A stretch of 64,000 nucleotides of DNA. It comes from Hemileia vastatrix. Its lineage: Eukaryota > Basidiomycota > Pucciniomycetes > Pucciniales > Zaghouaniaceae. Location of the stretch: positions 5,780,501 through 5,844,500 of the forward strand of contig JASXTE010000017.1 in assembly GCA_030280995.1 (NCBI GenBank), in the 5' to 3' direction. The position numbers and the translations under genes were made by a program. This document shows positions 1 through 64,000 of the stretch, piece by piece. A model generated the notes under the pieces. The model was not told the origin of the DNA and ran no database searches. It saw only the letters and a program-made list of their open reading frames with translations. Numbering within the stretch: the first letter of the stretch is position 1; the number at the start of each line of letters is the position of its first letter.

Positions 1-681
1 AATTTCACTTTAATTTTTTATTTCATATTTGATCCCTTTAATTTTACCTTTTTATCCCTCATATTGCTTTTGGATATCAATTTATTTTTTGTAAAACAAA
101 TCATTTTCATATTTTTTTACCTTTATTTAATAATATTATAAAAGGTGTAACATCACCCGGTATGCATTTGGCACACAAGTTTTTGCTATACTTATAATAT
201 TAATAACATAATGGTGACAAAAATCAATCAAATGATAAATATGAGTGAGGCACAAAGGTCAAATACCAATTAATCAATAGTTCTTTTTAATATTATAAAT
301 TTTTTTATTAAATAAAATGGTAATAATGAATTATATTTTTCATCCACAATTCCACTCTAATGATTCCCACTGCACAAAAAGGGTTCACTTGGTCCTTTCT
401 TTACTGCTTGTGCATATATTTTATTGCCCACAGTACTACAATTTTTTGTAGTGATTATCCCACATCTGATTCAGGAATATTTTTAAACAATATAAGTTTT
501 TTTACAAAAGACCTTATCATATCCAATATCCCACAAAAAATACAACCTGTTTTTGTATTAAAGCCCGTTAATTATTAAGAAATTGTTAAAATAATTAGAT
601 TAGACCCTGGCACAGCTAGATCCATACCAACCGACCTAAAGTCTTTTCAATATTGAAAACAATTAAATAAAATTATGATAT
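1..681. other. AT-rich stretch, no gene seen
   Basis: This stretch is AT-rich with short homopolymer runs. A 72-codon open frame at 360-578 is hydrophobic, has no recognisable motif and looks like chance. I see no splice-bounded exon, RNA gene or repeat boundary here. Confidence 0.5.
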
Positions 682-823
682 CATACTAAATTATGGGCAC
701 CAACCATAATTCAGCACTTCTCATTTGCTCTGCTACAAAATGAGTGCATGTAGCATTTTTCTAACGTCGGACTGTTTTTCTTCCTTCCCTCACACCTTTA
801 GTCCAGAATGATAATTTAGTATG
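682..823. repeat. small foldback / MITE-like element
   Basis: The 13-base sequence CATACTAAATTAT at 682-694 is matched by its exact reverse complement at 811-823, giving a unit of about 142 bp with terminal inverted repeats. A smaller hairpin (TTATGG/CCATAA) lies just inside the left end. The interior has no ORF. The size and structure fit a miniature inverted-repeat element, but I do not see a clear target duplication, so the family is unknown. Confidence 0.5.
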
Positions 824-869
824 AGTTTTGGTCAAAATGGTTTGCCAGTGTTATCTGTATGCAATATGA

Positions 870-1260
870 ATTCATATTGCATATTTCTATTTATGCATAA
901 AATATACTCTTTAAGCATCATTTTTTTTGCATTTTTCAATCATTATGCCTATTTATGCATATTCATATGCATATTCATTATACAGATTTATATGCATATT
1001 AATATATTTTTTTCATATATGTATATGCACCTTTTTTTGCATATTCAATATGCATATTTTTAATGCATATTCAATATGCATATTTTTATGCATATTTTTT
1101 ATGAATAATCACTATGCATATTTTTTATGCATATTTTTATGCATATTTTTTATGCATATTTATTCTTCATAGTCATTATGCATACACTTTGGATAGGCAA
1201 TTCACATCAATTTTTAGCATGCAATAAGTATCCACCATGCAAATTCAAATGCATATGCAT
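870..1260. repeat. TATGCATA-rich simple repeat
   Basis: The stretch is built from many spaced copies of the palindrome TATGCATA separated by T-runs, roughly every 12-25 bases. Two overlapping ORFs here are by-products of the repeat and are not genes. Confidence 0.8.
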
Positions 1261-1554
1261 CTATATCATACACGCAACTTATATTAAAGTTTAATATTTG
1301 AATATTAAGGTATGCTAAGTGATGTTGTTCAAACTTTTTCCAAACCTGAGATTAACTGATGTTCAATGTGGTTCTTAAGCTCTGCTCAAGGAGGGATTGT
1401 TCTGGATTCAATCTGTGACAGTTTATTTTTTCAATGTTTTTTCATCAGATTTAAAAACATCTTTCTGACAGTTTCAGGATGGTTTCCCAACAGTTTCCTG
1501 ACAAATTCCTAATAGTTTCAAAAAGAGGGAACTGCTAGCAGTTCACCCCCAGAT

Positions 1555-2200
1555 TTCCCGTGGTGACAGGGGGAAAAATCTGTGCACTAGATGTCTAGTG
1601 CTTTTTTTGGTTTCATGCATGGATTTAGTGAGTGATTCAGGCAGTCACTCTGTCAAAGCCTCCTTTGGTTTTGTCTCTCCTGCTCCACTCAAATAGGTTT
1701 TTCCTTTCTTTGCACACTTTTTTTCTTCCCTTTTTGTGCCCTTCACATGTAGGTTTTTCTTTTCTTTTAATTTAAGTTATATACTTTCTCTTATCCTTAT
1801 TTTTGAGTTTTTCCCCTCTTTTTTTCAATTCTTTCCCTACCTTCGGATCTACCCTCTTGCTTTTTTTTTCTATCTCCTTCGCTCACCTTTCCTTTCCCTC
1901 CCTTCACCTCTTCCCTCTTTCTTCCGTTTTTTCTCTCCCCTTGACTCCTATGAAACCTTCCTAGAGCCCTATTGCTGTCTTCATACAGTCTTTTTTAAGC
2001 CATTCTCCCCTGAGCTCTTATCTCTTTTTCTCTTCAAATTAGTCAATTATCCTCTCCATCTCTCTTGTTCCCTTTCTTCCAAAGAAATACATCAAACTTT
2101 CAAAGATTTAATGGATCTTGGTAATCAATCCAAGAAATAAAATGCCCCATTTAAAAATTCTACCATTTTTTTCCCTTCTTCAATTATGGCTCACACAAGG
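1555..2200 (+). repeat. dispersed repeat R1, copy 1
   Basis: This copy starts at a block with CAGGGGGAAAAA followed by the perfect palindrome GCACTAGA-TG-TCTAGTGC. It continues through a pyrimidine-rich tract and ends at an ATGGCTCA-like start context near 2185. The reverse complement of 3860-4440 aligns along most of its length, for example the stretch around CCATTCTCCCCTG and the AATCAATCCAAG segment. A third, more diverged copy is at 36580-37030. It looks like the leader or terminal part of a retroelement, but I cannot name the element. The 134-codon ORF inside is a by-product of the pyrimidine tract. Confidence 0.6.
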
Positions 2201-2285
2201 GGAGGAAACCATACACTATAAATCTGGTACAGTTTACCAAACCCTGCATGAGCTCAAGTTGTGATTTTAGGACACTACCAGCACT

Positions 2286-2332
2286 GTTTGTTACGCCACA
2301 CGGTGTAACGGTGGCGTAACAGTTGCGTAACA
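2286..2332. repeat. GTTACGC foldback
   Basis: TTTGTTACGC at 2286-2295 is answered by GCGTAACAAA at 2323-2332, and an inner CGCCAC/GTGGCG stem is nested inside. Three GTTACGC-type words occur within 50 bases. It is notably CpG-rich for this window. It may be the terminal inverted repeat of a DNA transposon; no partner end was found. Confidence 0.5.
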
Positions 2333-2689
2333 AACACGTAACCATTATTTTCCTTTTGTGCTAAAGAGACTTAAAGAGTAAAAACTAATGTAGAAATACG
2401 CTGAAAGTCAATGGAATTCTGTCTGGAGAGAGGTTAAAAAGAAAATTACTATTGTGCCTAAGATCATCTAGTTGTAGCATTCAAGTTGGCTGAAAAGAAT
2501 TTGTTAAAAGCCACAAATTTAAACCACCAAATCATCAATGTGAGTTGCGTATTGAAGATGGAGAATTTTGATTTGATGCCATAAGAATTATTGTCCTGTT
2601 TTTAGATAGATTGTCCCTAAGTAAAGCAGAAAGGCGTAAAACTGATGAGTCAATAAGAGCACTTATACTGATTATGTTTAACATTTCAA

Positions 2690-3003
2690 GTTCTCACTTC
2701 AAAGCACAAGTTCCATTAACATAAAATGATGAATCAAATGATAAAACCCACAAGGCTGGCAATAATGATGATGATGATGATGAAGAGGAGGAGGATGACA
2801 ATCCACAACCTTTAGTGCCTGAGAATTGTGACATAGTTAGTGATGAAGGCACCAAAGGTCTCCAGAAAAGCTTGAAGGACATTCAAGTCGAGCAGCTAGC
2901 AGATGACAAAAAGCAAGAAAGTATGAACCCAAATGGTGTTTCTCTCTCTACTTGAGCCCCTTCCACTGAATGTGACATGCAGTTGGATTCAACTGAGAGT
3001 ACA
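2690..3003 (+). pseudogene. acidic coding fragment with stops
   Basis: From about 2766 one frame reads an Asp/Glu run (about 12 acidic residues) followed by ordinary coding-like sequence (NPQPLVPENCDIVSDEG). It is interrupted by TGA near 2955 and TAG near 3012. The composition differs from the surrounding T-rich DNA. The reverse-frame ORF over the same bases is a poly-Ser mirror of the GAT repeat and is not real. I do not recognise the family. It lies between the two inverted R1 copies, together with the exon-like fragment at 3267. Confidence 0.4.
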
Positions 3004-3266
3004 ATAAAAAACTAGAGAGTTTTTGTCATCTTGAAAAGTGGATTAATGCCAACCTTTATGGAGGTGGTGATGCCAGCAAAAGTGCTTTCTTTATTCAGGA
3101 AAACGGGAGGAGATTCAATGTTTTTGGAAACTCAACATGTTTTGTTCTGTTCTGGTTGATTTATTTTAGATTGATATAAGTAGACATCTATATGATTCAT
3201 CAAACCTTCAAACTAACTTTGTTTTACTTTATGTGTTCCCCACAATCATTTTAATCTATTCTTCCA

Positions 3267-3569
3267 GCTAATGTACTTGCGTTTTTATTGCCTCAAACTA
3301 GTATCTGCCAGATTAATCAAACACGACTCAATGTGGAAAAGAGTCAATCCTGTTGCTATTGAAATGGGGTTGGCTCATGCAATTAATGGTGTAGACAATC
3401 ATCCTCAGCTGAGCACTCAACAGTATCTGTATGTATTAGATCAGATTGCTTATTTTATTGATGGTGGAATGGACATTGCTACCCTTGAAAAACCAATCCA
3501 AGTGGTTTATCCTAAAGATGATTACTGCTTCTCAACAATAGATAGGCTGTTGACTGCTACGATCAAACA
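3267..3569 (+). pseudogene. isolated exon-like fragment, unknown family
   Basis: An open frame of about 100 codons has intron-like borders: a pyrimidine-rich acceptor ending TTCCAG just before it, and a CAG/GTAGCT donor near 3570. The translation is well mixed and coding-like (for example NGVDNHPQLSTQQYLYVLDQ). I do not recognise the protein. No matching upstream or downstream exon is visible within 500 bases, apart from the broken acidic fragment at 2690-3003. The whole segment lies between inverted R1 repeats, so it may be a captured or relic host exon. Confidence 0.4.
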
Positions 3570-3859
3570 GGTAGCTATTTTTTCATTTAATATCACATGA
3601 ATATGGATGTATGGATAAATGGATAGATGTGAGAGATGCAATGGATATGATAGATAATGTATAAAGAAAAGTGAAAATACATTGTGATAAGAAGCATGAG
3701 GCCAGTTATATGATACTTTGACTTAAAACTATTTATCTACCTATCTACAGTATATATTCTTAAAAATCATAATCTTGCCAAGCTTTCAAGCAGAAAAGTA
3801 AAACAAAAGAGAAAACCTTTTAAGAGAGTGAAATATTGGTAGGGGAATTATTAGTGTTC

Positions 3860-4440
3860 ATCAGAAAAGTAGCATCCTGAGCCATGATTGGAGAAGGGAA
3901 AAGAAGAGTAGTTTTTTAAATGGGACATTGTATTGCTTGGATTGATTACCAAGAGCCATGCAAATTGTTGAAAGTTTGATGCATTTCTTTGGAAGAAAGG
4001 GAAAAAAAGGGACGGAGAGGAGAATTGACTAATTTGAAGAGAAAAAGTGATAAGAGCCCAGGGGAGAATGGCTTAAACAAGACTGTGTGAAGACAGTGGT
4101 ACAGCTCTAGGAAGGTTTCATAGCAGTCAAATAGTATTATAAGTGGAGGGGAGAAAAAGGGAAAGGGAGGTGAGGTGATGCAACAGTGGTAAATTCAAGG
4201 GGAGGTAACTTAGGGGGACAGAATGTAAATAGGGTAAGTTTAGGGGACATGATGTAAGGGAGGAGACAAGAGGAAGAGGGGATGTGATGTAAGGAAAGGG
4301 GAAGTAGTGGGTAACAATGGATGTGAAGGGGAGGACTGGGCTCAACCAGGGTCACTCCATGGTATAGACCAGAATCACAACACGGTATCAAAAAAAGAAC
4401 AGGACGTCTAGTGCACACTTTTTTCCCCCTGTGTATTCTC
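3860..4440 (-). repeat. dispersed repeat R1, copy 2 (inverted)
   Basis: This is the reverse-complement partner of 1555-2200. Read on the minus strand it begins with a CAGGGGGAAAAA block and GCACTAGA, runs through the same pyrimidine tract, and ends at an ATGGCTCA context near 3889. Its upstream edge directly abuts the truncated gag of element C at about 4437. The short minus-strand ORFs here are Pro/Ser-rich by-products of the pyrimidine tract. Confidence 0.6.
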
Positions 4441-5628
4441 ATCAAGAAGAGGCTTCAGATCATCAATAAATTTACGTAGATGATTATATTTATCTAAGAG
4501 TGATCTGTTATCACTTTTAATAGACTTTTGCTGATCAAGGACATTATTTAATGTGTCTTTTAATTTGAAATAAGCTGTATCCTGAACAGAAGAACTCACT
4601 TTGCAATGTAAATGTAAATTATTTAATGTATCATTCTCATGTTTTAACAAATCTTTTAAAAGTTTGTCTTTGATAACACTAAAATCAGGAGAGTCTCTCA
4701 ATATTTCCTCAGAAGTTTTTTCAAGTAAAACATAAATTTCAGGAGAAACAGAATCATTCTTTATTGCAAGAGAAGGATTAACTAAAGAAGTTGAGGCTAA
4801 ATGTAATGGCTCATCAAAAGAAAGTTTACTCAGAAAATCATTAGGGCTACTAGTTACAGGGAGCTGTCTTTTAATAGGTTTAACTGTTCATTCACCATTC
4901 TCAATAAAATTTTTTGAAGAAAAAGGCTTATTAGAATACACTCCAAAATGTTTATAAACCAAACTACTAACCATGGAAGAGAAGGAAACTTCCCCTGGGT
5001 TTGAGACTGGATTTGGGCCTTTTTTCTCCTGCTTTGTTGGTAAGGATGAGGAGGAGGATGGAAATTGGGTGGTCTGGATGGGCCAGGCTGATGAGCAGGA
5101 GGATGTTCCACATTCTGTTGATAGTGGCTCATGAGATAATCCCATTTCAATTGTTCCACTTCCAGAGTATTTTGGTTTTTTTGGAATGAGGTGGGAGTTT
5201 GAGGGGGCTGAGGCTGAGACTGAGTTGATAACATGGGAGGAAGTTGAACCTACTTTTGAGATAGAAGATCCTGAATCTGGGACCAAAGGGTGTCCACTCT
5301 TGCCTGGTATTTCATACTTTCTGCTCTCAGCTCCTTTATGTGGCTTGACAAATTGTTGACTTGCTGGTTTAGAGGAATCTTTTTTATTTTTATACCTCTT
5401 AGAGGATTTTCCTGATTGATCATAGGTTTGAAATCTTTCTGAATAGTTTGGTGAGGAGAGTTTGCAACTTCTCATGACATCTCTATGTCCTGAAGGGTAT
5501 GAAGGTTGTTTGTCCACTGAAGATTTTCTGTAAGTTAATTTTGAAGAACCTACAGATTCATTATCAACATCCACTTCAATTTCATCCACATGCAGGTTAT
5601 CCATGCTCTCAGTCAATTTTTTTGACAT
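4408..5628 (-). pseudogene. truncated gag region of Ty3-like element C
   Basis: The ATG at 5628 opens a 246-codon frame rich in Ser, Lys and Pro, stopping at 4888. A second open piece (4701-4408) continues with a Leu/Lys coiled-coil segment. The order is a low-complexity N-terminus, then a coiled coil. This matches residues of about 1-400 of the intact polyprotein at 9308-15181, and both share an EMGL stretch at the equivalent place. The reading is broken around 4700-4888 and is cut at about 4440, where it joins repeat R1. No protease or reverse transcriptase follows, so the element is a 5' fragment. An overlapping +1-frame ORF is listed separately. Confidence 0.6.
4854..5234 (-). CDS. overlapping +1-frame ORF in element C gag
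   Basis: This 126-codon ORF starts at an in-frame ATG and lies in the +1 frame relative to the gag frame that starts at 5628. It holds a KWDY motif followed by a Gln/Pro/His-rich stretch, then HPYQQSRRKK. The intact element A has an ORF in the same relative frame with KWDW at the equivalent bases, then HPY and an Arg-rich tail. A conserved phase, a conserved Trp motif and a basic tail in two divergent elements argue for a real overlapping product. The alternative is that this frame was once joined to gag by frameshifting. The last part (below about 5000) looks unconserved. Confidence 0.5.
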   Translation of the reverse strand: MLSTQSQPQPPQTPTSFQKNQNTLEVEQLKWDYLMSHYQQNVEHPPAHQPGPSRPPNFHPPPHPYQQSRRKKAQIQSQTQGKFPSLPWLVVWFINILECILISLFLQKILLRMVNEQLNLLKDSSL

Positions 5629-6297
5629 GTAAGTTGAAAATAAATTTTATACAATCCCTTTAAACAAATAAATATGTCAGGTTAGAAGACAAAAATATAT
5701 TTTTATATTAAAATATTATTTTAAAAATAAATTCAATTATTTAAATTTAAAGTTGTATTTAATATCATGAAAGAAAATTATATTTGATTTAAATAATTAT
5801 TGGGACTTAAACAATAAAGGTTTAATGTCAACCAACAATAATTATACCAGAATTTATATGGCAGTTACTGGGACTAAGTACAGAGTACTATTATAGTCAA
5901 CCAAAATTAACAAATTAATAATAATAAAAATTAAATTAATAATTCAAATATTCTAGGACTAAGAGGTATTAACACTCTTTTATAGTCAACTAGGAAAAAA
6001 AAATTAAGATTTAAATGAACACTTACACTCAGTGAATCATCACTTAAGCCACAATCACTGTTATTGCAATAAAATATTTAATATAAAAGTTGATAGGAGC
6101 AAAAGTTGACTTACAGTAGTGATGGTTAATCACCTACAAAATATATAACTTTTAAAAATATATAAACCTCAAATTTTGTTCCCTGGTTTGAATCACGGTT
6201 GTGGGAAAAGTTTACTTTTTGCGCAAGGTGGTCCATGCATTTGTCGTTCATCCAAATTTTGTCGAGTCAATTTTTGCCGTTTGAAAAGGCCCTCAAT
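5629..6297 (-). other. 5' leader of element C
   Basis: This is non-coding DNA between the LTR end at 6298 and the gag ATG at 5628. On the minus strand it begins ATTGAGGGCC directly after the LTR, the likely primer-binding region, comparable to ATTGGGGACC in elements A and B. About 100 bases on it carries GATTCAAACC (6185-6194), aligned with GAATCGAACC in the leader of element D. It then has three or four spaced modules of GTTGACT...AGTCC(C/T), for example near 5990, 5896 and 5829, before the ATG. Confidence 0.55.
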
Positions 6298-7571
6298 TGT
6301 TGGACGGTTTGTCTAGAAGGAAGGAAGAAGAGAATACAAAAGAAAGAAGAAGAGGATAGAACTGAAATGAAAGAAAAAAAGAGGGAAGGAAAGGACCATG
6401 GGACAATGAAATAACAATTTTTGTAGACAAAAAAAAGTGATGAAGGGTGAACTGGTTATACTAGTAAGTATCTTATTTTTTCTCTCTGCTCAAATATCAA
6501 CAAACTAACTATTAAAAATCTTAAAACAACCTTATAATTTTATCTAGTATTTAAAGGGACTGAAGCGCCACAAGAAATAACAAAATATAATGTAATTTTT
6601 AAATTATGATGAGTAAGTAAGTGATTATAATGCAGGGGACTATCCAAAGCTTTTTTATAAGAAAGAGGTCCTTTGAAGCGCCACAAATGAGTAATTACAA
6701 AATAGTTATAAAGTAAAACAAGAATATAAAAGAATATAACTAAAACATAAATATTAAGAGACAAACATGAAACAACTAGTTAAACCCATGAGTAAGAGAC
6801 TAATTTTCCCACCATATCTTCCCAAACCAGTTAATTAAAATAATGAGTAGATAAATAAGTCTGAAACATAATAACTGTGAGTAAAATAATCCAAAACAGG
6901 TTTTACAATGTTTTGTTAAGGGTTTTAATTAATACAAATAGAATATTTTGATGCAACAGTTTTTATAACTAATTTAATTCAATTGTAAAGAAAATTAATC
7001 ATTTGTTTTAACTAGTTTAGTAACTTAATAATTAATTCAGTTTGAACAAGTAATTAATTTAATCATATTGTTAATTCAAAGTGAGGAGTTTAATATTATT
7101 ATCCTAAATAAGTAGCTTAATTTATTTAATAATTTCCTGACACAATTAAGGGTTAAAAAAAGCGCCCAGTAGTATTGTTTAATAAGATATGTAAGGCTTT
7201 ATTTAATATATGAATTTAATTAATAAATTTAATTAATAAATTTAATTAAATTATAAGTTAATTTTACACTTATAATCATAATATATATTTATAATTAATT
7301 AACTATTAATTTATTTTTATTAAATACATAAAAATGAGCCAAAACTTTTAGAATATAGAATATATCATGCTTAATTTAAATGTATAAATAAATTATATAA
7401 AAATAAAATTAATATAAGACTTATTTTATTTATATTTAATAAGATACTTATATAATTTTATTATTCAATAAAATATTAATTTATATACATAAAATGCATA
7501 CTTTTACACCCTCTTTTAGTTCCATTAAATTACATAACATTTACTAGGCTCCTGATATAGCCTGGCTGACA
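6298..7571 (-). repeat. 5' LTR of element C
   Basis: Read on the minus strand it starts TGTCAGCCAGGC and ends CCGTCCAACA, about 1274 bp. It is related to the solo LTRs at 19481-20741 and 54802-63323 through shared blocks: the terminal GCCTGGCTGACA, an AAGCGCCAC block, and TTATAAAAAAGCT near the likely promoter. A 3' LTR copy is missing because the element is truncated. The DNA beyond 7571 belongs to Harbinger H3, so this element probably inserted into H3. CATCT (7572-7576) would be its target duplication, but the other flank is lost. Confidence 0.7.
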
Positions 7572-7624
7572 CATCTCCTTTTTCTTTATCTCAAATCTCT
7601 TCTCCTCCAAATCATGTGCCCTTT

Positions 7625-9125
7625 TGTCAGGCTAAGGTCAAGTACAAGGACGTGAACTAGCTTGAATAGTCAGTTGTCTAGAAGATTTTAATGGTCCTAT
7701 ATGAATACTGTAGTTCTAATCCACTAAGTTGTAAAATATAATCAAATATAAAGGTCTCAGTAATATAATTCTCACTATTCTTATATATGGCTTACAATCT
7801 TTATAGTTGGTAGAAAAATAGATTATATAAATTCAGATACTATTCAAAAGTCTTATAAAAGTACTAATTGATATGTATTGTAATTGGTTTGGTTATATTG
7901 GTTAAATTGTAATGATAAAGAATGCAGAAATACAACCCAAAAACCTCCTCCTTTTATACACACTGAGTTCCCCAATGATTCCCTTGATGTACCACCCAAT
8001 ACACAGTTAATCACGCCTCTAAACAACTAATAGACATTCCCATCAACATTCCCAGTGACCCATGACATAATTAGAAGAGTAATAACCGCCAAAATCCTGA
8101 AATAATAAGGGAAATCCATCAAAATTAAAGAAAAAGACAAAAAGAGAGTATATGCGTATAAAACAATAATATTAAGGACTAAAGGAGACTTTTTAAGGTT
8201 AATAATAGCTTAATAATAAGGGGGATTGACTGTAGAAATAATGGGGCTAATCCTGACATTATACTACGTGAAATTCCCATTCAAAAATAACCAAAATTGA
8301 CTGAGAAACCACCCAAAAACTTAAAAAAGAGCGTGAGATGTGGGGTAACTACATGCAGTTCTTGGCAGGCTCTTGCACGGGTAAATCCTTGACTAAAATT
8401 AGGCGAATTTAAGCGTGGTGATGAAATAAAGTGCCAAGAGTGAGATTATTAATGAAATTAGTGCATATAAACAGGGTCAATGCATTATTAATTAAGCTAG
8501 GACACTAAATAAGCGCCTGTCGCCTATTTTAGTGTGTTTCCCCACAGTGGGCGTAGAATGTGGGGTAATTATAGTGTGAAAAATCTAACTTTGCTAAAAA
8601 TGAAGCTATTCACACGGGAAAAAAGCAGGCAGTATGTGGCCAGTACACAGAAGCCATTTCTGGCATAAAAAACACCAAATTTGAAAAGTGTTATTTTTAT
8701 GCATTTAAATAGCCAAATCAATAGTTCTAAATGAGCCCAATTGATCTGTCAAAGCGCAATTTTGATATTCTCAATTTTATAGCGCATATAGTCAACTTTT
8801 AAGTGAAATAAAGTGCATTTCTTGTTTTTTGCATAAAACAATGAATATAACAGCTTTAAGTGTACTTAAAAATTATGTAGCCTTATACTTAAGGTTCTTA
8901 AGATTACCCTAACATACTCCAACTTAATATTAAGTACATAAGACCTATAAAAGGTGGATATATGCGTGTATATAAGGTGTTATAATGGCATTTTTTGTGT
9001 ATTATCATAATTTTACTTATGTATACTATTTGTGTACTCTCATTTATTATTCCCATGTATAGTTCATGTGTTTAACATAACTTATAGTTACTTTTTACTC
9101 AGTACTGGAGATATACAGGCTGACA
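7625..9125 (-). repeat. 3' LTR of element A
   Basis: A 1501-bp LTR, with outer boundary TGTCAGGC at 7625 on the plus strand and inner boundary GCTGACA at 9125. It is the same length as the partner at 15850-17350 and differs from it at about four bases. It contains a TATAAAAG box on the minus strand near 7960. Confidence 0.93.
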
Positions 9126-9144
9126 CTCGCCCACCCAAAAAAAA
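9126..9144 (-). other. polypurine tract of element A
   Basis: Read on the minus strand, GGGTGGGCGAG lies immediately 5' of the 3' LTR. Element B has GGGTGGGAAAG at the same place (54185-54195). This is the expected position of the plus-strand primer. Confidence 0.6.
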
Positions 9145-9307
9145 CAATAAAAAAAATGATAAGTTATACATTTTATTTTATTTAATTTGTAATTTTCAGG
9201 TATTCAGAATAAATCTGTAGCATTAAAGATTCAACTTTAAAGAAATAAAACATAAGAAAATATTATGAGTACTGGTTTTTTAACCCCTCAGCTGGTTGAA
9301 CAGATAT

Positions 9308-12300
9308 TTATTTCTGTTTAAATTTTTTAAGAAGGGTGGATAAATTAGAAATTTCTTTTTCAGGTATCCATTTATCAAATTCATTTGATTTCCCTTTAAA
9401 TCTTAGTAAATACTCAGTTCCTTTTTCTTTAGTAAGGATTCTTTTCTTGAGTATTTTTTCAATCTCTGCTTTTTCCACAATTTCTTCAGGTTGCTTTTTA
9501 GGCCTTCCCCTTCTTTTTGGAAATAAGTCAGGATCATTTGCATGGTAAGGTTTCAATAATGAGATAGGGAAAACTGGATGTTTCCTATCATATGGAGCAT
9601 ATAATATGACTTCCACTGCATTATTCCCAACCATTTTATTTACTACAAAAGGTCCTACAAAGGGATCCTTTAATTTAACATTACCTTGTAAGTTAAAATG
9701 TAGTGTTGATATGAGAACTTCATCTCCCTTTTTAAATTCAAATTCTTTATGAGATTTGTCCCACCTTTTCTTTTCATATTCAAATGCTTTTTGGATGCAT
9801 TGGTCTGCATGCTTTCTACACATTTGTTGCATATGAATAAAGGATTTAGTGCCAGGGTGTATATCCAACCTTGGTAGTTTATTTAAAAGATTTACTGGGG
9901 TATTTGGTACATATCCCAGCCAGAGTTCAAATGGTTTCTTCTCTGTTACAGAATGAGTTGTGCTGTTATAAGCAAATTCAAGGCCAGGAATTAATGTTAC
10001 CCAGTCATGTGTGAATTTCTCATTGTCTTTGTATTCTAATCCAAAGTCACAATATCTTCTGATCATGTCTTCTAGAGTTTGTATCATCCTCTCAGCCAGC
10101 CCATCAGTTTGTGGATGGTGTGCTGTAGACAATTTTAATTGACAACCTGATACTTCCATCAAAGATGTCCAGAACTCTGAAGTAAATTTAGGATCTCTGT
10201 CAGAGATTATGGCTTTGGGGAACCCAGCAGTATTCATCATTTGAGTCCACAATAGAAACGCCAAGTCTTTAGCAGATACCTCTTTATGGGTAGGGATAAA
10301 CTTAAACATTTTTGTTAATCTATCCACTATTACCCAGCAAGAATTGAAACTTTCTTTTCCTGCTAATGGCAAGTCAGTTACAAAATCCATGTTTATAATT
10401 TCCCATGGAGCTTTTGGCTGCTCTATTTGTTGTAACAACCCAGCTCTCTTCCCAGTTAATCTTTTAGATTTCTGACAAGAGTCACATGTTTCAATGTATT
10501 TTTGTACATCCTCTTTCATGTTTATCCACAAGGCTGTATTTTTAACTCTGGTTAATGTTTTGTTAAAGTCAAAATGACCAGCTAAGATGTCATCATGACA
10601 AGTACTCAACATTAACTCTTTCATAGAAGGTGGTATTACTATTACATTGCTTAACTTTTTCCTGTAATATATATATCCATCTTCAATTGATAGTTTACCT
10701 TTTTCCAACGCATTTTTATACTTTGGAGGCAAGGTTTTAATTAATGCACTCATGGAGGCATTTGTTGGATCATTAAGAATGGTAGATAGTTTAGACAAAT
10801 CTTTATCAGATGAATAATTTTCCAATATAGTTTGCATAAACTCTTCTTCTAAATCCACTATATATATCCCAAATATATGTATAACCTCATTTTCAGGTAC
10901 ATAAGCTGGGTTGTCAGCATCATTTGGCAAAGGACTTCTGGATAATAAATCCACATTTGAATGCAATGTTCCTGCTCTGTGAGTGATTGTCATTCTTCCT
11001 CTGTACTCTTGTACAGCTAGTTGCCATCTAAACATGTGCCTATTAGGTGTTTTCATGTTTAGTAATGATTTTACTGCACTGCAATCTGTTATAAGTTCAA
11101 ACTTCTGGTCTTCCAGATAGTAATGAAGTTTCTCCAAAGCCCACACCACGGCTAAACATTCTAGCTGTGTGGCACCATACCTTAATTCTGTTTTTCTTAA
11201 GGTTCTGGATATATAACAGATAACTACTTCAGATAATTTTCCATTTATTATCTGTTTCTGCTGTAAAGCAGCACCCAAACCTATGAAACTTGCATCAGTG
11301 TACAAGATAAAAGGTAGGGTGAAATCTGGCAGTCCTAATATTGGAGCTGACATTAAACATTCCTTTAATTTATTAAAGGCGTGTTTTCTTTCATTATTCC
11401 AAATGAAAGCTTCATTCTTCCTGATTAATGTTGTCAAAGGGGCTGCAATGGATTGGTAATTTTTAATATATTGTCTATAATATCCACACATACCCAAAAA
11501 ACTTTGAACCTCTTTTACATTTTTAGGTATCCCAATGTTTTTAATTGCTGCCACTTTATTCTGGTCAACACAAATTTGTAATCCAGATACAACATGTCCA
11601 AGTACTTTCAAGGATTGAAATCCAAACTTACATTTCTTTAATGAAATAGTCATATTAATTTCATCCATTTTTTGAAAGACTCTTTTCAGGTGATTTAAAT
11701 GTTCATCATATGTCTTTGAAAACACTATGATGTCATCAACATAGACCAATAACCATCCTTCAACCATTTCCTGATGAAAAACACTATCCATCAATTTTTG
11801 GAAGACTGAAGGGGCATTCTTTGGGCCAAATGGCATTCTCACATACTTATATATACCCATATGTGTGGTTATTAATAAGTAATTTTGAGAATTTCTTTCC
11901 ACAGGAATCTGGTGGTAACCCTTGTTCCCATCCAGACAGGAAATATATTTTGCTCCTTGTAAGGTAGCATGGATAGAAGCTATCCTTGGTAGAGGGTAAA
12001 TATCATCTACTGTATATGTATTCAGAGCTCTATAATCACCGCATAATCTTGCCTTATCTTTTTCATAAGAGATTAATACTGGTGAAATGACACAATACTT
12101 AGGTGTTGTGTCCACTTTTTCAACAATACCCATTTCCAACAACAATTTTATATTGTCTTCAATATCTTTCCTTTTTGCAGGAGATGCTGGGTAAGGTTTC
12201 TTTTTTAAGCTGCCAGGAATATTATCCAAATCACAGCTTAAAGAGATTTTCATCTCATGGTCTTTGACCAATCCTAGTTCATTTGAGCCATGAGCAAATG

Positions 12301-15181
12301 CTATAGGATATGATTTAATCAATCTCAACATATCTTCTTGTTCAATATTTGAGAGTTGAGGACTGAAAGAGGCCTTTTGGATTTCATTTTCCAATTCACC
12401 CACTTCATTGGTGGTTCTTCCACCTTGCAGTTGTTCTTCTCTAGGAGAAATGGCATATACTGAATTTTCAGAACATATTTTGAATTTCCTTTTACCATTC
12501 ACCCCTATGGTAAAACAACTGTTTGCAGGATCTAGTTTAATGCCAAATTTTGTCAATAAATCATTGCCAATAATAAACCAATCACTAAAATTATTATTAT
12601 CCATTACTACAAATTCACAAAATGCTCTAACATATCCATTATTATATTTAAAGAATACAGCAGTTTTGTATTTGCCAATTGGATTTAATACTGAACCAAA
12701 ACCCCTCCAGTTCTTTGTCTGAACAGGTTCTAGTTTTTCCTGGTACTTACTATCAAGTTTCATTAATGCATTAAGTGAAACTACACTACCTGCAGCCCCA
12801 GTGTCAAGAATGGCATTCATTTCTTTTCCACATATGATAACAGGTGCTCTGATAGGTGTTATTTTGTAAGTATCATGAGATACATCTTTAATTATTTCAG
12901 CTTCCTCTATAGAAGTTAAAGATGTGTCTGTATGAGGTATAGCATCATTCAGGAACATTATATCCTGTTCTAATACAAATATCTCATTTTCATCATCACT
13001 GTAAGATATGTTACTCTTGCAATCCTCACTGGATTCCACATTCTCATCTTCATGATTACTAGGTTCAGAATTCTGTGAGGTTTCAATAACATTTATTCTT
13101 TTCTTACACGTGTGACCTTTAACCCAAGGTTCATTACATTTGTAACAAGTGTTATTTTCTTGTCTCTTAGGGACAAGGGGAGCTGAAGGTTTTTTCTTTT
13201 CCACTGGTAACTTACTTGTAGTAGGTTTTACCACGTCAACACTTTGTATGTAATTACTATACTTGGTTTCATATTTGTGGTTTAATAATATCTCATTGCA
13301 TATATTAATGAATCCAGAGGTGTCTCTGACAGTTTCAGTTCTAGCAACAATAATGTCTCTAACTGATATAGGCAATTTGTATATTATTTTTTCTTTCCAC
13401 TCTTCATAATCCATTTTTGGATCCATAGCTTTCATGATTTTTATTAAATTCATTAAGAAGACCATGGGTTTTTCTCCAGCATTTGGATTATATCTGGCCC
13501 TTTCATACAGTCTTTGTTGAGTGATTCTAAATTTTGGGCCACCAAATTGCCTTTCAATTAGTGCCTTCCATTCATTCCAGGAGTAATTAATTCCCTCACT
13601 CAATACAGATTCAAACCATAATAAGGCCACATCTGTAAATAAAGATATTAACTTTGAAGTAATTTCTTCATCAGGTAATTTGTATGAAAATTTTAAGTTA
13701 TCAATTCTTTGTATGAATTGTTGCCAATCAGATTTTGAATCCCCGTCAAAAGAAGGGTACGGATCTAACTTAGGCCAGTTCTTTTGGCTAGTTTTTGCTT
13801 CCCTAACCTGAGGAATATTGAGTAATTCACTTACTTTAGAAAGATGATCATTTATTTCATCTTTTACTGATTTTATATTCTCAGAGCCCATAACACTATG
13901 TTCATGTTCAATCATTGGTTTATCATCAGAGTGTTTCATAAAAACTGGTACTCTTTCTACATAAGAGGTATTATCTTTTATTGTTTCAGTATTTTTCAAA
14001 ATGTTAGCTACTTCAATTTCTACTCTTTGTAACCTATCTTTTATCACAGGTACATGATTTAAGGTATCATTTACATTTGAAAAAGACAATTTTACACGTC
14101 CCTCTATGGTAGCCATAATATTCTGAGAGTGTTCTAATTTACTTTCTAAATTTCTAATCTCAGATTTTAATCTTTTATTCTCATTGATTAATTCATTATT
14201 TGAATTTTCAATAATTTTTAATTTATTGGCTGTGGTACTCAATGATTGTGTTAGTTGTAATAATACACTTTCTGTATTAATGTTTGACTCTTTTGAGAAC
14301 TCTTCCAATTTTTCAATTCTCAATAATAATTTACTTATTATTTTTGATTCCATTGGATTCTCTTTTAAAAAATATTCTATTTTTTCCGTGTCCAATTCAG
14401 AAGACTCATTATCAGGGTCAAGATTTAATTCATTTGATTCCATTTTTATATTAATAGTATTTTCCTGGTGATCAATAAAACTATTTACATTGTCCTCATG
14501 TAAAGACAAGTTTAACATAATCTGTTCAAATGAATAATCCTTTAAATCCTTATCAATAATATCCAATATTTCCTTATCAATCTCATTACCTATAAGTAAT
14601 TTATTTTCAGGTTGATATAATTGATCATAAGAAGTTGGATGACTTACCAAGGTCTTATCCCACTTCCCCTGCCTCTCCTTGCCTTTCCCCTGTAAGGGTG
14701 ACTGCTGGAGCCCTGCTGTTGAGGATTGTTGTAGTTTTGGGCGTACCAATCCCATTTCCATTTGCTTACTGTAATTTTTTGGTCCTCCTCTTGGGCTGGA
14801 GGTGTTGCTATGGAATTGTTGGGTGCCACTGTTGGTGGTTGAGTCTTTATGTCCACTAGAGCTTGGTTGACCTCTATGAAACCTTGAGCTGCTCTCTTTT
14901 CCAGATTGTTGATCTGGTCCACTATATTGTTGACTCTTATTGTCAAGGTGTTCAGTAGGGTGGATAGGGAGTGAACTTGTTCTTGTAAAGTATTTTTTGT
15001 TTTCTTTATTGAAACCTGCTTTAAAAGCTTTTCCCTTTCCTCCAGAGACATTGACGGAGTGTTGTTGATTATAGGAGAGTCCTGGCCCTCCATTTGAATG
15101 TCCTGTAACAGGTCTTTCAGCTCTAGGTCTTAAGTTATAAGGTTTTACCTTATTACTTACAATGTCATTGTTGTCACACAT
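9308..15181 (-). CDS. gag-pol polyprotein with chromodomain (element A)
   Basis: A single 1957-codon ORF. I choose the ATG at 15181 (MCDNND) because the open frame further upstream has no ATG. In numbering from the frame's upstream edge at 15229, the order is: low-complexity N-terminus; coiled coils (about 300-430); gag capsid-like region (about 480-640); zinc knuckle CYKCNEPWVKGHTC near 691; retropepsin ILDTGAAGS near 806; reverse transcriptase with YVDD near 1162; RNase H with YTDAS near 1309; integrase HH-CC zinc finger and catalytic Asp (NMDF), Asp (SDRD) and Glu (LAERM) near 1612, 1675 and 1712; and a C-terminal chromodomain (about 1916-1960, LLRFKGKSNEFDKWIPE). All catalytic residues are present. 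Chromodomains of this class usually direct integration into heterochromatin. Gag and pol share one frame, so relative dosage would rely on processing or other control. Confidence 0.93.
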   Translation of the reverse strand: MCDNNDIVSNKVKPYNLRPRAERPVTGHSNGGPGLSYNQQHSVNVSGGKGKAFKAGFNKENKKYFTRTSSLPIHPTEHLDNKSQQYSGPDQQSGKESSSRFHRGQPSSSGHKDSTTNSGTQQFHSNTSSPRGGPKNYSKQMEMGLVRPKLQQSSTAGLQQSPLQGKGKERQGKWDKTLVSHPTSYDQLYQPENKLLIGNEIDKEILDIIDKDLKDYSFEQIMLNLSLHEDNVNSFIDHQENTINIKMESNELNLDPDNESSELDTEKIEYFLKENPMESKIISKLLLRIEKLEEFSKESNINTESVLLQLTQSLSTTANKLKIIENSNNELINENKRLKSEIRNLESKLEHSQNIMATIEGRVKLSFSNVNDTLNHVPVIKDRLQRVEIEVANILKNTETIKDNTSYVERVPVFMKHSDDKPMIEHEHSVMGSENIKSVKDEINDHLSKVSELLNIPQVREAKTSQKNWPKLDPYPSFDGDSKSDWQQFIQRIDNLKFSYKLPDEEITSKLISLFTDVALLWFESVLSEGINYSWNEWKALIERQFGGPKFRITQQRLYERARYNPNAGEKPMVFLMNLIKIMKAMDPKMDYEEWKEKIIYKLPISVRDIIVARTETVRDTSGFINICNEILLNHKYETKYSNYIQSVDVVKPTTSKLPVEKKKPSAPLVPKRQENNTCYKCNEPWVKGHTCKKRINVIETSQNSEPSNHEDENVESSEDCKSNISYSDDENEIFVLEQDIMFLNDAIPHTDTSLTSIEEAEIIKDVSHDTYKITPIRAPVIICGKEMNAILDTGAAGSVVSLNALMKLDSKYQEKLEPVQTKNWRGFGSVLNPIGKYKTAVFFKYNNGYVRAFCEFVVMDNNNFSDWFIIGNDLLTKFGIKLDPANSCFTIGVNGKRKFKICSENSVYAISPREEQLQGGRTTNEVGELENEIQKASFSPQLSNIEQEDMLRLIKSYPIAFAHGSNELGLVKDHEMKISLSCDLDNIPGSLKKKPYPASPAKRKDIEDNIKLLLEMGIVEKVDTTPKYCVISPVLISYEKDKARLCGDYRALNTYTVDDIYPLPRIASIHATLQGAKYISCLDGNKGYHQIPVERNSQNYLLITTHMGIYKYVRMPFGPKNAPSVFQKLMDSVFHQEMVEGWLLVYVDDIIVFSKTYDEHLNHLKRVFQKMDEINMTISLKKCKFGFQSLKVLGHVVSGLQICVDQNKVAAIKNIGIPKNVKEVQSFLGMCGYYRQYIKNYQSIAAPLTTLIRKNEAFIWNNERKHAFNKLKECLMSAPILGLPDFTLPFILYTDASFIGLGAALQQKQIINGKLSEVVICYISRTLRKTELRYGATQLECLAVVWALEKLHYYLEDQKFELITDCSAVKSLLNMKTPNRHMFRWQLAVQEYRGRMTITHRAGTLHSNVDLLSRSPLPNDADNPAYVPENEVIHIFGIYIVDLEEEFMQTILENYSSDKDLSKLSTILNDPTNASMSALIKTLPPKYKNALEKGKLSIEDGYIYYRKKLSNVIVIPPSMKELMLSTCHDDILAGHFDFNKTLTRVKNTALWINMKEDVQKYIETCDSCQKSKRLTGKRAGLLQQIEQPKAPWEIINMDFVTDLPLAGKESFNSCWVIVDRLTKMFKFIPTHKEVSAKDLAFLLWTQMMNTAGFPKAIISDRDPKFTSEFWTSLMEVSGCQLKLSTAHHPQTDGLAERMIQTLEDMIRRYCDFGLEYKDNEKFTHDWVTLIPGLEFAYNSTTHSVTEKKPFELWLGYVPNTPVNLLNKLPRLDIHPGTKSFIHMQQMCRKHADQCIQKAFEYEKKRWDKSHKEFEFKKGDEVLISTLHFNLQGNVKLKDPFVGPFVVNKMVGNNAVEVILYAPYDRKHPVFPISLLKPYHANDPDLFPKRRGRPKKQPEEIVEKAEIEKILKKRILTKEKGTEYLLRFKGKSNEFDKWIPEKEISNLSTLLKKFKQK
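14644..15093 (-). CDS. overlapping +1-frame ORF in element A gag
   Basis: A 149-codon ORF with its own ATG in good context (A at -3, G at +4), 88 bases downstream of the polyprotein ATG and in the +1 frame. It begins acidic and polar, then a coiled coil (LLNTLTIRVNNIVDQINNLE), then a KWKWDW motif, a Gln/Asn stretch, HPYRGKARRGRG and a C-terminal PW. It reads more like a folded protein than the Ser/Gly/Gln-rich polyprotein frame over the same bases. Element C has the same phase and motif. Element B retains most of the frame with one 1-base deletion and one stop. Leaky scanning from the upstream ATG would suffice to express it. Its function is unknown; the basic tail suggests nucleic-acid binding (inference). 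Confidence 0.6.
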   Translation of the reverse strand: MEGQDSPIINNTPSMSLEEREKLLKQVSIKKTKNTLQEQVHSLSTLLNTLTIRVNNIVDQINNLEKRAAQGFIEVNQALVDIKTQPPTVAPNNSIATPPAQEEDQKITVSKWKWDWYAQNYNNPQQQGSSSHPYRGKARRGRGSGIRPW

Positions 15182-15229
15182 TTTTACGTGGAATTTAAAG
15201 AATTGAAAGTTTAGATATGAAAACTTCAA

Positions 15230-15849
15230 AAAGGAGTTTTATCAGTATTTATCAATACCACTGAAGACAATTTTATTGCTTACTTATTGGTATGAAGTGA
15301 ATATTTAAGTGCCAAAAGTCAAATATGCTTTTATGTGGTCACTTGATTTAACTGGTCTACAATATGTAGCAGTGTTTTTATATTCAAAAGAAAACAACTG
15401 TCAGTATGATTCTTTCTCAATATTTAATGAATTTTACAAACCAATAAAAGAAAAGATTAATAGTCCTGTTAAAAGAAAACAATTAATCAGTTTAATTGGT
15501 TTATTATCTGCAAAGATCACAAATTTAATTGGTCTATTGACAGGCTCCCACTAAGAACAATTATATGTTAAATTAGTGGTAAAAATTTTATCTGCAAAGA
15601 TCTCAAATTTAATTGGTCTATTGACAGACCCACTAATAACAATTATAAGTTAAATTAGTGGTAAAATTGTTGATTCAATATCACAATTTTATAATATAAC
15701 AGGGCTTCTTTTTCTGAAATCACTATATAAGTGACCCCAACCTGTTGTAATTATCCAAATATTTCTATAGGGATATTATTTACGTGCACCTTCTCTTGAA
15801 AATTTCACTTACAGGATTATAACAGAATTCTTGAGGAAAGGTCCCCAAT
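15230..15849 (-). other. 5' leader and primer-binding site of element A
   Basis: This is non-coding leader between the polyprotein frame and the 5' LTR. Read on the minus strand, the first bases after the LTR are ATTGGGGACCTTTCC. TGGGGACC, two bases in, is the likely primer-binding start. Element B keeps ATTGGGGACCTTTCT at 47468. I could not identify the tRNA. Two near-repeats (about 15510-15580 and 15585-15665) share a CAATTAAATTTG...CTGCAAAGAT block. The 81-codon plus-strand ORF at 15309 is not supported. Confidence 0.6.
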
Positions 15850-17350
15850 TGTCAGGCTAAGGTCAAGTACAAGGACGTGAACTAGCTTGAATAGTCAGTT
15901 GTCTAGAAGATTTTAATGGTCCTATATGAATACTGTAGTTCTAATCCACTAAGTTGTAAAATATAATCAAATATAAAGATCTCAGTAATATAATTCTCAC
16001 TATTCTTATATATGGCTTACAATCTTTATAGTTGGTAGAAAAATAGATTATATAAATTCAGATACTATTCAAAAGTCTTATAAAAGTACTAATTGATATG
16101 TATTGTAATTGGTTTGGTTATATTGGTTAAATTGTAATGATAAAGAATGCAGAAATACAACCCAAAAACCTCCTCCTTTTATACACACTGAGTTCCCCAA
16201 TGATTCCCTTGATGTACCAGCCAATACACAGTTAATCACGCCTCTAAACAACTAATAGACATTCCCATCAACATTCCCAGTGACCCATGACATAATTAGA
16301 AGAGTAATAACCGCCAAAATCCTGAAATAATAAGGGAAATCCATCAAAATTAAAGAAAAAGACAAAAAGAGAGTATATGCGTATAAAACAATAATATTAA
16401 GGACTAAAGGAGACTTTTTAAGGTTAATAATAGCTTAATAATAAGGGGGATTGACTGTAGAAATAATGGGGCTAATCCTGACATTATACTACGTGAAATT
16501 CCCATTCAAAAATAACCAAAATTGACTGAGAAACCACCCAAAAACTTAAAAAAGAGCGTGAGATGTGGGGTAACTACATGCAGTTCTTGGCAGGCTCTTG
16601 CACGGGTAAATCCTTGACTAAAATTAGGCGAATTTAAGCGTGGTGATGAAATAAAGTGCCAAGAGTGAGATTATTAATGAAATTAGTGCATATAAACAGG
16701 GTCAATGCATTATTAATTAAGCTAGGACACTAAATAAGCGCCTGTCGCCTATTTTAGTGTGTTTCCCCACAGTGGGCGTAGAATGTGGGGTAATTATAGT
16801 GTGAAAAATCTAACTTTGCTAAAAATGAAGCTATTCACACGGGAAAAAAGCAGGCAGTATGTGGCCAGTACACAGAAGCCATTTCTGGCATAAAAAACAC
16901 CAAATTTGAAAAGTGTTATTTTTATGCATTTAAATAGCCAAATCAATAGTTCTAAATGAGCCCAATTGATCTGTCAAAGCGCAATTTTGATATTCTCAAT
17001 TTTATAGCGCATATAGTCAACTTTTAAGTGAAATAAAGTGCATTTCTTGTTTTTTGCATAAAACAATGAATATAACAGCTTTAAGTGTACTTAAAAATTA
17101 TGTAGCCTTATACTTAAGGTTCTTAAGATTACCCTAACATACTCCAACTTAATATTAAGTACATAAGACCTATAAAAGGTGGATATATGCGTGTATATAA
17201 GGTGTTATAATGGCATTTTTTGTGTATTATCATAATTTTACTTATGTATACTATTTGTGTACTCTCATTTATTATTCCCATGTATAGTTCATGTGTTTAA
17301 CATAACTTATAGTTAATTTTTACTCAGTCCTGGAGATATACAGGCTGACA
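15850..17350 (-). repeat. 5' LTR of element A
   Basis: A 1501-bp LTR, the partner of 7625-9125. The differences I see are G/A in the AAGGTCTC block, C/G in GTACCACCC, and two bases near the outer end (TTACTTTTT/TTAATTTTT and AGTACTGG/AGTCCTGG). It is flanked outside by CCTTT at 17351-17355. Confidence 0.93.
16176..16183 (-). promoter_or_regulatory. TATA box in 5' LTR of element A
   Basis: TATAAAAG on the minus strand, preceded by GTG and followed by GAGGAGG. The same word in the same context occurs in element B (47142-47149). The spacing to the internal region fits a retrotransposon promoter with transcription starting about 30 bases downstream. Confidence 0.55.
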
Positions 17351-18604
17351 CCTTTAATCCCTCTTTAACAAAATCTCAATTTTCTTCTCCTCCAGGTCAT
17401 GTGCCCTCTCATCCCTCTGTAAAGAAAGCTCAAATTTCTTCTCCTACAAGTATTGTGCCCTATCATCCTTTTGTAAAGAGAGCTTGTATTGTTTCTTTTG
17501 AAAGTTGAGAGTATCTCTTGCAACTCCAACTTTACCTAGAGTGAAAAGGAATATTAACAAAAGAAAAGAAAGGCTCACTTAATTATTAAGAGGTATGCAA
17601 TCACTTACCAGATTTGCCTTACTCCAGAAAAACATCAATGGAAAAAAGGGGGGTTTGGGAAAAACTATTCCTGTTTTTCTTTTTATGACTGTTGAAATTC
17701 AAAGTAGTTGATGGTCTTTGCTTTTTTTTGGAGGTAGCATTTCCCTCTTCATTATTGATGCTAGCTTCAGACTCACTTGCTTGAGGATCCTGGATTCGTT
17801 CATTAGCCTTTTTAATAATAAAAAAATAAAACAACTAGACATGAAACAAATACTTACTGGAGTGGGATCACATTGGTATATATCACCATAAGGATCTATT
17901 GGAAAGCTATCTAAATTCATTGAATTTAGAAAAGGGGATGCTTGAGTGGAGGAAGAGGATGGGAAAAGATTTCTTTCAACATCATGTTTGGAGATAGCAT
18001 CTTCACCATCCAACATGTTGGCAGAATTAACATCAGCTCACTCTTCAAAAATAGCATCCATCTCTTTAAAGTATGTACATAGAGATTCAAGCCTATCATC
18101 TATGGATTTTATGCCCTTACTCTTATTTTGTAATTGACTGGCCATTAGAAGATTGCCATTGACTTTTGATGCAGGGGGCCATCCTACTTTAGTTGCATTC
18201 TCAGTACCAAAACAAGAATCATAATTAGTTTTTATTCTTAGCCAGTTGATAAGTAAGAGATGATCATCTTTTCTTAGATGAACAGTCTTTGATTTATCAG
18301 CTGAGTGGGGGAAAGAGGGAGTAATGGGATATGAAGAACAAGTGGGGGAAGGCTGCCTTTGAGAAGATCTATCATGACAGGGAATGTTAAGATATTTGAA
18401 GATGAAAAGGAGAAGAAAAAACAGATTAGATGGGGAAGGGTTTTGAACAGAAATGAATAGACAGGATGGGAGTGCACAGCAAAGTAGGTAGGCTGGAACA
18501 TCAAGAAAGTTGTCTAAGATGTGGTTATAAAAAATTGAGGATAAAAATGTCAGATAGAGGTAAAAATTGACACATAAAAGGTCTAATAACCTAATTATTA
18601 TCAA
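17351..18604 (-). pseudogene. decayed Myb/SANT-like gene of H3
   Basis: Same family as the intact H1 gene at 60865-62266. Exon 1 (from about 18400) has the DNA-binding-like core with INWLRIKTNYDSCFG and ATKVGWPPASKVNG. It lacks the middle of the domain: the KTKGRIDLLPK to NNDITKG part is deleted, so the sequence jumps from NKS to KGIKSID. A stop follows EMDAIFEE. An exon-2 equivalent (about 17815-17640) has KKKQRPS. Exon 3 is a coiled-coil repeat segment cut by element A at 17350/7624. The upstream hydrophobic frame is probably untranslated leader. Confidence 0.7.
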
Positions 18605-18660
18605 AAATAATTGCAGAAGATAATTGAGGTATAATGATTTTTATCCGCAGTTAAATTAAT

Positions 18661-18688
18661 TGCGGATTGGTCAACATTGATACCCCCT
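18661..18688. repeat. right terminal inverted repeat of H3
   Basis: TTGATACCCCCT ends at 18688, preceded by GCGGATTGGTCAA, as in H1 (62591-62618) and H2 (32875-32902). The flanking ATT cannot be compared because the left end is lost. Confidence 0.65.
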
Positions 18689-19475
18689 ATTAGTTTTATA
18701 GGGAACTTATATCCTCTTAACCTTTATATTCTCTGCATCCACCATTTTCATGTGAAACTTTTTTGTTAATTCTGTAGTATCTTTAAAGGTCCAAGCTATT
18801 CAAGACAGTTCAGTTTTATTTTTTTTAGAAAAAATAGGGTGGGGAAGTTAGAGAATGGCTTTGTTTTGCAAAGGTTTTAGTTATGTATTATTGAAGAATA
18901 TTTATACACATGGAATGGCTCTAAATTGAAAACATGTATTTTGTCAAAAGATTAATCAAGTAAGGTCTACAGGGCTTAGTTAATGGTGAGCTCAAGATCC
19001 CCAAAATGTATTTTCAAAAAAAAAGAAAAAAAAGGCTGAAGTGTAGGAAAACATTTTGGAAGCTTTTATGCATGTTGAATATTATTTTTTTGCTTAATAT
19101 TTTATTTTTTACTTAAAGGATTGAGTCTTGTTTTAGTTACCACAGATGATTTGGGAGGGGTTTTGTAATAAGTTTACTTCATTAACTCAATTTGTAAATA
19201 AAACTGAAGGAAGAATTGAAAGCCGGTAAAGAACCACTTGAAAGGGGGTTTCAAGCTTACCAAATCAACACCTGGAAATCAGAAATTAATTTTAATAAAA
19301 CCCACACTTAATTAATTTTCTATTTGTAAACCACAATGGCATCAACACTGGTGTATTTTAAAACTGAAATGATGTGCTAATTTTTTTCAAAACACTTTCT
19401 CTTCACAAGAAAATTTAGTTTCATGATTGTTAAAATATCCCATTTATTTTAAAATATAGAGGTAGGTATTTAATA
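18689..19475. other. AT-rich spacer, no gene
   Basis: I see no ORF of substance, no RNA gene and no clear repeat boundary. The DNA at 19200-19400 has a weak resemblance to the TIR-adjacent part of H4, too weak to annotate. Confidence 0.4.
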
Positions 19476-19480
19476 GGAGG

Positions 19481-20741
19481 TGTCAGCTAGGCTGTCTCAG
19501 GAGCCCAGTAAAATGTATAATATTTGATTGAAGGGAATAAAGTGATGTAACTTATGCATTTAAGATAATATTTTATTACATAATAAAATAATATAAACAT
19601 TTTATTAAAATAAGTAAAATAAGTATTATATTAATTTTATTATTAAATAAATTATCTATACACTTACATCAAACATAATATATATCATTTCTATAAATCA
19701 TGGAATATTTTTTATGGATTAAACATTAATAAATTAATAATTAATTAATTATAAATATATATTATAATTAAAATTGAAAAAATTAAAATAATAATGAAAT
19801 TAAAATTTAATTAATTAAAATTATATATTAAATCAATCTTCTCATATGTTATAATCCATAAATATTGGGCACATTTTTGACCCTTAACTTTGTTCAAAAA
19901 TATTTTATTAAATAAGTTAAAATACTTACTTAATAAAATAAAATTAATTCTTAATTTTAATTATTTTTCATTAAATTAATTACTTGTTACATTTAATTTA
20001 GTTATTACTCAAATGAAATAGTTAAAAAAATTACTAATTTCTGTTTTGGGCTTAATTGATTATATAATTAATTGCGTAAAATTTGAATGATTGTATTGTT
20101 TCAGTTAAAGCCACTTAAACTCATTTTAATGCCTGTTTTGGATATATTACTCACACTTTCTATTTTTAAAAATCTACAAAGTAACTCAGTATTTAATTAA
20201 CTAAGTTGGGAAGTTAGTATGGGAAAAATAACTTCTTATTTGGGATTTAATTATTTGTTTCATGTTTTCTCACAATTACAAATGTTTTAATTTTGTTCTC
20301 TTATTTTCTTGTTTCATTATATTCTCACTCTGTATCTAAAATTTTTTGGCGCTTCAGAGGACCCCTTGCCTATAAAATGGCCTTGGGTAATCCCCTTTAG
20401 CAGCATCACTTACAGTACTCATCTATTTTTAATAGCTGTATTATATTTTGTTGTTTATAGTGGTGCGTCTGTCCTATTAAACACTTAATAAAATCATCAA
20501 GGTTGCTTTAAGAGGTTTTTAGTTATTATTAATTGATATTTAAGCAGAGAGAAATATCAATTACTTACTATTATTATAGATTTCAGTTTTCATCATTAAT
20601 CCTTTAAAATCCTTTATCCTACCATTGAATATCCTTTAGTCCTTCATCCCTCCTCTTCTTTTTGTCCTTATCCTTTTCCTTCTTCTCCTTCTTCTCCCTC
20701 TTCTCCATATTTTCACCTCCTTCTAGAAAAACTGGCTGATA
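19481..20741 (+). mobile_element. solo LTR, family of element C
   Basis: A 1261-bp LTR beginning TGTCAGCTAGGCTG and ending TTCTAG...CTGGCTGATA, flanked by the 5-bp duplication GGAGG (19476-19480 and 20742-20746). Internal sequence is absent, so it is a product of LTR-LTR recombination. It shares the CGCTTCAGAGGACC block, the TATA region and the terminal motifs with the LTR of C and the split solo LTR at 54802-63323. It interrupts decayed Harbinger DNA (H4). Confidence 0.85.
20371..20378 (+). promoter_or_regulatory. TATA box of solo LTR
   Basis: TATAAAAT, preceded by CCTTGCC and followed by GGCC. The equivalent position in the split solo LTR (minus strand) reads TATAAAAGGGCC near 55175. This is a likely LTR promoter. 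Confidence 0.45.
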
Positions 20742-21640
20742 GGAGGTGTCAGTTCTGGAAATTCTGCACTTATCTAAAAGAAGATTACAAAAACACACTA
20801 GCCCCAAAACTGGTGGATTTCAAAAGTGATATAAGTTGCTTATTTCACTCAAATCCACACTTTCTCAACCAAAAGTGCTAATTTCACAATAAATTCCAAT
20901 TTAATTGGTTGTCAGAATCATCCTTTTCATACGCAGAACTACTCAGAATAAACCTCCACAACTCAAAGCATTGTACATTATTTAAATTTTTATGCCATAT
21001 AAGAGTCATGTCTTCTTTGATCTCAAATCATGATAAACTACATCAAGAAATGACTTTTATAGCTCTTGATCTTCTCTTGGACTCTTATTTTGAAGATGAT
21101 TTTGGTTTTTTTATCAAAAATTACCAGGGAATTTCACCTTCTTCCAAGAAAGCCTTAAGTACTTCATACCCCAAAGTACACCATTCAAACACTGCTAAAC
21201 TTATCTGCACCCAGTTTTAGACAGAAATTCTGTACTTTCCAGGAATTTTTCCTTAAATTGTTTGAGCTTATTCAGGATCACCCCATGTTTCACAACAATT
21301 CTCAAAAACAACAACATGATCCTTAAATTCAATTGGCCATCACACTATTTTGTTTGGGCTCCAATGGTAATGGAGCTACCTTGAGAAGTTTGGAAAATGT
21401 CTTTGATTTAGGGTATGGTTCAATTAATAGCTATAACAAATGAAGCATCACTTCTATTCTTTCCTTATCTTCCCAATTTCTCTCTTGGCTAACAAAAAAT
21501 AATGACTTGAATTATCTCAGGTTATTCAAGTAAAGGGTTTCATGGGATGTATTGGTTTTGTTGATGGTACAAATATTCCACTCAGTCAGAAACCTGCTCA
21601 AGGTGGAAACAAACACTTTAACCAAAATAAGAGGTAGCAT
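20742..21640 (+). pseudogene. decayed PIF/Harbinger transposase (H4)
   Basis: The frames around 20909-21220, 21230-21420 and 21520-21637 align in order with the intact transposase at 55604. Matches include HPMFHNNSQKQQ, GSNGNGATLRSLENVFDLGYG, then GFVDGTNIPLSQKPAQGGNKHF, which carries the first catalytic Asp. It then stops at an AGGTAGC donor-like border, and the second half (second Asp and Glu) is not present downstream. Several stops and frameshifts break it. It is more diverged than H2. Confidence 0.7.
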
Positions 21641-22292
21641 TTTTTTTGTGTTTTAAAGAGTTTTGTTGCTTTTTCTCACCAGATATGTTTTATGTACAAA
21701 AATTTCTTATTACTTGGTCATTTTTTTAACAAGATGTAATTAGGTAGAATTAAAATTTGGTACATTTTTGAATTCATGCTTGTAATCTAAAATGTATCTG
21801 TTTAATCATGTAAGTTTCTATATGTCTAATGTAATATTTAAATTTCTTTCAAATCTATAATTCTAACATACAAAAACCTGCCTTTTTTCTAACTTTTTTT
21901 CTTAACCTCTTAATTTAAAAAAAATAGCAATACCTCCCCCTAAATTTTATCCTAGTAGGGGGTCTAGATTGCCAAATTCCAATTAAAATGTATAAATAAA
22001 TGATAAAAAATACATTCAGAGCATGACACAAAGATAAAGTAATAGAATTCATGAAAATAAATTTGAATCACATGTAAATAAAAGAAAACATGCCACAAAT
22101 TAATGTAGACTTGATACCAATTCAGAAAAGCTCAATGATCTAAAACCTCAAGTAAGTGAAGTGGATAAATGACTTGTATATACTAAATTAGGACATTAAA
22201 AGAGAAAAATGAAAGCCTTTCTTTGACCCCCTACTTTGCACATAAAATTTATAAAAATAGAATACTCACTTATTTTAACATAATCCCACAAT
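21641..22292. other. AT-rich spacer, no gene
   Basis: This is AT-rich DNA downstream of the H4 transposase fragment, up to the AAT duplication of H2 at 22290-22292. I see no ORF or RNA gene. Confidence 0.4.
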
Positions 22293-22347
22293 AGGGGGTA
22301 TCAAAGTTGACCAATCTACAATTAGGGATCAGGAATTTTTTTTCCAG

Positions 22348-22611
22348 TGTGGTCTTCCAAAATTGGAAGAGGCCTTTGTTGGTCTGTTTGGTGCTGTTTT
22401 GGTATGTCTCAATTGACATTGGTTGAATAATTAGGTGTTTTTCTGGTTTTATTCAGTGAATATTGGGACTATGGGTATAGTAACAGTCTCTAATTTGCTG
22501 TAGCAAATAAATCTCACCTGGTATTTCTCAAAGGGACAGGGGTTTTTCTCTCCAGTTTTACTCCAACTCCCTTGGTCAAGGCCTATAGCTAGTACTATAG
22601 GATTGTCTATA
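22348..22611 (+). repeat. 5' LTR of element E, internally deleted
   Basis: It starts TGTGGTCTTCC and ends GATTGTCTATA. Its first about 130 bases match the start of the 3' LTR, and its last about 130 bases match the end (TAGCTAGTACTATAGG). About 780 bases present in the 3' LTR are missing between GGGTAT and AGTAACAGTC. Either the 5' copy has a deletion or the 3' copy has an insertion. Confidence 0.75.
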
Positions 22612-22869
22612 TTTCTTGCCCCCAATGTGGGGGTGAGGATTTGCTAGCTTTTGGAATCTCTGTTACTGTTGGACTCTCTTCTTTTGTGGAATCTTTGTGG
22701 ATTTTGGTTTTTTGTGCTGTATCTCTCTATGGTTGGTCTAGGGGGTCTTCTCTTTAGTTGGATTTGGTCACTCCTAGGTCTCTGAAGGATATTGGGGGTA
22801 CTTTAACTATCTGTGGTGGAAAGTTAGGGAGGTGTAATTGGAAATAGTTAGGATGGTCAGGATCAAGTC

Positions 22870-24524
22870 ATGGAAAGGGAAATTTGCTTTGGAGAGGAGG
22901 CAAGGTTATTTTTGGAGATCTTTGAAGCTGATGCTGATGTGGATGGGGCTTCTGATCTGGATAGGGTGAAGCAGGTGATCTTCTTCATTGATGATAGAGA
23001 AGTGGTGAAGAAAACTCTTAGGATGGAGAGATATAGGAGTCAGGATTGGGGAAAGTTAAAGATGGAAATGATCAGGAGGTGTACCACTGTGTTTTCAATG
23101 GATGATCTTTATGGCATTGCTAGGAAATGTGAAATGGATAGTGGTGTAACTTCTCTGGTTCAGTATAGTAAATTTATGGAGGAATTTGAAGAGGTTATGG
23201 ATTATCTGGATTATAGTGGTATTTCCTCTCATGAAATGGAGGCCAAGAGTTTATTTTGGAGTGCCATGGGTCTGGAGGTCAAAAAGGAGTTTCAGGGATT
23301 ACTGTTAAAGGCTGGGCTGATAAAGACACTTTTAAATGGAGAATGTAGGATTCCTGCTATAGGTGTTTTGAAGAAAGCTATTCTGGCGCATCTTGAAACC
23401 CTTGTTTCTAAAGAGGTGGAACCTGAAAATGAAAATTTAATGGATGGAAAGGTTCAGTAAGAAGTGGTAGAAAATTCAGCTATATTGGAGATTTTGGAAT
23501 CACCCACTTTGGGAGATGATGATGTTTTTGATGTTTCAGAAATTTTTATTTCTTTAACAGATGATGTCAATGGATCTCAAGAACGTGCTTCATTTGATGT
23601 TTTGGATATTTACACACTGGATGATCAGTGTATCTTTTCAAAGGTGGATGAGCTCTGTGGGAAGGAAAAATTGGATGTTCATGATGATATTGTTTTTTCA
23701 TGTTTAGATAATAGATTTTTGGATGAATATGTTTCTTTAAGATCTGTGATGGTCAGCAAGAGTCTGTGTTGGATCTATTGCTCTTAGAGGAAGATTTTTT
23801 TCTGGGTGCTCCTTTAAGCTCAGAAGATGAATGCTTGGAGGAGGATATTAATTTTGATGTTATGGACTCTATTCTGGAGGATCTTTTGGATTATCAAAGT
23901 AGTTATGAACCTAATTATTTGAAGCCTCATGAAAAAGACTCTCAGTTTCTTCTTTCATGTTCAGAGGATGGAATAAGTGGTGAAAGTCTCTCTATAGAAA
24001 TTTTGGATCTTCAGAATGATTATGTTCTGGATGTATGTTTGTTGGAGGAATATAATTCCAAGCTGGTTCCCTCAAGATCAGAAGATAGTTCCTTGGGGGA
24101 AGATGATTCATTTAGTGTTCTAGGTCCTATTTTGGAGGAATTTTTGAAATTTCAGAACAATTTTGTGATGGATGACCTGTAGTTAGAGCCAGTAGATTCT
24201 CAGCTGCTTCACTCAAATGGAGAAGGTTTCTGTAGGGTGGAGGGGAAAATTATTGGTAATTTGAATTTCCCTTACATGGAAGAGGTCATTTTGGATTCTC
24301 ATTTTAGAGAAATTAAAGATGTGGTGGCTGCTCCTTCAATCTCAAAGGATGCAGAGTTTTTGGAAGCTGGGATTGAAATTGTTGGTAAAGTCAGTGTATG
24401 GAGAAAGATGGAAGATTTTTTTGAAGGTCTGATTATGGGATATCAGAATTGGAAGAGGGGCTTAGCTTTTTGTAGCACTAGGGGAAAACTTATTGGTTTC
24501 AACTTGGGGATTTCAAGAATCTGA
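22870..24524 (+). pseudogene. gag-like ORF of element E
   Basis: The ATG at 22870 opens 196 codons ending at TAA 23458-23460. The same frame continues to about 23760, a +2 shift continues to TAG 24180-24182, and that frame goes on to 24524. Read as one damaged gene it covers about 550 codons. The first part resembles the capsid-like gag of rust retroelements (QDWGKLKMEMIRRC, LVQYSKFMEEFEEVMDYL, CRIPAIGVLKKAI). The remainder is a long acidic region with repeated Glu/Asp/Leu blocks. I see no zinc knuckle or protease. It is probably a particle protein (inference). Confidence 0.65.
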
Positions 24525-24905
24525 TTCCTCCAAAATGAGGACAAACTACTTAATTGGTTTTGTTTTTGTCTAATTTAGTCTCTATATTCTTTGTCAGGAT
24601 TTTTTTTGTTTTGTCCAATTCTTATCAGTTTCTCTGGTTCAAGTCTCTATATAAAAATATATATATAAAATCTTAGTATAATGAAGATGGAAGAAAAGAA
24701 AAATTCAATGAAAGATGGATATTTTATTTAAAAGAAAATGAAGGTAAAAATGATGATCATTGGTTTTTTCTAACCTCCAGAATGAGGTTAAACTGCAAAA
24801 TTTTTTATTTCTAAAATGGATTTCTGGCTTTCAAGAATTTTGATGTTTTTTTAATAGTTTTGGTATTTTATGGGACAAGATTTGTGTTGGAAAATCCTTT
24901 TGTTA
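24525..24905. other. internal spacer of element E
   Basis: This is T-rich non-coding DNA between the gag-like ORF and the first hairpin block. I see nothing further in it. Confidence 0.4.
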
Positions 24906-24907
24906 GA

Positions 24908-26345
24908 AGGTACCCTAGGGTGGGGCCTCTAGATTTGTTTTTGGAAAGTGTGGGGGTAAATGATAGGCTGGCTGCTCTATCAAAAGTTACCCCAGATTGT
25001 CTGTTTCCAACCCCTTCTCTTAATTTGGTTGAACCCTAGTGTTGGTTTCTATTCACAGGTTTTAGTCTTCTATGACTTTAAACTGAAAATTCTTTTGGTG
25101 TTCAAGTGCTGGACTCTTCACACTTATTGTTTTTGGTTTATTGTGTTGTATTTTGTGTTTTTGTTAGAAGGTACCCAGAGGGGCTTCTAGATTTTAAGTT
25201 GGAAAGTGTGGGGGTAAATGATGAGCTGGCTGATCTGTGGAACTGTTACCCCATAATTTCTGTTTCAAGTATTTTGTTTGTCCTAGTTGAATCCTAGTTC
25301 TGGTATTTTTTATTCAGGTTTCAAGTCCTCTATGACTTAAAATTGGACTGGACTGGTTCCTTGGCTTGGGACTGGCTTCTTTATCTTTGGTGCTTTTGGA
25401 TTTATGGTGGATAAATGATGGTCTCCCATCATTTTTATTTATTGGAGGGAGCTTACCCAGTGATCTTTTCTGTGGACCTGGACCTGGCTCTTTTATGTGG
25501 TTTTAGGGTGTTGGCTGTTTAAGTGGTGGATTCAAGATTATTTTCTTTTTTCTCTTCTTTCTTTTAATTTTTTATGGAGGCTATGTTTGTTCAAATGCTC
25601 AAGATAGGGCTCTAGAAATGTTTTTGGTAGAAGAGGAGGAGTCAAAATAAAAAAATAATGTTTTAGGTGTGACCACATCAAGGTGCACTTGTATGTGGGC
25701 AAGGTATCAGGAGATCAGCTCATCAATTGGCTGGGGCATACCATTTTGTTAATTTTTTTTATAAAGGATGAAGGTTCTAGTGGAAATCAAGAACTGTTGG
25801 ATACTACTTCAAGATTTTCTGTTAGTCCTCCAAGACTTAAACCTGGCTGGTTTTTTTTAAGATTGCTTCAAGATTTTTATTTTCTTACTGCTGTGGATCT
25901 GTTAGTCTTCTAAGACTTTAAGCTGGCTGGTTTTCAAGATTTTATCAAGAATTTGGCCTATGCTTTTCTGGATCTACTAGTCTTCCAAGAATTTAAATTG
26001 GCTGATTATAATTTTTTTTAAGAATTTGAGTCCTCTATGGGTTCTGAAGTCTATCAAAACTTTAAACTGAACACTTTGGTAAGTCCATCAAGACTTTAAG
26101 CTGAACACTGTGGTCAGTCCATCAAGACTTTAAACTGAAAAATGGTATATTCCTTCAAGACTATAAACTGAGGATTGTTTTATGGTTGAGTCCTTAAGGA
26201 CTATAAACTGATAATGTGGTGTTGGTATAATTCTGGCAGAGGGCATCCAAAGGGGGAGTCTCTGAATTTAGTTAAGGCAAGTGTGAGGGTAACTGATGAG
26301 CTGGCTGCTCTGTAGAACAGTTACCCCAGAATGTTAGTTTATTTT
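24908..26345 (+). repeat. three dispersed hairpin blocks in element E
   Basis: A block of about 100 bases occurs at about 24908-25010, 25170-25265 and 26240-26345. Each has AGGTACCC or a related start, then TCTAGATTT or similar, then GTGTGGGGGTAA, GATGAGCTGGCTG and TTACCCCA. The GGGTAA and TTACCC words pair around a loop of about 30 bases. The third copy has the longest perfect stem, GGGTAACTG/CAGTTACCC. The short ORFs here are not supported. Confidence 0.65.
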
Positions 26346-26545
26346 CTTTAGTCTTTAATGGTTTGATCTCTGGTTATGTTTTTATGATTTAGGTTTTTAG
26401 TCCCCCAAGACTATAAACTGAGGGTTTTTAGTATCCCAAGACTATAAACTGAGGGTTTTGAGTCCCCCAAGACTATAAAATGAGGGCTGTTAGTCCCCCA
26501 AGACTTAAAACTGAGGATGAGTCCCCCAAGACTTTAAACTGAGGA
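25060..26545 (+). repeat. about 15 copies of a 24-base motif in element E
   Basis: The consensus is AGTCCCCCAAGACT followed by ATAAACTGAGG. Copies lie near 25066, 25329, 25828, 25903, 25977, 26060, 26083, 26116, 26150, 26188, 26399, 26429, 26461, 26490 and 26520. The last five are almost contiguous at about 30-base spacing. AGTC and GACT within the motif can pair. This is too ordered to be simple low complexity. Confidence 0.75.
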
Positions 26546-26549
26546 GTTT

Positions 26550-27298
26550 TTTTATGGTTGGCTACATTCAGAAAGTCTGGAAAATGGTCAATTTTTATTT
26601 ATTTATTTCTAAGTCAAGAATTTCAGGTAAGAGTCAATTACAGAAGAGAATCCAGAGATGAAACAAGGTGTTCAGCATTAGTCTTGAACTGGTGGATGTG
26701 TCTTCTTTTCTCAATCTTCTGTGGATCTTTGGCAGGAGTGTATTGGAAGTAGTTTAGAATGAGATGTTTTTGATGAGAAGAGTGTTGTAGGAAATTTTCC
26801 TTGATGGTAGGCAATTTATTGGATGGTGGTGTTTCAAAGGTTCCCACATTGTCATCATCACTGTCTGGATGGGAATGAACTGGAAACTCATCAGTTTAAA
26901 TTTCAGTATGGAGAAGTTTTGGTTTTACCATCAGAAAGACCAGGTATGGTAGAGCTAGTGGTTTTAGTGGTGTTGGCACTCTTTTTCGAAAGGTGTAACT
27001 TGTTGATTAATCTGGGTATCAGGATGGAAGGCCTAGATCTTTTGGTTTTTCTGGAAGAAGGACCAGGTTGAGGGGGAGGTGAATCTGTTGCAGATGATAA
27101 TTGACCAGGTCTGGAGAAATATTTCTTTCTGGAATAGCAGGAATCACAAGCAGTTCTGTATGGATGAATTGGTGGTTTTATGGTGCAGATGAGGTTGTCA
27201 TCAATACAGTATTGACAGGGACCCCTTTCAGAGATTGATTTTGAAAAATGTGTGAAAATGGTGGTTTTGGTGAAGGATCATGTGGAAGTTCTCAATTT
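26550..27298. other. 3' internal region of element E
   Basis: Non-coding DNA with a few short ORFs that lack recognisable motifs. It leads into the TGGAAGTTCTCAA stretch and the polypurine tract. Confidence 0.4.
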
Positions 27299-27307
27299 GA
27301 GGGAGGA
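27299..27307 (+). other. polypurine tract of element E
   Basis: GAGGGAGGA lies immediately before the 3' LTR start TGTGGTCTTC at 27308. This is the expected primer for plus-strand synthesis. Confidence 0.7.
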
Positions 27308-28360
27308 TGTGGTCTTCAAACATTGGCAAAGGCATTTGTTGGTCTGTTTGGCGCTGTTTTGGTATGTCTTAATTGACATTGGTTGAAAATTAGGTATTTT
27401 TCTGGTTTTATTCAGGGAAAATTGGGACTGTGGGTATGTGGGTACTACTATTGGATAACCCTGATGAAATTTTTCATATTCTAAGTTTTAAGGGGTCATT
27501 TGCTCATTTTTCATTTCTAAAAGATAGCTGTTTAATTTTTTTTGTGTTTTATAAGCTAACCTTAAGTTTTAGGGTTAAGTGCTTAGTACCATTAAGTTGA
27601 GCTAATTTGGCTCTATATTTTATGTCTAATGTTGTCATAGCTTAATTTTGTGTTTTAAGGGTTTTAGTAGTCACGGTGGATTTTTCTAAGTATTTTGGGC
27701 TTTATTGGAGGTTTTTGGTGATTTTCTGGCTTCAGGGAGGTCTGGCTGCTTCTAGGCGGGCTGCCCGCCTTGGTTATAGAAGGCTGGGGAGCGCTTCTAG
27801 AGGGTTTTTATTCAATTTGGCTGCCAAAAGCGCCAAATTCGTTTCTGTGCATGGCTTTATTAGATGGTGGTCTGTGTGTACATACTGAATAAGACAGTTT
27901 GGGGCAAATTTAATTATCATGCAACCATCCGGAGGTGATATCATTGTTTCTAACACAGTTTTCACTGTTTTTTAGCCACAATTGGCTGTGTTTTTTTCAC
28001 GGTTAGTTCTTCATTTAACTCAAATTTTGAAACTGGTTTCTCTGGTGTAGCTTTGCAGCTTGCATCAAGTATTATTTCTGTTTTCTCTGCAACAAGTGCA
28101 CAGTTTTTTGTTTTTCTGGTGTGGATCTTTCTGCATTTCAGGTTTCAGGTTCTTTGGTTCTCAAAGGTCTGCTATTGGCTACTGTCTTGACTTATAAAGC
28201 ATTCAAGAAGTGTGCTGGAAGGGGAATAGTAACAGTCTTTAATTTGCTGTAGCAAATAGATCTCACCTGGTATTTCTCAAAGGGACAGGGGGTTTTCTCT
28301 CCAGCTTTACTCCAACTCCCTTGGTCAAGGCCTATAGCTAGTACTATAGGATTTTCCACA
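27308..28360 (+). repeat. 3' LTR of element E
   Basis: A 1053-bp LTR starting TGTGGTCTTC and ending GGATTTTCCACA. It contains two strong hairpins: AGGCGGG-CTG-CCCGCCT (27754-27770), and AATTTGGC paired with GCCAAATT (about 27814-27839). These lie in a locally GC- and CpG-richer patch. Confidence 0.75.
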
Positions 28361-28390
28361 CCAGGATCAGACATTATAAATTTCAGATAA

Positions 28391-28426
28391 TTCTTATCCA
28401 CTATCCCCAGGGCTAGTGGATAAGGA
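28391..28426. repeat. subterminal palindrome of H2
   Basis: The 17-base arm TTCTTATCCACTATCCC faces GGGCTAGTGGATAAGGAA with a two-base centre and two mismatches. It is the decayed equivalent of the near-perfect palindrome in H1 (55307-55342). Confidence 0.7.
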
Positions 28427-28689
28427 ATCCACGATAATGCATTATCTTGCCTCTTATAACCAAATTTCCATTCCTAATTCCTGATTCCTGATTCGAAACT
28501 CATCACATCCATGAAGGATTTTTAAGAAAGTCACATGACTTATAATTGCTGATGCCATCCTTAAGTCTTTCATCACTCTATACTACTTAATTTTGGTGGC
28601 AAACACTTAAAGTTTTTTTCTATCTACACACCCCAACTACACATTTGGTGGTTAATTCCCACTTCCCTCATCACATAAGCCTTCCACAA

Positions 28690-29958
28690 ACAACTATAAA
28701 ACACCTCTCTACTAGGCAGCTACTTCACTCAACTATGAATGCTTTCACTTTACTTTTAGTTCTTTACTATAAAAAAGACTCTGGATTGGAAGATGCTTTA
28801 GCCTATATGTCATTTCTTTCAAAAAAGTATTACATAAACTCAAGGGGGCCAAATTTTCATCATGATCCCAGATATGATCTCCGCTCCATTCTCAACATTC
28901 CTCAACTAAACGTCACTTAACTATTTTAAAATTCTCACAATTCTTTCTTCAAACTTTATCAACTCATCTCCAAACATCCTATATTTTATAACAATTCTCA
29001 AAATAAATAGCATGATCCTGCTATTCAACTTGCTGTTGCACTATGTTGCTTTGGCTCAAATGGAAATGGTGCTTCTGTAAGACGTTTGGAAAATATTTTT
29101 ACCACAGGATATGGGAAGGTGATATTATACACCAAGCACTGTATGATTGCTATCCTTTCTCTCAAGTCTCAAACACTTTCTTGGCCAACTCCACAACAGC
29201 AAATTGAATCCTCTCAAGTAATGCAAGCTGAAGGTTTCCCTGGATGTGTAGGATTTGTTGATGGCATGACTATACCTTTGAGTCAAAAGCCTGCTTATGA
29301 TGGAAACCATTATTTTGATTGCAAAAAAAAGTTTCTTCAAAATGTTCTCCAATTTCACATCTATCATATACTGAACTTTTATCTTCTTTCTAGATACTCT
29401 ATTGCCATTCAACTTGTCTGTGATGCCAATAAAGAATTTGTTTCTCTTCATAGTGGCTGCCCTGGCTCATGTAATTACTCTTCTGTCTTCCAAAGAATGA
29501 GGATTTCTCAAACTCCTGACTCATACTTTGACAAATCTCAGTACCTCCTTGCAGACTCAGAATATGCAAGTGAAAAGTACATTATACCTGTTTTCCATGG
29601 TGCAACTATAGAAAATGACCCCAAAACCACCTTTAATTATCACCTTGCCCAATCAAGAGTACAGATTTAACATGCTATTGGGATTTTAAAGGAAAGATTT
29701 CCTAGTCTCCGTGAACTCAGAATCCAATTTCAAAAAAAAATGGAAATCAAAACTGCAAATCATTGGATAATGACTTGTGTTATAATCCACAATATCCTAG
29801 CTGATTTAAAGGATGAGTGGAATGATATTTATGAAGAAGAGGATCCTGAAACAGCACCAGCTCTTTCCTCCCTTGAATCACAAAAAAGTCATTCAACTGG
29901 CATACGCTCTGCTATTATGCCTATTGCTCTCAAAAATTTCTCTTTACAACTCTTTTAA
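28690..29958 (+). pseudogene. decayed PIF/Harbinger transposase of H2
   Basis: It aligns almost end to end with the intact H1 transposase. The start ATG is ATA here, and stops occur near 28918 and 29010. The first catalytic Asp survives (GFVDGMTIPLSQ). The second is lost (GSCNYSSVF, Asp to Asn), and the Glu codon region reads a stop where H1 has RIEHAIGIL. The intron donor AGGT has also lost a G. Many changes from H1 are CpG to TpG or CpA. The element cannot make an active enzyme. Confidence 0.85.
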
Positions 29959-30103
29959 ATTATTTTTTGTACTCTCCCAATTTTCAACTTCCTTGTTTTT
30001 TCACTTGTTTTATTTTCATGTTCCATGTTTTATTCACTTTAATAAAATAACTTTACAGTTTTAGTATCCCATTTTAAATGCTAATGTATGTCTAAAACTA
30101 CTT

Positions 30104-30520
30104 TGAAGTTAATTTTTTCACCCTATATATTTCATGTTTCAGCTATTATTTTATAGCAGTGAACTCTGTTCTTCACACAAAGAACCGATTCCATCCTCCT
30201 ATTTTCAGAAGTTAATTTTTTCACCTTATATATTTCATGTTTCAGCTAGTATTTTATGGCAATGAACTCTGTTCTTTGCCCAAAGAACAGAGTCCATCCT
30301 CCTATTTTCTGAAGTTAATTTTTTCAACTTATATATTTCATGTTTCAGCTAATATTTTGTGGCAGTGAACTCTATTCTTTTGCCAAAGAACAGAGTCCAT
30401 CCTCTTATTTTCTGAAGTTAATTTTTTCACCTTATATATTTCATGTTTCTGCTAATATTTTATGGCAGTGAGCTCAGTTCTTTTCCTAATGAACAGAGTC
30501 CATCCTCCTATTTTCACACT
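30104..30520 (+). repeat. four-copy tandem repeat, about 103 bp, in H2
   Basis: Units start with GAAGTTAATTTTTTCA near 30104, 30207, 30311 and 30415. Each holds a hairpin. In the second copy ACTCTGTTCTTTG (30266-30278) pairs perfectly with CAAAGAACAGAGT (30281-30293) across two bases. No such array is seen in H1 at this place. Confidence 0.85.
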
Positions 30521-30810
30521 CAGTTTGCACCAATCCCCATCCCTTTCAATTCTATCAACACATGCTTGTCTTCCCTCCCCACCCCTTTCGCTACCCTCCC
30601 AGCCCCATTGTATGCCATCCTCTTTCGATCCCCATTTCACCCCTCCCAACCTCTCCCCAACCCTTTTCTTCATTCAAAATGCCTCAGAAACTCTTAATCT
30701 TCCCTTCTTACTCTTTCACAACCTTTTTTCAACCTCATATATCCTTCCTCATCCCTCTCTCAGGCCTCCCCAACCCTTGTAGCCCCATTCCTCCCCTTTA
30801 CATTACCTTC
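30521..30810. other. C-rich tract in H2
   Basis: A strand-biased C/T-rich stretch, comparable in position to the C-rich arm at 57390-57755 in H1 but without the G-rich mirror arm. The ORFs here on both strands are by-products. Confidence 0.55.
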
Positions 30811-30819
30811 AAAATCCTT

Positions 30820-30990
30820 GAAACCAAAATTTTGGTGATACCCATCCCTTACTTCAATGAAATTCAGGGATGAGGATTTCCAAAATTTCATATAACACTT
30901 GAGAAATTCTTTACTTGAAAGAATTCTGGTGATACCCACCCCTTAGTTCAATCAAATGCAGGGGTGGGATTGGGAAATTTTAAAATGTGA
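30820..30990 (+). repeat. hairpin units shared by Harbinger copies (H2)
   Basis: Two units of the same repeat that forms a five-copy array at 60310-60740 in H1. Each has GGTGATACCCACCCCTTA then TCAAATGCAGGGGTGGG, so CCACCCCT and AGGGGTGG pair across about 16 bases. They lie just outside the 3' end of the Myb-like gene. Confidence 0.65.
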
Positions 30991-31182
30991 CTTAAAAATT
31001 TAAACTAAAAAAGAAATTTTAGCATTAAAAATTCTTGAAAATTTTATTTAAACAAGAATTTATAATGTTAAAATATGAATGTTCAACTAATGATGGATAG
31101 AGTAAAGAAGTACAGGAAATTAAGATAAAATTTTATGTACAATTAATTATGAACAGTTGAAGTGTGAGAGAAATAAATCAAA

Positions 31183-32724
31183 CTAGTCATCAAACAATTT
31201 CTTTAAACGTTTAATTTCCTCAACAGATTTATTAGCTTTAACACATTCTATCAAGAAATATTTATTTTTGGAATTTTCTTCATGATCAAGCTCATATTGC
31301 ATCTGTTCCATGCGGTTTTGATGCTCAAGTGTTTTCTCCTCTTTCTTTGATTTTTCAATACTTAGAGATAACTCAAATTTCTTCTCCTCCAAGTCTTGTG
31401 AACTATAATCCTTCTGTAAAGAGAGTTTGTACTTCCTCTCCTCCAGGACTTGTGTCCTATCATCCTTCCATAAAGAGAGTTCAAACTTCTTCACTTCCAA
31501 ATCATGTACCCTGTCATCCCTCCTTAAAGAGAGCTCGTAATTTTGCTTTTCAAATTTTAGAGTCTTTGTAGAAACTCCCACTTGTTCTAGAGCAATAATA
31601 AATATTAAAAAAAAAGTAGAAGAAAATCAGAGTGAAGTATTAAGAGGTTTGGTATCACTTACAAGCATCACGTTTCTCCAAAAATTCTTTTATAGAAGAA
31701 AAAGGGGTTTGAAATGAAGTATCACTTTTTCTTCTTCCTTGAGAGTGGAAATTTAGACCACTTGAAGCCCTTTTCTTTTTGTTCAAGGTCACATTTACCT
31801 CATAATTATTGTTGCTGGCTTCTGACTCAGTTGATTGTGTCTCCTGTCTTTGTTCTTCAGCCTTTTTAGAAATAAGAAAATATAAATAAAAAAAAGAATT
31901 GGTAAGATAAAAGAAAAAAAACATACTTGAGTTAGATCAGGTTGGTTTATATTGCCATAAGGATCTATTAAAAATATATCTTGATTTGTGGAAGTTAAAT
32001 GAGGGGAGGCTTGAGTAGAAGAAGAAGGTAAAAGATTTCTTTCAACATCATGTTTGGAGATAGAATCTTCACCATCCAACATGTTTGTAGGATTAACACC
32101 AGCTTTCTCTCTGGAAATGGAATCCATCTCTTTAAAGTAAGGACATAAAGAGTTAAGTTTATCATCTATGGATTTGATGCCCTTACTGATATTGAGGTCA
32201 GTAATACCTAAACTAGTAGAATATGAAAGAGTTTTTTCCTTCTTGCATTTGGTTTGATAATGCTTGAAGTGTTCAGACATCTGTTTAGGTACAAGATCTA
32301 TCCTTCCCTTGGTCTTATTCCAAAATTTATTGGCTATTAGAAGATAACCATGAAATTTTGACTCTGGGGGCCGTTCTACTTTAGTTGCATTTTCATTACC
32401 AAAACCAGAATCATAGTTAGATTTAGTTTTCAGCCAGTTGATAAGAATGAGATGATCATATTTTTTGAATCGAATGGTCTTTGATTTCTCAGCTGAGAAG
32501 GGGAAGGTAGGAGTAGTGAAATTTGAAGAAAAACTGGGGGAAGGCTGCCTGTGAGAAGATCTATGAAGACTGGGAATGTTAAGATAATTGAAGATGAAAA
32601 GGAGAAAAAACAAGTATATGAGATGGTGAGGTGTTTTGAATGGATAAAATAGACAGGATGAGATGAGAATGGGAGTGTGCAGCAAGTTAGAAGGTATATC
32701 CAGAGAGTAGTCAAAGATGTGCAT
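31183..32724 (-). pseudogene. Myb/SANT-like gene of H2, nearly intact
   Basis: Three exons on the minus strand match the intact H1 gene: exon 1 to 31927 (donor CAA/GTATGT), exon 2 31861-31663 (donor GTAAGT) and exon 3 31586-31183 (acceptor CTAG). The domain core reads LILINWLKTKSNYDSGFG, NKTKGRIDLVPKQMSEHF and KGIKSIDDKLNSLCPYFKEM. Exon 2 has NKKKRAS and GRRKSD basic patches. Exon 3 has the KKFELSLWKDDR-type repeats. Two faults appear. The MPRH-equivalent ATG is lost. The last base of exon 2 is T instead of G, which makes the exon 2/3 junction codon TAA. It is otherwise open. Confidence 0.8.
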
Positions 32725-33049
32725 ATGAATGAAAGTTGGCCAAGATGTGGTTATGAAAATTTGAGTAGAAAAATAATGGATAAGAGGTCAAATTTGACAC
32801 GTGAAATGTCTAATAACCCAAATATTAGCAAAGATAATTGGGTTATAATGATTTTTATCCACAATTAATTTAATTGTGGATTGGTCAACTTTGATACCCC
32901 CTAATGATAAAAATAAAATAATATAAGCCAAAAAGACATCAAAAGTGTAACAAAATAAATACAAAAATTCACCAAGAGTGATAATTAAATCAGTAAAGTT
33001 GATATTCTCTTCAGAATTGAAAAATGACTGTTACTTATATGAAAATTCT

Positions 33050-33850
33050 CATGATATAAGCATTTCTGAAGCTTTATTTGTTAAGTATGTAATATCAAAG
33101 AGAAAAAAAAGTAAAATAGTGCAAAAAAAGACTCAACTTGATAGATCAATATCTCAGAAACCACTTAACCAAATTCAAAACAATTCAAAGGAAATAAAAG
33201 GCTGTCTTCAGGAGAATCTTTAGTTAAATTGACATGAGATTTGAGTAAACATAACCCTGATTCTGAATTTTTTTAAATTGAATTAAAATTTGAGAAGTGA
33301 TTGTGGAAATTACAATAACAGGGACTCAATTAGCCTATCATTATCCAGAGAAGTGTCTCATATGAATTGAAGTATGCATTTATAGAAGAAAATGAGACCT
33401 ATTTAAGGAACTTTGACAAATATTGATTTGAGTGTTGTAGAGAAGATCAGTGAAATAGTGTCAAACACTAATCCAAATATAATTTTTTAGATACTTGAAT
33501 AAAAGCTGAAAACCTATATATTTATCAGATAAGAATTTAAGAAGCCTTATTCTATAATTATGTAATATCAAAGCAAAAAGAGGCTCAAATTTAAAGTTCA
33601 ATATCTCAGCAACTACTAAACCAAATTCAAATCCAATTTTTGGAAATTAAAGTTAGGTTTCAGGAGAATCCTTATTTAAAAGTATATGAGATTTGAATAA
33701 AACTAATCCTACTTCCAATATTTCTTAAAATTTTCTAAAAATATGAGAAGTGATAATGAAAATGAAAACAAGAAAAAAGTCCACCATTACCCAGTTAAGG
33801 GTCCTACATATATTTGAGTGCATATTATTTATAGAAAAATAGGGATATCA
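33050..33850. repeat. diverged direct duplication, about 350 bp x2
   Basis: The segment at about 33075-33410 recurs at about 33555-33850. Shared blocks in the same order are TATGTAATATCAAAG, CAATATCTCAG, ACCAAATTCAAA, TTCAGGAGAATC, GAGATTTGA, AAATATGAGAAGTGA and TTTATAGAA. I see no coding capacity in either copy. The rest of 32906-34140 is AT-rich with no gene. Confidence 0.6.
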
Positions 33851-34167
33851 GTTAGGCATGAAAAATTAAAAGGAGTTGTCAGTGTATCTAGTATTTAAGT
33901 ATGATTTAATAGTATTTATTAATGGTCCTACTAATTTTTAATAAAAGATTTAGTGATTAAACCTCAGGGGAAGACTAATAAAATAGTTATTCTCAAATAA
34001 AACTCACAATACTTGGATTTAAATGTGTGCTAGTGGTGGAAAATAGATGAATATAATATAGTTATAGCTTATATAAAGATAATATCAATTTATAATGGCT
34101 TTATAATATATTTCTAAATGCTAATAATTTTTTTATAATGTTTATTTGAATTTTAGTTAGTGAATGA

Positions 34168-34430
34168 TGTCTAATAACCATCAAAATCCTCCCTTACTTA
34201 TACCAAAATCCACTGGAGTGCACAGACCTTCAATCTAGATGATGTCACTGCTATCCCCGGCAATTACAGCACTGTGAGGGCCCATCACCTCCCCATGGCG
34301 TTCACTTCAAGCATATTCAACACCCAGACCTCCAGTAAGGACCCCCCATCACAACTAATGATAACACAGACCCATACCATAAATAGAAAATCCAGATAAA
34401 AGCAGATACCATAAAGAAACAGGTAAAATA
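34168..34430 (+). pseudogene. coding-like island, unknown family
   Basis: A GC-richer patch in otherwise AT-rich DNA. One plus frame from about 34214 reads WSAQTFNLDDVTAIPGNYST and continues through MAFTSSIFNTQTSSKDP. An ATG with a plausible N-terminus (MSNNHQNPPLL) lies about 50 bases upstream in a different frame, so one frameshift would be needed. It may be the start of a retroelement gag. The minus-strand ORFs covering it look like shadows. I do not recognise it. Confidence 0.35.
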
Positions 34431-34639
34431 ACTCATCCAAAGAAAATATAATGAAACACAAAGCATATAAAGAAACAAATAAAATTTCCAAGCCCCCAAT
34501 AAAATCCCCAAGTATCCATATTAACCAAGCAATGACCTCCCAACCCATAAATCTGTGAATATTCATCCAAGGAAGCAGATTAAGTTGTCCAGACTGAGTG
34601 TATGTGCCTGAAATAAATTTTTATGCTTCTGTAGGTGTT

Positions 34640-35055
34640 GTGAGTCAACTGGATACGTCCATATGACCTAAAATAAGCAGAAAAACAAAGGTTATAGGCT
34701 TTTAAGAGGCTAGAACCCACTTATATACCTAAATATACATAATATACTGCATATTTCACTGAATATGAGATTTATGTATACATATAAGCTTATGTATGTC
34801 AACAATTACTTAATATCACTTAAGATAAGTATATTATGACTCCATTAACACCTTAATAAGTATTATTAGGCTATGTATAAGCTATTTAAACTACTATAAT
34901 TGATATAATAGATTAATAATTATATATATATGGAATATAATCATATATATTATTGTTTAAACCTTATTTTTAAGATATAAGCTTAATGTGATTAAGGTTA
35001 TCTTATTTTAAGTATAAGAAATACCCAGTAATAGGGATATTTAGGCTGACAGGAG
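34640..35055 (-). repeat. LTR-like remnant
   Basis: Read on the minus strand from 35055 it begins TGTCAGCCTAAATATCCC and then AATTACTGGGTA-like sequence, echoing the TGTCAGCC...ATATC...ACTGAGTA start of the element A and B LTRs. The far end is not defined and no target duplication could be paired. It is probably an old solo or truncated LTR of a related family. Confidence 0.4.
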
Positions 35056-36575
35056 TTGACACTTACTTTGATGGAAAGATAGGAAAAAATAATTGAGAAA
35101 AGTAAAAGTTGAAGTTTGTGAGAGATTGAGTATGAAGAAAATGAAATGCATAAAGAAAGTGCTATGAATGTTTATCAATGACATGCAAATTTTCCAGAGC
35201 TAAAACCCTCTAATATGCTTCCAAAAATTGCAAAAATGCCACTAAATAATTCTACCAAAAACACCACCAAGAAATAGCCAAAAATTCTAGCAAAATATGC
35301 CGTTAAACTACCTGTAAAATATACCAATAAATACTTGTAAAAAATAGCCAAAAATGCTAGTAACAATTTCCTAAAAATACACTAATAAATGCTTGCACAA
35401 AATAACAAAAAAAGCTTGAAAAATAAACTTAAAAAGTCTGCAAAATACTCCAATAAAAGACTTCAAAATAGGGGTAAAACACCTTTAAGATATGCCAATA
35501 AATTCCTAAACTTCCTAGAAACACCTAAAAATGCCTAATAAGGCAAAAAACAAAAATAAAGGCCAAAAAATGCTAAAAAAGGATTTTGGTAACTGATAAA
35601 GAAGGGAATTTCAAATTTTTGTGTTATGGGGAGAGTGAATGAATGAAAAATTACACAATAGGGGAAAGTATGTGATTTGAATTTATGGAGGGAGGAAAAG
35701 CAAATGAAGGCAGATAATAGGAGGGAGGCCAGTGAATCAAATGTAACAGGGATTCTATGTCCAAAATGTGTTTGTAAAAAAAACCACAAAAAAAGTGATT
35801 ATTTGAGGTCATAACTGATACTCATTTTTGTAATAGGTGACTTTTTTTAAATTTAAGTGCTGATTTGCCTTGAAAATCTCACTTAATTTAAGTGTGGATT
35901 CACCAGAACTGAGACCCCTTAATGGCTGGTTTTGTTGAAACCAGCACCTATCTCAATTTTTTATATTATAAATTTGACTTCCACTAATCCCAACTTTAGT
36001 CAAGAATAGGTAGGTAGGGAAGAAAAAGTGTCTTCTTAGAGATCAGTTTCTTTCATCTCAAAAATTGAGATTAGGGAAACTTGAACTGTCTCACAATAGG
36101 TGATTTCAAAGTACTCCAATCTGCCATTTAATTAATGGAAAATATAAATCAAAATACTTAAATTACTTCTTGTCATTTTTTTAAAATTAATGGCCTATAT
36201 AATATGGTACATTTCACATATAACTTTACTTGGGCATGTTTTTGTATGGGATCTTCTATTATGACTAAAAAACGGGGTATTAGAACAAATAAAACACACG
36301 CTGAAAAAAAAAGCAACTTGTAGACAAGTTGTTTTTTAAAAACCTTAGAGTAACCCATGCTTTAATTTTTGAGGAACCCTATAGTAAGTCCTTGAGCTCT
36401 ATGCATGTAAAAGGCCTACAGGTGATTCTGAACAATCTGAGACATCAGAGTAAAAAAATATTGTTTAATAGAGATTTTTGAATGTAAATATATTTGAAAT
36501 ACACAAAATCACAAGTTAAATTAAATTATTTAGGCAACTCAAAGTTTTATTTTTTCTAAGATGATGTAAATGTAG
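35056..36575. other. AT-rich decayed repeat DNA
   Basis: Contains a stretch (about 35180-35570) of repeated AAAAATGCC and CCAATAAA words, mirrored loosely by the TTTTTGG words at 39300-39800. At 35860-35960 it resembles the start of the H4 region (TCAGTTCTGG...CCACACTTA...) on the opposite strand. I see no supported gene. Confidence 0.4.
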
Positions 36576-36579
36576 CTAA

Positions 36580-37030
36580 GCAGGGGAAAAATAGTGAACT
36601 AGATTGGTACTTCAGTTTCATTAGCCTGTTCCATTCTTGGTGCATTTTTGTGACAAAACATTGAATTTCACCTTTTGGGCCCACCTAATTTTGTTCTTTG
36701 GAAGAGAAATAGGGTGTTGTGGTATAGGGAGGCTTGTAGGGAAAGAGAAAAGGGGGTTCAAGAGGTGTAGGGGGAGGTTAAAAATCTTAAGAAGTGGTTG
36801 AGGAGGATGGGTGGTGAAAAAAAAGAATGATATACTAAGAAAAGAAAGTAATAGAGTTCATGTTCTCTTATGAAGATGAGAGGACATGGGAAAAGGAAAT
36901 GCCAATTTCAGAAAAGAATAAATTAAGATGGGTTCAAGTAGAGTCATTCCACAAAACAGACCCATAATCATACCCTGAAACCAAAAAATGAGCTAGAAGT
37001 CTAGTTCAGGGATTTTCCCCTATTCTAGAT
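36580..37030 (-). repeat. dispersed repeat R1, copy 3 (diverged)
   Basis: Read on the minus strand from about 37020 it has AGGGGAAAATCCCTGAACTAGA, then TCATTTTTTGGTTTCAGGG, TGGGTCTGTTTTG and GGAATGACTC...TTGAACCC. These parallel copies 1 and 2 in order, followed by a pyrimidine tract. The palindrome is kept as CTAGA-CT-TCTAG. Confidence 0.5.
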
Positions 37031-38472
37031 AGTAATTTTAATACCTAATCTGATGGTCAATACGAATTGTCATATGATAAAGTTAAACAAACAATATAAA
37101 GCATATCATATTACATCACAAGCTATTTGGCTCATTATCTTTTAGTGTTGGTAGAAATGATTGATAAAGTATGTATAAGTATTTTATAGAATCATTCATG
37201 CATATGAGTTTATCAGTAGAAAATTCTCAATTTATTTAAAGATTAATTACAGGTTCCATTCAAAGTTGAGGTAATTTTTGAGTACTATTATAGGCACGAA
37301 ATAGTGCTTCAATCACAATCAAACCTAAAATTTACCAATTAATTATAGCTTTATATAACAAAATTATACCAAAATGTTTAAATTAACAAAATTTGTTTTA
37401 GGTTCTGTAATTTAAATGGTATTTCAGGCAGAATCAATGCACATAAAGAGATATTCTTCTACTTATCAATGAGAAAATTAAATTATTGGGAATGATTGGT
37501 CTAATATTCAATAAAAATCATGTTTGAAAGACAGAGTTTCCATTTAAATTGAAAAAAGATTAAAATTTCAAAGAAAGAAATTCTCACCATATTTATAAAA
37601 CCATAAGAGCTTACATTACCAAAGAAGAAAATGAATTAAATTTTTTGGACTTTTTTAATGTACATTGAAAGTTTTTTTAGATGATTCAATATAAATTTTT
37701 AGTAAGTTTTTCTATATAAAATAGAAAATGTTAACCTTAAGAAATCATAACACATGCTAGCTGGTGCCTCCCCCCACTTGAGCTTTCATGATTAAGCAAA
37801 TGATAAGGACCTTTTAGCAAGTGCCTGCCCCAATCTGAACATTAGTAGTTCATTAAATTATAGTTATCTTCCAGCAGGTGTCAATTCATTCATTCTGGTA
37901 ATAAAAACCAAGCTAACCAATATATCAAAATCATAATACATTGAAAAATTGAAATACACTTTCACATCTCAAAATTAATTTTTAAGAAAAGTATTCAGGA
38001 TAAAAAAATTCACCCACAATAAAAATAGAATAAATAATTTTGAAATATGAGATTAAAGGCTCTAAATCATTCAGTATTAATAATTACAAAATTTTTGTAA
38101 AAAATATTTTGAGAGAAAAATCACTTTCTTTTTAGGACCATACTATAGAAATTTTAAAAACCCTATAAAATTTATTAAGTCCATGTGAATGGAAAAAGTG
38201 TATAAAAAGATTTTCAAGAAATCTTAGACATGAATTTAATTTAATTAAAATACTTATTAAATGTCTATGAAATTATAAATTCTTTTTAATTTTCAGCTTT
38301 ATTTTTCTCATTCTTGTGACATCCCACAATTATTATTCTATATAACATATCATCTTATCCTAGTAAAAATATAATGACATGAAGTTAAAAACTGTTAAAT
38401 TTACACAAGTATGATATTAAAAGTTTTTTATCAAAATGTTACAAAAGCATTCCTTTTAGATAGAAGTAAAAT
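37031..38472. other. AT-rich spacer
   Basis: I see no gene. At 37758-37885 a loose threefold repeat occurs (CTGGTGCCTCCCCC, AAGTGCCTGCCCC, CAGGTGTCAATTC), spaced about 55-65 bases, of unknown meaning. Confidence 0.4.
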
Positions 38473-38999
38473 AATAGGTTGCTTCAAACCTTACCAAACA
38501 TTCCACAAACACACCACAAAAAATGTACCAAACCCTCCATCAAAAAATGAAATACACCTGCCCTAGACAGGTATTTTGAATCAGCATATTTTCTCCAAAA
38601 CATGTCTTATTTTGGGAGAAAAAAGTCATCAAGACACTTCTCTTCTTTATTATGATTATTCAGAAATATGTAAAGAAGTTCCATAACCTATATTTTTTCA
38701 CCTAATGCTTTAGGTTATATTCATAAAATTGAAGTATTTGATTTACAAGCACTTAATAAATCCCATAATAATACACTTACCCTTAATCTTCATCACTTCC
38801 CACTTTTGTTGAAATGAATTTCCCCAGTTTAACAGTTTAATTTGTTTTGGTTCAGCTCACAGCCTTAAAATCACATAATATTTCTAATATTCTTTCTCAA
38901 TATAATAACTCATCTTCTCTTTGTAACCCACTTTCATCACTCATTATTGGTTCTGATACTTCTCACTCCTCATTCATCAAGGTAATTCACTTTCTTATT

Positions 39000-39850
39000 T
39001 TTTCTCATTTAATTGATGATTGGATTGCCTTTTTAATTGTTGTTTTATTAATCATGTTTTCCGTTTCATTTACTGATTGAACTGCTCTTTTTTTTCCATT
39101 TTTTCTTTTTTTCCCATTTTTTCCCACTTTCCTATTTTTTCACATTTTTTCACATTTTTTTCTTTTTCACCATCATTCCCCTTTTATTCATTTTCCCACA
39201 TATATGGTTTATTAACTTTTTGGTTTTTTTTTTGTTATTTTCAGGGGTTTTCACTTTTTTTGGCCTTTTTTTACTAAATCTCCTCAGAATCATTTGGAAA
39301 TAATTTGAAAACAGTTTTCAAGAACTTTCCATTAGTTTTTAGGTGTTTTTGGGCTATTTTTGGAATTTTTTTCTAGCTAAACCAATTCAGAAATATCTTC
39401 AAAGCATTTCAAAGTGACTTTAGTGTGTTTTTGGGCTACTTTGGAAATGATTGAAAAACTTTCTACAAGCATTTTAAAGTGATTTCTAGGCATTTTTTGG
39501 CACCTTTAATGAAACTTTTGGTGCTTTTTTTGAACATTTTTCCTTGAAATATTTTTAGAGAAATTCAGATGCAATTTTTGGAACTTTTTGACACATTTCT
39601 AACAACTTTTGGGAAATATTTGGGAACTTCTTTAGACACTTTCTAAAAATTTTTTGGAACTTTTTTCAACTTTTTTTAGAGAATTTTGAATGCTTTTTTT
39701 TGGAACTTTTTTGGAATTTTTTACACACTTTTTTGACACTTTTTTTGGAGCTTTTTGCAACTTTTTGGGAAATTTTTCAATATTTTTTGTGGTCTTTTTG
39801 GACTATTTATTTCAGGTAGTTTGAAGAAAGCTTTTTAGGGATTTTTAATC
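39000..39850. repeat. T-rich low-complexity tract in H5
   Basis: T-runs separated by CCC or GGAA words, first TTTTTCCCA-like and then TTTTTGGAACTTTT-like. It corresponds in position to the T-rich tracts around 56870-57390 and 58200-58740 of H1. The ORFs here are not supported. Confidence 0.6.
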
Positions 39851-40083
39851 AAATTTTTATTATTTTTTTCATTGGTTAGAATTATGTAGATAAAGATGAC
39901 TGAAAATCTAGAGTTTGTCAACCAGATTCATTAAGTAAGAAAAGAAGGTAATGTAAAAAACAGAAAATTAGGTAGGAAACAGAACTATGGGGTCTAATAT
40001 ATTATATTAGGTTTTGTTTTTATTTCATAAATTATCATTTAACAATTCATTTAAAATACTCTACATGTTAAATAATATTAAAT

Positions 40084-40500
40084 AGCTTTGTTCAGGAGCC
40101 AATAGATCCCAACCAGTATTACAACTGGATACAGTGGCAACAATATTTTTTCAACCAACCTTTAATGCTAATTTTAACAGGAACTATAAATCATAATAGA
40201 TTTTCTTCAAATAACTAAAGATTCTAGATTATTGAAATAAAAAATGATAAGATTGGTAGATACTAGTACTAGCCTTTGTTAAGGATACAATGGATCCCAA
40301 TCAATATTACAATTATATACAGAGGCAACATTGATTTTTCAACCAAAATAAACAAAGAATAAGAACTATTAATGTTTTAAGTATAAATATAAGTGGAATG
40401 TTAATATTAATTCCTGTAATTCTAATTGTAAGAGGTGTTATAAAGCAGAATAGAATTTCTTCAAGTGAGTAAATAATCTATATGATCAAAATGAATGATA
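40084..40500. repeat. diverged direct repeat, about 190 bp x2
   Basis: The blocks TTTGTT(C/A)AGGA, AATAGATCCCAACCAGTATTACAA, GATACAGTGGCAACA and TTTTTCAACCAA at about 40087-40165 recur at about 40276-40345. A shared AATAGA(A)TTTTCTTCAA block follows each. The wording loosely resembles the leader modules of elements C and D on the minus strand. Origin unknown. Confidence 0.5.
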
Positions 40501-40959
40501 ATAAGATTAATAAAACAGTTTAAAAAGATATTACAGTCTATAAATAACAATAACAGGCTCTATTGATCTATTACATAATCACTAAAGTGATTATTAATGC
40601 AGGCTTCAAAACATGGAAATTATGTGATATGAAAGGATGAATTCTTGGCTAATCAATAGAGAAATGGTGCAGGGCGGTGTGAGAATTCAATGATGAATTA
40701 GGAGGTATTTTTCATTTCTGATGCTACTTACTTAAGTTATAGGTCATCAGTCAGTGTGTTTTATAACAGTTATCATGGGGAAACTCGTTTTCCTCATGAG
40801 GCTCATGTATAAACTTGAATTTGATTTCATTTACTTCAGTCACAAATGACTTCAATTCACATTTTTACTTGAATTTTCATTATTATAAGTTTTTTGATTA
40901 TCTTAAATTAATTTTTTACATGTTAACTTATGGAATGAACTTGAAATTTGAAAATCAAG

Positions 40960-41110
40960 GCTACTACTTCAATAAATCACAAGGGAGGGTATTACCTTTT
41001 TTTTTGTCCAAATTTTTTTTTGACTTACAAAAAAATTTCTGATCCCTATCCACTACTATTTTAAATAATTTGGGAGGGTTTTACAAATTTCATTTTTGAC
41101 TTGGAAAGAA
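40960..41110 (+). repeat. hairpin units shared by Harbinger copies (H5)
   Basis: Two diverged units: ACTTCAATAAATCACAAGGGAGGGTATTACC, here referred to by position 40966-40996, and a second at about 41040-41085 (GATCCCTATCC...GGGAGGGTTTTAC). They match the 60310-60740 units in order and in position relative to the Myb-like gene. Confidence 0.5.
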
Positions 41111-41129
41111 TTTGTTGAATTTCACCTAA

Positions 41130-41300
41130 AAAAGAATCTGAGGATGAAGATAGTATTTGGGATAAAATGAAAGAAAGTGATAAATCAAAAACAAAAGAAA
41201 AATTTATAAAATTATTTGATAGAAAGACAAAAGTTATGATAAAGGTAGTAAGATCTAGATTATCTGATATCAGTAGTTTAGTTAGGGAAAAATGTTGAAC
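41130..41300 (+). pseudogene. short lysine-rich coding-like fragment
   Basis: One plus frame reads KKESEDEDSIWDKMKES and then continues Lys-rich to VVRSRLSDISSLVREK before a stop at about 41296. It is coding-like in composition but isolated inside H5. I do not recognise it. Confidence 0.3.
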
Positions 41301-41409
41301 AGCTTAAAAATCTAATGAAGGAGATACAAGAATTGTCAGAAGACTTTTAAGTTGATGTTAAAGAATAAATTCAGAAAGAAATGTATTAATATTTATTGAA
41401 ATTCAACCC

Positions 41410-42650
41410 AGTAAAGAAAGAAACTTTTTAATATCAGAACTTGATTTATTTTTATTAACAAGGGCAAGTAAATAAACATTATTTCTTAATTATTCAGCCT
41501 CAATTGGATTGATTTTTAATTCATCAACTCATAGCTAAATTTGGCCTTTTCTAATTGAAATTGTTTTTTTTAAGTTCTTCATTGTCCTCTCTTTGAATTC
41601 TAACCTTATCCCTCTTCAAATTTAAATTATCTCTCTCAGTTTCTAAATATTTTTCTTCTTTCATATTTGAGTTAAGCCACTTTTTTCCTTAAAAAGATGT
41701 TGATTCTCTGCAGTTTCTCTTGACACTTCAACTTCATGATTTCAATGTGAGATTTTTCTTTTTTCTGCAACAGGGCTAAATTTTAAGAATAAGAAAAAAA
41801 TTAAAAAAATTTTTATTAAATGCAAAAAAAACCCTTGCTCATGTTTATTAAAAATCTCACCATAAAGAGAAAAAAAGGCCTTTGATGTAGATTGAGTTGT
41901 CCAAAAACTAGCAGAAGCCCTTTTCTTGAGTCTTTTTCTAGGAGTTTTTGGTTCTTTGAATTCTGATTTTTAATTTCAGTTACTTCCTTATAAATCTGTA
42001 GATTTGATGAGCCTTTGGTCTGATTAATACATGGTAAGTAAATAAGCAATGCAAAAAAAAAAAAATAACAACAAAATTAGTTTAAGCCTACTACCATGGG
42101 CTCATAAGGCTCAATTTCAAAATGCTCAGTTGGTTCTTCAAATTCAGGAGAGTCAAGAAAAGGATGTAAAGGAAATTCTTGATTATTTGTGTGAGACTCA
42201 GAAATTTTTGGACCTTGATTCATATGCTAGAGGTTAAAATATGGTCTTTTTCCAAAGAGTTAATCCATTTTATCACAAAGATAACACATAGAGTTGTGTT
42301 TTTCAGAAAAAGATGTGATTCCATGTTTCTCATCATCTTCTTTGACTCCAAACCAAGTTGAAAAAGAAGCTTTATTTTACTTCTCATATTTTTATTCATA
42401 ATTTTGAATAGCTCCCTCATTTTCTTTGTTGTAAAATCCATCTTACCTCTAGTTCTCTTTCAACTCCACCAAAATTTTATTATAAACCCCTAAATTTTAG
42501 GCTGGTGGATGACCAACTTGAGTGGACGTTTCACAGACAAAAAATGTTTCAAAATTGAATTGAATTTTCAGCCAGATAATCACAATCTGTGGTTTAGATG
42601 GGTTAATTTGAGTAAAGTTTTGAGAAGTAAATTTTGGGAAAGTCATGATA
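41410..42650 (-). pseudogene. decayed, diverged Myb/SANT-like gene of H5
   Basis: Pieces on the minus strand align in order with the H1 protein. IIWLKIQFNFETFFVCETST and VGHPPA match INWLKTKFNYDSCFG and VGRPPA. GKMDFTTKKMRELFKIMNK matches GRIDLLPKQMSERFKHYRE. WFGVKEDDEKHGITSF to LFGKRPYFN matches GFGVTNNDITKGIKSI to IFGERDNVN. FLDSPEFEEPTEHFEIEPYE matches the end of exon 1, PKTPRKRLKKRASASF the exon-2 basic patch, and LLALVNKNKSSSDIKKFLSL the C-terminus. Many stops and shifts are present. The homology is clear although residue identity is low, so this is an old copy of a distinct subfamily. Confidence 0.75.
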
Positions 42651-43167
42651 AATTAACTCTAAAAAAAATTAGTGAAAATGAAAATTTTGTTGAAGAAAAA
42701 CAAAAAACTAACAACAATTTTAGATATATATGAAGCCTTAGATAAAAATAAGAAGTTGTGGGGATAGAAATTTGAGCTAGAAAATTTAATAAAGAAAGGA
42801 ATAAAAAGTAATAGACTTAATGTGATGTGAAGGGAAAAGAATGTATTTGGAAAAGAACTGGGAGAGAAGACATTTAAAGTGGAGTATATGTGTTATGTGG
42901 GTTAGGGTAGAAGATAGGTGATGCACAGTTGATTGATAAGATGTGGGTATTGGTTGTTTGAATGGTGGTTGAAAAAATGGCACAAAATTAGGGTGTATTT
43001 GACCCCATATTTTAGACCTCAAGTACCAAATCAGATATATTTTATGGTGGTTTTGAGTAGAATTTTAAAATGAAACATATTAGGAATCTTTGGTAAGGTT
43101 TTAGACCCTCTAATATATATATATATAAAGAATATTTTTTCACTAGCTTTGAGAGTACTTGAATTTC

Positions 43168-43257
43168 GGCCCTTTACTTGGCCTGTATAGTCTTTTCATG
43201 GCCCTTTTGTCACCCCTACAGGGCCACCACGCAGCCTGAATGGGGGTCAGTAAAGGG
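43168..43257. repeat. GC-rich foldback
   Basis: CCCTTTACT near 43170 pairs with AGTAAAGGG at about 43247-43255, inside a GC-rich patch with GGCC and GGGGGTCA words. It stands out from the AT-rich flanks. It is possibly a relic terminal repeat. Confidence 0.4.
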
Positions 43258-43559
43258 TTGACAATGTGCCAATTTAGTCCCTTTAATAATTTTTAAGTAT
43301 CATGAAAAAATTTAATACCTTGTCTACAGCCTTCACCTCTTATTTTCTTGACAGATTACAAAATCTTATTAAATTTAGCACTTTTTTTGCTTATTTTATC
43401 ACCTTGATACCCCATAATCTTATATATTGATTTAATTTTATATTGATGAAGCAGATAATTACCAATTATTTAAAAAAGAGTCACAGGAAGAAAATTATGA
43501 AGAAAACATCAATATATCCTGTAAATTTCATAAGCTTCTTATCTTTATTCAAGATTAGA

Positions 43560-43656
43560 CACTGTGTCACCACACAATATGGGGGGCAGACTTGCCAGAA
43601 AGCCCGCAACCTTGGACCCAAACTCACCACAGATTGAACACCAATTGAGCTATTGA
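43560..43656 (-). ncRNA. tRNA-derived SINE head (candidate)
   Basis: Read on the minus strand, TAGCTCAATTGG (43652-43641) matches the pol III A box (TRGCNNARYNGG) exactly. About 35 bases further on come AAGGTTGCGGG and then a degraded B box (GGGCTTTCTGG in place of GGTTCGANTCC). This is the D-arm to T-arm layout of a tRNA, but the acceptor stem does not pair, so it is not a functional tRNA. The body probably continues to about 43440 (ending undefined). Confidence 0.5.
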
Positions 43657-43669
43657 CAAAGGAATCATA

Positions 43670-44119
43670 CAATCAGGGATGAAAACCACTGAGAAGAAAA
43701 GTTTTAGGTGGGTGTTCAAGTAGAGTTCAGTATGGGTTCAGTATGAGTTCCATCCAATTTCAGGTTGGGGAATTGCTATCAAGTCCACCCCATATATTGC
43801 ATAGTTTGTCTTTTTTTTGAGGTGACTAATTATCTTTGTGATTTATAATGTTAAGAATTATTTTGGAATTTTTTAACTTTTTGAGATTTAAGTGATTTAT
43901 TTAGTTTTTTATGATTTTTTATAAATTTTTTTTTGCATTTTTTTAGTTCTTGAATTGTTTTTACATTTTTGTAATTTTTTTTGAATTTTTTTGTAATTTT
44001 TTAAATGTTTCAGTTATGATTAAAGTCATGTGTCAAAAATTTGCAGCAAATTTTCAATACATAAGTTTTGTCACTAGAAATCCAACAAATTTATTTAAGG
44101 GAGCTCAAGGGAAATTGTA
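43670..44119. other. T-rich spacer, no gene
   Basis: T-rich DNA with TTTTTTGAATTTTTTTG-like words. I see no ORF or RNA gene I can support before the LTR of element D. Confidence 0.4.
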
Positions 44120-44849
44120 TGTCAGTCTACTAGACTTACCCAGTAAATAATTAATTATTTACTAGGATAGAGCCACACATTTATTTCTTATTTTATAAAT
44201 AATACTTACTTTGCAAATTACTTATAATAATTTAACTAATTAAAATAAGTAAAATTAAGTAATTATTTAAATTTAATGTCCCTCATCTTTAATCCCTTGA
44301 CAATGTCCTCATTACTTTTGAGAAGTGAAACAAAAATATAATAATACTTAATATGAAATTCAAATTATTTTATTCTTACTTTGACAATTTACAGAAAAAT
44401 AAAAAAAAACAAATAAAATGGACATATACAGTTAAATAAAGCATATGGGTAAATTATTTATAGAAAAACTTTAATATTTGAATTGTCTAATAATGGAATT
44501 GTTCTTTCTCCCATACTCATGTATATATAATTTTGATTCTGTATTTTCTCTCCTTTTTGCCTATATAAGGCCTCTCATTCTGCCTATTTTCATTCATTCC
44601 ATCTTAATTACTTTACAATTATATTTTATATAAAACAAATAAAACTATTAATACTATTTATTATCTTAGTATTTATATCTGCGTATTTCTAATGTTTGAA
44701 AATAATAGTAATAAATCTTTTTACCTTTTTTTAGAGTAATATCTTGTAAAGAAATAATTAGGTACATAATTTTGAGATCTTGAGCCTTCTTACACCTATC
44801 ACTACTGTTAGACTGTTGAAACTTCTTCTAGAGCAAAAGGACCTTCTGA
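44120..44849 (+). repeat. 5' LTR of element D
   Basis: It starts TGTCAGTCTACTAGAC...CCCAGTAAAT, parallel to the LTR starts of element C and the solo LTR at 19481 (TGTCAGC...CCAGTAAA). It ends near TTCTTCTAGAGC...CTGAA, just before the primer-binding-like ATTGGGTGCC. The length of about 730 bp is shorter than its relatives. The 3' end is less certain than the 5' end. The 3' LTR must lie beyond the window. Confidence 0.6.
44572..44580 (+). promoter_or_regulatory. TATA box of element D LTR
   Basis: TATATAAGG, preceded by TTTGCC and followed by CCTCTC. It is positioned like the TATA boxes in the other LTRs of this family. Confidence 0.45.
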
Positions 44850-45788
44850 AAATTGGGTGCCTATCCAAATTCTCATTGACACATTGATACCTTGACACCA
44901 GTGACCGTGGGACCATCAACTCTGAGGAACAATAGTGATTTTCGAACAAACAACAAATGTCAAACTTCAAAAGGCACCTGACTTACATTTTTTTGCTGAA
45001 ACTGGGAATCGAACCTTGCCCCAAATATAAGATTTATATAGTTTTAATTTTCCTACATATTGGTAGTAACTATAGCAGCTACTGTCTGTAGGTCTCACTC
45101 TGCATATTTCATATTTCATGTATATCTTTTTACTCAGCACTCTGTAGTTGGAATTAAATTTCTCAAATTACAGGGTGAGGTGTCTGGCATAAAAAATATC
45201 TTTTTTCCTAGTTGAAAAAGTTAGAGAAATTTTCTTCTTAGTCCTAGAAGTAATATAATTACATAAATAAATTATATTATATTTTATTTAATTATTTCAG
45301 TTGACATTTAGTCCTGATAATTGAAATATCATCATATTTCTTCAGTTGAAAATAAGTCCTGGTATTAAAATAAAAATATATAAATTAATTAATTGATTAA
45401 ATATTATATTAAATTATTTCAGTTGAGATATAATCCTGGTAATTATATCAATATATAAATTATTATTTGATAAAGTATTGTGTTAATTATTCCAGTTGAT
45501 TCCTTGTCCTTATAATTAATTATTTTACTACTTAACTTGATTAATTTAAATCCTGGTAATAAAATATCAATATCTTAGTTAACTTGATTAATTAAAAATT
45601 GTAATAATTATTTCAGTTTATTTTTTGTCCTGATAAACATTATATTTTCATTATTTTAGTTGATTAATAATCCTGCAATTGATCATATAATTAATATATT
45701 TTTATTTTATCTTTTTTTTCAACAAATTAAATAATAAATGATTAAATATTAATATTTCTTTTTTCTCTCAGCTCAAGTTATACAAAAA
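44850..45788 (+). other. 5' leader of element D with repeated modules
   Basis: The leader starts with the primer-binding-like ATTGGGTGCCTATCC. At 45005-45015 it carries GGAATCGAACC, the reverse complement of a tRNA T-loop/B-box word, aligned with GATTCAAACC in the leader of element C. From 45210 to 45680 about eight modules follow, each of the form CAGTTGA, 6-12 bases, then TCCTG(A/G)TAAT, at 42-85 base spacing. The gag ATG comes 130 bases later. The modules are non-coding and conserved in type with element C. Confidence 0.6.
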
Positions 45789-45972
45789 ATGGCTGATTTA
45801 AGTGCTTCTACTTCCCATGAAGAGGAGTTGGACCTGATTGATTATGATGAGACTTCTGTAAGCTCTCCTTTGACTACTAAACTTTCTCAAATTAATCAAT
45901 TGTTGTACCAAACAGGATGTAGAAATGCAGGAGGTAGAGATAAAAATAGAGAAGACTCCTCTGGACTCTATA
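45789..45972 (+). pseudogene. gag N-terminus of element D, broken by element B
   Basis: The ATG at 45789 opens an acidic N-terminus (MADLSASTSHEEELDLIDYD) followed by a Lys/Arg patch, comparable in character to the start of element C gag (acidic, DEIEVDVDNE). The frame is cut at 45973 by the 5' LTR of element B after about 61 codons. The listed open frame beyond that point is LTR sequence. The rest of D would lie past the right end of the window. Confidence 0.6.
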
Positions 45973-47467
45973 TGTCAGCCTGGATATCCCCAAGACTGAG
46001 TAAAAAGTTCTTATAAGTTATTTTAAACACATGGACTATACATGGGAGCAATAAATTAGAGTACACAAATAGTATGCATAAGTAAAAATTATGATAATAT
46101 ACAAAATATGCCATTATAACACCTTATATACACACATATATCCACTTTTTATAATTCTTAGGTACTTAATATTAAGTTGGAATATGTTAGGTTAATCTTA
46201 AGAGCCTTAAATATAAGGCTACATAATATTTAAGTAGACTTAAAGCTTTTGTTTTCATTATTTTATGTGGAAAACAAGAAATGTGCTTTAAATCACTTAA
46301 AAGTTGATTATATGCGCTATAAATTTAATAATATTAAAAATGTGCTTTGAAAGATCAATTTGTCTTATTTAGGGATATTTATTTGGCTACTCAAATTTAT
46401 AAAAACAACACTTTTCAAATTTGGTGTTTTTTATGCCAGAAATGGCCTCTGTGTACTGGCCACATACTGCCTGCATTTTTCCCATGTGAATAGCTTCATT
46501 TTTAGAAAAGTTAGCTTTTTCACACTATAATTACCCCACATTCTACACCCACTGTGGGGAAACACACTAAAATAGGTGACAGGCGCTTATTTAGTGTGCT
46601 AGCTTAATTATAAATGCATTGACCCTCTTTATATGCACTAATTTCATTAATAACCTCATTCTAGGCACTTTAATTCACTACCACGCTTAAATTTGCCTAA
46701 ATTAGTCAAGGATTTACCCATGCAAGAACCTGCCAAGGACTTCATGTAGTTACCCCACATCTCACACCCTTTTTTGGTTTTTTTTGGTGGTTTCTCAGTC
46801 AATTTTGGTTATTTTTGAATTGGTATTTCACGTAGTATAATGTCATGATTAGCCCCAAAATTTCTACAGTTAATCCACCTTATTATTTAGTTTTAATTAG
46901 TCTTAAATTTCCCTTTTTGGCCTTTTATATTAATGTATAATACGCATATACTTTCTTTTTTGCTTATTCTTTATTTTTGATGGATTATCCCTATTACTAC
47001 AGGATTTTGGCGGGTGATATCATTCTAATTATGTTACTAGTCACTCTTTTTGTTTCTGAAAATGTCTATTAGCTAGAATTAGGCGTAATTAACTGTGTAT
47101 TGAGCTGGTAAATCATAGGGGTCATTGGGGAAGAAATTGTGTATAAAAGAAGGAGGTTTTTGGTCTTATTTTCTTCATTCTTTATCATTACAATCAAACA
47201 TATAACCAATAAAATTACAATAAATATCAATATTAATTATAAAGTCTTTGAATAGTATCTGAATTTATTAAATATATTTTTCTACCAACTATAAAGATTG
47301 TAAGCCATATATAATTAGTGAGATTAGAATTACTGAGACCCTTATATTGAGTTTAATTTTAATACTTATTGGAATGGTACTACAGTATTCATATAGGAAC
47401 ATTAAAATCTTCTGGAAAACTGAAATTCAAGCTAGTTCATGTCTCTGTACTTGACCTTAGACTGACA
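45973..47467 (+). repeat. 5' LTR of element B
   Basis: A 1495-bp LTR starting TGTCAGCCTGG and ending TTAGACTGACA. It aligns along its whole length with the element A LTR in reverse, with many substitutions and small indels, so B is much older than A. It has TATAAAAG at 47142-47149. Confidence 0.88.
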
Positions 47468-48136
47468 ATTGGGGACCTTTCTTCAAGGATTCTGTTTGTT
47501 ATCTTCCAGTAAGTAAAAATTCAAAAAAAAGGCTACAAGTAAATAAAATCCCTATAGAAATATTTAAATAATTAAAACAGGTTGGGGTCACTTATATAGT
47601 GATTTCAGAAAAATAAGCCCTGTTATATAATAAAATTTTGATATTGAATCAACAATTTTACCACTAATTTAACATATAATTGTTATTAGTGGGAGTCTGT
47701 CAATAGACCAATTAATTTTGTTATCTTTGCAGATAATAATTTTTACCACTAATTTAACATAAACTTTTTATTAGTAGAAGTCTGCCAATAGACCAATTAA
47801 ATTTTTGATCTTTGCAAATGATAAACCAATTAAACTGATTAATTGTTTTCTTTTAACAGGACTCTTAATCCCTTTTTATTGGTTTGTAAAACTCATTTAA
47901 TATTTAGAAAGAATCTTACTGACAGATTTTCTTTTTTAAACATATAAACACGGCTAAATATTGTAGACCAGTTAAATCAAGTGACCACATAAAAGCATAT
48001 TTAACTTTTGGCACTTATAAATTCACTTCATACCTACAGGTAAGCAATAAAATTGCCTTCAGTGGTATTGATAAATGCTGATAAAACTCCTTTCTGAAGT
48101 TTTCAAATCTAAAATTTCAATTCTTTGATTAAATTC
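47468..48136 (+). other. leader and primer-binding site of element B
   Basis: It begins ATTGGGGACCTTTCTTCAAG directly after the LTR, the same as in element A apart from one base in the first 18. It also keeps the two near-repeats with CAATAGACCAATTAA found in A's leader. No gene. Confidence 0.6.
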
Positions 48137-51100
48137 CACGTAAAAATTTGTGACAACAATGATATTGTGAGTAATAAGGCAAAACCTTATAGCTTAAGAC
48201 CTAGAGCTGAAAGACCTGATACAGGACATTCAAATGGAGGGCCAGGATTTCCCCACAAACAGCAACACTCCACAAATGTCTCTGGAGAAAAGGGAAAACT
48301 TTTAAAGCAGGTATCAATAAAGAAAATAAGAAATACCTTACAAGAACAAATTTACTTCCTCTCCACTCTACTGAAAACCTTGACAATAAGAGTCAACAAT
48401 ATAGTGGACCAGATAAACAATCTGGAGAAAGAGCAGCTCAGGGTTTTGTAGAAGTCAATCAAGCTCTAGTAGAAATAAAGGCTCAACCACCAACAGTGGT
48501 ACCCAAAAGTTTTATAGCAACACCTTTAGCCCAAGAGGAGGACCAAAAATTTACTGTAAGAAAATGGAAGTGGGATTGATACACCCAAAACTACAACAAC
48601 CCTCAACAGCAGGGCTCCAGAAGTCACCCTTACAGGGGAAAACCAAGTAGTGGCAGGGGAAATGGAATAAGACCTTGCAGAGACATCCATCTTCTCAGGA
48701 TCAATTATATAATCCTAACAATGAATTACTTATAGGTAATGAAAATGATAGAGAGTTAATGGATATAATTGATAAAAATTTAAAAAAATATTCATTTTAA
48801 AATAACATGTTAAACTTTTCTTTAAATGATGACAATGTACATAGTTTTATTGACCACCAGGATAATGCTATTAAAATAAAAATGGAACCAAATGAATTAA
48901 ATCTTGAACCTGATGATGAGTCTTCTGATTGGACACTGAAAAAATTGAATATTTTCTAAAAGAAAATCCAATGGAATCAAAAATAATTAGTAAATTATTA
49001 TTTAGAATTGAAAAATTAGAAGAATTTTCTAGAGAGTCAAACAATAATACAGAAAGTGTATTATTAAACCTCACACAATTGTTGAGTACAACAGCCAATA
49101 GGTTAAAAAGTATTGAGAATTCAAATAATGAATTAATCAATAAAAACATAAGATTAAACTCTGAGATTAAAAATTTAGAAAATAAATTGGAACATTCTTA
49201 GAATATTATGGCTACCATAGAATGAAGTGTAAATTTTTCTTTTTCAAATGTGAATGATACCTTAACTCATGTACCTGTAATAAAAGATAGGTTAAAAAGA
49301 GTAGAAATCGAAATAGTTAACATTTTGAAAAATAATGATAAAGTAAAAGATAATACCTCTTATGTGGAAAGAGTACCAGTTTTTATGAAACACACTGATA
49401 ATAGACCAATGATTGAACATGAACATAGTGTCATGGGCTCTGATAATATAAAATCAGTAAAGGATGAAATAAATTATCATATCATCTTTCTAAAGTAAGT
49501 GATTTGCTCAATATTCCTCAGGTTAGGGAAGAAAAAACTAGCCAAAAGAACTGGCTTAAGTTAGATCAGTACCCTTCTTTTTATGTGGATTCAAAATCTG
49601 ATTGGCAACAATTCTATCAAAGAATTGATAACTTAAAATTTTCATACAAATTACCTGATGAAGAAATTACATCAAAATTAATATCTTTATTTACAGATGT
49701 GGCATTATTATGGTTTGAATCTGTATTGAGTAAGGGAATAAGCTACTCCTGGAATGAATGGAAGGCACTAATTGAAAGGCAATTTGGTGGCCCAAATTTG
49801 AAATCACTCAACAAAGATTGTATGAGAAAGTCAGATATTATCCAAATGCTGGAGATAAACCCATGGTATTTTAAATGAATTTAACAAAAATCATGAAAGC
49901 CATGGATCCAAAAATGGATTATGATGAGTGAAAAGAAAAAATAATATATAAATTGCCTATATCAGTCAGAGACATTATTGTAGCTAGAACTGAAACCATC
50001 AGAGATAATTCTGGGTTTTTTAATATATTCAATGAAATATTATTGAAACACAAATATGAAACCAAGTATAATAGTTACAAGCAAAGTGTTGAGGTAGGAA
50101 AACCCACTACAAATATGTTACCAGTGGAGAAGAAAAAACCTTCAGATCCCCTTGTCCCTAAAAGACAAGAAAATAACACTTGCTACAAATGTAATTAACC
50201 TTGGGCTAAAGGTCATACTTGTAAGAAAAGAATAAATCTTATTGAAAACTCACAAGATTCTGAACAAAGTAACCACAAAGATGAAAAGGAGGAACCTATT
50301 GAGGATTGTAAAAGTAACATTTCTTACATTGATGATGAAAGTGAGATATATGTATTAGAAAAGGATATTATGTTCCTGAATGATGCAATACATCATACAG
50401 ATACCTCTTTAACTTCCATTGAGGAAGCTGAAATTATCAAAGATGTATCTCATGATACTTACAAAATAACACCTATTAGAGCTTCTGTTATTATATGTGG
50501 AAAAGAAATGAATTCCATTCTTGACACTGGGGCTGCAGGTAGTGTAGTTTCTATTAATACTTTAATGAAACTAGATAGTAGGTATTAGGAAAAACTAGAA
50601 CCTGTACAGACAAAGAACTGAAGGGCTTTTAGTTTAGTATTTCATCCAACTGGAAAATACAAAACTGCCGTATTCTTTAAATATAATAATGGATATGTAA
50701 GAGAAGTGTGTGAATTTGTGGTAATGGATAAAAAAAATTGTAGTGATTGGTATATTATTGGCAATGACTTATTGACCAAATTTGGCATCAAACTAGATCC
50801 TGAAAATAGTTGCTTCACTATAGGTGTAAATGGGAAAAGAAAATTCAAGATTTGCTCTGAGAATTCAGTTTATTCCATTTCTCCAAAAGAAGAACATTTG
50901 CAAGGTGGAAGAACCACCTCTGAAGTGGTAGAGTTGGAAAATGAAGTCCAAAAAGCTTCTTTCAGTTCTCAACTCTCAAAAATTGAAGAAAACAATATTT
51001 TGAGATTGATGAAATCTTATCCTGTGGCATTTTCTCATGGTTTAAATAAACAAGGATTGGTCAAAGACCATGAGATGAAAATCTCTTTAAGTTGTGATCT

Positions 51101-54005
51101 GGAGAATATTCCTGGAAGCTTGAAATAGAAACCTTACCCAGCTTCTCCTGAAAAAAGGAAAGACATTGAAAACAACATTAAAATGCTTTTAGAAATGGGT
51201 ATTGTTGAAAAAGTGGACACAACACCTAAGTATTGTGTTATTTCACCAGTTTTAATCTCTTATGAAAAAGATAAGGCAAGGTTATGTGGTGATTATAGAG
51301 CTCTGAATATATTAACTGTGGGTGATATTTATCCTCTAACAAGGATAGCTTCTATCCATGCTACCTTACAAGGAGAAAAATATATTTCCTGTCTGGATGG
51401 AAACAAAGTTTACCACCAGATTTCTGTGGAAAAGAATTCTCAGAACTTCTTACTCATAACCACAAACATGGGGATATATAAATATGTGAGAATGCCTTTG
51501 GCCTGAAAAATGCGCCTTCAGTCTTCCAAAAATTGATGGATAGTATTTTTCATCAAGAAATGATTTAAGGATGGCTTTTAGTTTATTTTGATGACATCAT
51601 AGTGTTCTCAAAAACATATGATGAACATTTGAATAACTTGAAAAGAGTATTTCAAAAGATGGATGAAATTAATATGAGAATTGCATTGAAAAAATGTAAT
51701 TTTGGATTTCAATCCTTGAAAGTACTTAGACATGTTATATCTGGATTACAAATTTTGTTTGACCAGAAAAAAGTGGTAGAAATAAAAAAAAATTAGTATA
51801 CCTAAGTGTGTGAATGATGTTAAAAGTTTTTTAGGTATGTGTGGATATTATAGGCAGTATATACAAAACTACCAATTAATTGCAGCCCCTTTAACAATAT
51901 TAATCAGGAAAAATGAAGCTTTCATTTGGAAGAATGAAAGACAACACACCTTTAATAAATTGAAGGAGTGTTTAATGTCAGCTCCAATATTGGGACTGCC
52001 AGATTTTAACCTACCTTTTATCTTGTACGCTGATGCAAGCTTTATAGGGTTAGGTGCTGCCTTACAGAAAAAACAGATAATAAATTAAAAAAAATCTAAA
52101 GTAGTTATCTGTTATATATCCAAAACCTTAAGGAAGACAGAATTAAGGTATGGTGCCACCCAACTGGAATGTTTAGCCATTGTGTGGGCCTTGGAGAAAC
52201 TTTATTACTATCTGGAAGACCAGAAGTTTGAATTAATAACAGATTTCAGTGCAGTTAAATCATTACTAAACATGAAAACACCTAATAGGCACATGTTTAG
52301 ATGGAAACTAGCTGTACAAGAGTACAGAGGAAGAATGACAATCACTCATATGAAGGAACATTGCACTCTAATGTGGATTTATTATCCAGAAGGCCTTTGC
52401 CAAATGATGCTGACAACTCAGCTTATGTACCTGAAAATGAGGTTATACATATATTTGGAATTTATATAGTGGATTTTATGAAGAGTTTATGTAAACTATA
52501 TTGGAAAATTATTCATCTGATAAAGATTTGGCTAAATTATCTACCATTTTAAATGATCCAACTAATGCCTCCATGAGTGCATTAATTAAAACCTTGCTTC
52601 CAAAGTATAAAAATGTGTTGGAAAAATGTAAACTGTCAATTGAAGATGGATATATATATTACAGAAAAAAGCTAAGTAATGTAATAGTTATAATACCTTC
52701 TATGAAATAGTTAATGTTAAGTACTTGTCATGATGACACCTTAGCTAGTCATTTTAATTTTTCAAAACATTAACTAGAGTTAAAAATACAACCTGGTGGA
52801 TAAACATGAAAGAAGATGTACAAAAATACATTGAAACATGTGACTCTTGTCAGAAATCTAAAAGATTAACTGGGAAGAGAGCTGGGTTGTTACAACAAAT
52901 AGAGCAGCCAAAAGCTCCTTGGGAAATTATAAACATGGATTTTTTCACTGGCTTCCCATTAGCAGGAAAAGAAAGTTTCAATTCTTGCTGGGTAATTGTG
53001 GATAGATTAACAAAAATGTGTAAGTTTATCCCTACCCATAAAGAGGTATCTGCAAATGACTTGGCATTACTATGGTGGACTCAAATGATGAATGCTGCTG
53101 GGTTCCCCAAAGACATAATCTCTGACAGAGACCCTAAATTTATTTCAGAGTTCTGGAAATAAATGATGGAAGTATCAGGTTGTCAATTAAAATTGTCTAC
53201 AGAACACCATCCACAAACTGATGGGTTGGCTGACAGAATGATACAGACTCTAGAAGATATGATCAGAAGATATTGTGACTTTGGATTAGAATACAAAAAC
53301 AATGAGAAATTCACACATGACTGGGTAACATTAATTCCTGGCCTTGAGTTTGCTTATAATAGCACAACTCATTCTGTCACAGAGAAAAACCCATTTGAAC
53401 TCTGGCTGGGATATGTACCAAATAACCCAGTGAATCATTTAGATAAATTACCAAGGTTAGATATACACCCTGGTACTAAATCCTTTATTCATATGCAACA
53501 AATGTGTAGAAATCATGCAGAGGAATGCATCCAAAAAGCATTTGAATATGAAAAGAAAAGGTGGGATAAATCTCATAAAGAATTTGAATTCAAGAGAGGA
53601 GATGATGTCCTAATTTCAACACTACATTTTAACTTTCAAGTTAATGTTGAATTGAGGGATCACTTTGTAAGACCTTTTTAGTACGCAAAATGGTTGGTAA
53701 TAATGCTGTGGAAGTCATATTATATGCCTCATATGATAGGAAACATCCGGCTCTCCCTATCTCATTATTAAAACCTTACCACGCAAATGATCCTGACTTA
53801 TTTCCAAAAGGAAGAGGAAGGTCTTAAAAGCAACTTGAAAAAATTTTGGAAAAGGCAGAGATCAAAAATATACTCAAGAAAAGAATTCTGACTAAAGAGA
53901 AAAGAACTAAGTATTTATTAAGATTTAAAGGGAAATCAAATGAATTTGATAAATGGATACCTAAAAAAGAAATTTCAAATCTATCCTACCTTTTTAAAAG
54001 AATTT
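48137..54005 (+). pseudogene. broken gag-pol polyprotein of element B
   Basis: Collinear with the element A polyprotein but with the start ATG changed to ATT and numerous stops and frameshifts. The recognisable order is: coiled coil (48930-49200), gag capsid region (49500-49870), zinc knuckle with a stop after CYKCN (50180), protease ILDTGAAGS (50520), reverse transcriptase with LVYFDDIIVF (51580, Tyr-Val changed to Tyr-Phe in the active-site motif), RNase H (52030), integrase with NMDFFTG, SDRDPKF and LADRMI (the catalytic Glu position reads Asp), and chromodomain LLRFKGKSNEFDKWIP (53920). It cannot encode active enzymes. Confidence 0.88.
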
Positions 54006-54184
54006 AAACAGAAATAAATTTCTGTTAAACCAGCTGAGGGGTTAAAAAACCAGTACTAATAATATTTTATTATGTTATTTTCTTTAAAGAATTAATCTTA
54101 AATGCTACAGAATTTTCTGAATACCTGAAAAATAATATAAAATATAAAAAGGTTTTAACTTATCATTTTTTATTTGTTTTTTTT

Positions 54185-54195
54185 GGGTGGGAAAG
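54185..54195 (+). other. polypurine tract of element B
   Basis: GGGTGGGAAAG lies directly before the 3' LTR start TGTCAGCC at 54196. Confidence 0.65.
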
Positions 54196-54801
54196 TGTCA
54201 GCCTGAATATCCCCAGGACTGAGTAAAAAGTACTTATAAGTTATGTTAAACACATGGACTATACTTTGGAGCAATAAATTAGAGTACACAAATAGTATGT
54301 ATAAGTAAAAATTATGATAATATACAAAATATGCCATTATAACACCTTATATACACGCATATATCCACCTTTTATAAGTCTTATGTACTTAATATTAAGT
54401 TGAAATATTTTATGTTAATCTTAAGAACCTTAAATATAAGGCTACATAATTTTTAAGTACACTTAAAGCTGTTGTTTTCATTGTTTTATGTAAAAAACAA
54501 GAAATGTGCTTTAAAACACTTAAAAGTTTATTATATGCATTATAAATTTAATAATATTAAAAATGCGCTTTGACAGATCAATATTTCTTAATTAGGACTA
54601 TTGATTTGGCTATTCAAATGCATAAAAATAACACTTTCCAAATTTGGTGTTTTTTGTGCCAGAAATGGCCTCTGTGTACTGGCCACATACTGCCTGCATT
54701 TTTGCCACGTGAATAGCTTCATTTTTAGCAAAGTTAGATTTTTCACACTATAATTACCCCATATTCTAACCCCAATGTGAGGAAACACACTAAAATAGGT
54801 G
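54196..54801 (+). repeat. 3' LTR of element B, first part
   Basis: Matches 45973-46578 of the 5' LTR and stops at AAAATAGGTG. The sequence resumes with AGGTGACAGG at 63324. The 5-base AGGTG is present on both sides of the insert. Confidence 0.9.
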
Positions 54802-55224
54802 TGTCGGTCAGTCGTCTAGAAGAGATAAGAGAAGAGGGAAGAAAAGAGAGGAGGACAAGAAGGAGATAGTAGTTTAGAAATAAAAGAAATAAAAACAATT
54901 TAAATTATTTAATTTATTTGAGAGAAAGCAACGACGAGTGATTTGAGAGATGAAAACAAATTGGTTTTATTAATATTAATATTATTTAAGTAAGAGTTCT
55001 GCACGGCAAACACTATAATTACTATCAGACTTAAGGCAACCTTTAAATTGTTATTTAGAATTTTTAATCAGAATTTAATACTAATAAAAATAATAATAAG
55101 CGTAATAAATTTATCTTTAAATTGTTGAGTGTGTAATAAGTGATGAGTCTACAGGGGATTATCCAAGGCCCTTTTATAGGCAATGGGTCCTCTGAAGCGC
55201 CACTATATTTGTAAATACAATAAT

Positions 55225-55300
55225 AGGGGGTATCAATGTTCAGGGATCCGCAATTAGGGATCAGGAATTTTTTTTCCCGGGATCAGACATTATTAATTGC
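55225..55300. repeat. left TIR and subterminal motifs of H1
   Basis: AGGGGGTATCAATG, then CCGCAATTA at 55248 and TTAATTGCGGA near 55292. The right end has the same words: AATTGCGGA near 62543, CCGCAATTA near 62575, and AATTGCGGATCGG near 62588 before ATTGATACCCCCT. The ATTGCGG words at both ends are plausible binding sites for the Myb-like partner or the transposase (inference). Confidence 0.75.
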
Positions 55301-55306
55301 GGAAGA

Positions 55307-55342
55307 TTCTTATCCACTAGCCCCAGGGCTAGTGGATAAGAA
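55307..55342. repeat. 17-bp-arm perfect palindrome in H1
   Basis: TTCTTATCCACTAGCCC faces GGGCTAGTGGATAAGAA with a CA centre. H2 keeps it with two mismatches at 28391-28426. It lies between the left TIR and the transposase. Confidence 0.85.
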
Positions 55343-55603
55343 ATCCACAATAATACATTATCCCGCCTCTTATACCCCAATTTCCATTCCTAATTCCTGA
55401 TCCCAAACTCATCTCATCCATGATGGATTTTTAAGAAATTCACATGACTTATAATTGCTGATGCCATCCTTAAGTATTTCCTCACTCTATGCTACTTAAT
55501 TTTGGTGGAGAACACTTAAGTTTTTTTCTATCTACACACCCCAACTGCAAATTTGGCGGTGAATTCCCACTTCCCTCATCACATAACCCTTCCACCGGCA
55601 ACA

Positions 55604-56863
55604 ATGAAACACCTCTCTACTAGGAAGCTACTTCACTCAACAATTAATGTTATTACTTTTCTTTTAGTTCTTTACTATAAATCTGACTCTGATTTGGAAG
55701 ATGCTTTAGCTTATATGTGTTTTCTTTCCAAAAAGCATTACATCATCACTAGGGGGCCAAATCTTTATCATGATCCCCGATATGATCTGGCCTCCATTCT
55801 CAACATTCCTCATTTAAACTTCACACAACTTTTTAGAACTTCTCCCGATTCTTTCTTCAAACTTTATCAACTCATCTCCGATCATCCTATCTTCCATAAC
55901 AATTCTCATAACAAACAGCGTAATCCTGCCATCCAACTTGCTGTTGCTCTATGTCGCTTTGGCTCAAATGGAAATGGTGCTGCCGTAAGACGTTTGGATA
56001 ATCTCTTTATCATAGGATATGGTACCGTGATATTATACACCAAGCGCTGTATGATTGCTATCCTTTCCCTCAAGTCTCAAACTCTTCCTTGGCCAACTCC
56101 AGAACAGCGACTTGAATCCTCTCAAGTAATGCAAGCTGAAGGTTTCCCTGGCTGTATAGGTTTTGTTGATGGCACAACCATCCCTTTGAGTCAAAAGCCT
56201 GCTCATGATGGCAACCATTATTTTGATCGCAAAAAAAGGTTTCTTCAAAATCTTCTCCAAGTTCTCATCTTTCACAATCTAACTTTTTATCTTCTTTCTA
56301 GATACTCTATTGCTGTTCAACTTGTATGCGATGTCAATAAAAAATTTATTGCTTTTCACAGTGGCTGCCCTGGATCATGTCATGACTCTTCTGTCTTCCA
56401 AAGAGTGAGGATTTCTCAATCCCCTGAATCATACTTTGTCGAATCTCAGTACCTTCTTGCAGACTCAGCATATGCAAGTGGAAAGTACATTATACCTTCT
56501 TTCCATGGTGAAACTTCAGAAAATGAGCCCAAAACTAAATTTAATTATCACCTTGCACAATCAAGAGTACGAATTGAACATGCTATAGGTATTTTAAAGG
56601 GACGATTTTCTAGTCTTCAGGAGCTTAGAATCCAATTTCAAAAAAAATTGGAGATCAAAACTGCAAATCATTGGATCTTGACTTGTGTAATACTCCACAA
56701 TATTCTAGCTGATTTAAAGGATAAGTGGAATGATCTTTATGAAGAAGAGGATCCTGAACCACCACTGGCACTCCCCTCCCTTGATTCACAAATCATTCAA
56801 TCAACCGGCATACGCCCCATTATAATGCTAATTACTCTCCAACATTTCTCTTCACCCTTTTAA
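55604..56863 (+). CDS. PIF/Harbinger DDE transposase (H1)
   Basis: A DDE_Tnp_4-type nuclease that cuts and joins the element ends. The first true ATG is at 55604 (MKHLST); the open frame upstream starts only with TTG. A 63-nt intron (56239-56301, GTTTCT...TTTCTAG) is in frame, so the ORF reads through, but the spliced form gives the family's KKRYSIAVQLVCD junction. Spliced length is 398 aa. Catalytic residues: Asp in GFVDGTTIPLSQ (about residue 200), Asp in GSCHDSSVF (about 270) and Glu in RIEHAIGILKGRF (about 340). No stop or frameshift. The C-terminus is acidic. In this superfamily transposition also needs a Myb/SANT-like partner, here at 60865-62266. Confidence 0.92.
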   Translation: MKHLSTRKLLHSTINVITFLLVLYYKSDSDLEDALAYMCFLSKKHYIITRGPNLYHDPRYDLASILNIPHLNFTQLFRTSPDSFFKLYQLISDHPIFHNNSHNKQRNPAIQLAVALCRFGSNGNGAAVRRLDNLFIIGYGTVILYTKRCMIAILSLKSQTLPWPTPEQRLESSQVMQAEGFPGCIGFVDGTTIPLSQKPAHDGNHYFDRKKRFLQNLLQVLIFHNLTFYLLSRYSIAVQLVCDVNKKFIAFHSGCPGSCHDSSVFQRVRISQSPESYFVESQYLLADSAYASGKYIIPSFHGETSENEPKTKFNYHLAQSRVRIEHAIGILKGRFSSLQELRIQFQKKLEIKTANHWILTCVILHNILADLKDKWNDLYEEEDPEPPLALPSLDSQIIQSTGIRPIIMLITLQHFSSPF

Positions 56864-57213
56864 TTTTTAATTTTTATGTTTTCGTACTTTCCAAATGTCC
56901 TCTTTGTGTACTTTAATCACTTGGTTTTGTATTTTGGTTTGTTGAATATTCATTTTTTTTTTGAATTTACGGTGAATATCTTTTTTTTGGATGGCTCATT
57001 GGTTTTCTTTCACTTCCTCAACATGAAATCACATATTTTCTTATATCACATATTTTGTCAGTGATTTTTTTTTTCATTCATCACTCATATCCTTTTCATC
57101 CTCTCCTCAAACATCCCTCAAATATTTTGGTTGCATTTATTTTCTCTACTCAACTCACCAGGTAGGTCATTTTTTTTCTTTTTTCATGGTTTTTTATTTG
57201 CTAATCATGATTT

Positions 57214-57270
<57 letters not shown>

Positions 57271-57389
57271 TTTTTTTTGTTTTTTTTGTAAGTGCTTCTT
57301 TTATTTTTGTTCTAGGGTAAACTAATTTTTGTTTTGCTTTTTTCTCTTTTTTATCTTTTTTTTTTGTTTTTTTTTCTCTCCTTCACCTC
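56864..57389. other. T-rich stretch in H1, no gene
   Basis: T-runs with GCTTTTTTTTT-type units (57210-57290). The ORFs on the plus strand are Phe-rich by-products. Confidence 0.6.
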
Positions 57390-58140
57390 TCTTTATCATC
57401 CTCAAGGCCCCCCTTTTTCCCTCTCTTTACCTGTCTCTGACCCCCTTTTTACCCCCTTTTTAGCTGCCTCAAATCCCCCCTTTCCCCCCTCTTTAGGTCC
57501 CTCATCACCCCCCTTCCCCTCTTTTTAGGTGCTTCAATACACCCCCCTTCCCCTCTCTTTATGTCCCTCAACCCCCCCCCCTTCATCTCTCTTTTGCCGC
57601 CTCAAACCCCCCCCTTCACCTCTCTTTACCCACATCAAACCCCCCCCTTTCCCTCTCTTTAGGCGCCTCAAACACCCCCCCTTCCCCCCTTCTACTCACT
57701 TTACCCCCCTACCCAATCGTTATATCCTCCTCTACCCCCCCCCTGTTTATTAACGAACAATCGTTACAGATTGTTCGTTAACAAGGAGGTGGGGGGGGGG
57801 GGGGTAGAGAAAGGGGTAAAGGTTTGGGAGGGGGTAAGGTGATTGGAAGGGGGGGGGGGTTTGAGGTGCCTAAGGAGAGGGGAATGGGGGGGGGGGGGTT
57901 TGAGGCGCCTAAGGAGAAGGGAATGGGGGGGGTTTGAGGCGCCTAAGGTGAGGGGAATGGGGGGGTTTGAGGCGCCTAAGGTGAGGGGAATGGGGGGGTT
58001 TTGAGGCAGCTAAAGAGGGGGGAATAGGGGGGTTTGAGGCAGCTAAAGAGGGGGGAAGGAGGGTGATGAGGGACCTAAAGAGGGGGGAAAGGGGGGTATT
58101 TCAGGGGGATTTTGAGGCAGGCAAGGAGAGCATTTGAGGG
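57390..58140. repeat. long C-rich/G-rich inverted repeat with perfect centre
   Basis: The left arm (about 57390-57749) consists of C-runs and CTCTTTAGG(C/T)(G/C)CCTCAA units. The right arm (about 57782-58140) consists of about seven G-run units of about 34 bases with TTTGAGGCGCCTAAGG. The centre is TTAACGAACAATC (57750-57762) paired with GATTGTTCGTTAA (57769-57781). The arms are imperfectly complementary tandem arrays of the same unit. The Pro-rich ORFs on the plus strand are by-products. Confidence 0.85.
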
Positions 58141-58767
58141 GGAAAAGGGGACATTTATGGGAGATAAAGATGGGTTACCAACTTTCAAATAAAGATACTA
58201 ACAAATTTTTGTTTGTAATTTTGTTTATTTTTTTGCAGTAATATAGAAAAAAAAAAAAATTCTTTCTGATAAGGACTGTCCCTCTTATTTACAAAACAAA
58301 AAAGGTTTATAATTTTATTTTTATTTTTTCTATAATTAATTTTAGTGATTTTGATTTTTTTTAAATAATTTTTTTATTTTTTATTTTGATTTTACTGATT
58401 TTTTTTTTTTCATGATCTTGTGAGAAGGTTTTTAATAACCAATCTTCAGGTTCACTTTTCATTTTTTTTTTTTTAATTTTTTCTTTGTGATTTAATTCTT
58501 ACTGAAATTTTCTTTTTTGAATGAATTTAATTATTAATTTTTTTTAATATGATTTTGCTTTGATTGTGTTTTTTAAAATAAAACCTCAGGTTTTTTTTTT
58601 TATAAATTTTTTTTTTGGAAAAATTTTTACTGATTTTTTGGTTTTTTTTTTCAATTTTATTTTTAAAATAAAAAAACAGCTTTTTTTATTATTAGGTAGG
58701 AATTTTTTTTAAAAAAAATTTGAGTTAAAATTTTATTGACAATTAATTTTTTTTTCAGATCAAAAAA
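58141..58767. other. T-rich leader of the dioxygenase gene
   Basis: T-rich DNA ending in a TTTTTTTTCAG acceptor-like sequence ten bases before the ATG at 58768. This suggests an intron in the 5' untranslated region. No other feature is seen. Confidence 0.45.
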
Positions 58768-60016
58768 ATGTCTTCTTCTTCTGATTCACCCCTTACTTCT
58801 CTCTTATCTTCATCTTTATCTTCTTTATCATCTTCATCTTTATCATCTCTATCATCTTCTTTGAAATCAACTCTATCATCTTCTTTGAAATCAACTTCCA
58901 TACAATCATCTTCTAAATCATCAAAAAAAATTAAAGATAATCAGTCTCATCAGAAGAAAAGATATTTAAAAAAAAGTCTCTCTGCGAAAGTTATTTTTGT
59001 CATATCCCAAACATTTTTTTTTATAAAACTAAAGTAGATAAAAAAATTCAATATCCGAAAAAATTACCAGAAGATATCAAATATCTAACAGAATTTGGAG
59101 ATGATCGAGTTGTTGCAGTTATCAGCAATGCTTTTAAGCCTCAATTCATTTTGGAAGTTCATTCATTCAATGGTGTAAAAGATGAAGCTTTTAATCAACT
59201 ATCCGATCTTATCATAACTCTTTATCAAATGGCTTTGTTTCGGTTACCTATAAGGGATAAGAATTTGTTGGGTGGTATCATGATTGGTTTTGGTTGGAGA
59301 CCTGGTTTTGTCAAAGGATATTCTCTTGGTATGTCTAATAATTTTTGTTCCATTCTTAATATCATTTCACTTATTTCAATTATATAGGTATATATTCATT
59401 GCTCAATAATATCACTAAAGCACAAAAAGATGAAGATTTTTGCTTATGGGACACTCTACCTTCCTTTAATTCTTTTCTTGCTCTTTGACTCAAAAAGCTC
59501 TGTAATAAGGCATTTGAAAAAAATCATGAACTTGCAATCAAAGTTGGAATACCGAATTGGTGTGACTCCAAATGGGAAGATATCAGCCATGAATATCTTT
59601 TATTTTCTAATGTTATTATCACTCATTCTGGATTCCACAATAGGATTCATATCGATAGGAATGATGCCAATTTTCTTACTTTTGGAATATTCTCATATAT
59701 CAATCCGATAACTGGCCACCCAATACCATCTCCAGCTAAAATCAAAGGACATGGTTTATATTTTCCAGACCACCGGTGCATCATTGATTTTGGTTTGGGA
59801 AATGGTATCATTGAAACTATTTGGAATTCTTCTAAGGATAATCATCAAACGACCAAAGCTCCTCCTGGTTTGGAATCCTGTCAAGATTTCACTCATTTCG
59901 GTTGCTCATTTCAAATCAGTAATAAGTTGATACAAAGAATCAATAAGGTAAAGAAAGAAGGTAAAGTTATTCAATTTAAAAAAACTTTATCTAGATCCAA
60001 AAAGTATGGGGATTAG
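58768..60016 (+). pseudogene. TET/JBP-like 2OG-Fe(II) dioxygenase gene, two lesions
   Basis: The ATG at 58768 is followed by a Ser-rich and then Lys-rich N-terminus. A one-base slip in an A-run near 58970 shifts the frame, after which reading stays open (KKIQYPKKLPEDIKYLTEFG to GWRPGFVKGYSLG). A 59-nt intron (59329-59387, GTATGT...ATATAG) then joins GGT ATA. One TGA at 59486-59488, consistent with CGA to TGA, interrupts exon 2, which otherwise runs to 60016. The catalytic region has NRIHIDRNDANFLTFGIF (the HxD iron site), HGLYFPDHRCIIDFGLGNG, then HQTTKAPPG (candidate distal His) and FTHFGCSFQIS. This order matches the fungal TET/JBP family of DNA-base oxidases that is expanded in basidiomycetes. 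Enzyme activity is not shown, and two lesions suggest recent inactivation or sequence error. Confidence 0.75.
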
Positions 60017-60309
60017 AGTTGTCATCGAAAATTTTATATTTTTTCATAAATTTTTAATAAATATTTTTTATATATCAATTTTCTCAAATAATGTGATGAG
60101 CCATCAACCTTGTGTTGTATAACAGGTAATCATGATAACATTTATTTGTTTCATGGGGTTCCTCTAGCCTATACCTGTGGAAAGTCCCAAACTTTTGTTT
60201 CTCGACTTGGTCTGCATTTTGGCTTGAGGGATTGTCATTACTTTAAACTAGGGAAATTGATATATATTAGATATTTATTTAATAATTTATGTAATTATAT
60301 TAAATTTAG
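60017..60309. other. 3' flank of the dioxygenase gene
   Basis: A short AT-rich stretch. A 67-codon ORF at 60110-60313 (YLFHGVPLAYTCGKSQTF) is coding-like, but I do not recognise it. Confidence 0.35.
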
Positions 60310-60740
60310 ATGACTTGCACCCCTTAATTCAATAAAATGCAGGGGGGGGTATTGCCAAATTTTCAAATCTGACATGTGAAATTGATGACTTAGAAAAATT
60401 TTGGTGATACCCACCCCTTGCTTCAATAAAATGCAGGGGAGAGTATTGCCAATTTTTTTAAACAGATATAGAATTTTTTTGACTTGTAAATATTTTTGTG
60501 ATACCCATCCCTTACTTCAATAAAATCCATGGGGGGTTGTGCCAAAATTTCTTATAAGACTTGTGAAATTCTTGACATGTAAGAATTTTTGGGATACCGG
60601 TAAAATGCAGGGGGTAGTAAAGCCAAATTTTCATATAAAACTTTCAAGATTCATGACATGAAAGAAATTTTGTGATACCCACCCCTTACTTCAAAAAAAT
60701 CCAGGGGTGGGGGATTGTCAAATTTTCAAAGGAGACTTGA
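60310..60740 (+). repeat. five-copy hairpin array in H1
   Basis: Units of about 80-110 bases. Each has TTTTGGTGATACCCACCCC, TTACTTCAATAAAATGCAGG, then GGTATTGCCAAATTTTC and GACTTGTGAAATTC. CCCACCCCT and AGGGGTGGG pair (best copy 60678-60686 with 60703-60711). The same unit occurs in H2 (30820-30990) and in H5 (40960-41110), always between the plus-strand module and the 3' end of the minus-strand Myb-like gene. Confidence 0.75.
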
Positions 60741-60864
60741 AAATTTTATTTAAAAAAAGAATATTTAACATTAAAATACGATATTTCAAGAAATACAGAA
60801 AATAATTGTAAAATTTATGTACAAATAAATATGAACACATGAAGTGCGAAAGAAATAAAAGAAA

Positions 60865-62266
60865 CTAGTCAACAAAAAATTTCATTAAACGTTCTATTTC
60901 TTCAACAGATTTGTTTGCTTTAATGCATTCGATCAAGAAATCTTTCTTTTTAGAACTTTCTTGGAGATCATGCTTATACTTCATCTGTTCCATTAAGTTT
61001 TGATGCTTGAGTATTTTTTCCTTATTTTTGGATTTTTCAATACTAAGAGTTAACTCAAACTTCTTCTCCTCCAAATCTTGGGCCCTACCATCCTTCTGTA
61101 AAGAGAGCTCAAACTTCTTCTCCTCGAAATCTTGGATCCGATCATCCTTCCGTAAGGAGAGCTCATACTTCATCTCTTCCAAATCTTGTACTCTGTCATC
61201 CCTCCTTAAAGAGAGCTCGTATTTCTTATTTTCAAAGCTCAGAGTCTCTTTAGCAATTTCCACTTGTTCTAGAGTGAGAATAAAAATTAACATAAAGTAG
61301 AAGAAAAGCAGAGTAAAGTAATAAGAGGTATGATATCACTTACCAGCATCACGTTTCTCTAAAAACTGTTCCATCGAAGAAAAAGGTGTTTGTGATGAAG
61401 TATCACTTTTTCGTCTTCTTTGGGAGTGGAAATTTAGACTAGTTGAAGCCCTTCTCTTTTTGTTCAACGTAGCATTTTCCTCCTCATCATTGTCACTAGG
61501 TTCAGACTCAGTTGATTGAGGATCCTGGGTTTGTTCATCAGCCTTTTAAGAAATAAGAAAATCTAAGTAAATAAAAAAAAGTATTGATAAGATAAAAGAA
61601 AAAAAAACAGACCTGAGCTAGATTGGGTTGGGTTAAATCGCCAATAGGATCAATAGAAAAGCTATCTAGATTCGTAGAATTTAGAAGAGGGGAGGCTTGA
61701 GTGGAGGAAGAGGATGGGAAAAAATTTGCCTTGAAATCATGTTCGGAGATAGGATCTTCAACATCCAACATGTTTACAGGATTTACATTGTCTCTCTCTC
61801 CAAAAATTGCATCCATCTCTTTAAAGTAAGGACATAAAGTTTCAAGTTTATCCTCTATGGATTTTATGCCCTTAGTTATATCGTTGTTGGTAACCCCAAA
61901 ACCAGTGGAAGATGAAAGAGCCTTTGCCTTCTTGTATTTTTCTCGGTAATGCTTGAATCGTTCAGACATCTGTTTAGGCAAAAGATCAATCCTTCCCTTG
62001 GTCTTATTCCGTAATTCATTTGCCATTAGAAGATAGCCATTAACTTCTGATGCGGGGGGCCGTCCTACTTTAGTGGCATACTCAGTACCAAAACAAGAAT
62101 CATAGTTAAATTTGGTTTTCAGCCAGTTGATAAGAATGAGATGTTCATCTTTTTTTAATTGAACAGTCTTTGATTTCTTGGCTGAGCGGGGGAAAGAGGA
62201 AGTAGTGGGAATTGAAGAACAACTGGGTGATGGCTGCCTTTGAGAAGATCTAGGATGACGAGGCAT
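60865..62266 (-). CDS. Myb/SANT-like partner protein of H1
   Basis: Three exons: 62266-61613, 61542-61344 and 61268-60865. Donors are GTCTGT and GTAAGT, and acceptors are AAAAG and CTCTAG. Spliced length is 418 aa with no stop. I start at MPRHPRSSQRQPS (62266) because the frame upstream is hydrophobic and not conserved. Residues of about 30-130 form the DNA-binding-like core (LILINWLKTKFNYDSCFG, KVGRPPASEVNGY, GRIDLLPKQMSERFKHYRE), then KGIKSIEDKLETLCPYF. Exon 2 gives NKKRRAS and RRRKSD, likely nuclear signals. Exon 3 is a charged coiled coil with about three and a half 18-residue repeats of the type KYELSLRKDDRIQDFEEK. This family is abundant in rust fungi. In Harbinger elements such a protein escorts the transposase to the nucleus and the element ends (established for the superfamily, inferred here). 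Confidence 0.85.
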
Positions 62267-62618
62267 GTTATTATAAATGAAGATGAAAAGGAGCAGAAAC
62301 AAGAAAGATGAGATAGCGAGATGAAAAGGAGAAGAATCAAATAGATGAAATGGGGAGAAATTCTGAGCGGATAGAATGAACAGGATGGGATGAGAATGGA
62401 AGTGCGCAGCAAGGTAGAAGGCTGGGATATCCAGAAAGTTGTCCAAGATGTGGTTATCAAATATTGAGGATAAAAATGTCAGATAAGAGGTGAACATTGA
62501 CACGTAAAGTGTCTAATAACCCAATTATTAGCAAAAATAATTGCGGAAGATAATTGGGGTATGCAGATTATTTTCCGCAATTAATTTAATTGCGGATCGG
62601 TCAATATTGATACCCCCT
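62267..62618 (-). other. 5' region of the Myb-like gene and right end of H1
   Basis: A purine-rich leader on the plus strand, then CACGTAAAGTGTCTAATAACCC and the subterminal ATTGCGG motifs, ending ATTGATACCCCCT at 62618. It is conserved in H2 and H3. Confidence 0.6.
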
Positions 62619-63323
62619 AATTATAATAGGATAAAACAAGTATATCAAAGAGTAAGTGAAACATAACAATGTAGAGAAAAATATGAAACAAATAATTAAA
62701 AAACCCAATTAAGAATCCAATTTTCCCGCCATTAATTCCCAAATCAGTAAGTAAAAATAGTGAATAACTAAACAATCCTGGAACATAGGAACTATGAGAA
62801 AAATCATTCAAAACAGATGGTACAGTCTGATTTAAGGATTTTTAAGTGAAACAAAAAATATTCTGACGCAACAAATATGTAATTTATTTCAATTCAGTAT
62901 TAATTAGTTTTTCCTGACACAATTATAGGTCAAAAGAAGCATCATTATTTATTGTTTAATATTATAAAAAATGATATGTAATATATAAATATAAATAATT
63001 AATTTAATTATATTATAAGTAAATTTTACACTTATAATTATAATATATGTTTTTAATTAATTAAATATAAATTTATAATTATTAAATACATAAAAAATGC
63101 GCCATTATTTGTAGAATATAATATATTATGTTAAATTTAAATGTATAAAAAATTTATATAACCAATAAAATTAATATAACACTTATATGTAATAAAATAC
63201 TTATATAATTTTATTATGCAATAAAATATTAATTTATATACATTAAATACAATTCTTACCCCCTCTTTCAGGTCCTATAAGTAACATATCATTTACTGGG
63301 CTCCTGGAATAGCCTGGCTGACA

Positions 63324-64000
63324 AGGTGACAGGCGCTTATTTAGTGTCCTAGCTTAATTATAAATGCATTGACCCTCTATCTATGCACTAATTTCATTAA
63401 TAACCTCATTCTTGGCGCTTTAATTTACTACCATGCTTAAACTTGCCTAAATTAGTCAAGGATTTACCCATGCAAGAACCTGCCAAGGACTGCATGTAGT
63501 TACCCCACATCTCATGCCCTTTTTTGGGTTTTTGGTGGTTTCTCAGTCAATTTTGGTTATTTTTGAATTGGGATTTCATGTAGTATAATGTCATGATTAG
63601 CCCCAAAAATTCTACATTTAATCCCCCTTATTTTTTAGTATGTATTAGTCTTAAATTTCCCTTTTTGGCCTTTTATATTAATGTATAATATGCATATAAT
63701 TTCTTTTTTGCTTATTCTTTATTTTTGATGGATTATCCCTATTACTACATGATTTGGTGGGTGATATCATTCAAATTATGTTACTAGTCACTCTTTTTGG
63801 TTCTGAACATATCTATTAGCTAGAATGAGGCTTCATTAACTGTGTATTGAGCTGGTAAATCATAGGGGTCATCGGGGAAGTAATTGTGTTTAAAAGGAGG
63901 AGGTGTTAGGTCTTATTTTCTTCATTCTTTATCATTACAATTAACCATATAACCAATAAAATTACAATACATATCAATAGTACTTATAAAGTATTTGAAT
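63324..64000 (+). repeat. 3' LTR of element B, second part
   Basis: It resumes at AGGTGACAGGCGC and matches 46574-47255 of the 5' LTR, continuing past the window end. About 200 bases of LTR should remain outside. Confidence 0.88.

What the first reader, a model, noticed from the sequence alone, without database searches (positions are those of the whole stretch)
55225..62618. PIF/Harbinger transposon carrying a TET/JBP-like DNA dioxygenase gene
Seen: within one pair of TIRs with matching AAT duplications lie an intact DDE transposase, an intact Myb/SANT-like gene and, between them, a gene with the HxD iron site (HIDRND), a candidate distal His and the flanking blocks of the fungal TET/JBP family. 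Known: TET/JBP genes are expanded in basidiomycetes and linked to transposons, notably the KDZ group. Inference: a Harbinger lineage may have captured a base-oxidising enzyme, which could counter cytosine methylation of the element. I am not aware of a Harbinger element described with this cargo.
Basis: partly seen in the sequence, partly recalled or inferred. Interest (0 to 1): 0.88.

Follow-up and report, generated by a model that had tools for sequence, protein, structure and literature searches.

The report
Harbinger transposon carrying a TET-like gene
A jumping gene, apparently of a rust fungus, carries besides its own mobility genes a (here apparently broken) relative of the enzymes that erase DNA methylation; this kind of element was already described in print in late 2025.

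Summary
The observation largely holds. Window 55226-62617 is one Harbinger-type transposon with imperfect inverted ends, an open DDE transposase and an opposite-strand third gene with a sub-threshold Myb/SANT match. Between them lies a TET/JBP-like gene (Pfam PF20515, E 1.1e-24) whose named relatives are rust proteins. A sibling (22294-32901) has the same transposase and third gene but no TET gene. The block showed no ends of its own. Two corrections: the TET frame has an in-frame TGA at 59486-59488, before the iron site, so this copy is probably dead; and the AAT duplication equally fits TA. The claimed novelty fails: Kojima (PMC12730594, Dec 2025) reports fifteen TET+ Harbinger families ('PHISTA') in six rust species, with the same anti-silencing idea. 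One lead: CpG observed/expected is 0.35 in this element against 0.14-0.15 in the TET-less sibling and 0.085 in a young Gypsy body nearby; it is one case and may reflect age. The whole-genome search did not complete.

The parts
55226..62617 (.). whole element A (GGGGGTATCAA...TTGATACCCCC), flanked by AATA / TAAT
   Evidence: inverted arms 55224-55256 / 62587-62619, 88%; ends compared with copies B and C
55604..56863 (+). DDE transposase; probable intron 56239-56301 inside an open frame
   Evidence: PF13359 E 3.7e-26 for ORF 55520-56863; intron read by eye from GT..AG and codon phase
57160..57380 (.). T-rich tract after the transposase
57380..58096 (.). inverted pair of ~33-bp minisatellite arrays (C-rich 57380-57687, G-rich 57852-58096)
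58941..59328 (+). N-terminal piece of the TET-like gene
   Evidence: matches the fetched PF20515 proteins, best E 5.2e-12 against those 31 only; its part 59040-59327 alone had no Pfam match
59329..59387 (+). probable intron (GTATGT...TAG)
   Evidence: phase fits on both sides (read by eye)
59388..59485 (+). second piece of the TET-like gene
   Evidence: 59390-59485 matches P0016, E 1.2e-5 against the 31 fetched proteins only
59486..59488 (+). in-frame TGA inside the conserved region
59489..60016 (+). C-terminal piece with HxD and distal His of the TET-like dioxygenase
   Evidence: PF20515 E 1.1e-24; H54 in 32 of 32, D56 in 31 of 32, H119 in 30 of 32 rows with 2 gaps
60318..60727 (.). ~94-bp tandem repeats, similar stretches in copy B
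60865..62266 (-). third gene, about 3 exons, coiled-coil-like end (by eye); weak Myb/SANT match
   Evidence: exon borders by eye
22294..32901 (.). sibling copy B without a TET gene, split by a ~6-kb insertion at 22345/28361
17357..18687 (.). sibling copy C, right part only (cargo unknown)

Best explanation
Element A is a TET+ Harbinger-superfamily (PHISTA-like) cut-and-paste DNA transposon, by its relatives from a rust fungus. Shown by sequence: the two ends, transposase, third gene and TET/JBP-family gene lie in one element; a sibling lacks the TET block; the TET frame here is interrupted. Inferred: the transposase, with the third protein as DNA-binding partner, moves the element into AT-rich TA-containing sites. 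In intact members the dioxygenase oxidises 5-methylcytosine on the element, easing methylation-based silencing and CpG decay. In this copy the enzyme was probably lost, so any benefit would have to come from intact copies elsewhere.
For: Ends and ORFs; Pfam matches. 31 proteins with E <= 1e-3 for the TET profile, all 31 marked PF20515 (two of them are rows of the query profile); those with an organism name are from Puccinia and Austropuccinia. Iron ligands conserved. Copies B and C share ends, and B the transposase and third gene, C the third gene; no TET trace in B. A P. sorghi gene model (P0026) joins a piece matching this transposase (56399-56560, E 1.7e-8) to a TET domain: the same order in another rust. 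PMC12730594 describes the same architecture.
Confidence: 0.87

Rival explanations
1. The TET block (about 56880-60300) is a separate insertion that landed by chance in a TET-less Harbinger copy.
For: Copy B has a different 859-bp middle, so the block is absent from the nearest relative seen; homology with B stops just past the transposase stop codon.
Against: The longest inverted and direct matches between the block's two edge regions are 10 bp; 120 and 135 of 295 random pairs of stretches do as well or better. Another rust gene model pairs the same transposase type with TET. Published TET+ PHISTA families occur in several species.
Confidence: 0.1
2. The dioxygenase gene is functional despite the TGA, through an unseen splice form, read-through or a base error in the assembly.
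For: Conserved iron ligands and an open downstream frame of 175 codons; the transposase frame and the third gene's exons are open.
Against: No in-frame alternative splice around the TGA was found by eye; the start ORF is also out of frame with the first conserved piece.
Confidence: 0.15
3. The gene family is a 2OG oxygenase acting on something other than 5mC (a hypermodified base, 6mA or a protein).
For: Pfam and the fold only give the superfamily; CMD1, AlkB, prolyl hydroxylases and cupins score alike in the fold comparison. PMC12730594 leaves other activities open.
Against: The Pfam family is named Tet-like and is tied to DNA transposons in rusts; 5mC in CpG is reported for P. graminis, as cited in passages of PMC8063080.
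Confidence: 0.25

Closest known systems
TET+ PHISTA (Harbinger superfamily), Kojima 2025, PMC12730594
   Same: Harbinger-type transposase, TET/JBP gene and a third gene inside one TIR pair in rust fungi; TA next to the ends
   Different: TA versus AAT duplication undecided here; third protein has a weak Myb/SANT match (the paper says none has one); this copy's TET gene is interrupted; 'tandem repeat' does not occur in the paper's main text, so the inverted minisatellite arrays may be new
Nuwa group of PIF/Harbinger
   Same: transposase plus a second gene with a possible Myb/SANT domain; a 3-bp duplication is possible
   Different: Nuwa as described in PMC12730594 encodes two proteins and no TET
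KDZ (Kyakuja-Dileera-Zisupton) elements with TET/JBP genes
   Same: TET/JBP cargo in basidiomycete DNA transposons
   Different: another transposase superfamily; 8-bp duplications for Zisupton-1_PGr (passages of PMC12730594)

Membership tests
TET/JBP-like 2OG oxygenase (PF20515, PU type) | significant profile match | tested here: met
   88.1 bits, cut-off 27, profile 85-211 of 211
TET/JBP-like 2OG oxygenase (PF20515, PU type) | HxD...H iron triad | tested here: met
   H54 32 of 32, D56 31 of 32, H119 30 of 32 rows, 2 gaps
TET/JBP-like 2OG oxygenase (PF20515, PU type) | TET-like double-stranded beta-helix fold | tested here: inconclusive
TET/JBP-like 2OG oxygenase (PF20515, PU type) | oxidises 5mC | not testable with these tools
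   needs an enzyme assay
PHISTA | Harbinger/PHIS DDE transposase | tested here: met
   PF13359; placement in Kojima's transposase tree not tested
PHISTA | TA target duplication | tested here: inconclusive
   TA at 5 of 5 ends; A and B also fit AAT, chance about 0.033 each under TA alone
PHISTA | TET/JBP gene inside the TIR pair (TET+ members) | tested here: met
PHISTA | third protein without Myb/SANT domain | tested here: inconclusive
   PF13837 E 0.012-0.028, below cut-off; no match for B's protein or P0032; model pLDDT 42.6
Nuwa (PIF/Harbinger) | Myb/SANT second protein and 3-bp duplication | tested here: inconclusive
   same results as above

The most novel reading that the evidence does not exclude
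The TET cargo leaves a readable footprint: the TET+ Harbinger lineage keeps its CpG sites while a TET-less sibling and even the body of a very young Gypsy in the same 64 kb have lost theirs. The transposon-borne TET would then really protect its own DNA from methylation-driven decay, and this could be tested from sequence alone across rusts.
Probability: 0.17. Interest if true: 0.65.

Novelty: new member of a known kind. Interest (0 to 1): 0.3.

Why it matters
It confirms, at single-element level, that rust-type Harbinger transposons carry a TET/JBP gene. It also gives a TET+ / TET- sibling pair in one window, which is the natural comparison for testing whether the cargo counters cytosine methylation and CpG decay. 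The kind itself is already in print.

Tried and rejected
One search (TET, rust fungi, transposons, 5-hydroxymethylcytosine) found 0 papers.

TET block as an independent mobile unit: no edge repeats above random pairs.

Other TET remnants in the window: 36 tblastn hits (E <= 0.05) of the 31 relatives, 34 at 58700-60100 and 2 that match transposase through P0026.

Tree of 29 of 32 rows (P0029, P0030, P0031 dropped as too short): the window piece has a long end branch (1.11), no starred set holds it, and its place beside a group of 13 rows has support 88/82, so its closest lineage is undecided.

Viral contig scans gave no relatives. A PDB sequence search with the TET piece gave 0 hits. The third-protein search gave 1 relative among 178 candidates, without a Pfam domain. 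Searches listed 10 papers (4 of 4 and 6 of 14). Three were opened: PMC12730594 (abstract, passages, sections numbered 14, 23, 24, 34), PMC8063080 (passages) and PMC12210899 (passages).

CpG footprint as proof: rejected as proof. 4 of 56 one-kb bins outside 55001-63000 also reach 0.33 or more (two of them in the LTRs of the young Gypsy), against 6 of 8 inside.

Species: not identified by any search. GC 31.7% resembles the 33.8% given for Austropuccinia psidii in PMC8063080, but this is only a lead.

Full report
What is there. The element runs from 55226 to 62617. Its ends form an inverted repeat (55224-55256 / 62587-62619, 33 nt, 88% complementary), and a pattern for the same end finds five places in the window: both ends of this element (A), both ends of a sibling B (22294, 32901) and one end of a fragment C (18687). 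Inside A, on the + strand, an open frame 55520-56863 matches DDE_Tnp_4 over the whole profile (E 3.7e-26). By eye it holds one short intron, 56239-56301, that keeps the frame. On the - strand, 62266 to 60865 holds a third gene in about three exons (borders by eye). Its first exon has only a sub-threshold Myb_DNA-bind_4 match (E 0.028 and 0.012); the proteins of copy B and of the one database relative have none, and the structure model is poor (pLDDT 42.6). A Myb/SANT domain is neither shown nor excluded.

State of the gene. Two upstream pieces, 58941-59330 and 59390-59485, also match the fetched relatives when searched apart, so the gene once extended over them; neither 59040-59327 nor 59390-59485 alone gave a Pfam match. 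Between the second and the third piece the frame holds TGA at 59486-59488, inside the region that relatives share and before the iron site. The serine-rich ATG ORF at 58769 is in a different frame from the first conserved piece. The simplest reading is a disabled copy.

Sibling copies. B matches A over the transposase (86.5% over 1610 columns) and over the third gene and right end (76.4% over 2089 columns). It is cut by a 6-kb insertion near its left end, flanked by CCAG on both sides (by eye). Its middle (29968-30826) shows no significant match to A's TET gene or arrays (beyond the ~94-bp repeats only chance-level short hits). The 31 relatives find no TET trace elsewhere in the window (36 hits at E <= 0.05: 34 at the TET gene, 2 in transposase through the P. 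sorghi protein P0026). That protein joins a transposase piece to a TET domain, which is independent support for the gene order, though it may be a fused gene model. Homology between A and B stops just after the transposase stop codon, and no repeats above random pairs mark the edges of the block.

Duplications. A and B are both flanked by AATA on the left and TAAT on the right. This fits a 3-bp AAT duplication with one more terminal base pair, or a 2-bp TA duplication. If TA were the rule and flanks random, the AAT match would arise with probability about 0.033 per copy. A target-site preference could produce the same, so it is undecided.

Comparison with the literature. Kojima (PMC12730594, December 2025; abstract, sections 3.1.4, 3.4, 4, legends and passages seen) reports fifteen TET+ Harbinger families with TA duplications in six rust species, names the lineage PHISTA, notes TET- members in the same clade and a third protein without a Myb/SANT domain, and proposes escape from methylation-based silencing. 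The finding's architecture and its proposed function are therefore already published. Whether this very family is in the paper's Table S1 could not be checked, as supplements were not available.

CpG hint. CpG observed/expected is 0.35 for A (55226-62616), 0.398 in its transposase, 0.366 in its TET gene, 0.448 in its third gene and 0.153 in the arrays. It is 0.148, 0.144 and 0.136 for B's parts, 0.073 for fragment C (cargo unknown), 0.085 for a Gypsy ORF region and 0.157 for the window. That Gypsy has LTRs 99.5% identical, so low CpG is not only a matter of age of insertion. Over the two aligned stretches (55277-56875 and 60880-62616), of 49 CG sites of A, 29 are TG or CA in B and 7 are kept; of 13 CG sites of B, 3 are TG or CA in A and 7 are kept. 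Against this: the Gypsy's LTR bins (0.54, 0.46) and two other bins (0.39 each) are as high; B looks older, being split by an insertion and with a transposase ORF that ends at 29670 while the match runs to 29850; and there is one TET+ copy, whose enzyme is itself interrupted. It is a lead, not a result.

Verdict. A real element of a known kind. The mechanism of transposition and of base oxidation is inferred from families. The specific copy's TET gene is probably dead.

Noticed in passing
57380-58096: Two ~33-bp minisatellite arrays in inverted orientation (C-rich then G-rich) between the transposase and the TET-like gene; one strand could form a very long hairpin.
   Followed up: partly
30105-30516: Copy B carries in the corresponding place a different tandem array, 4 copies of 103 bp at 90% match.
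   Followed up: no
22346-28360: About 6-kb insertion in copy B with TGTGG...CCACA ends and CCAG on both sides (by eye); looks like an LTR retroelement.
   Followed up: partly
7616-17351: Gypsy element with 99.5% identical 1.5-kb LTRs and an open 1976-aa frame, lying inside the third gene of Harbinger fragment C (C matches at 7586-7622 and from 17357); LTR bins have CpG o/e 0.46-0.54 but the body about 0.04-0.18.
   Followed up: partly
42233-43414: Decayed relative of the third gene (34% identity) near a TIR-like end, probably another old Harbinger family.
   Followed up: no
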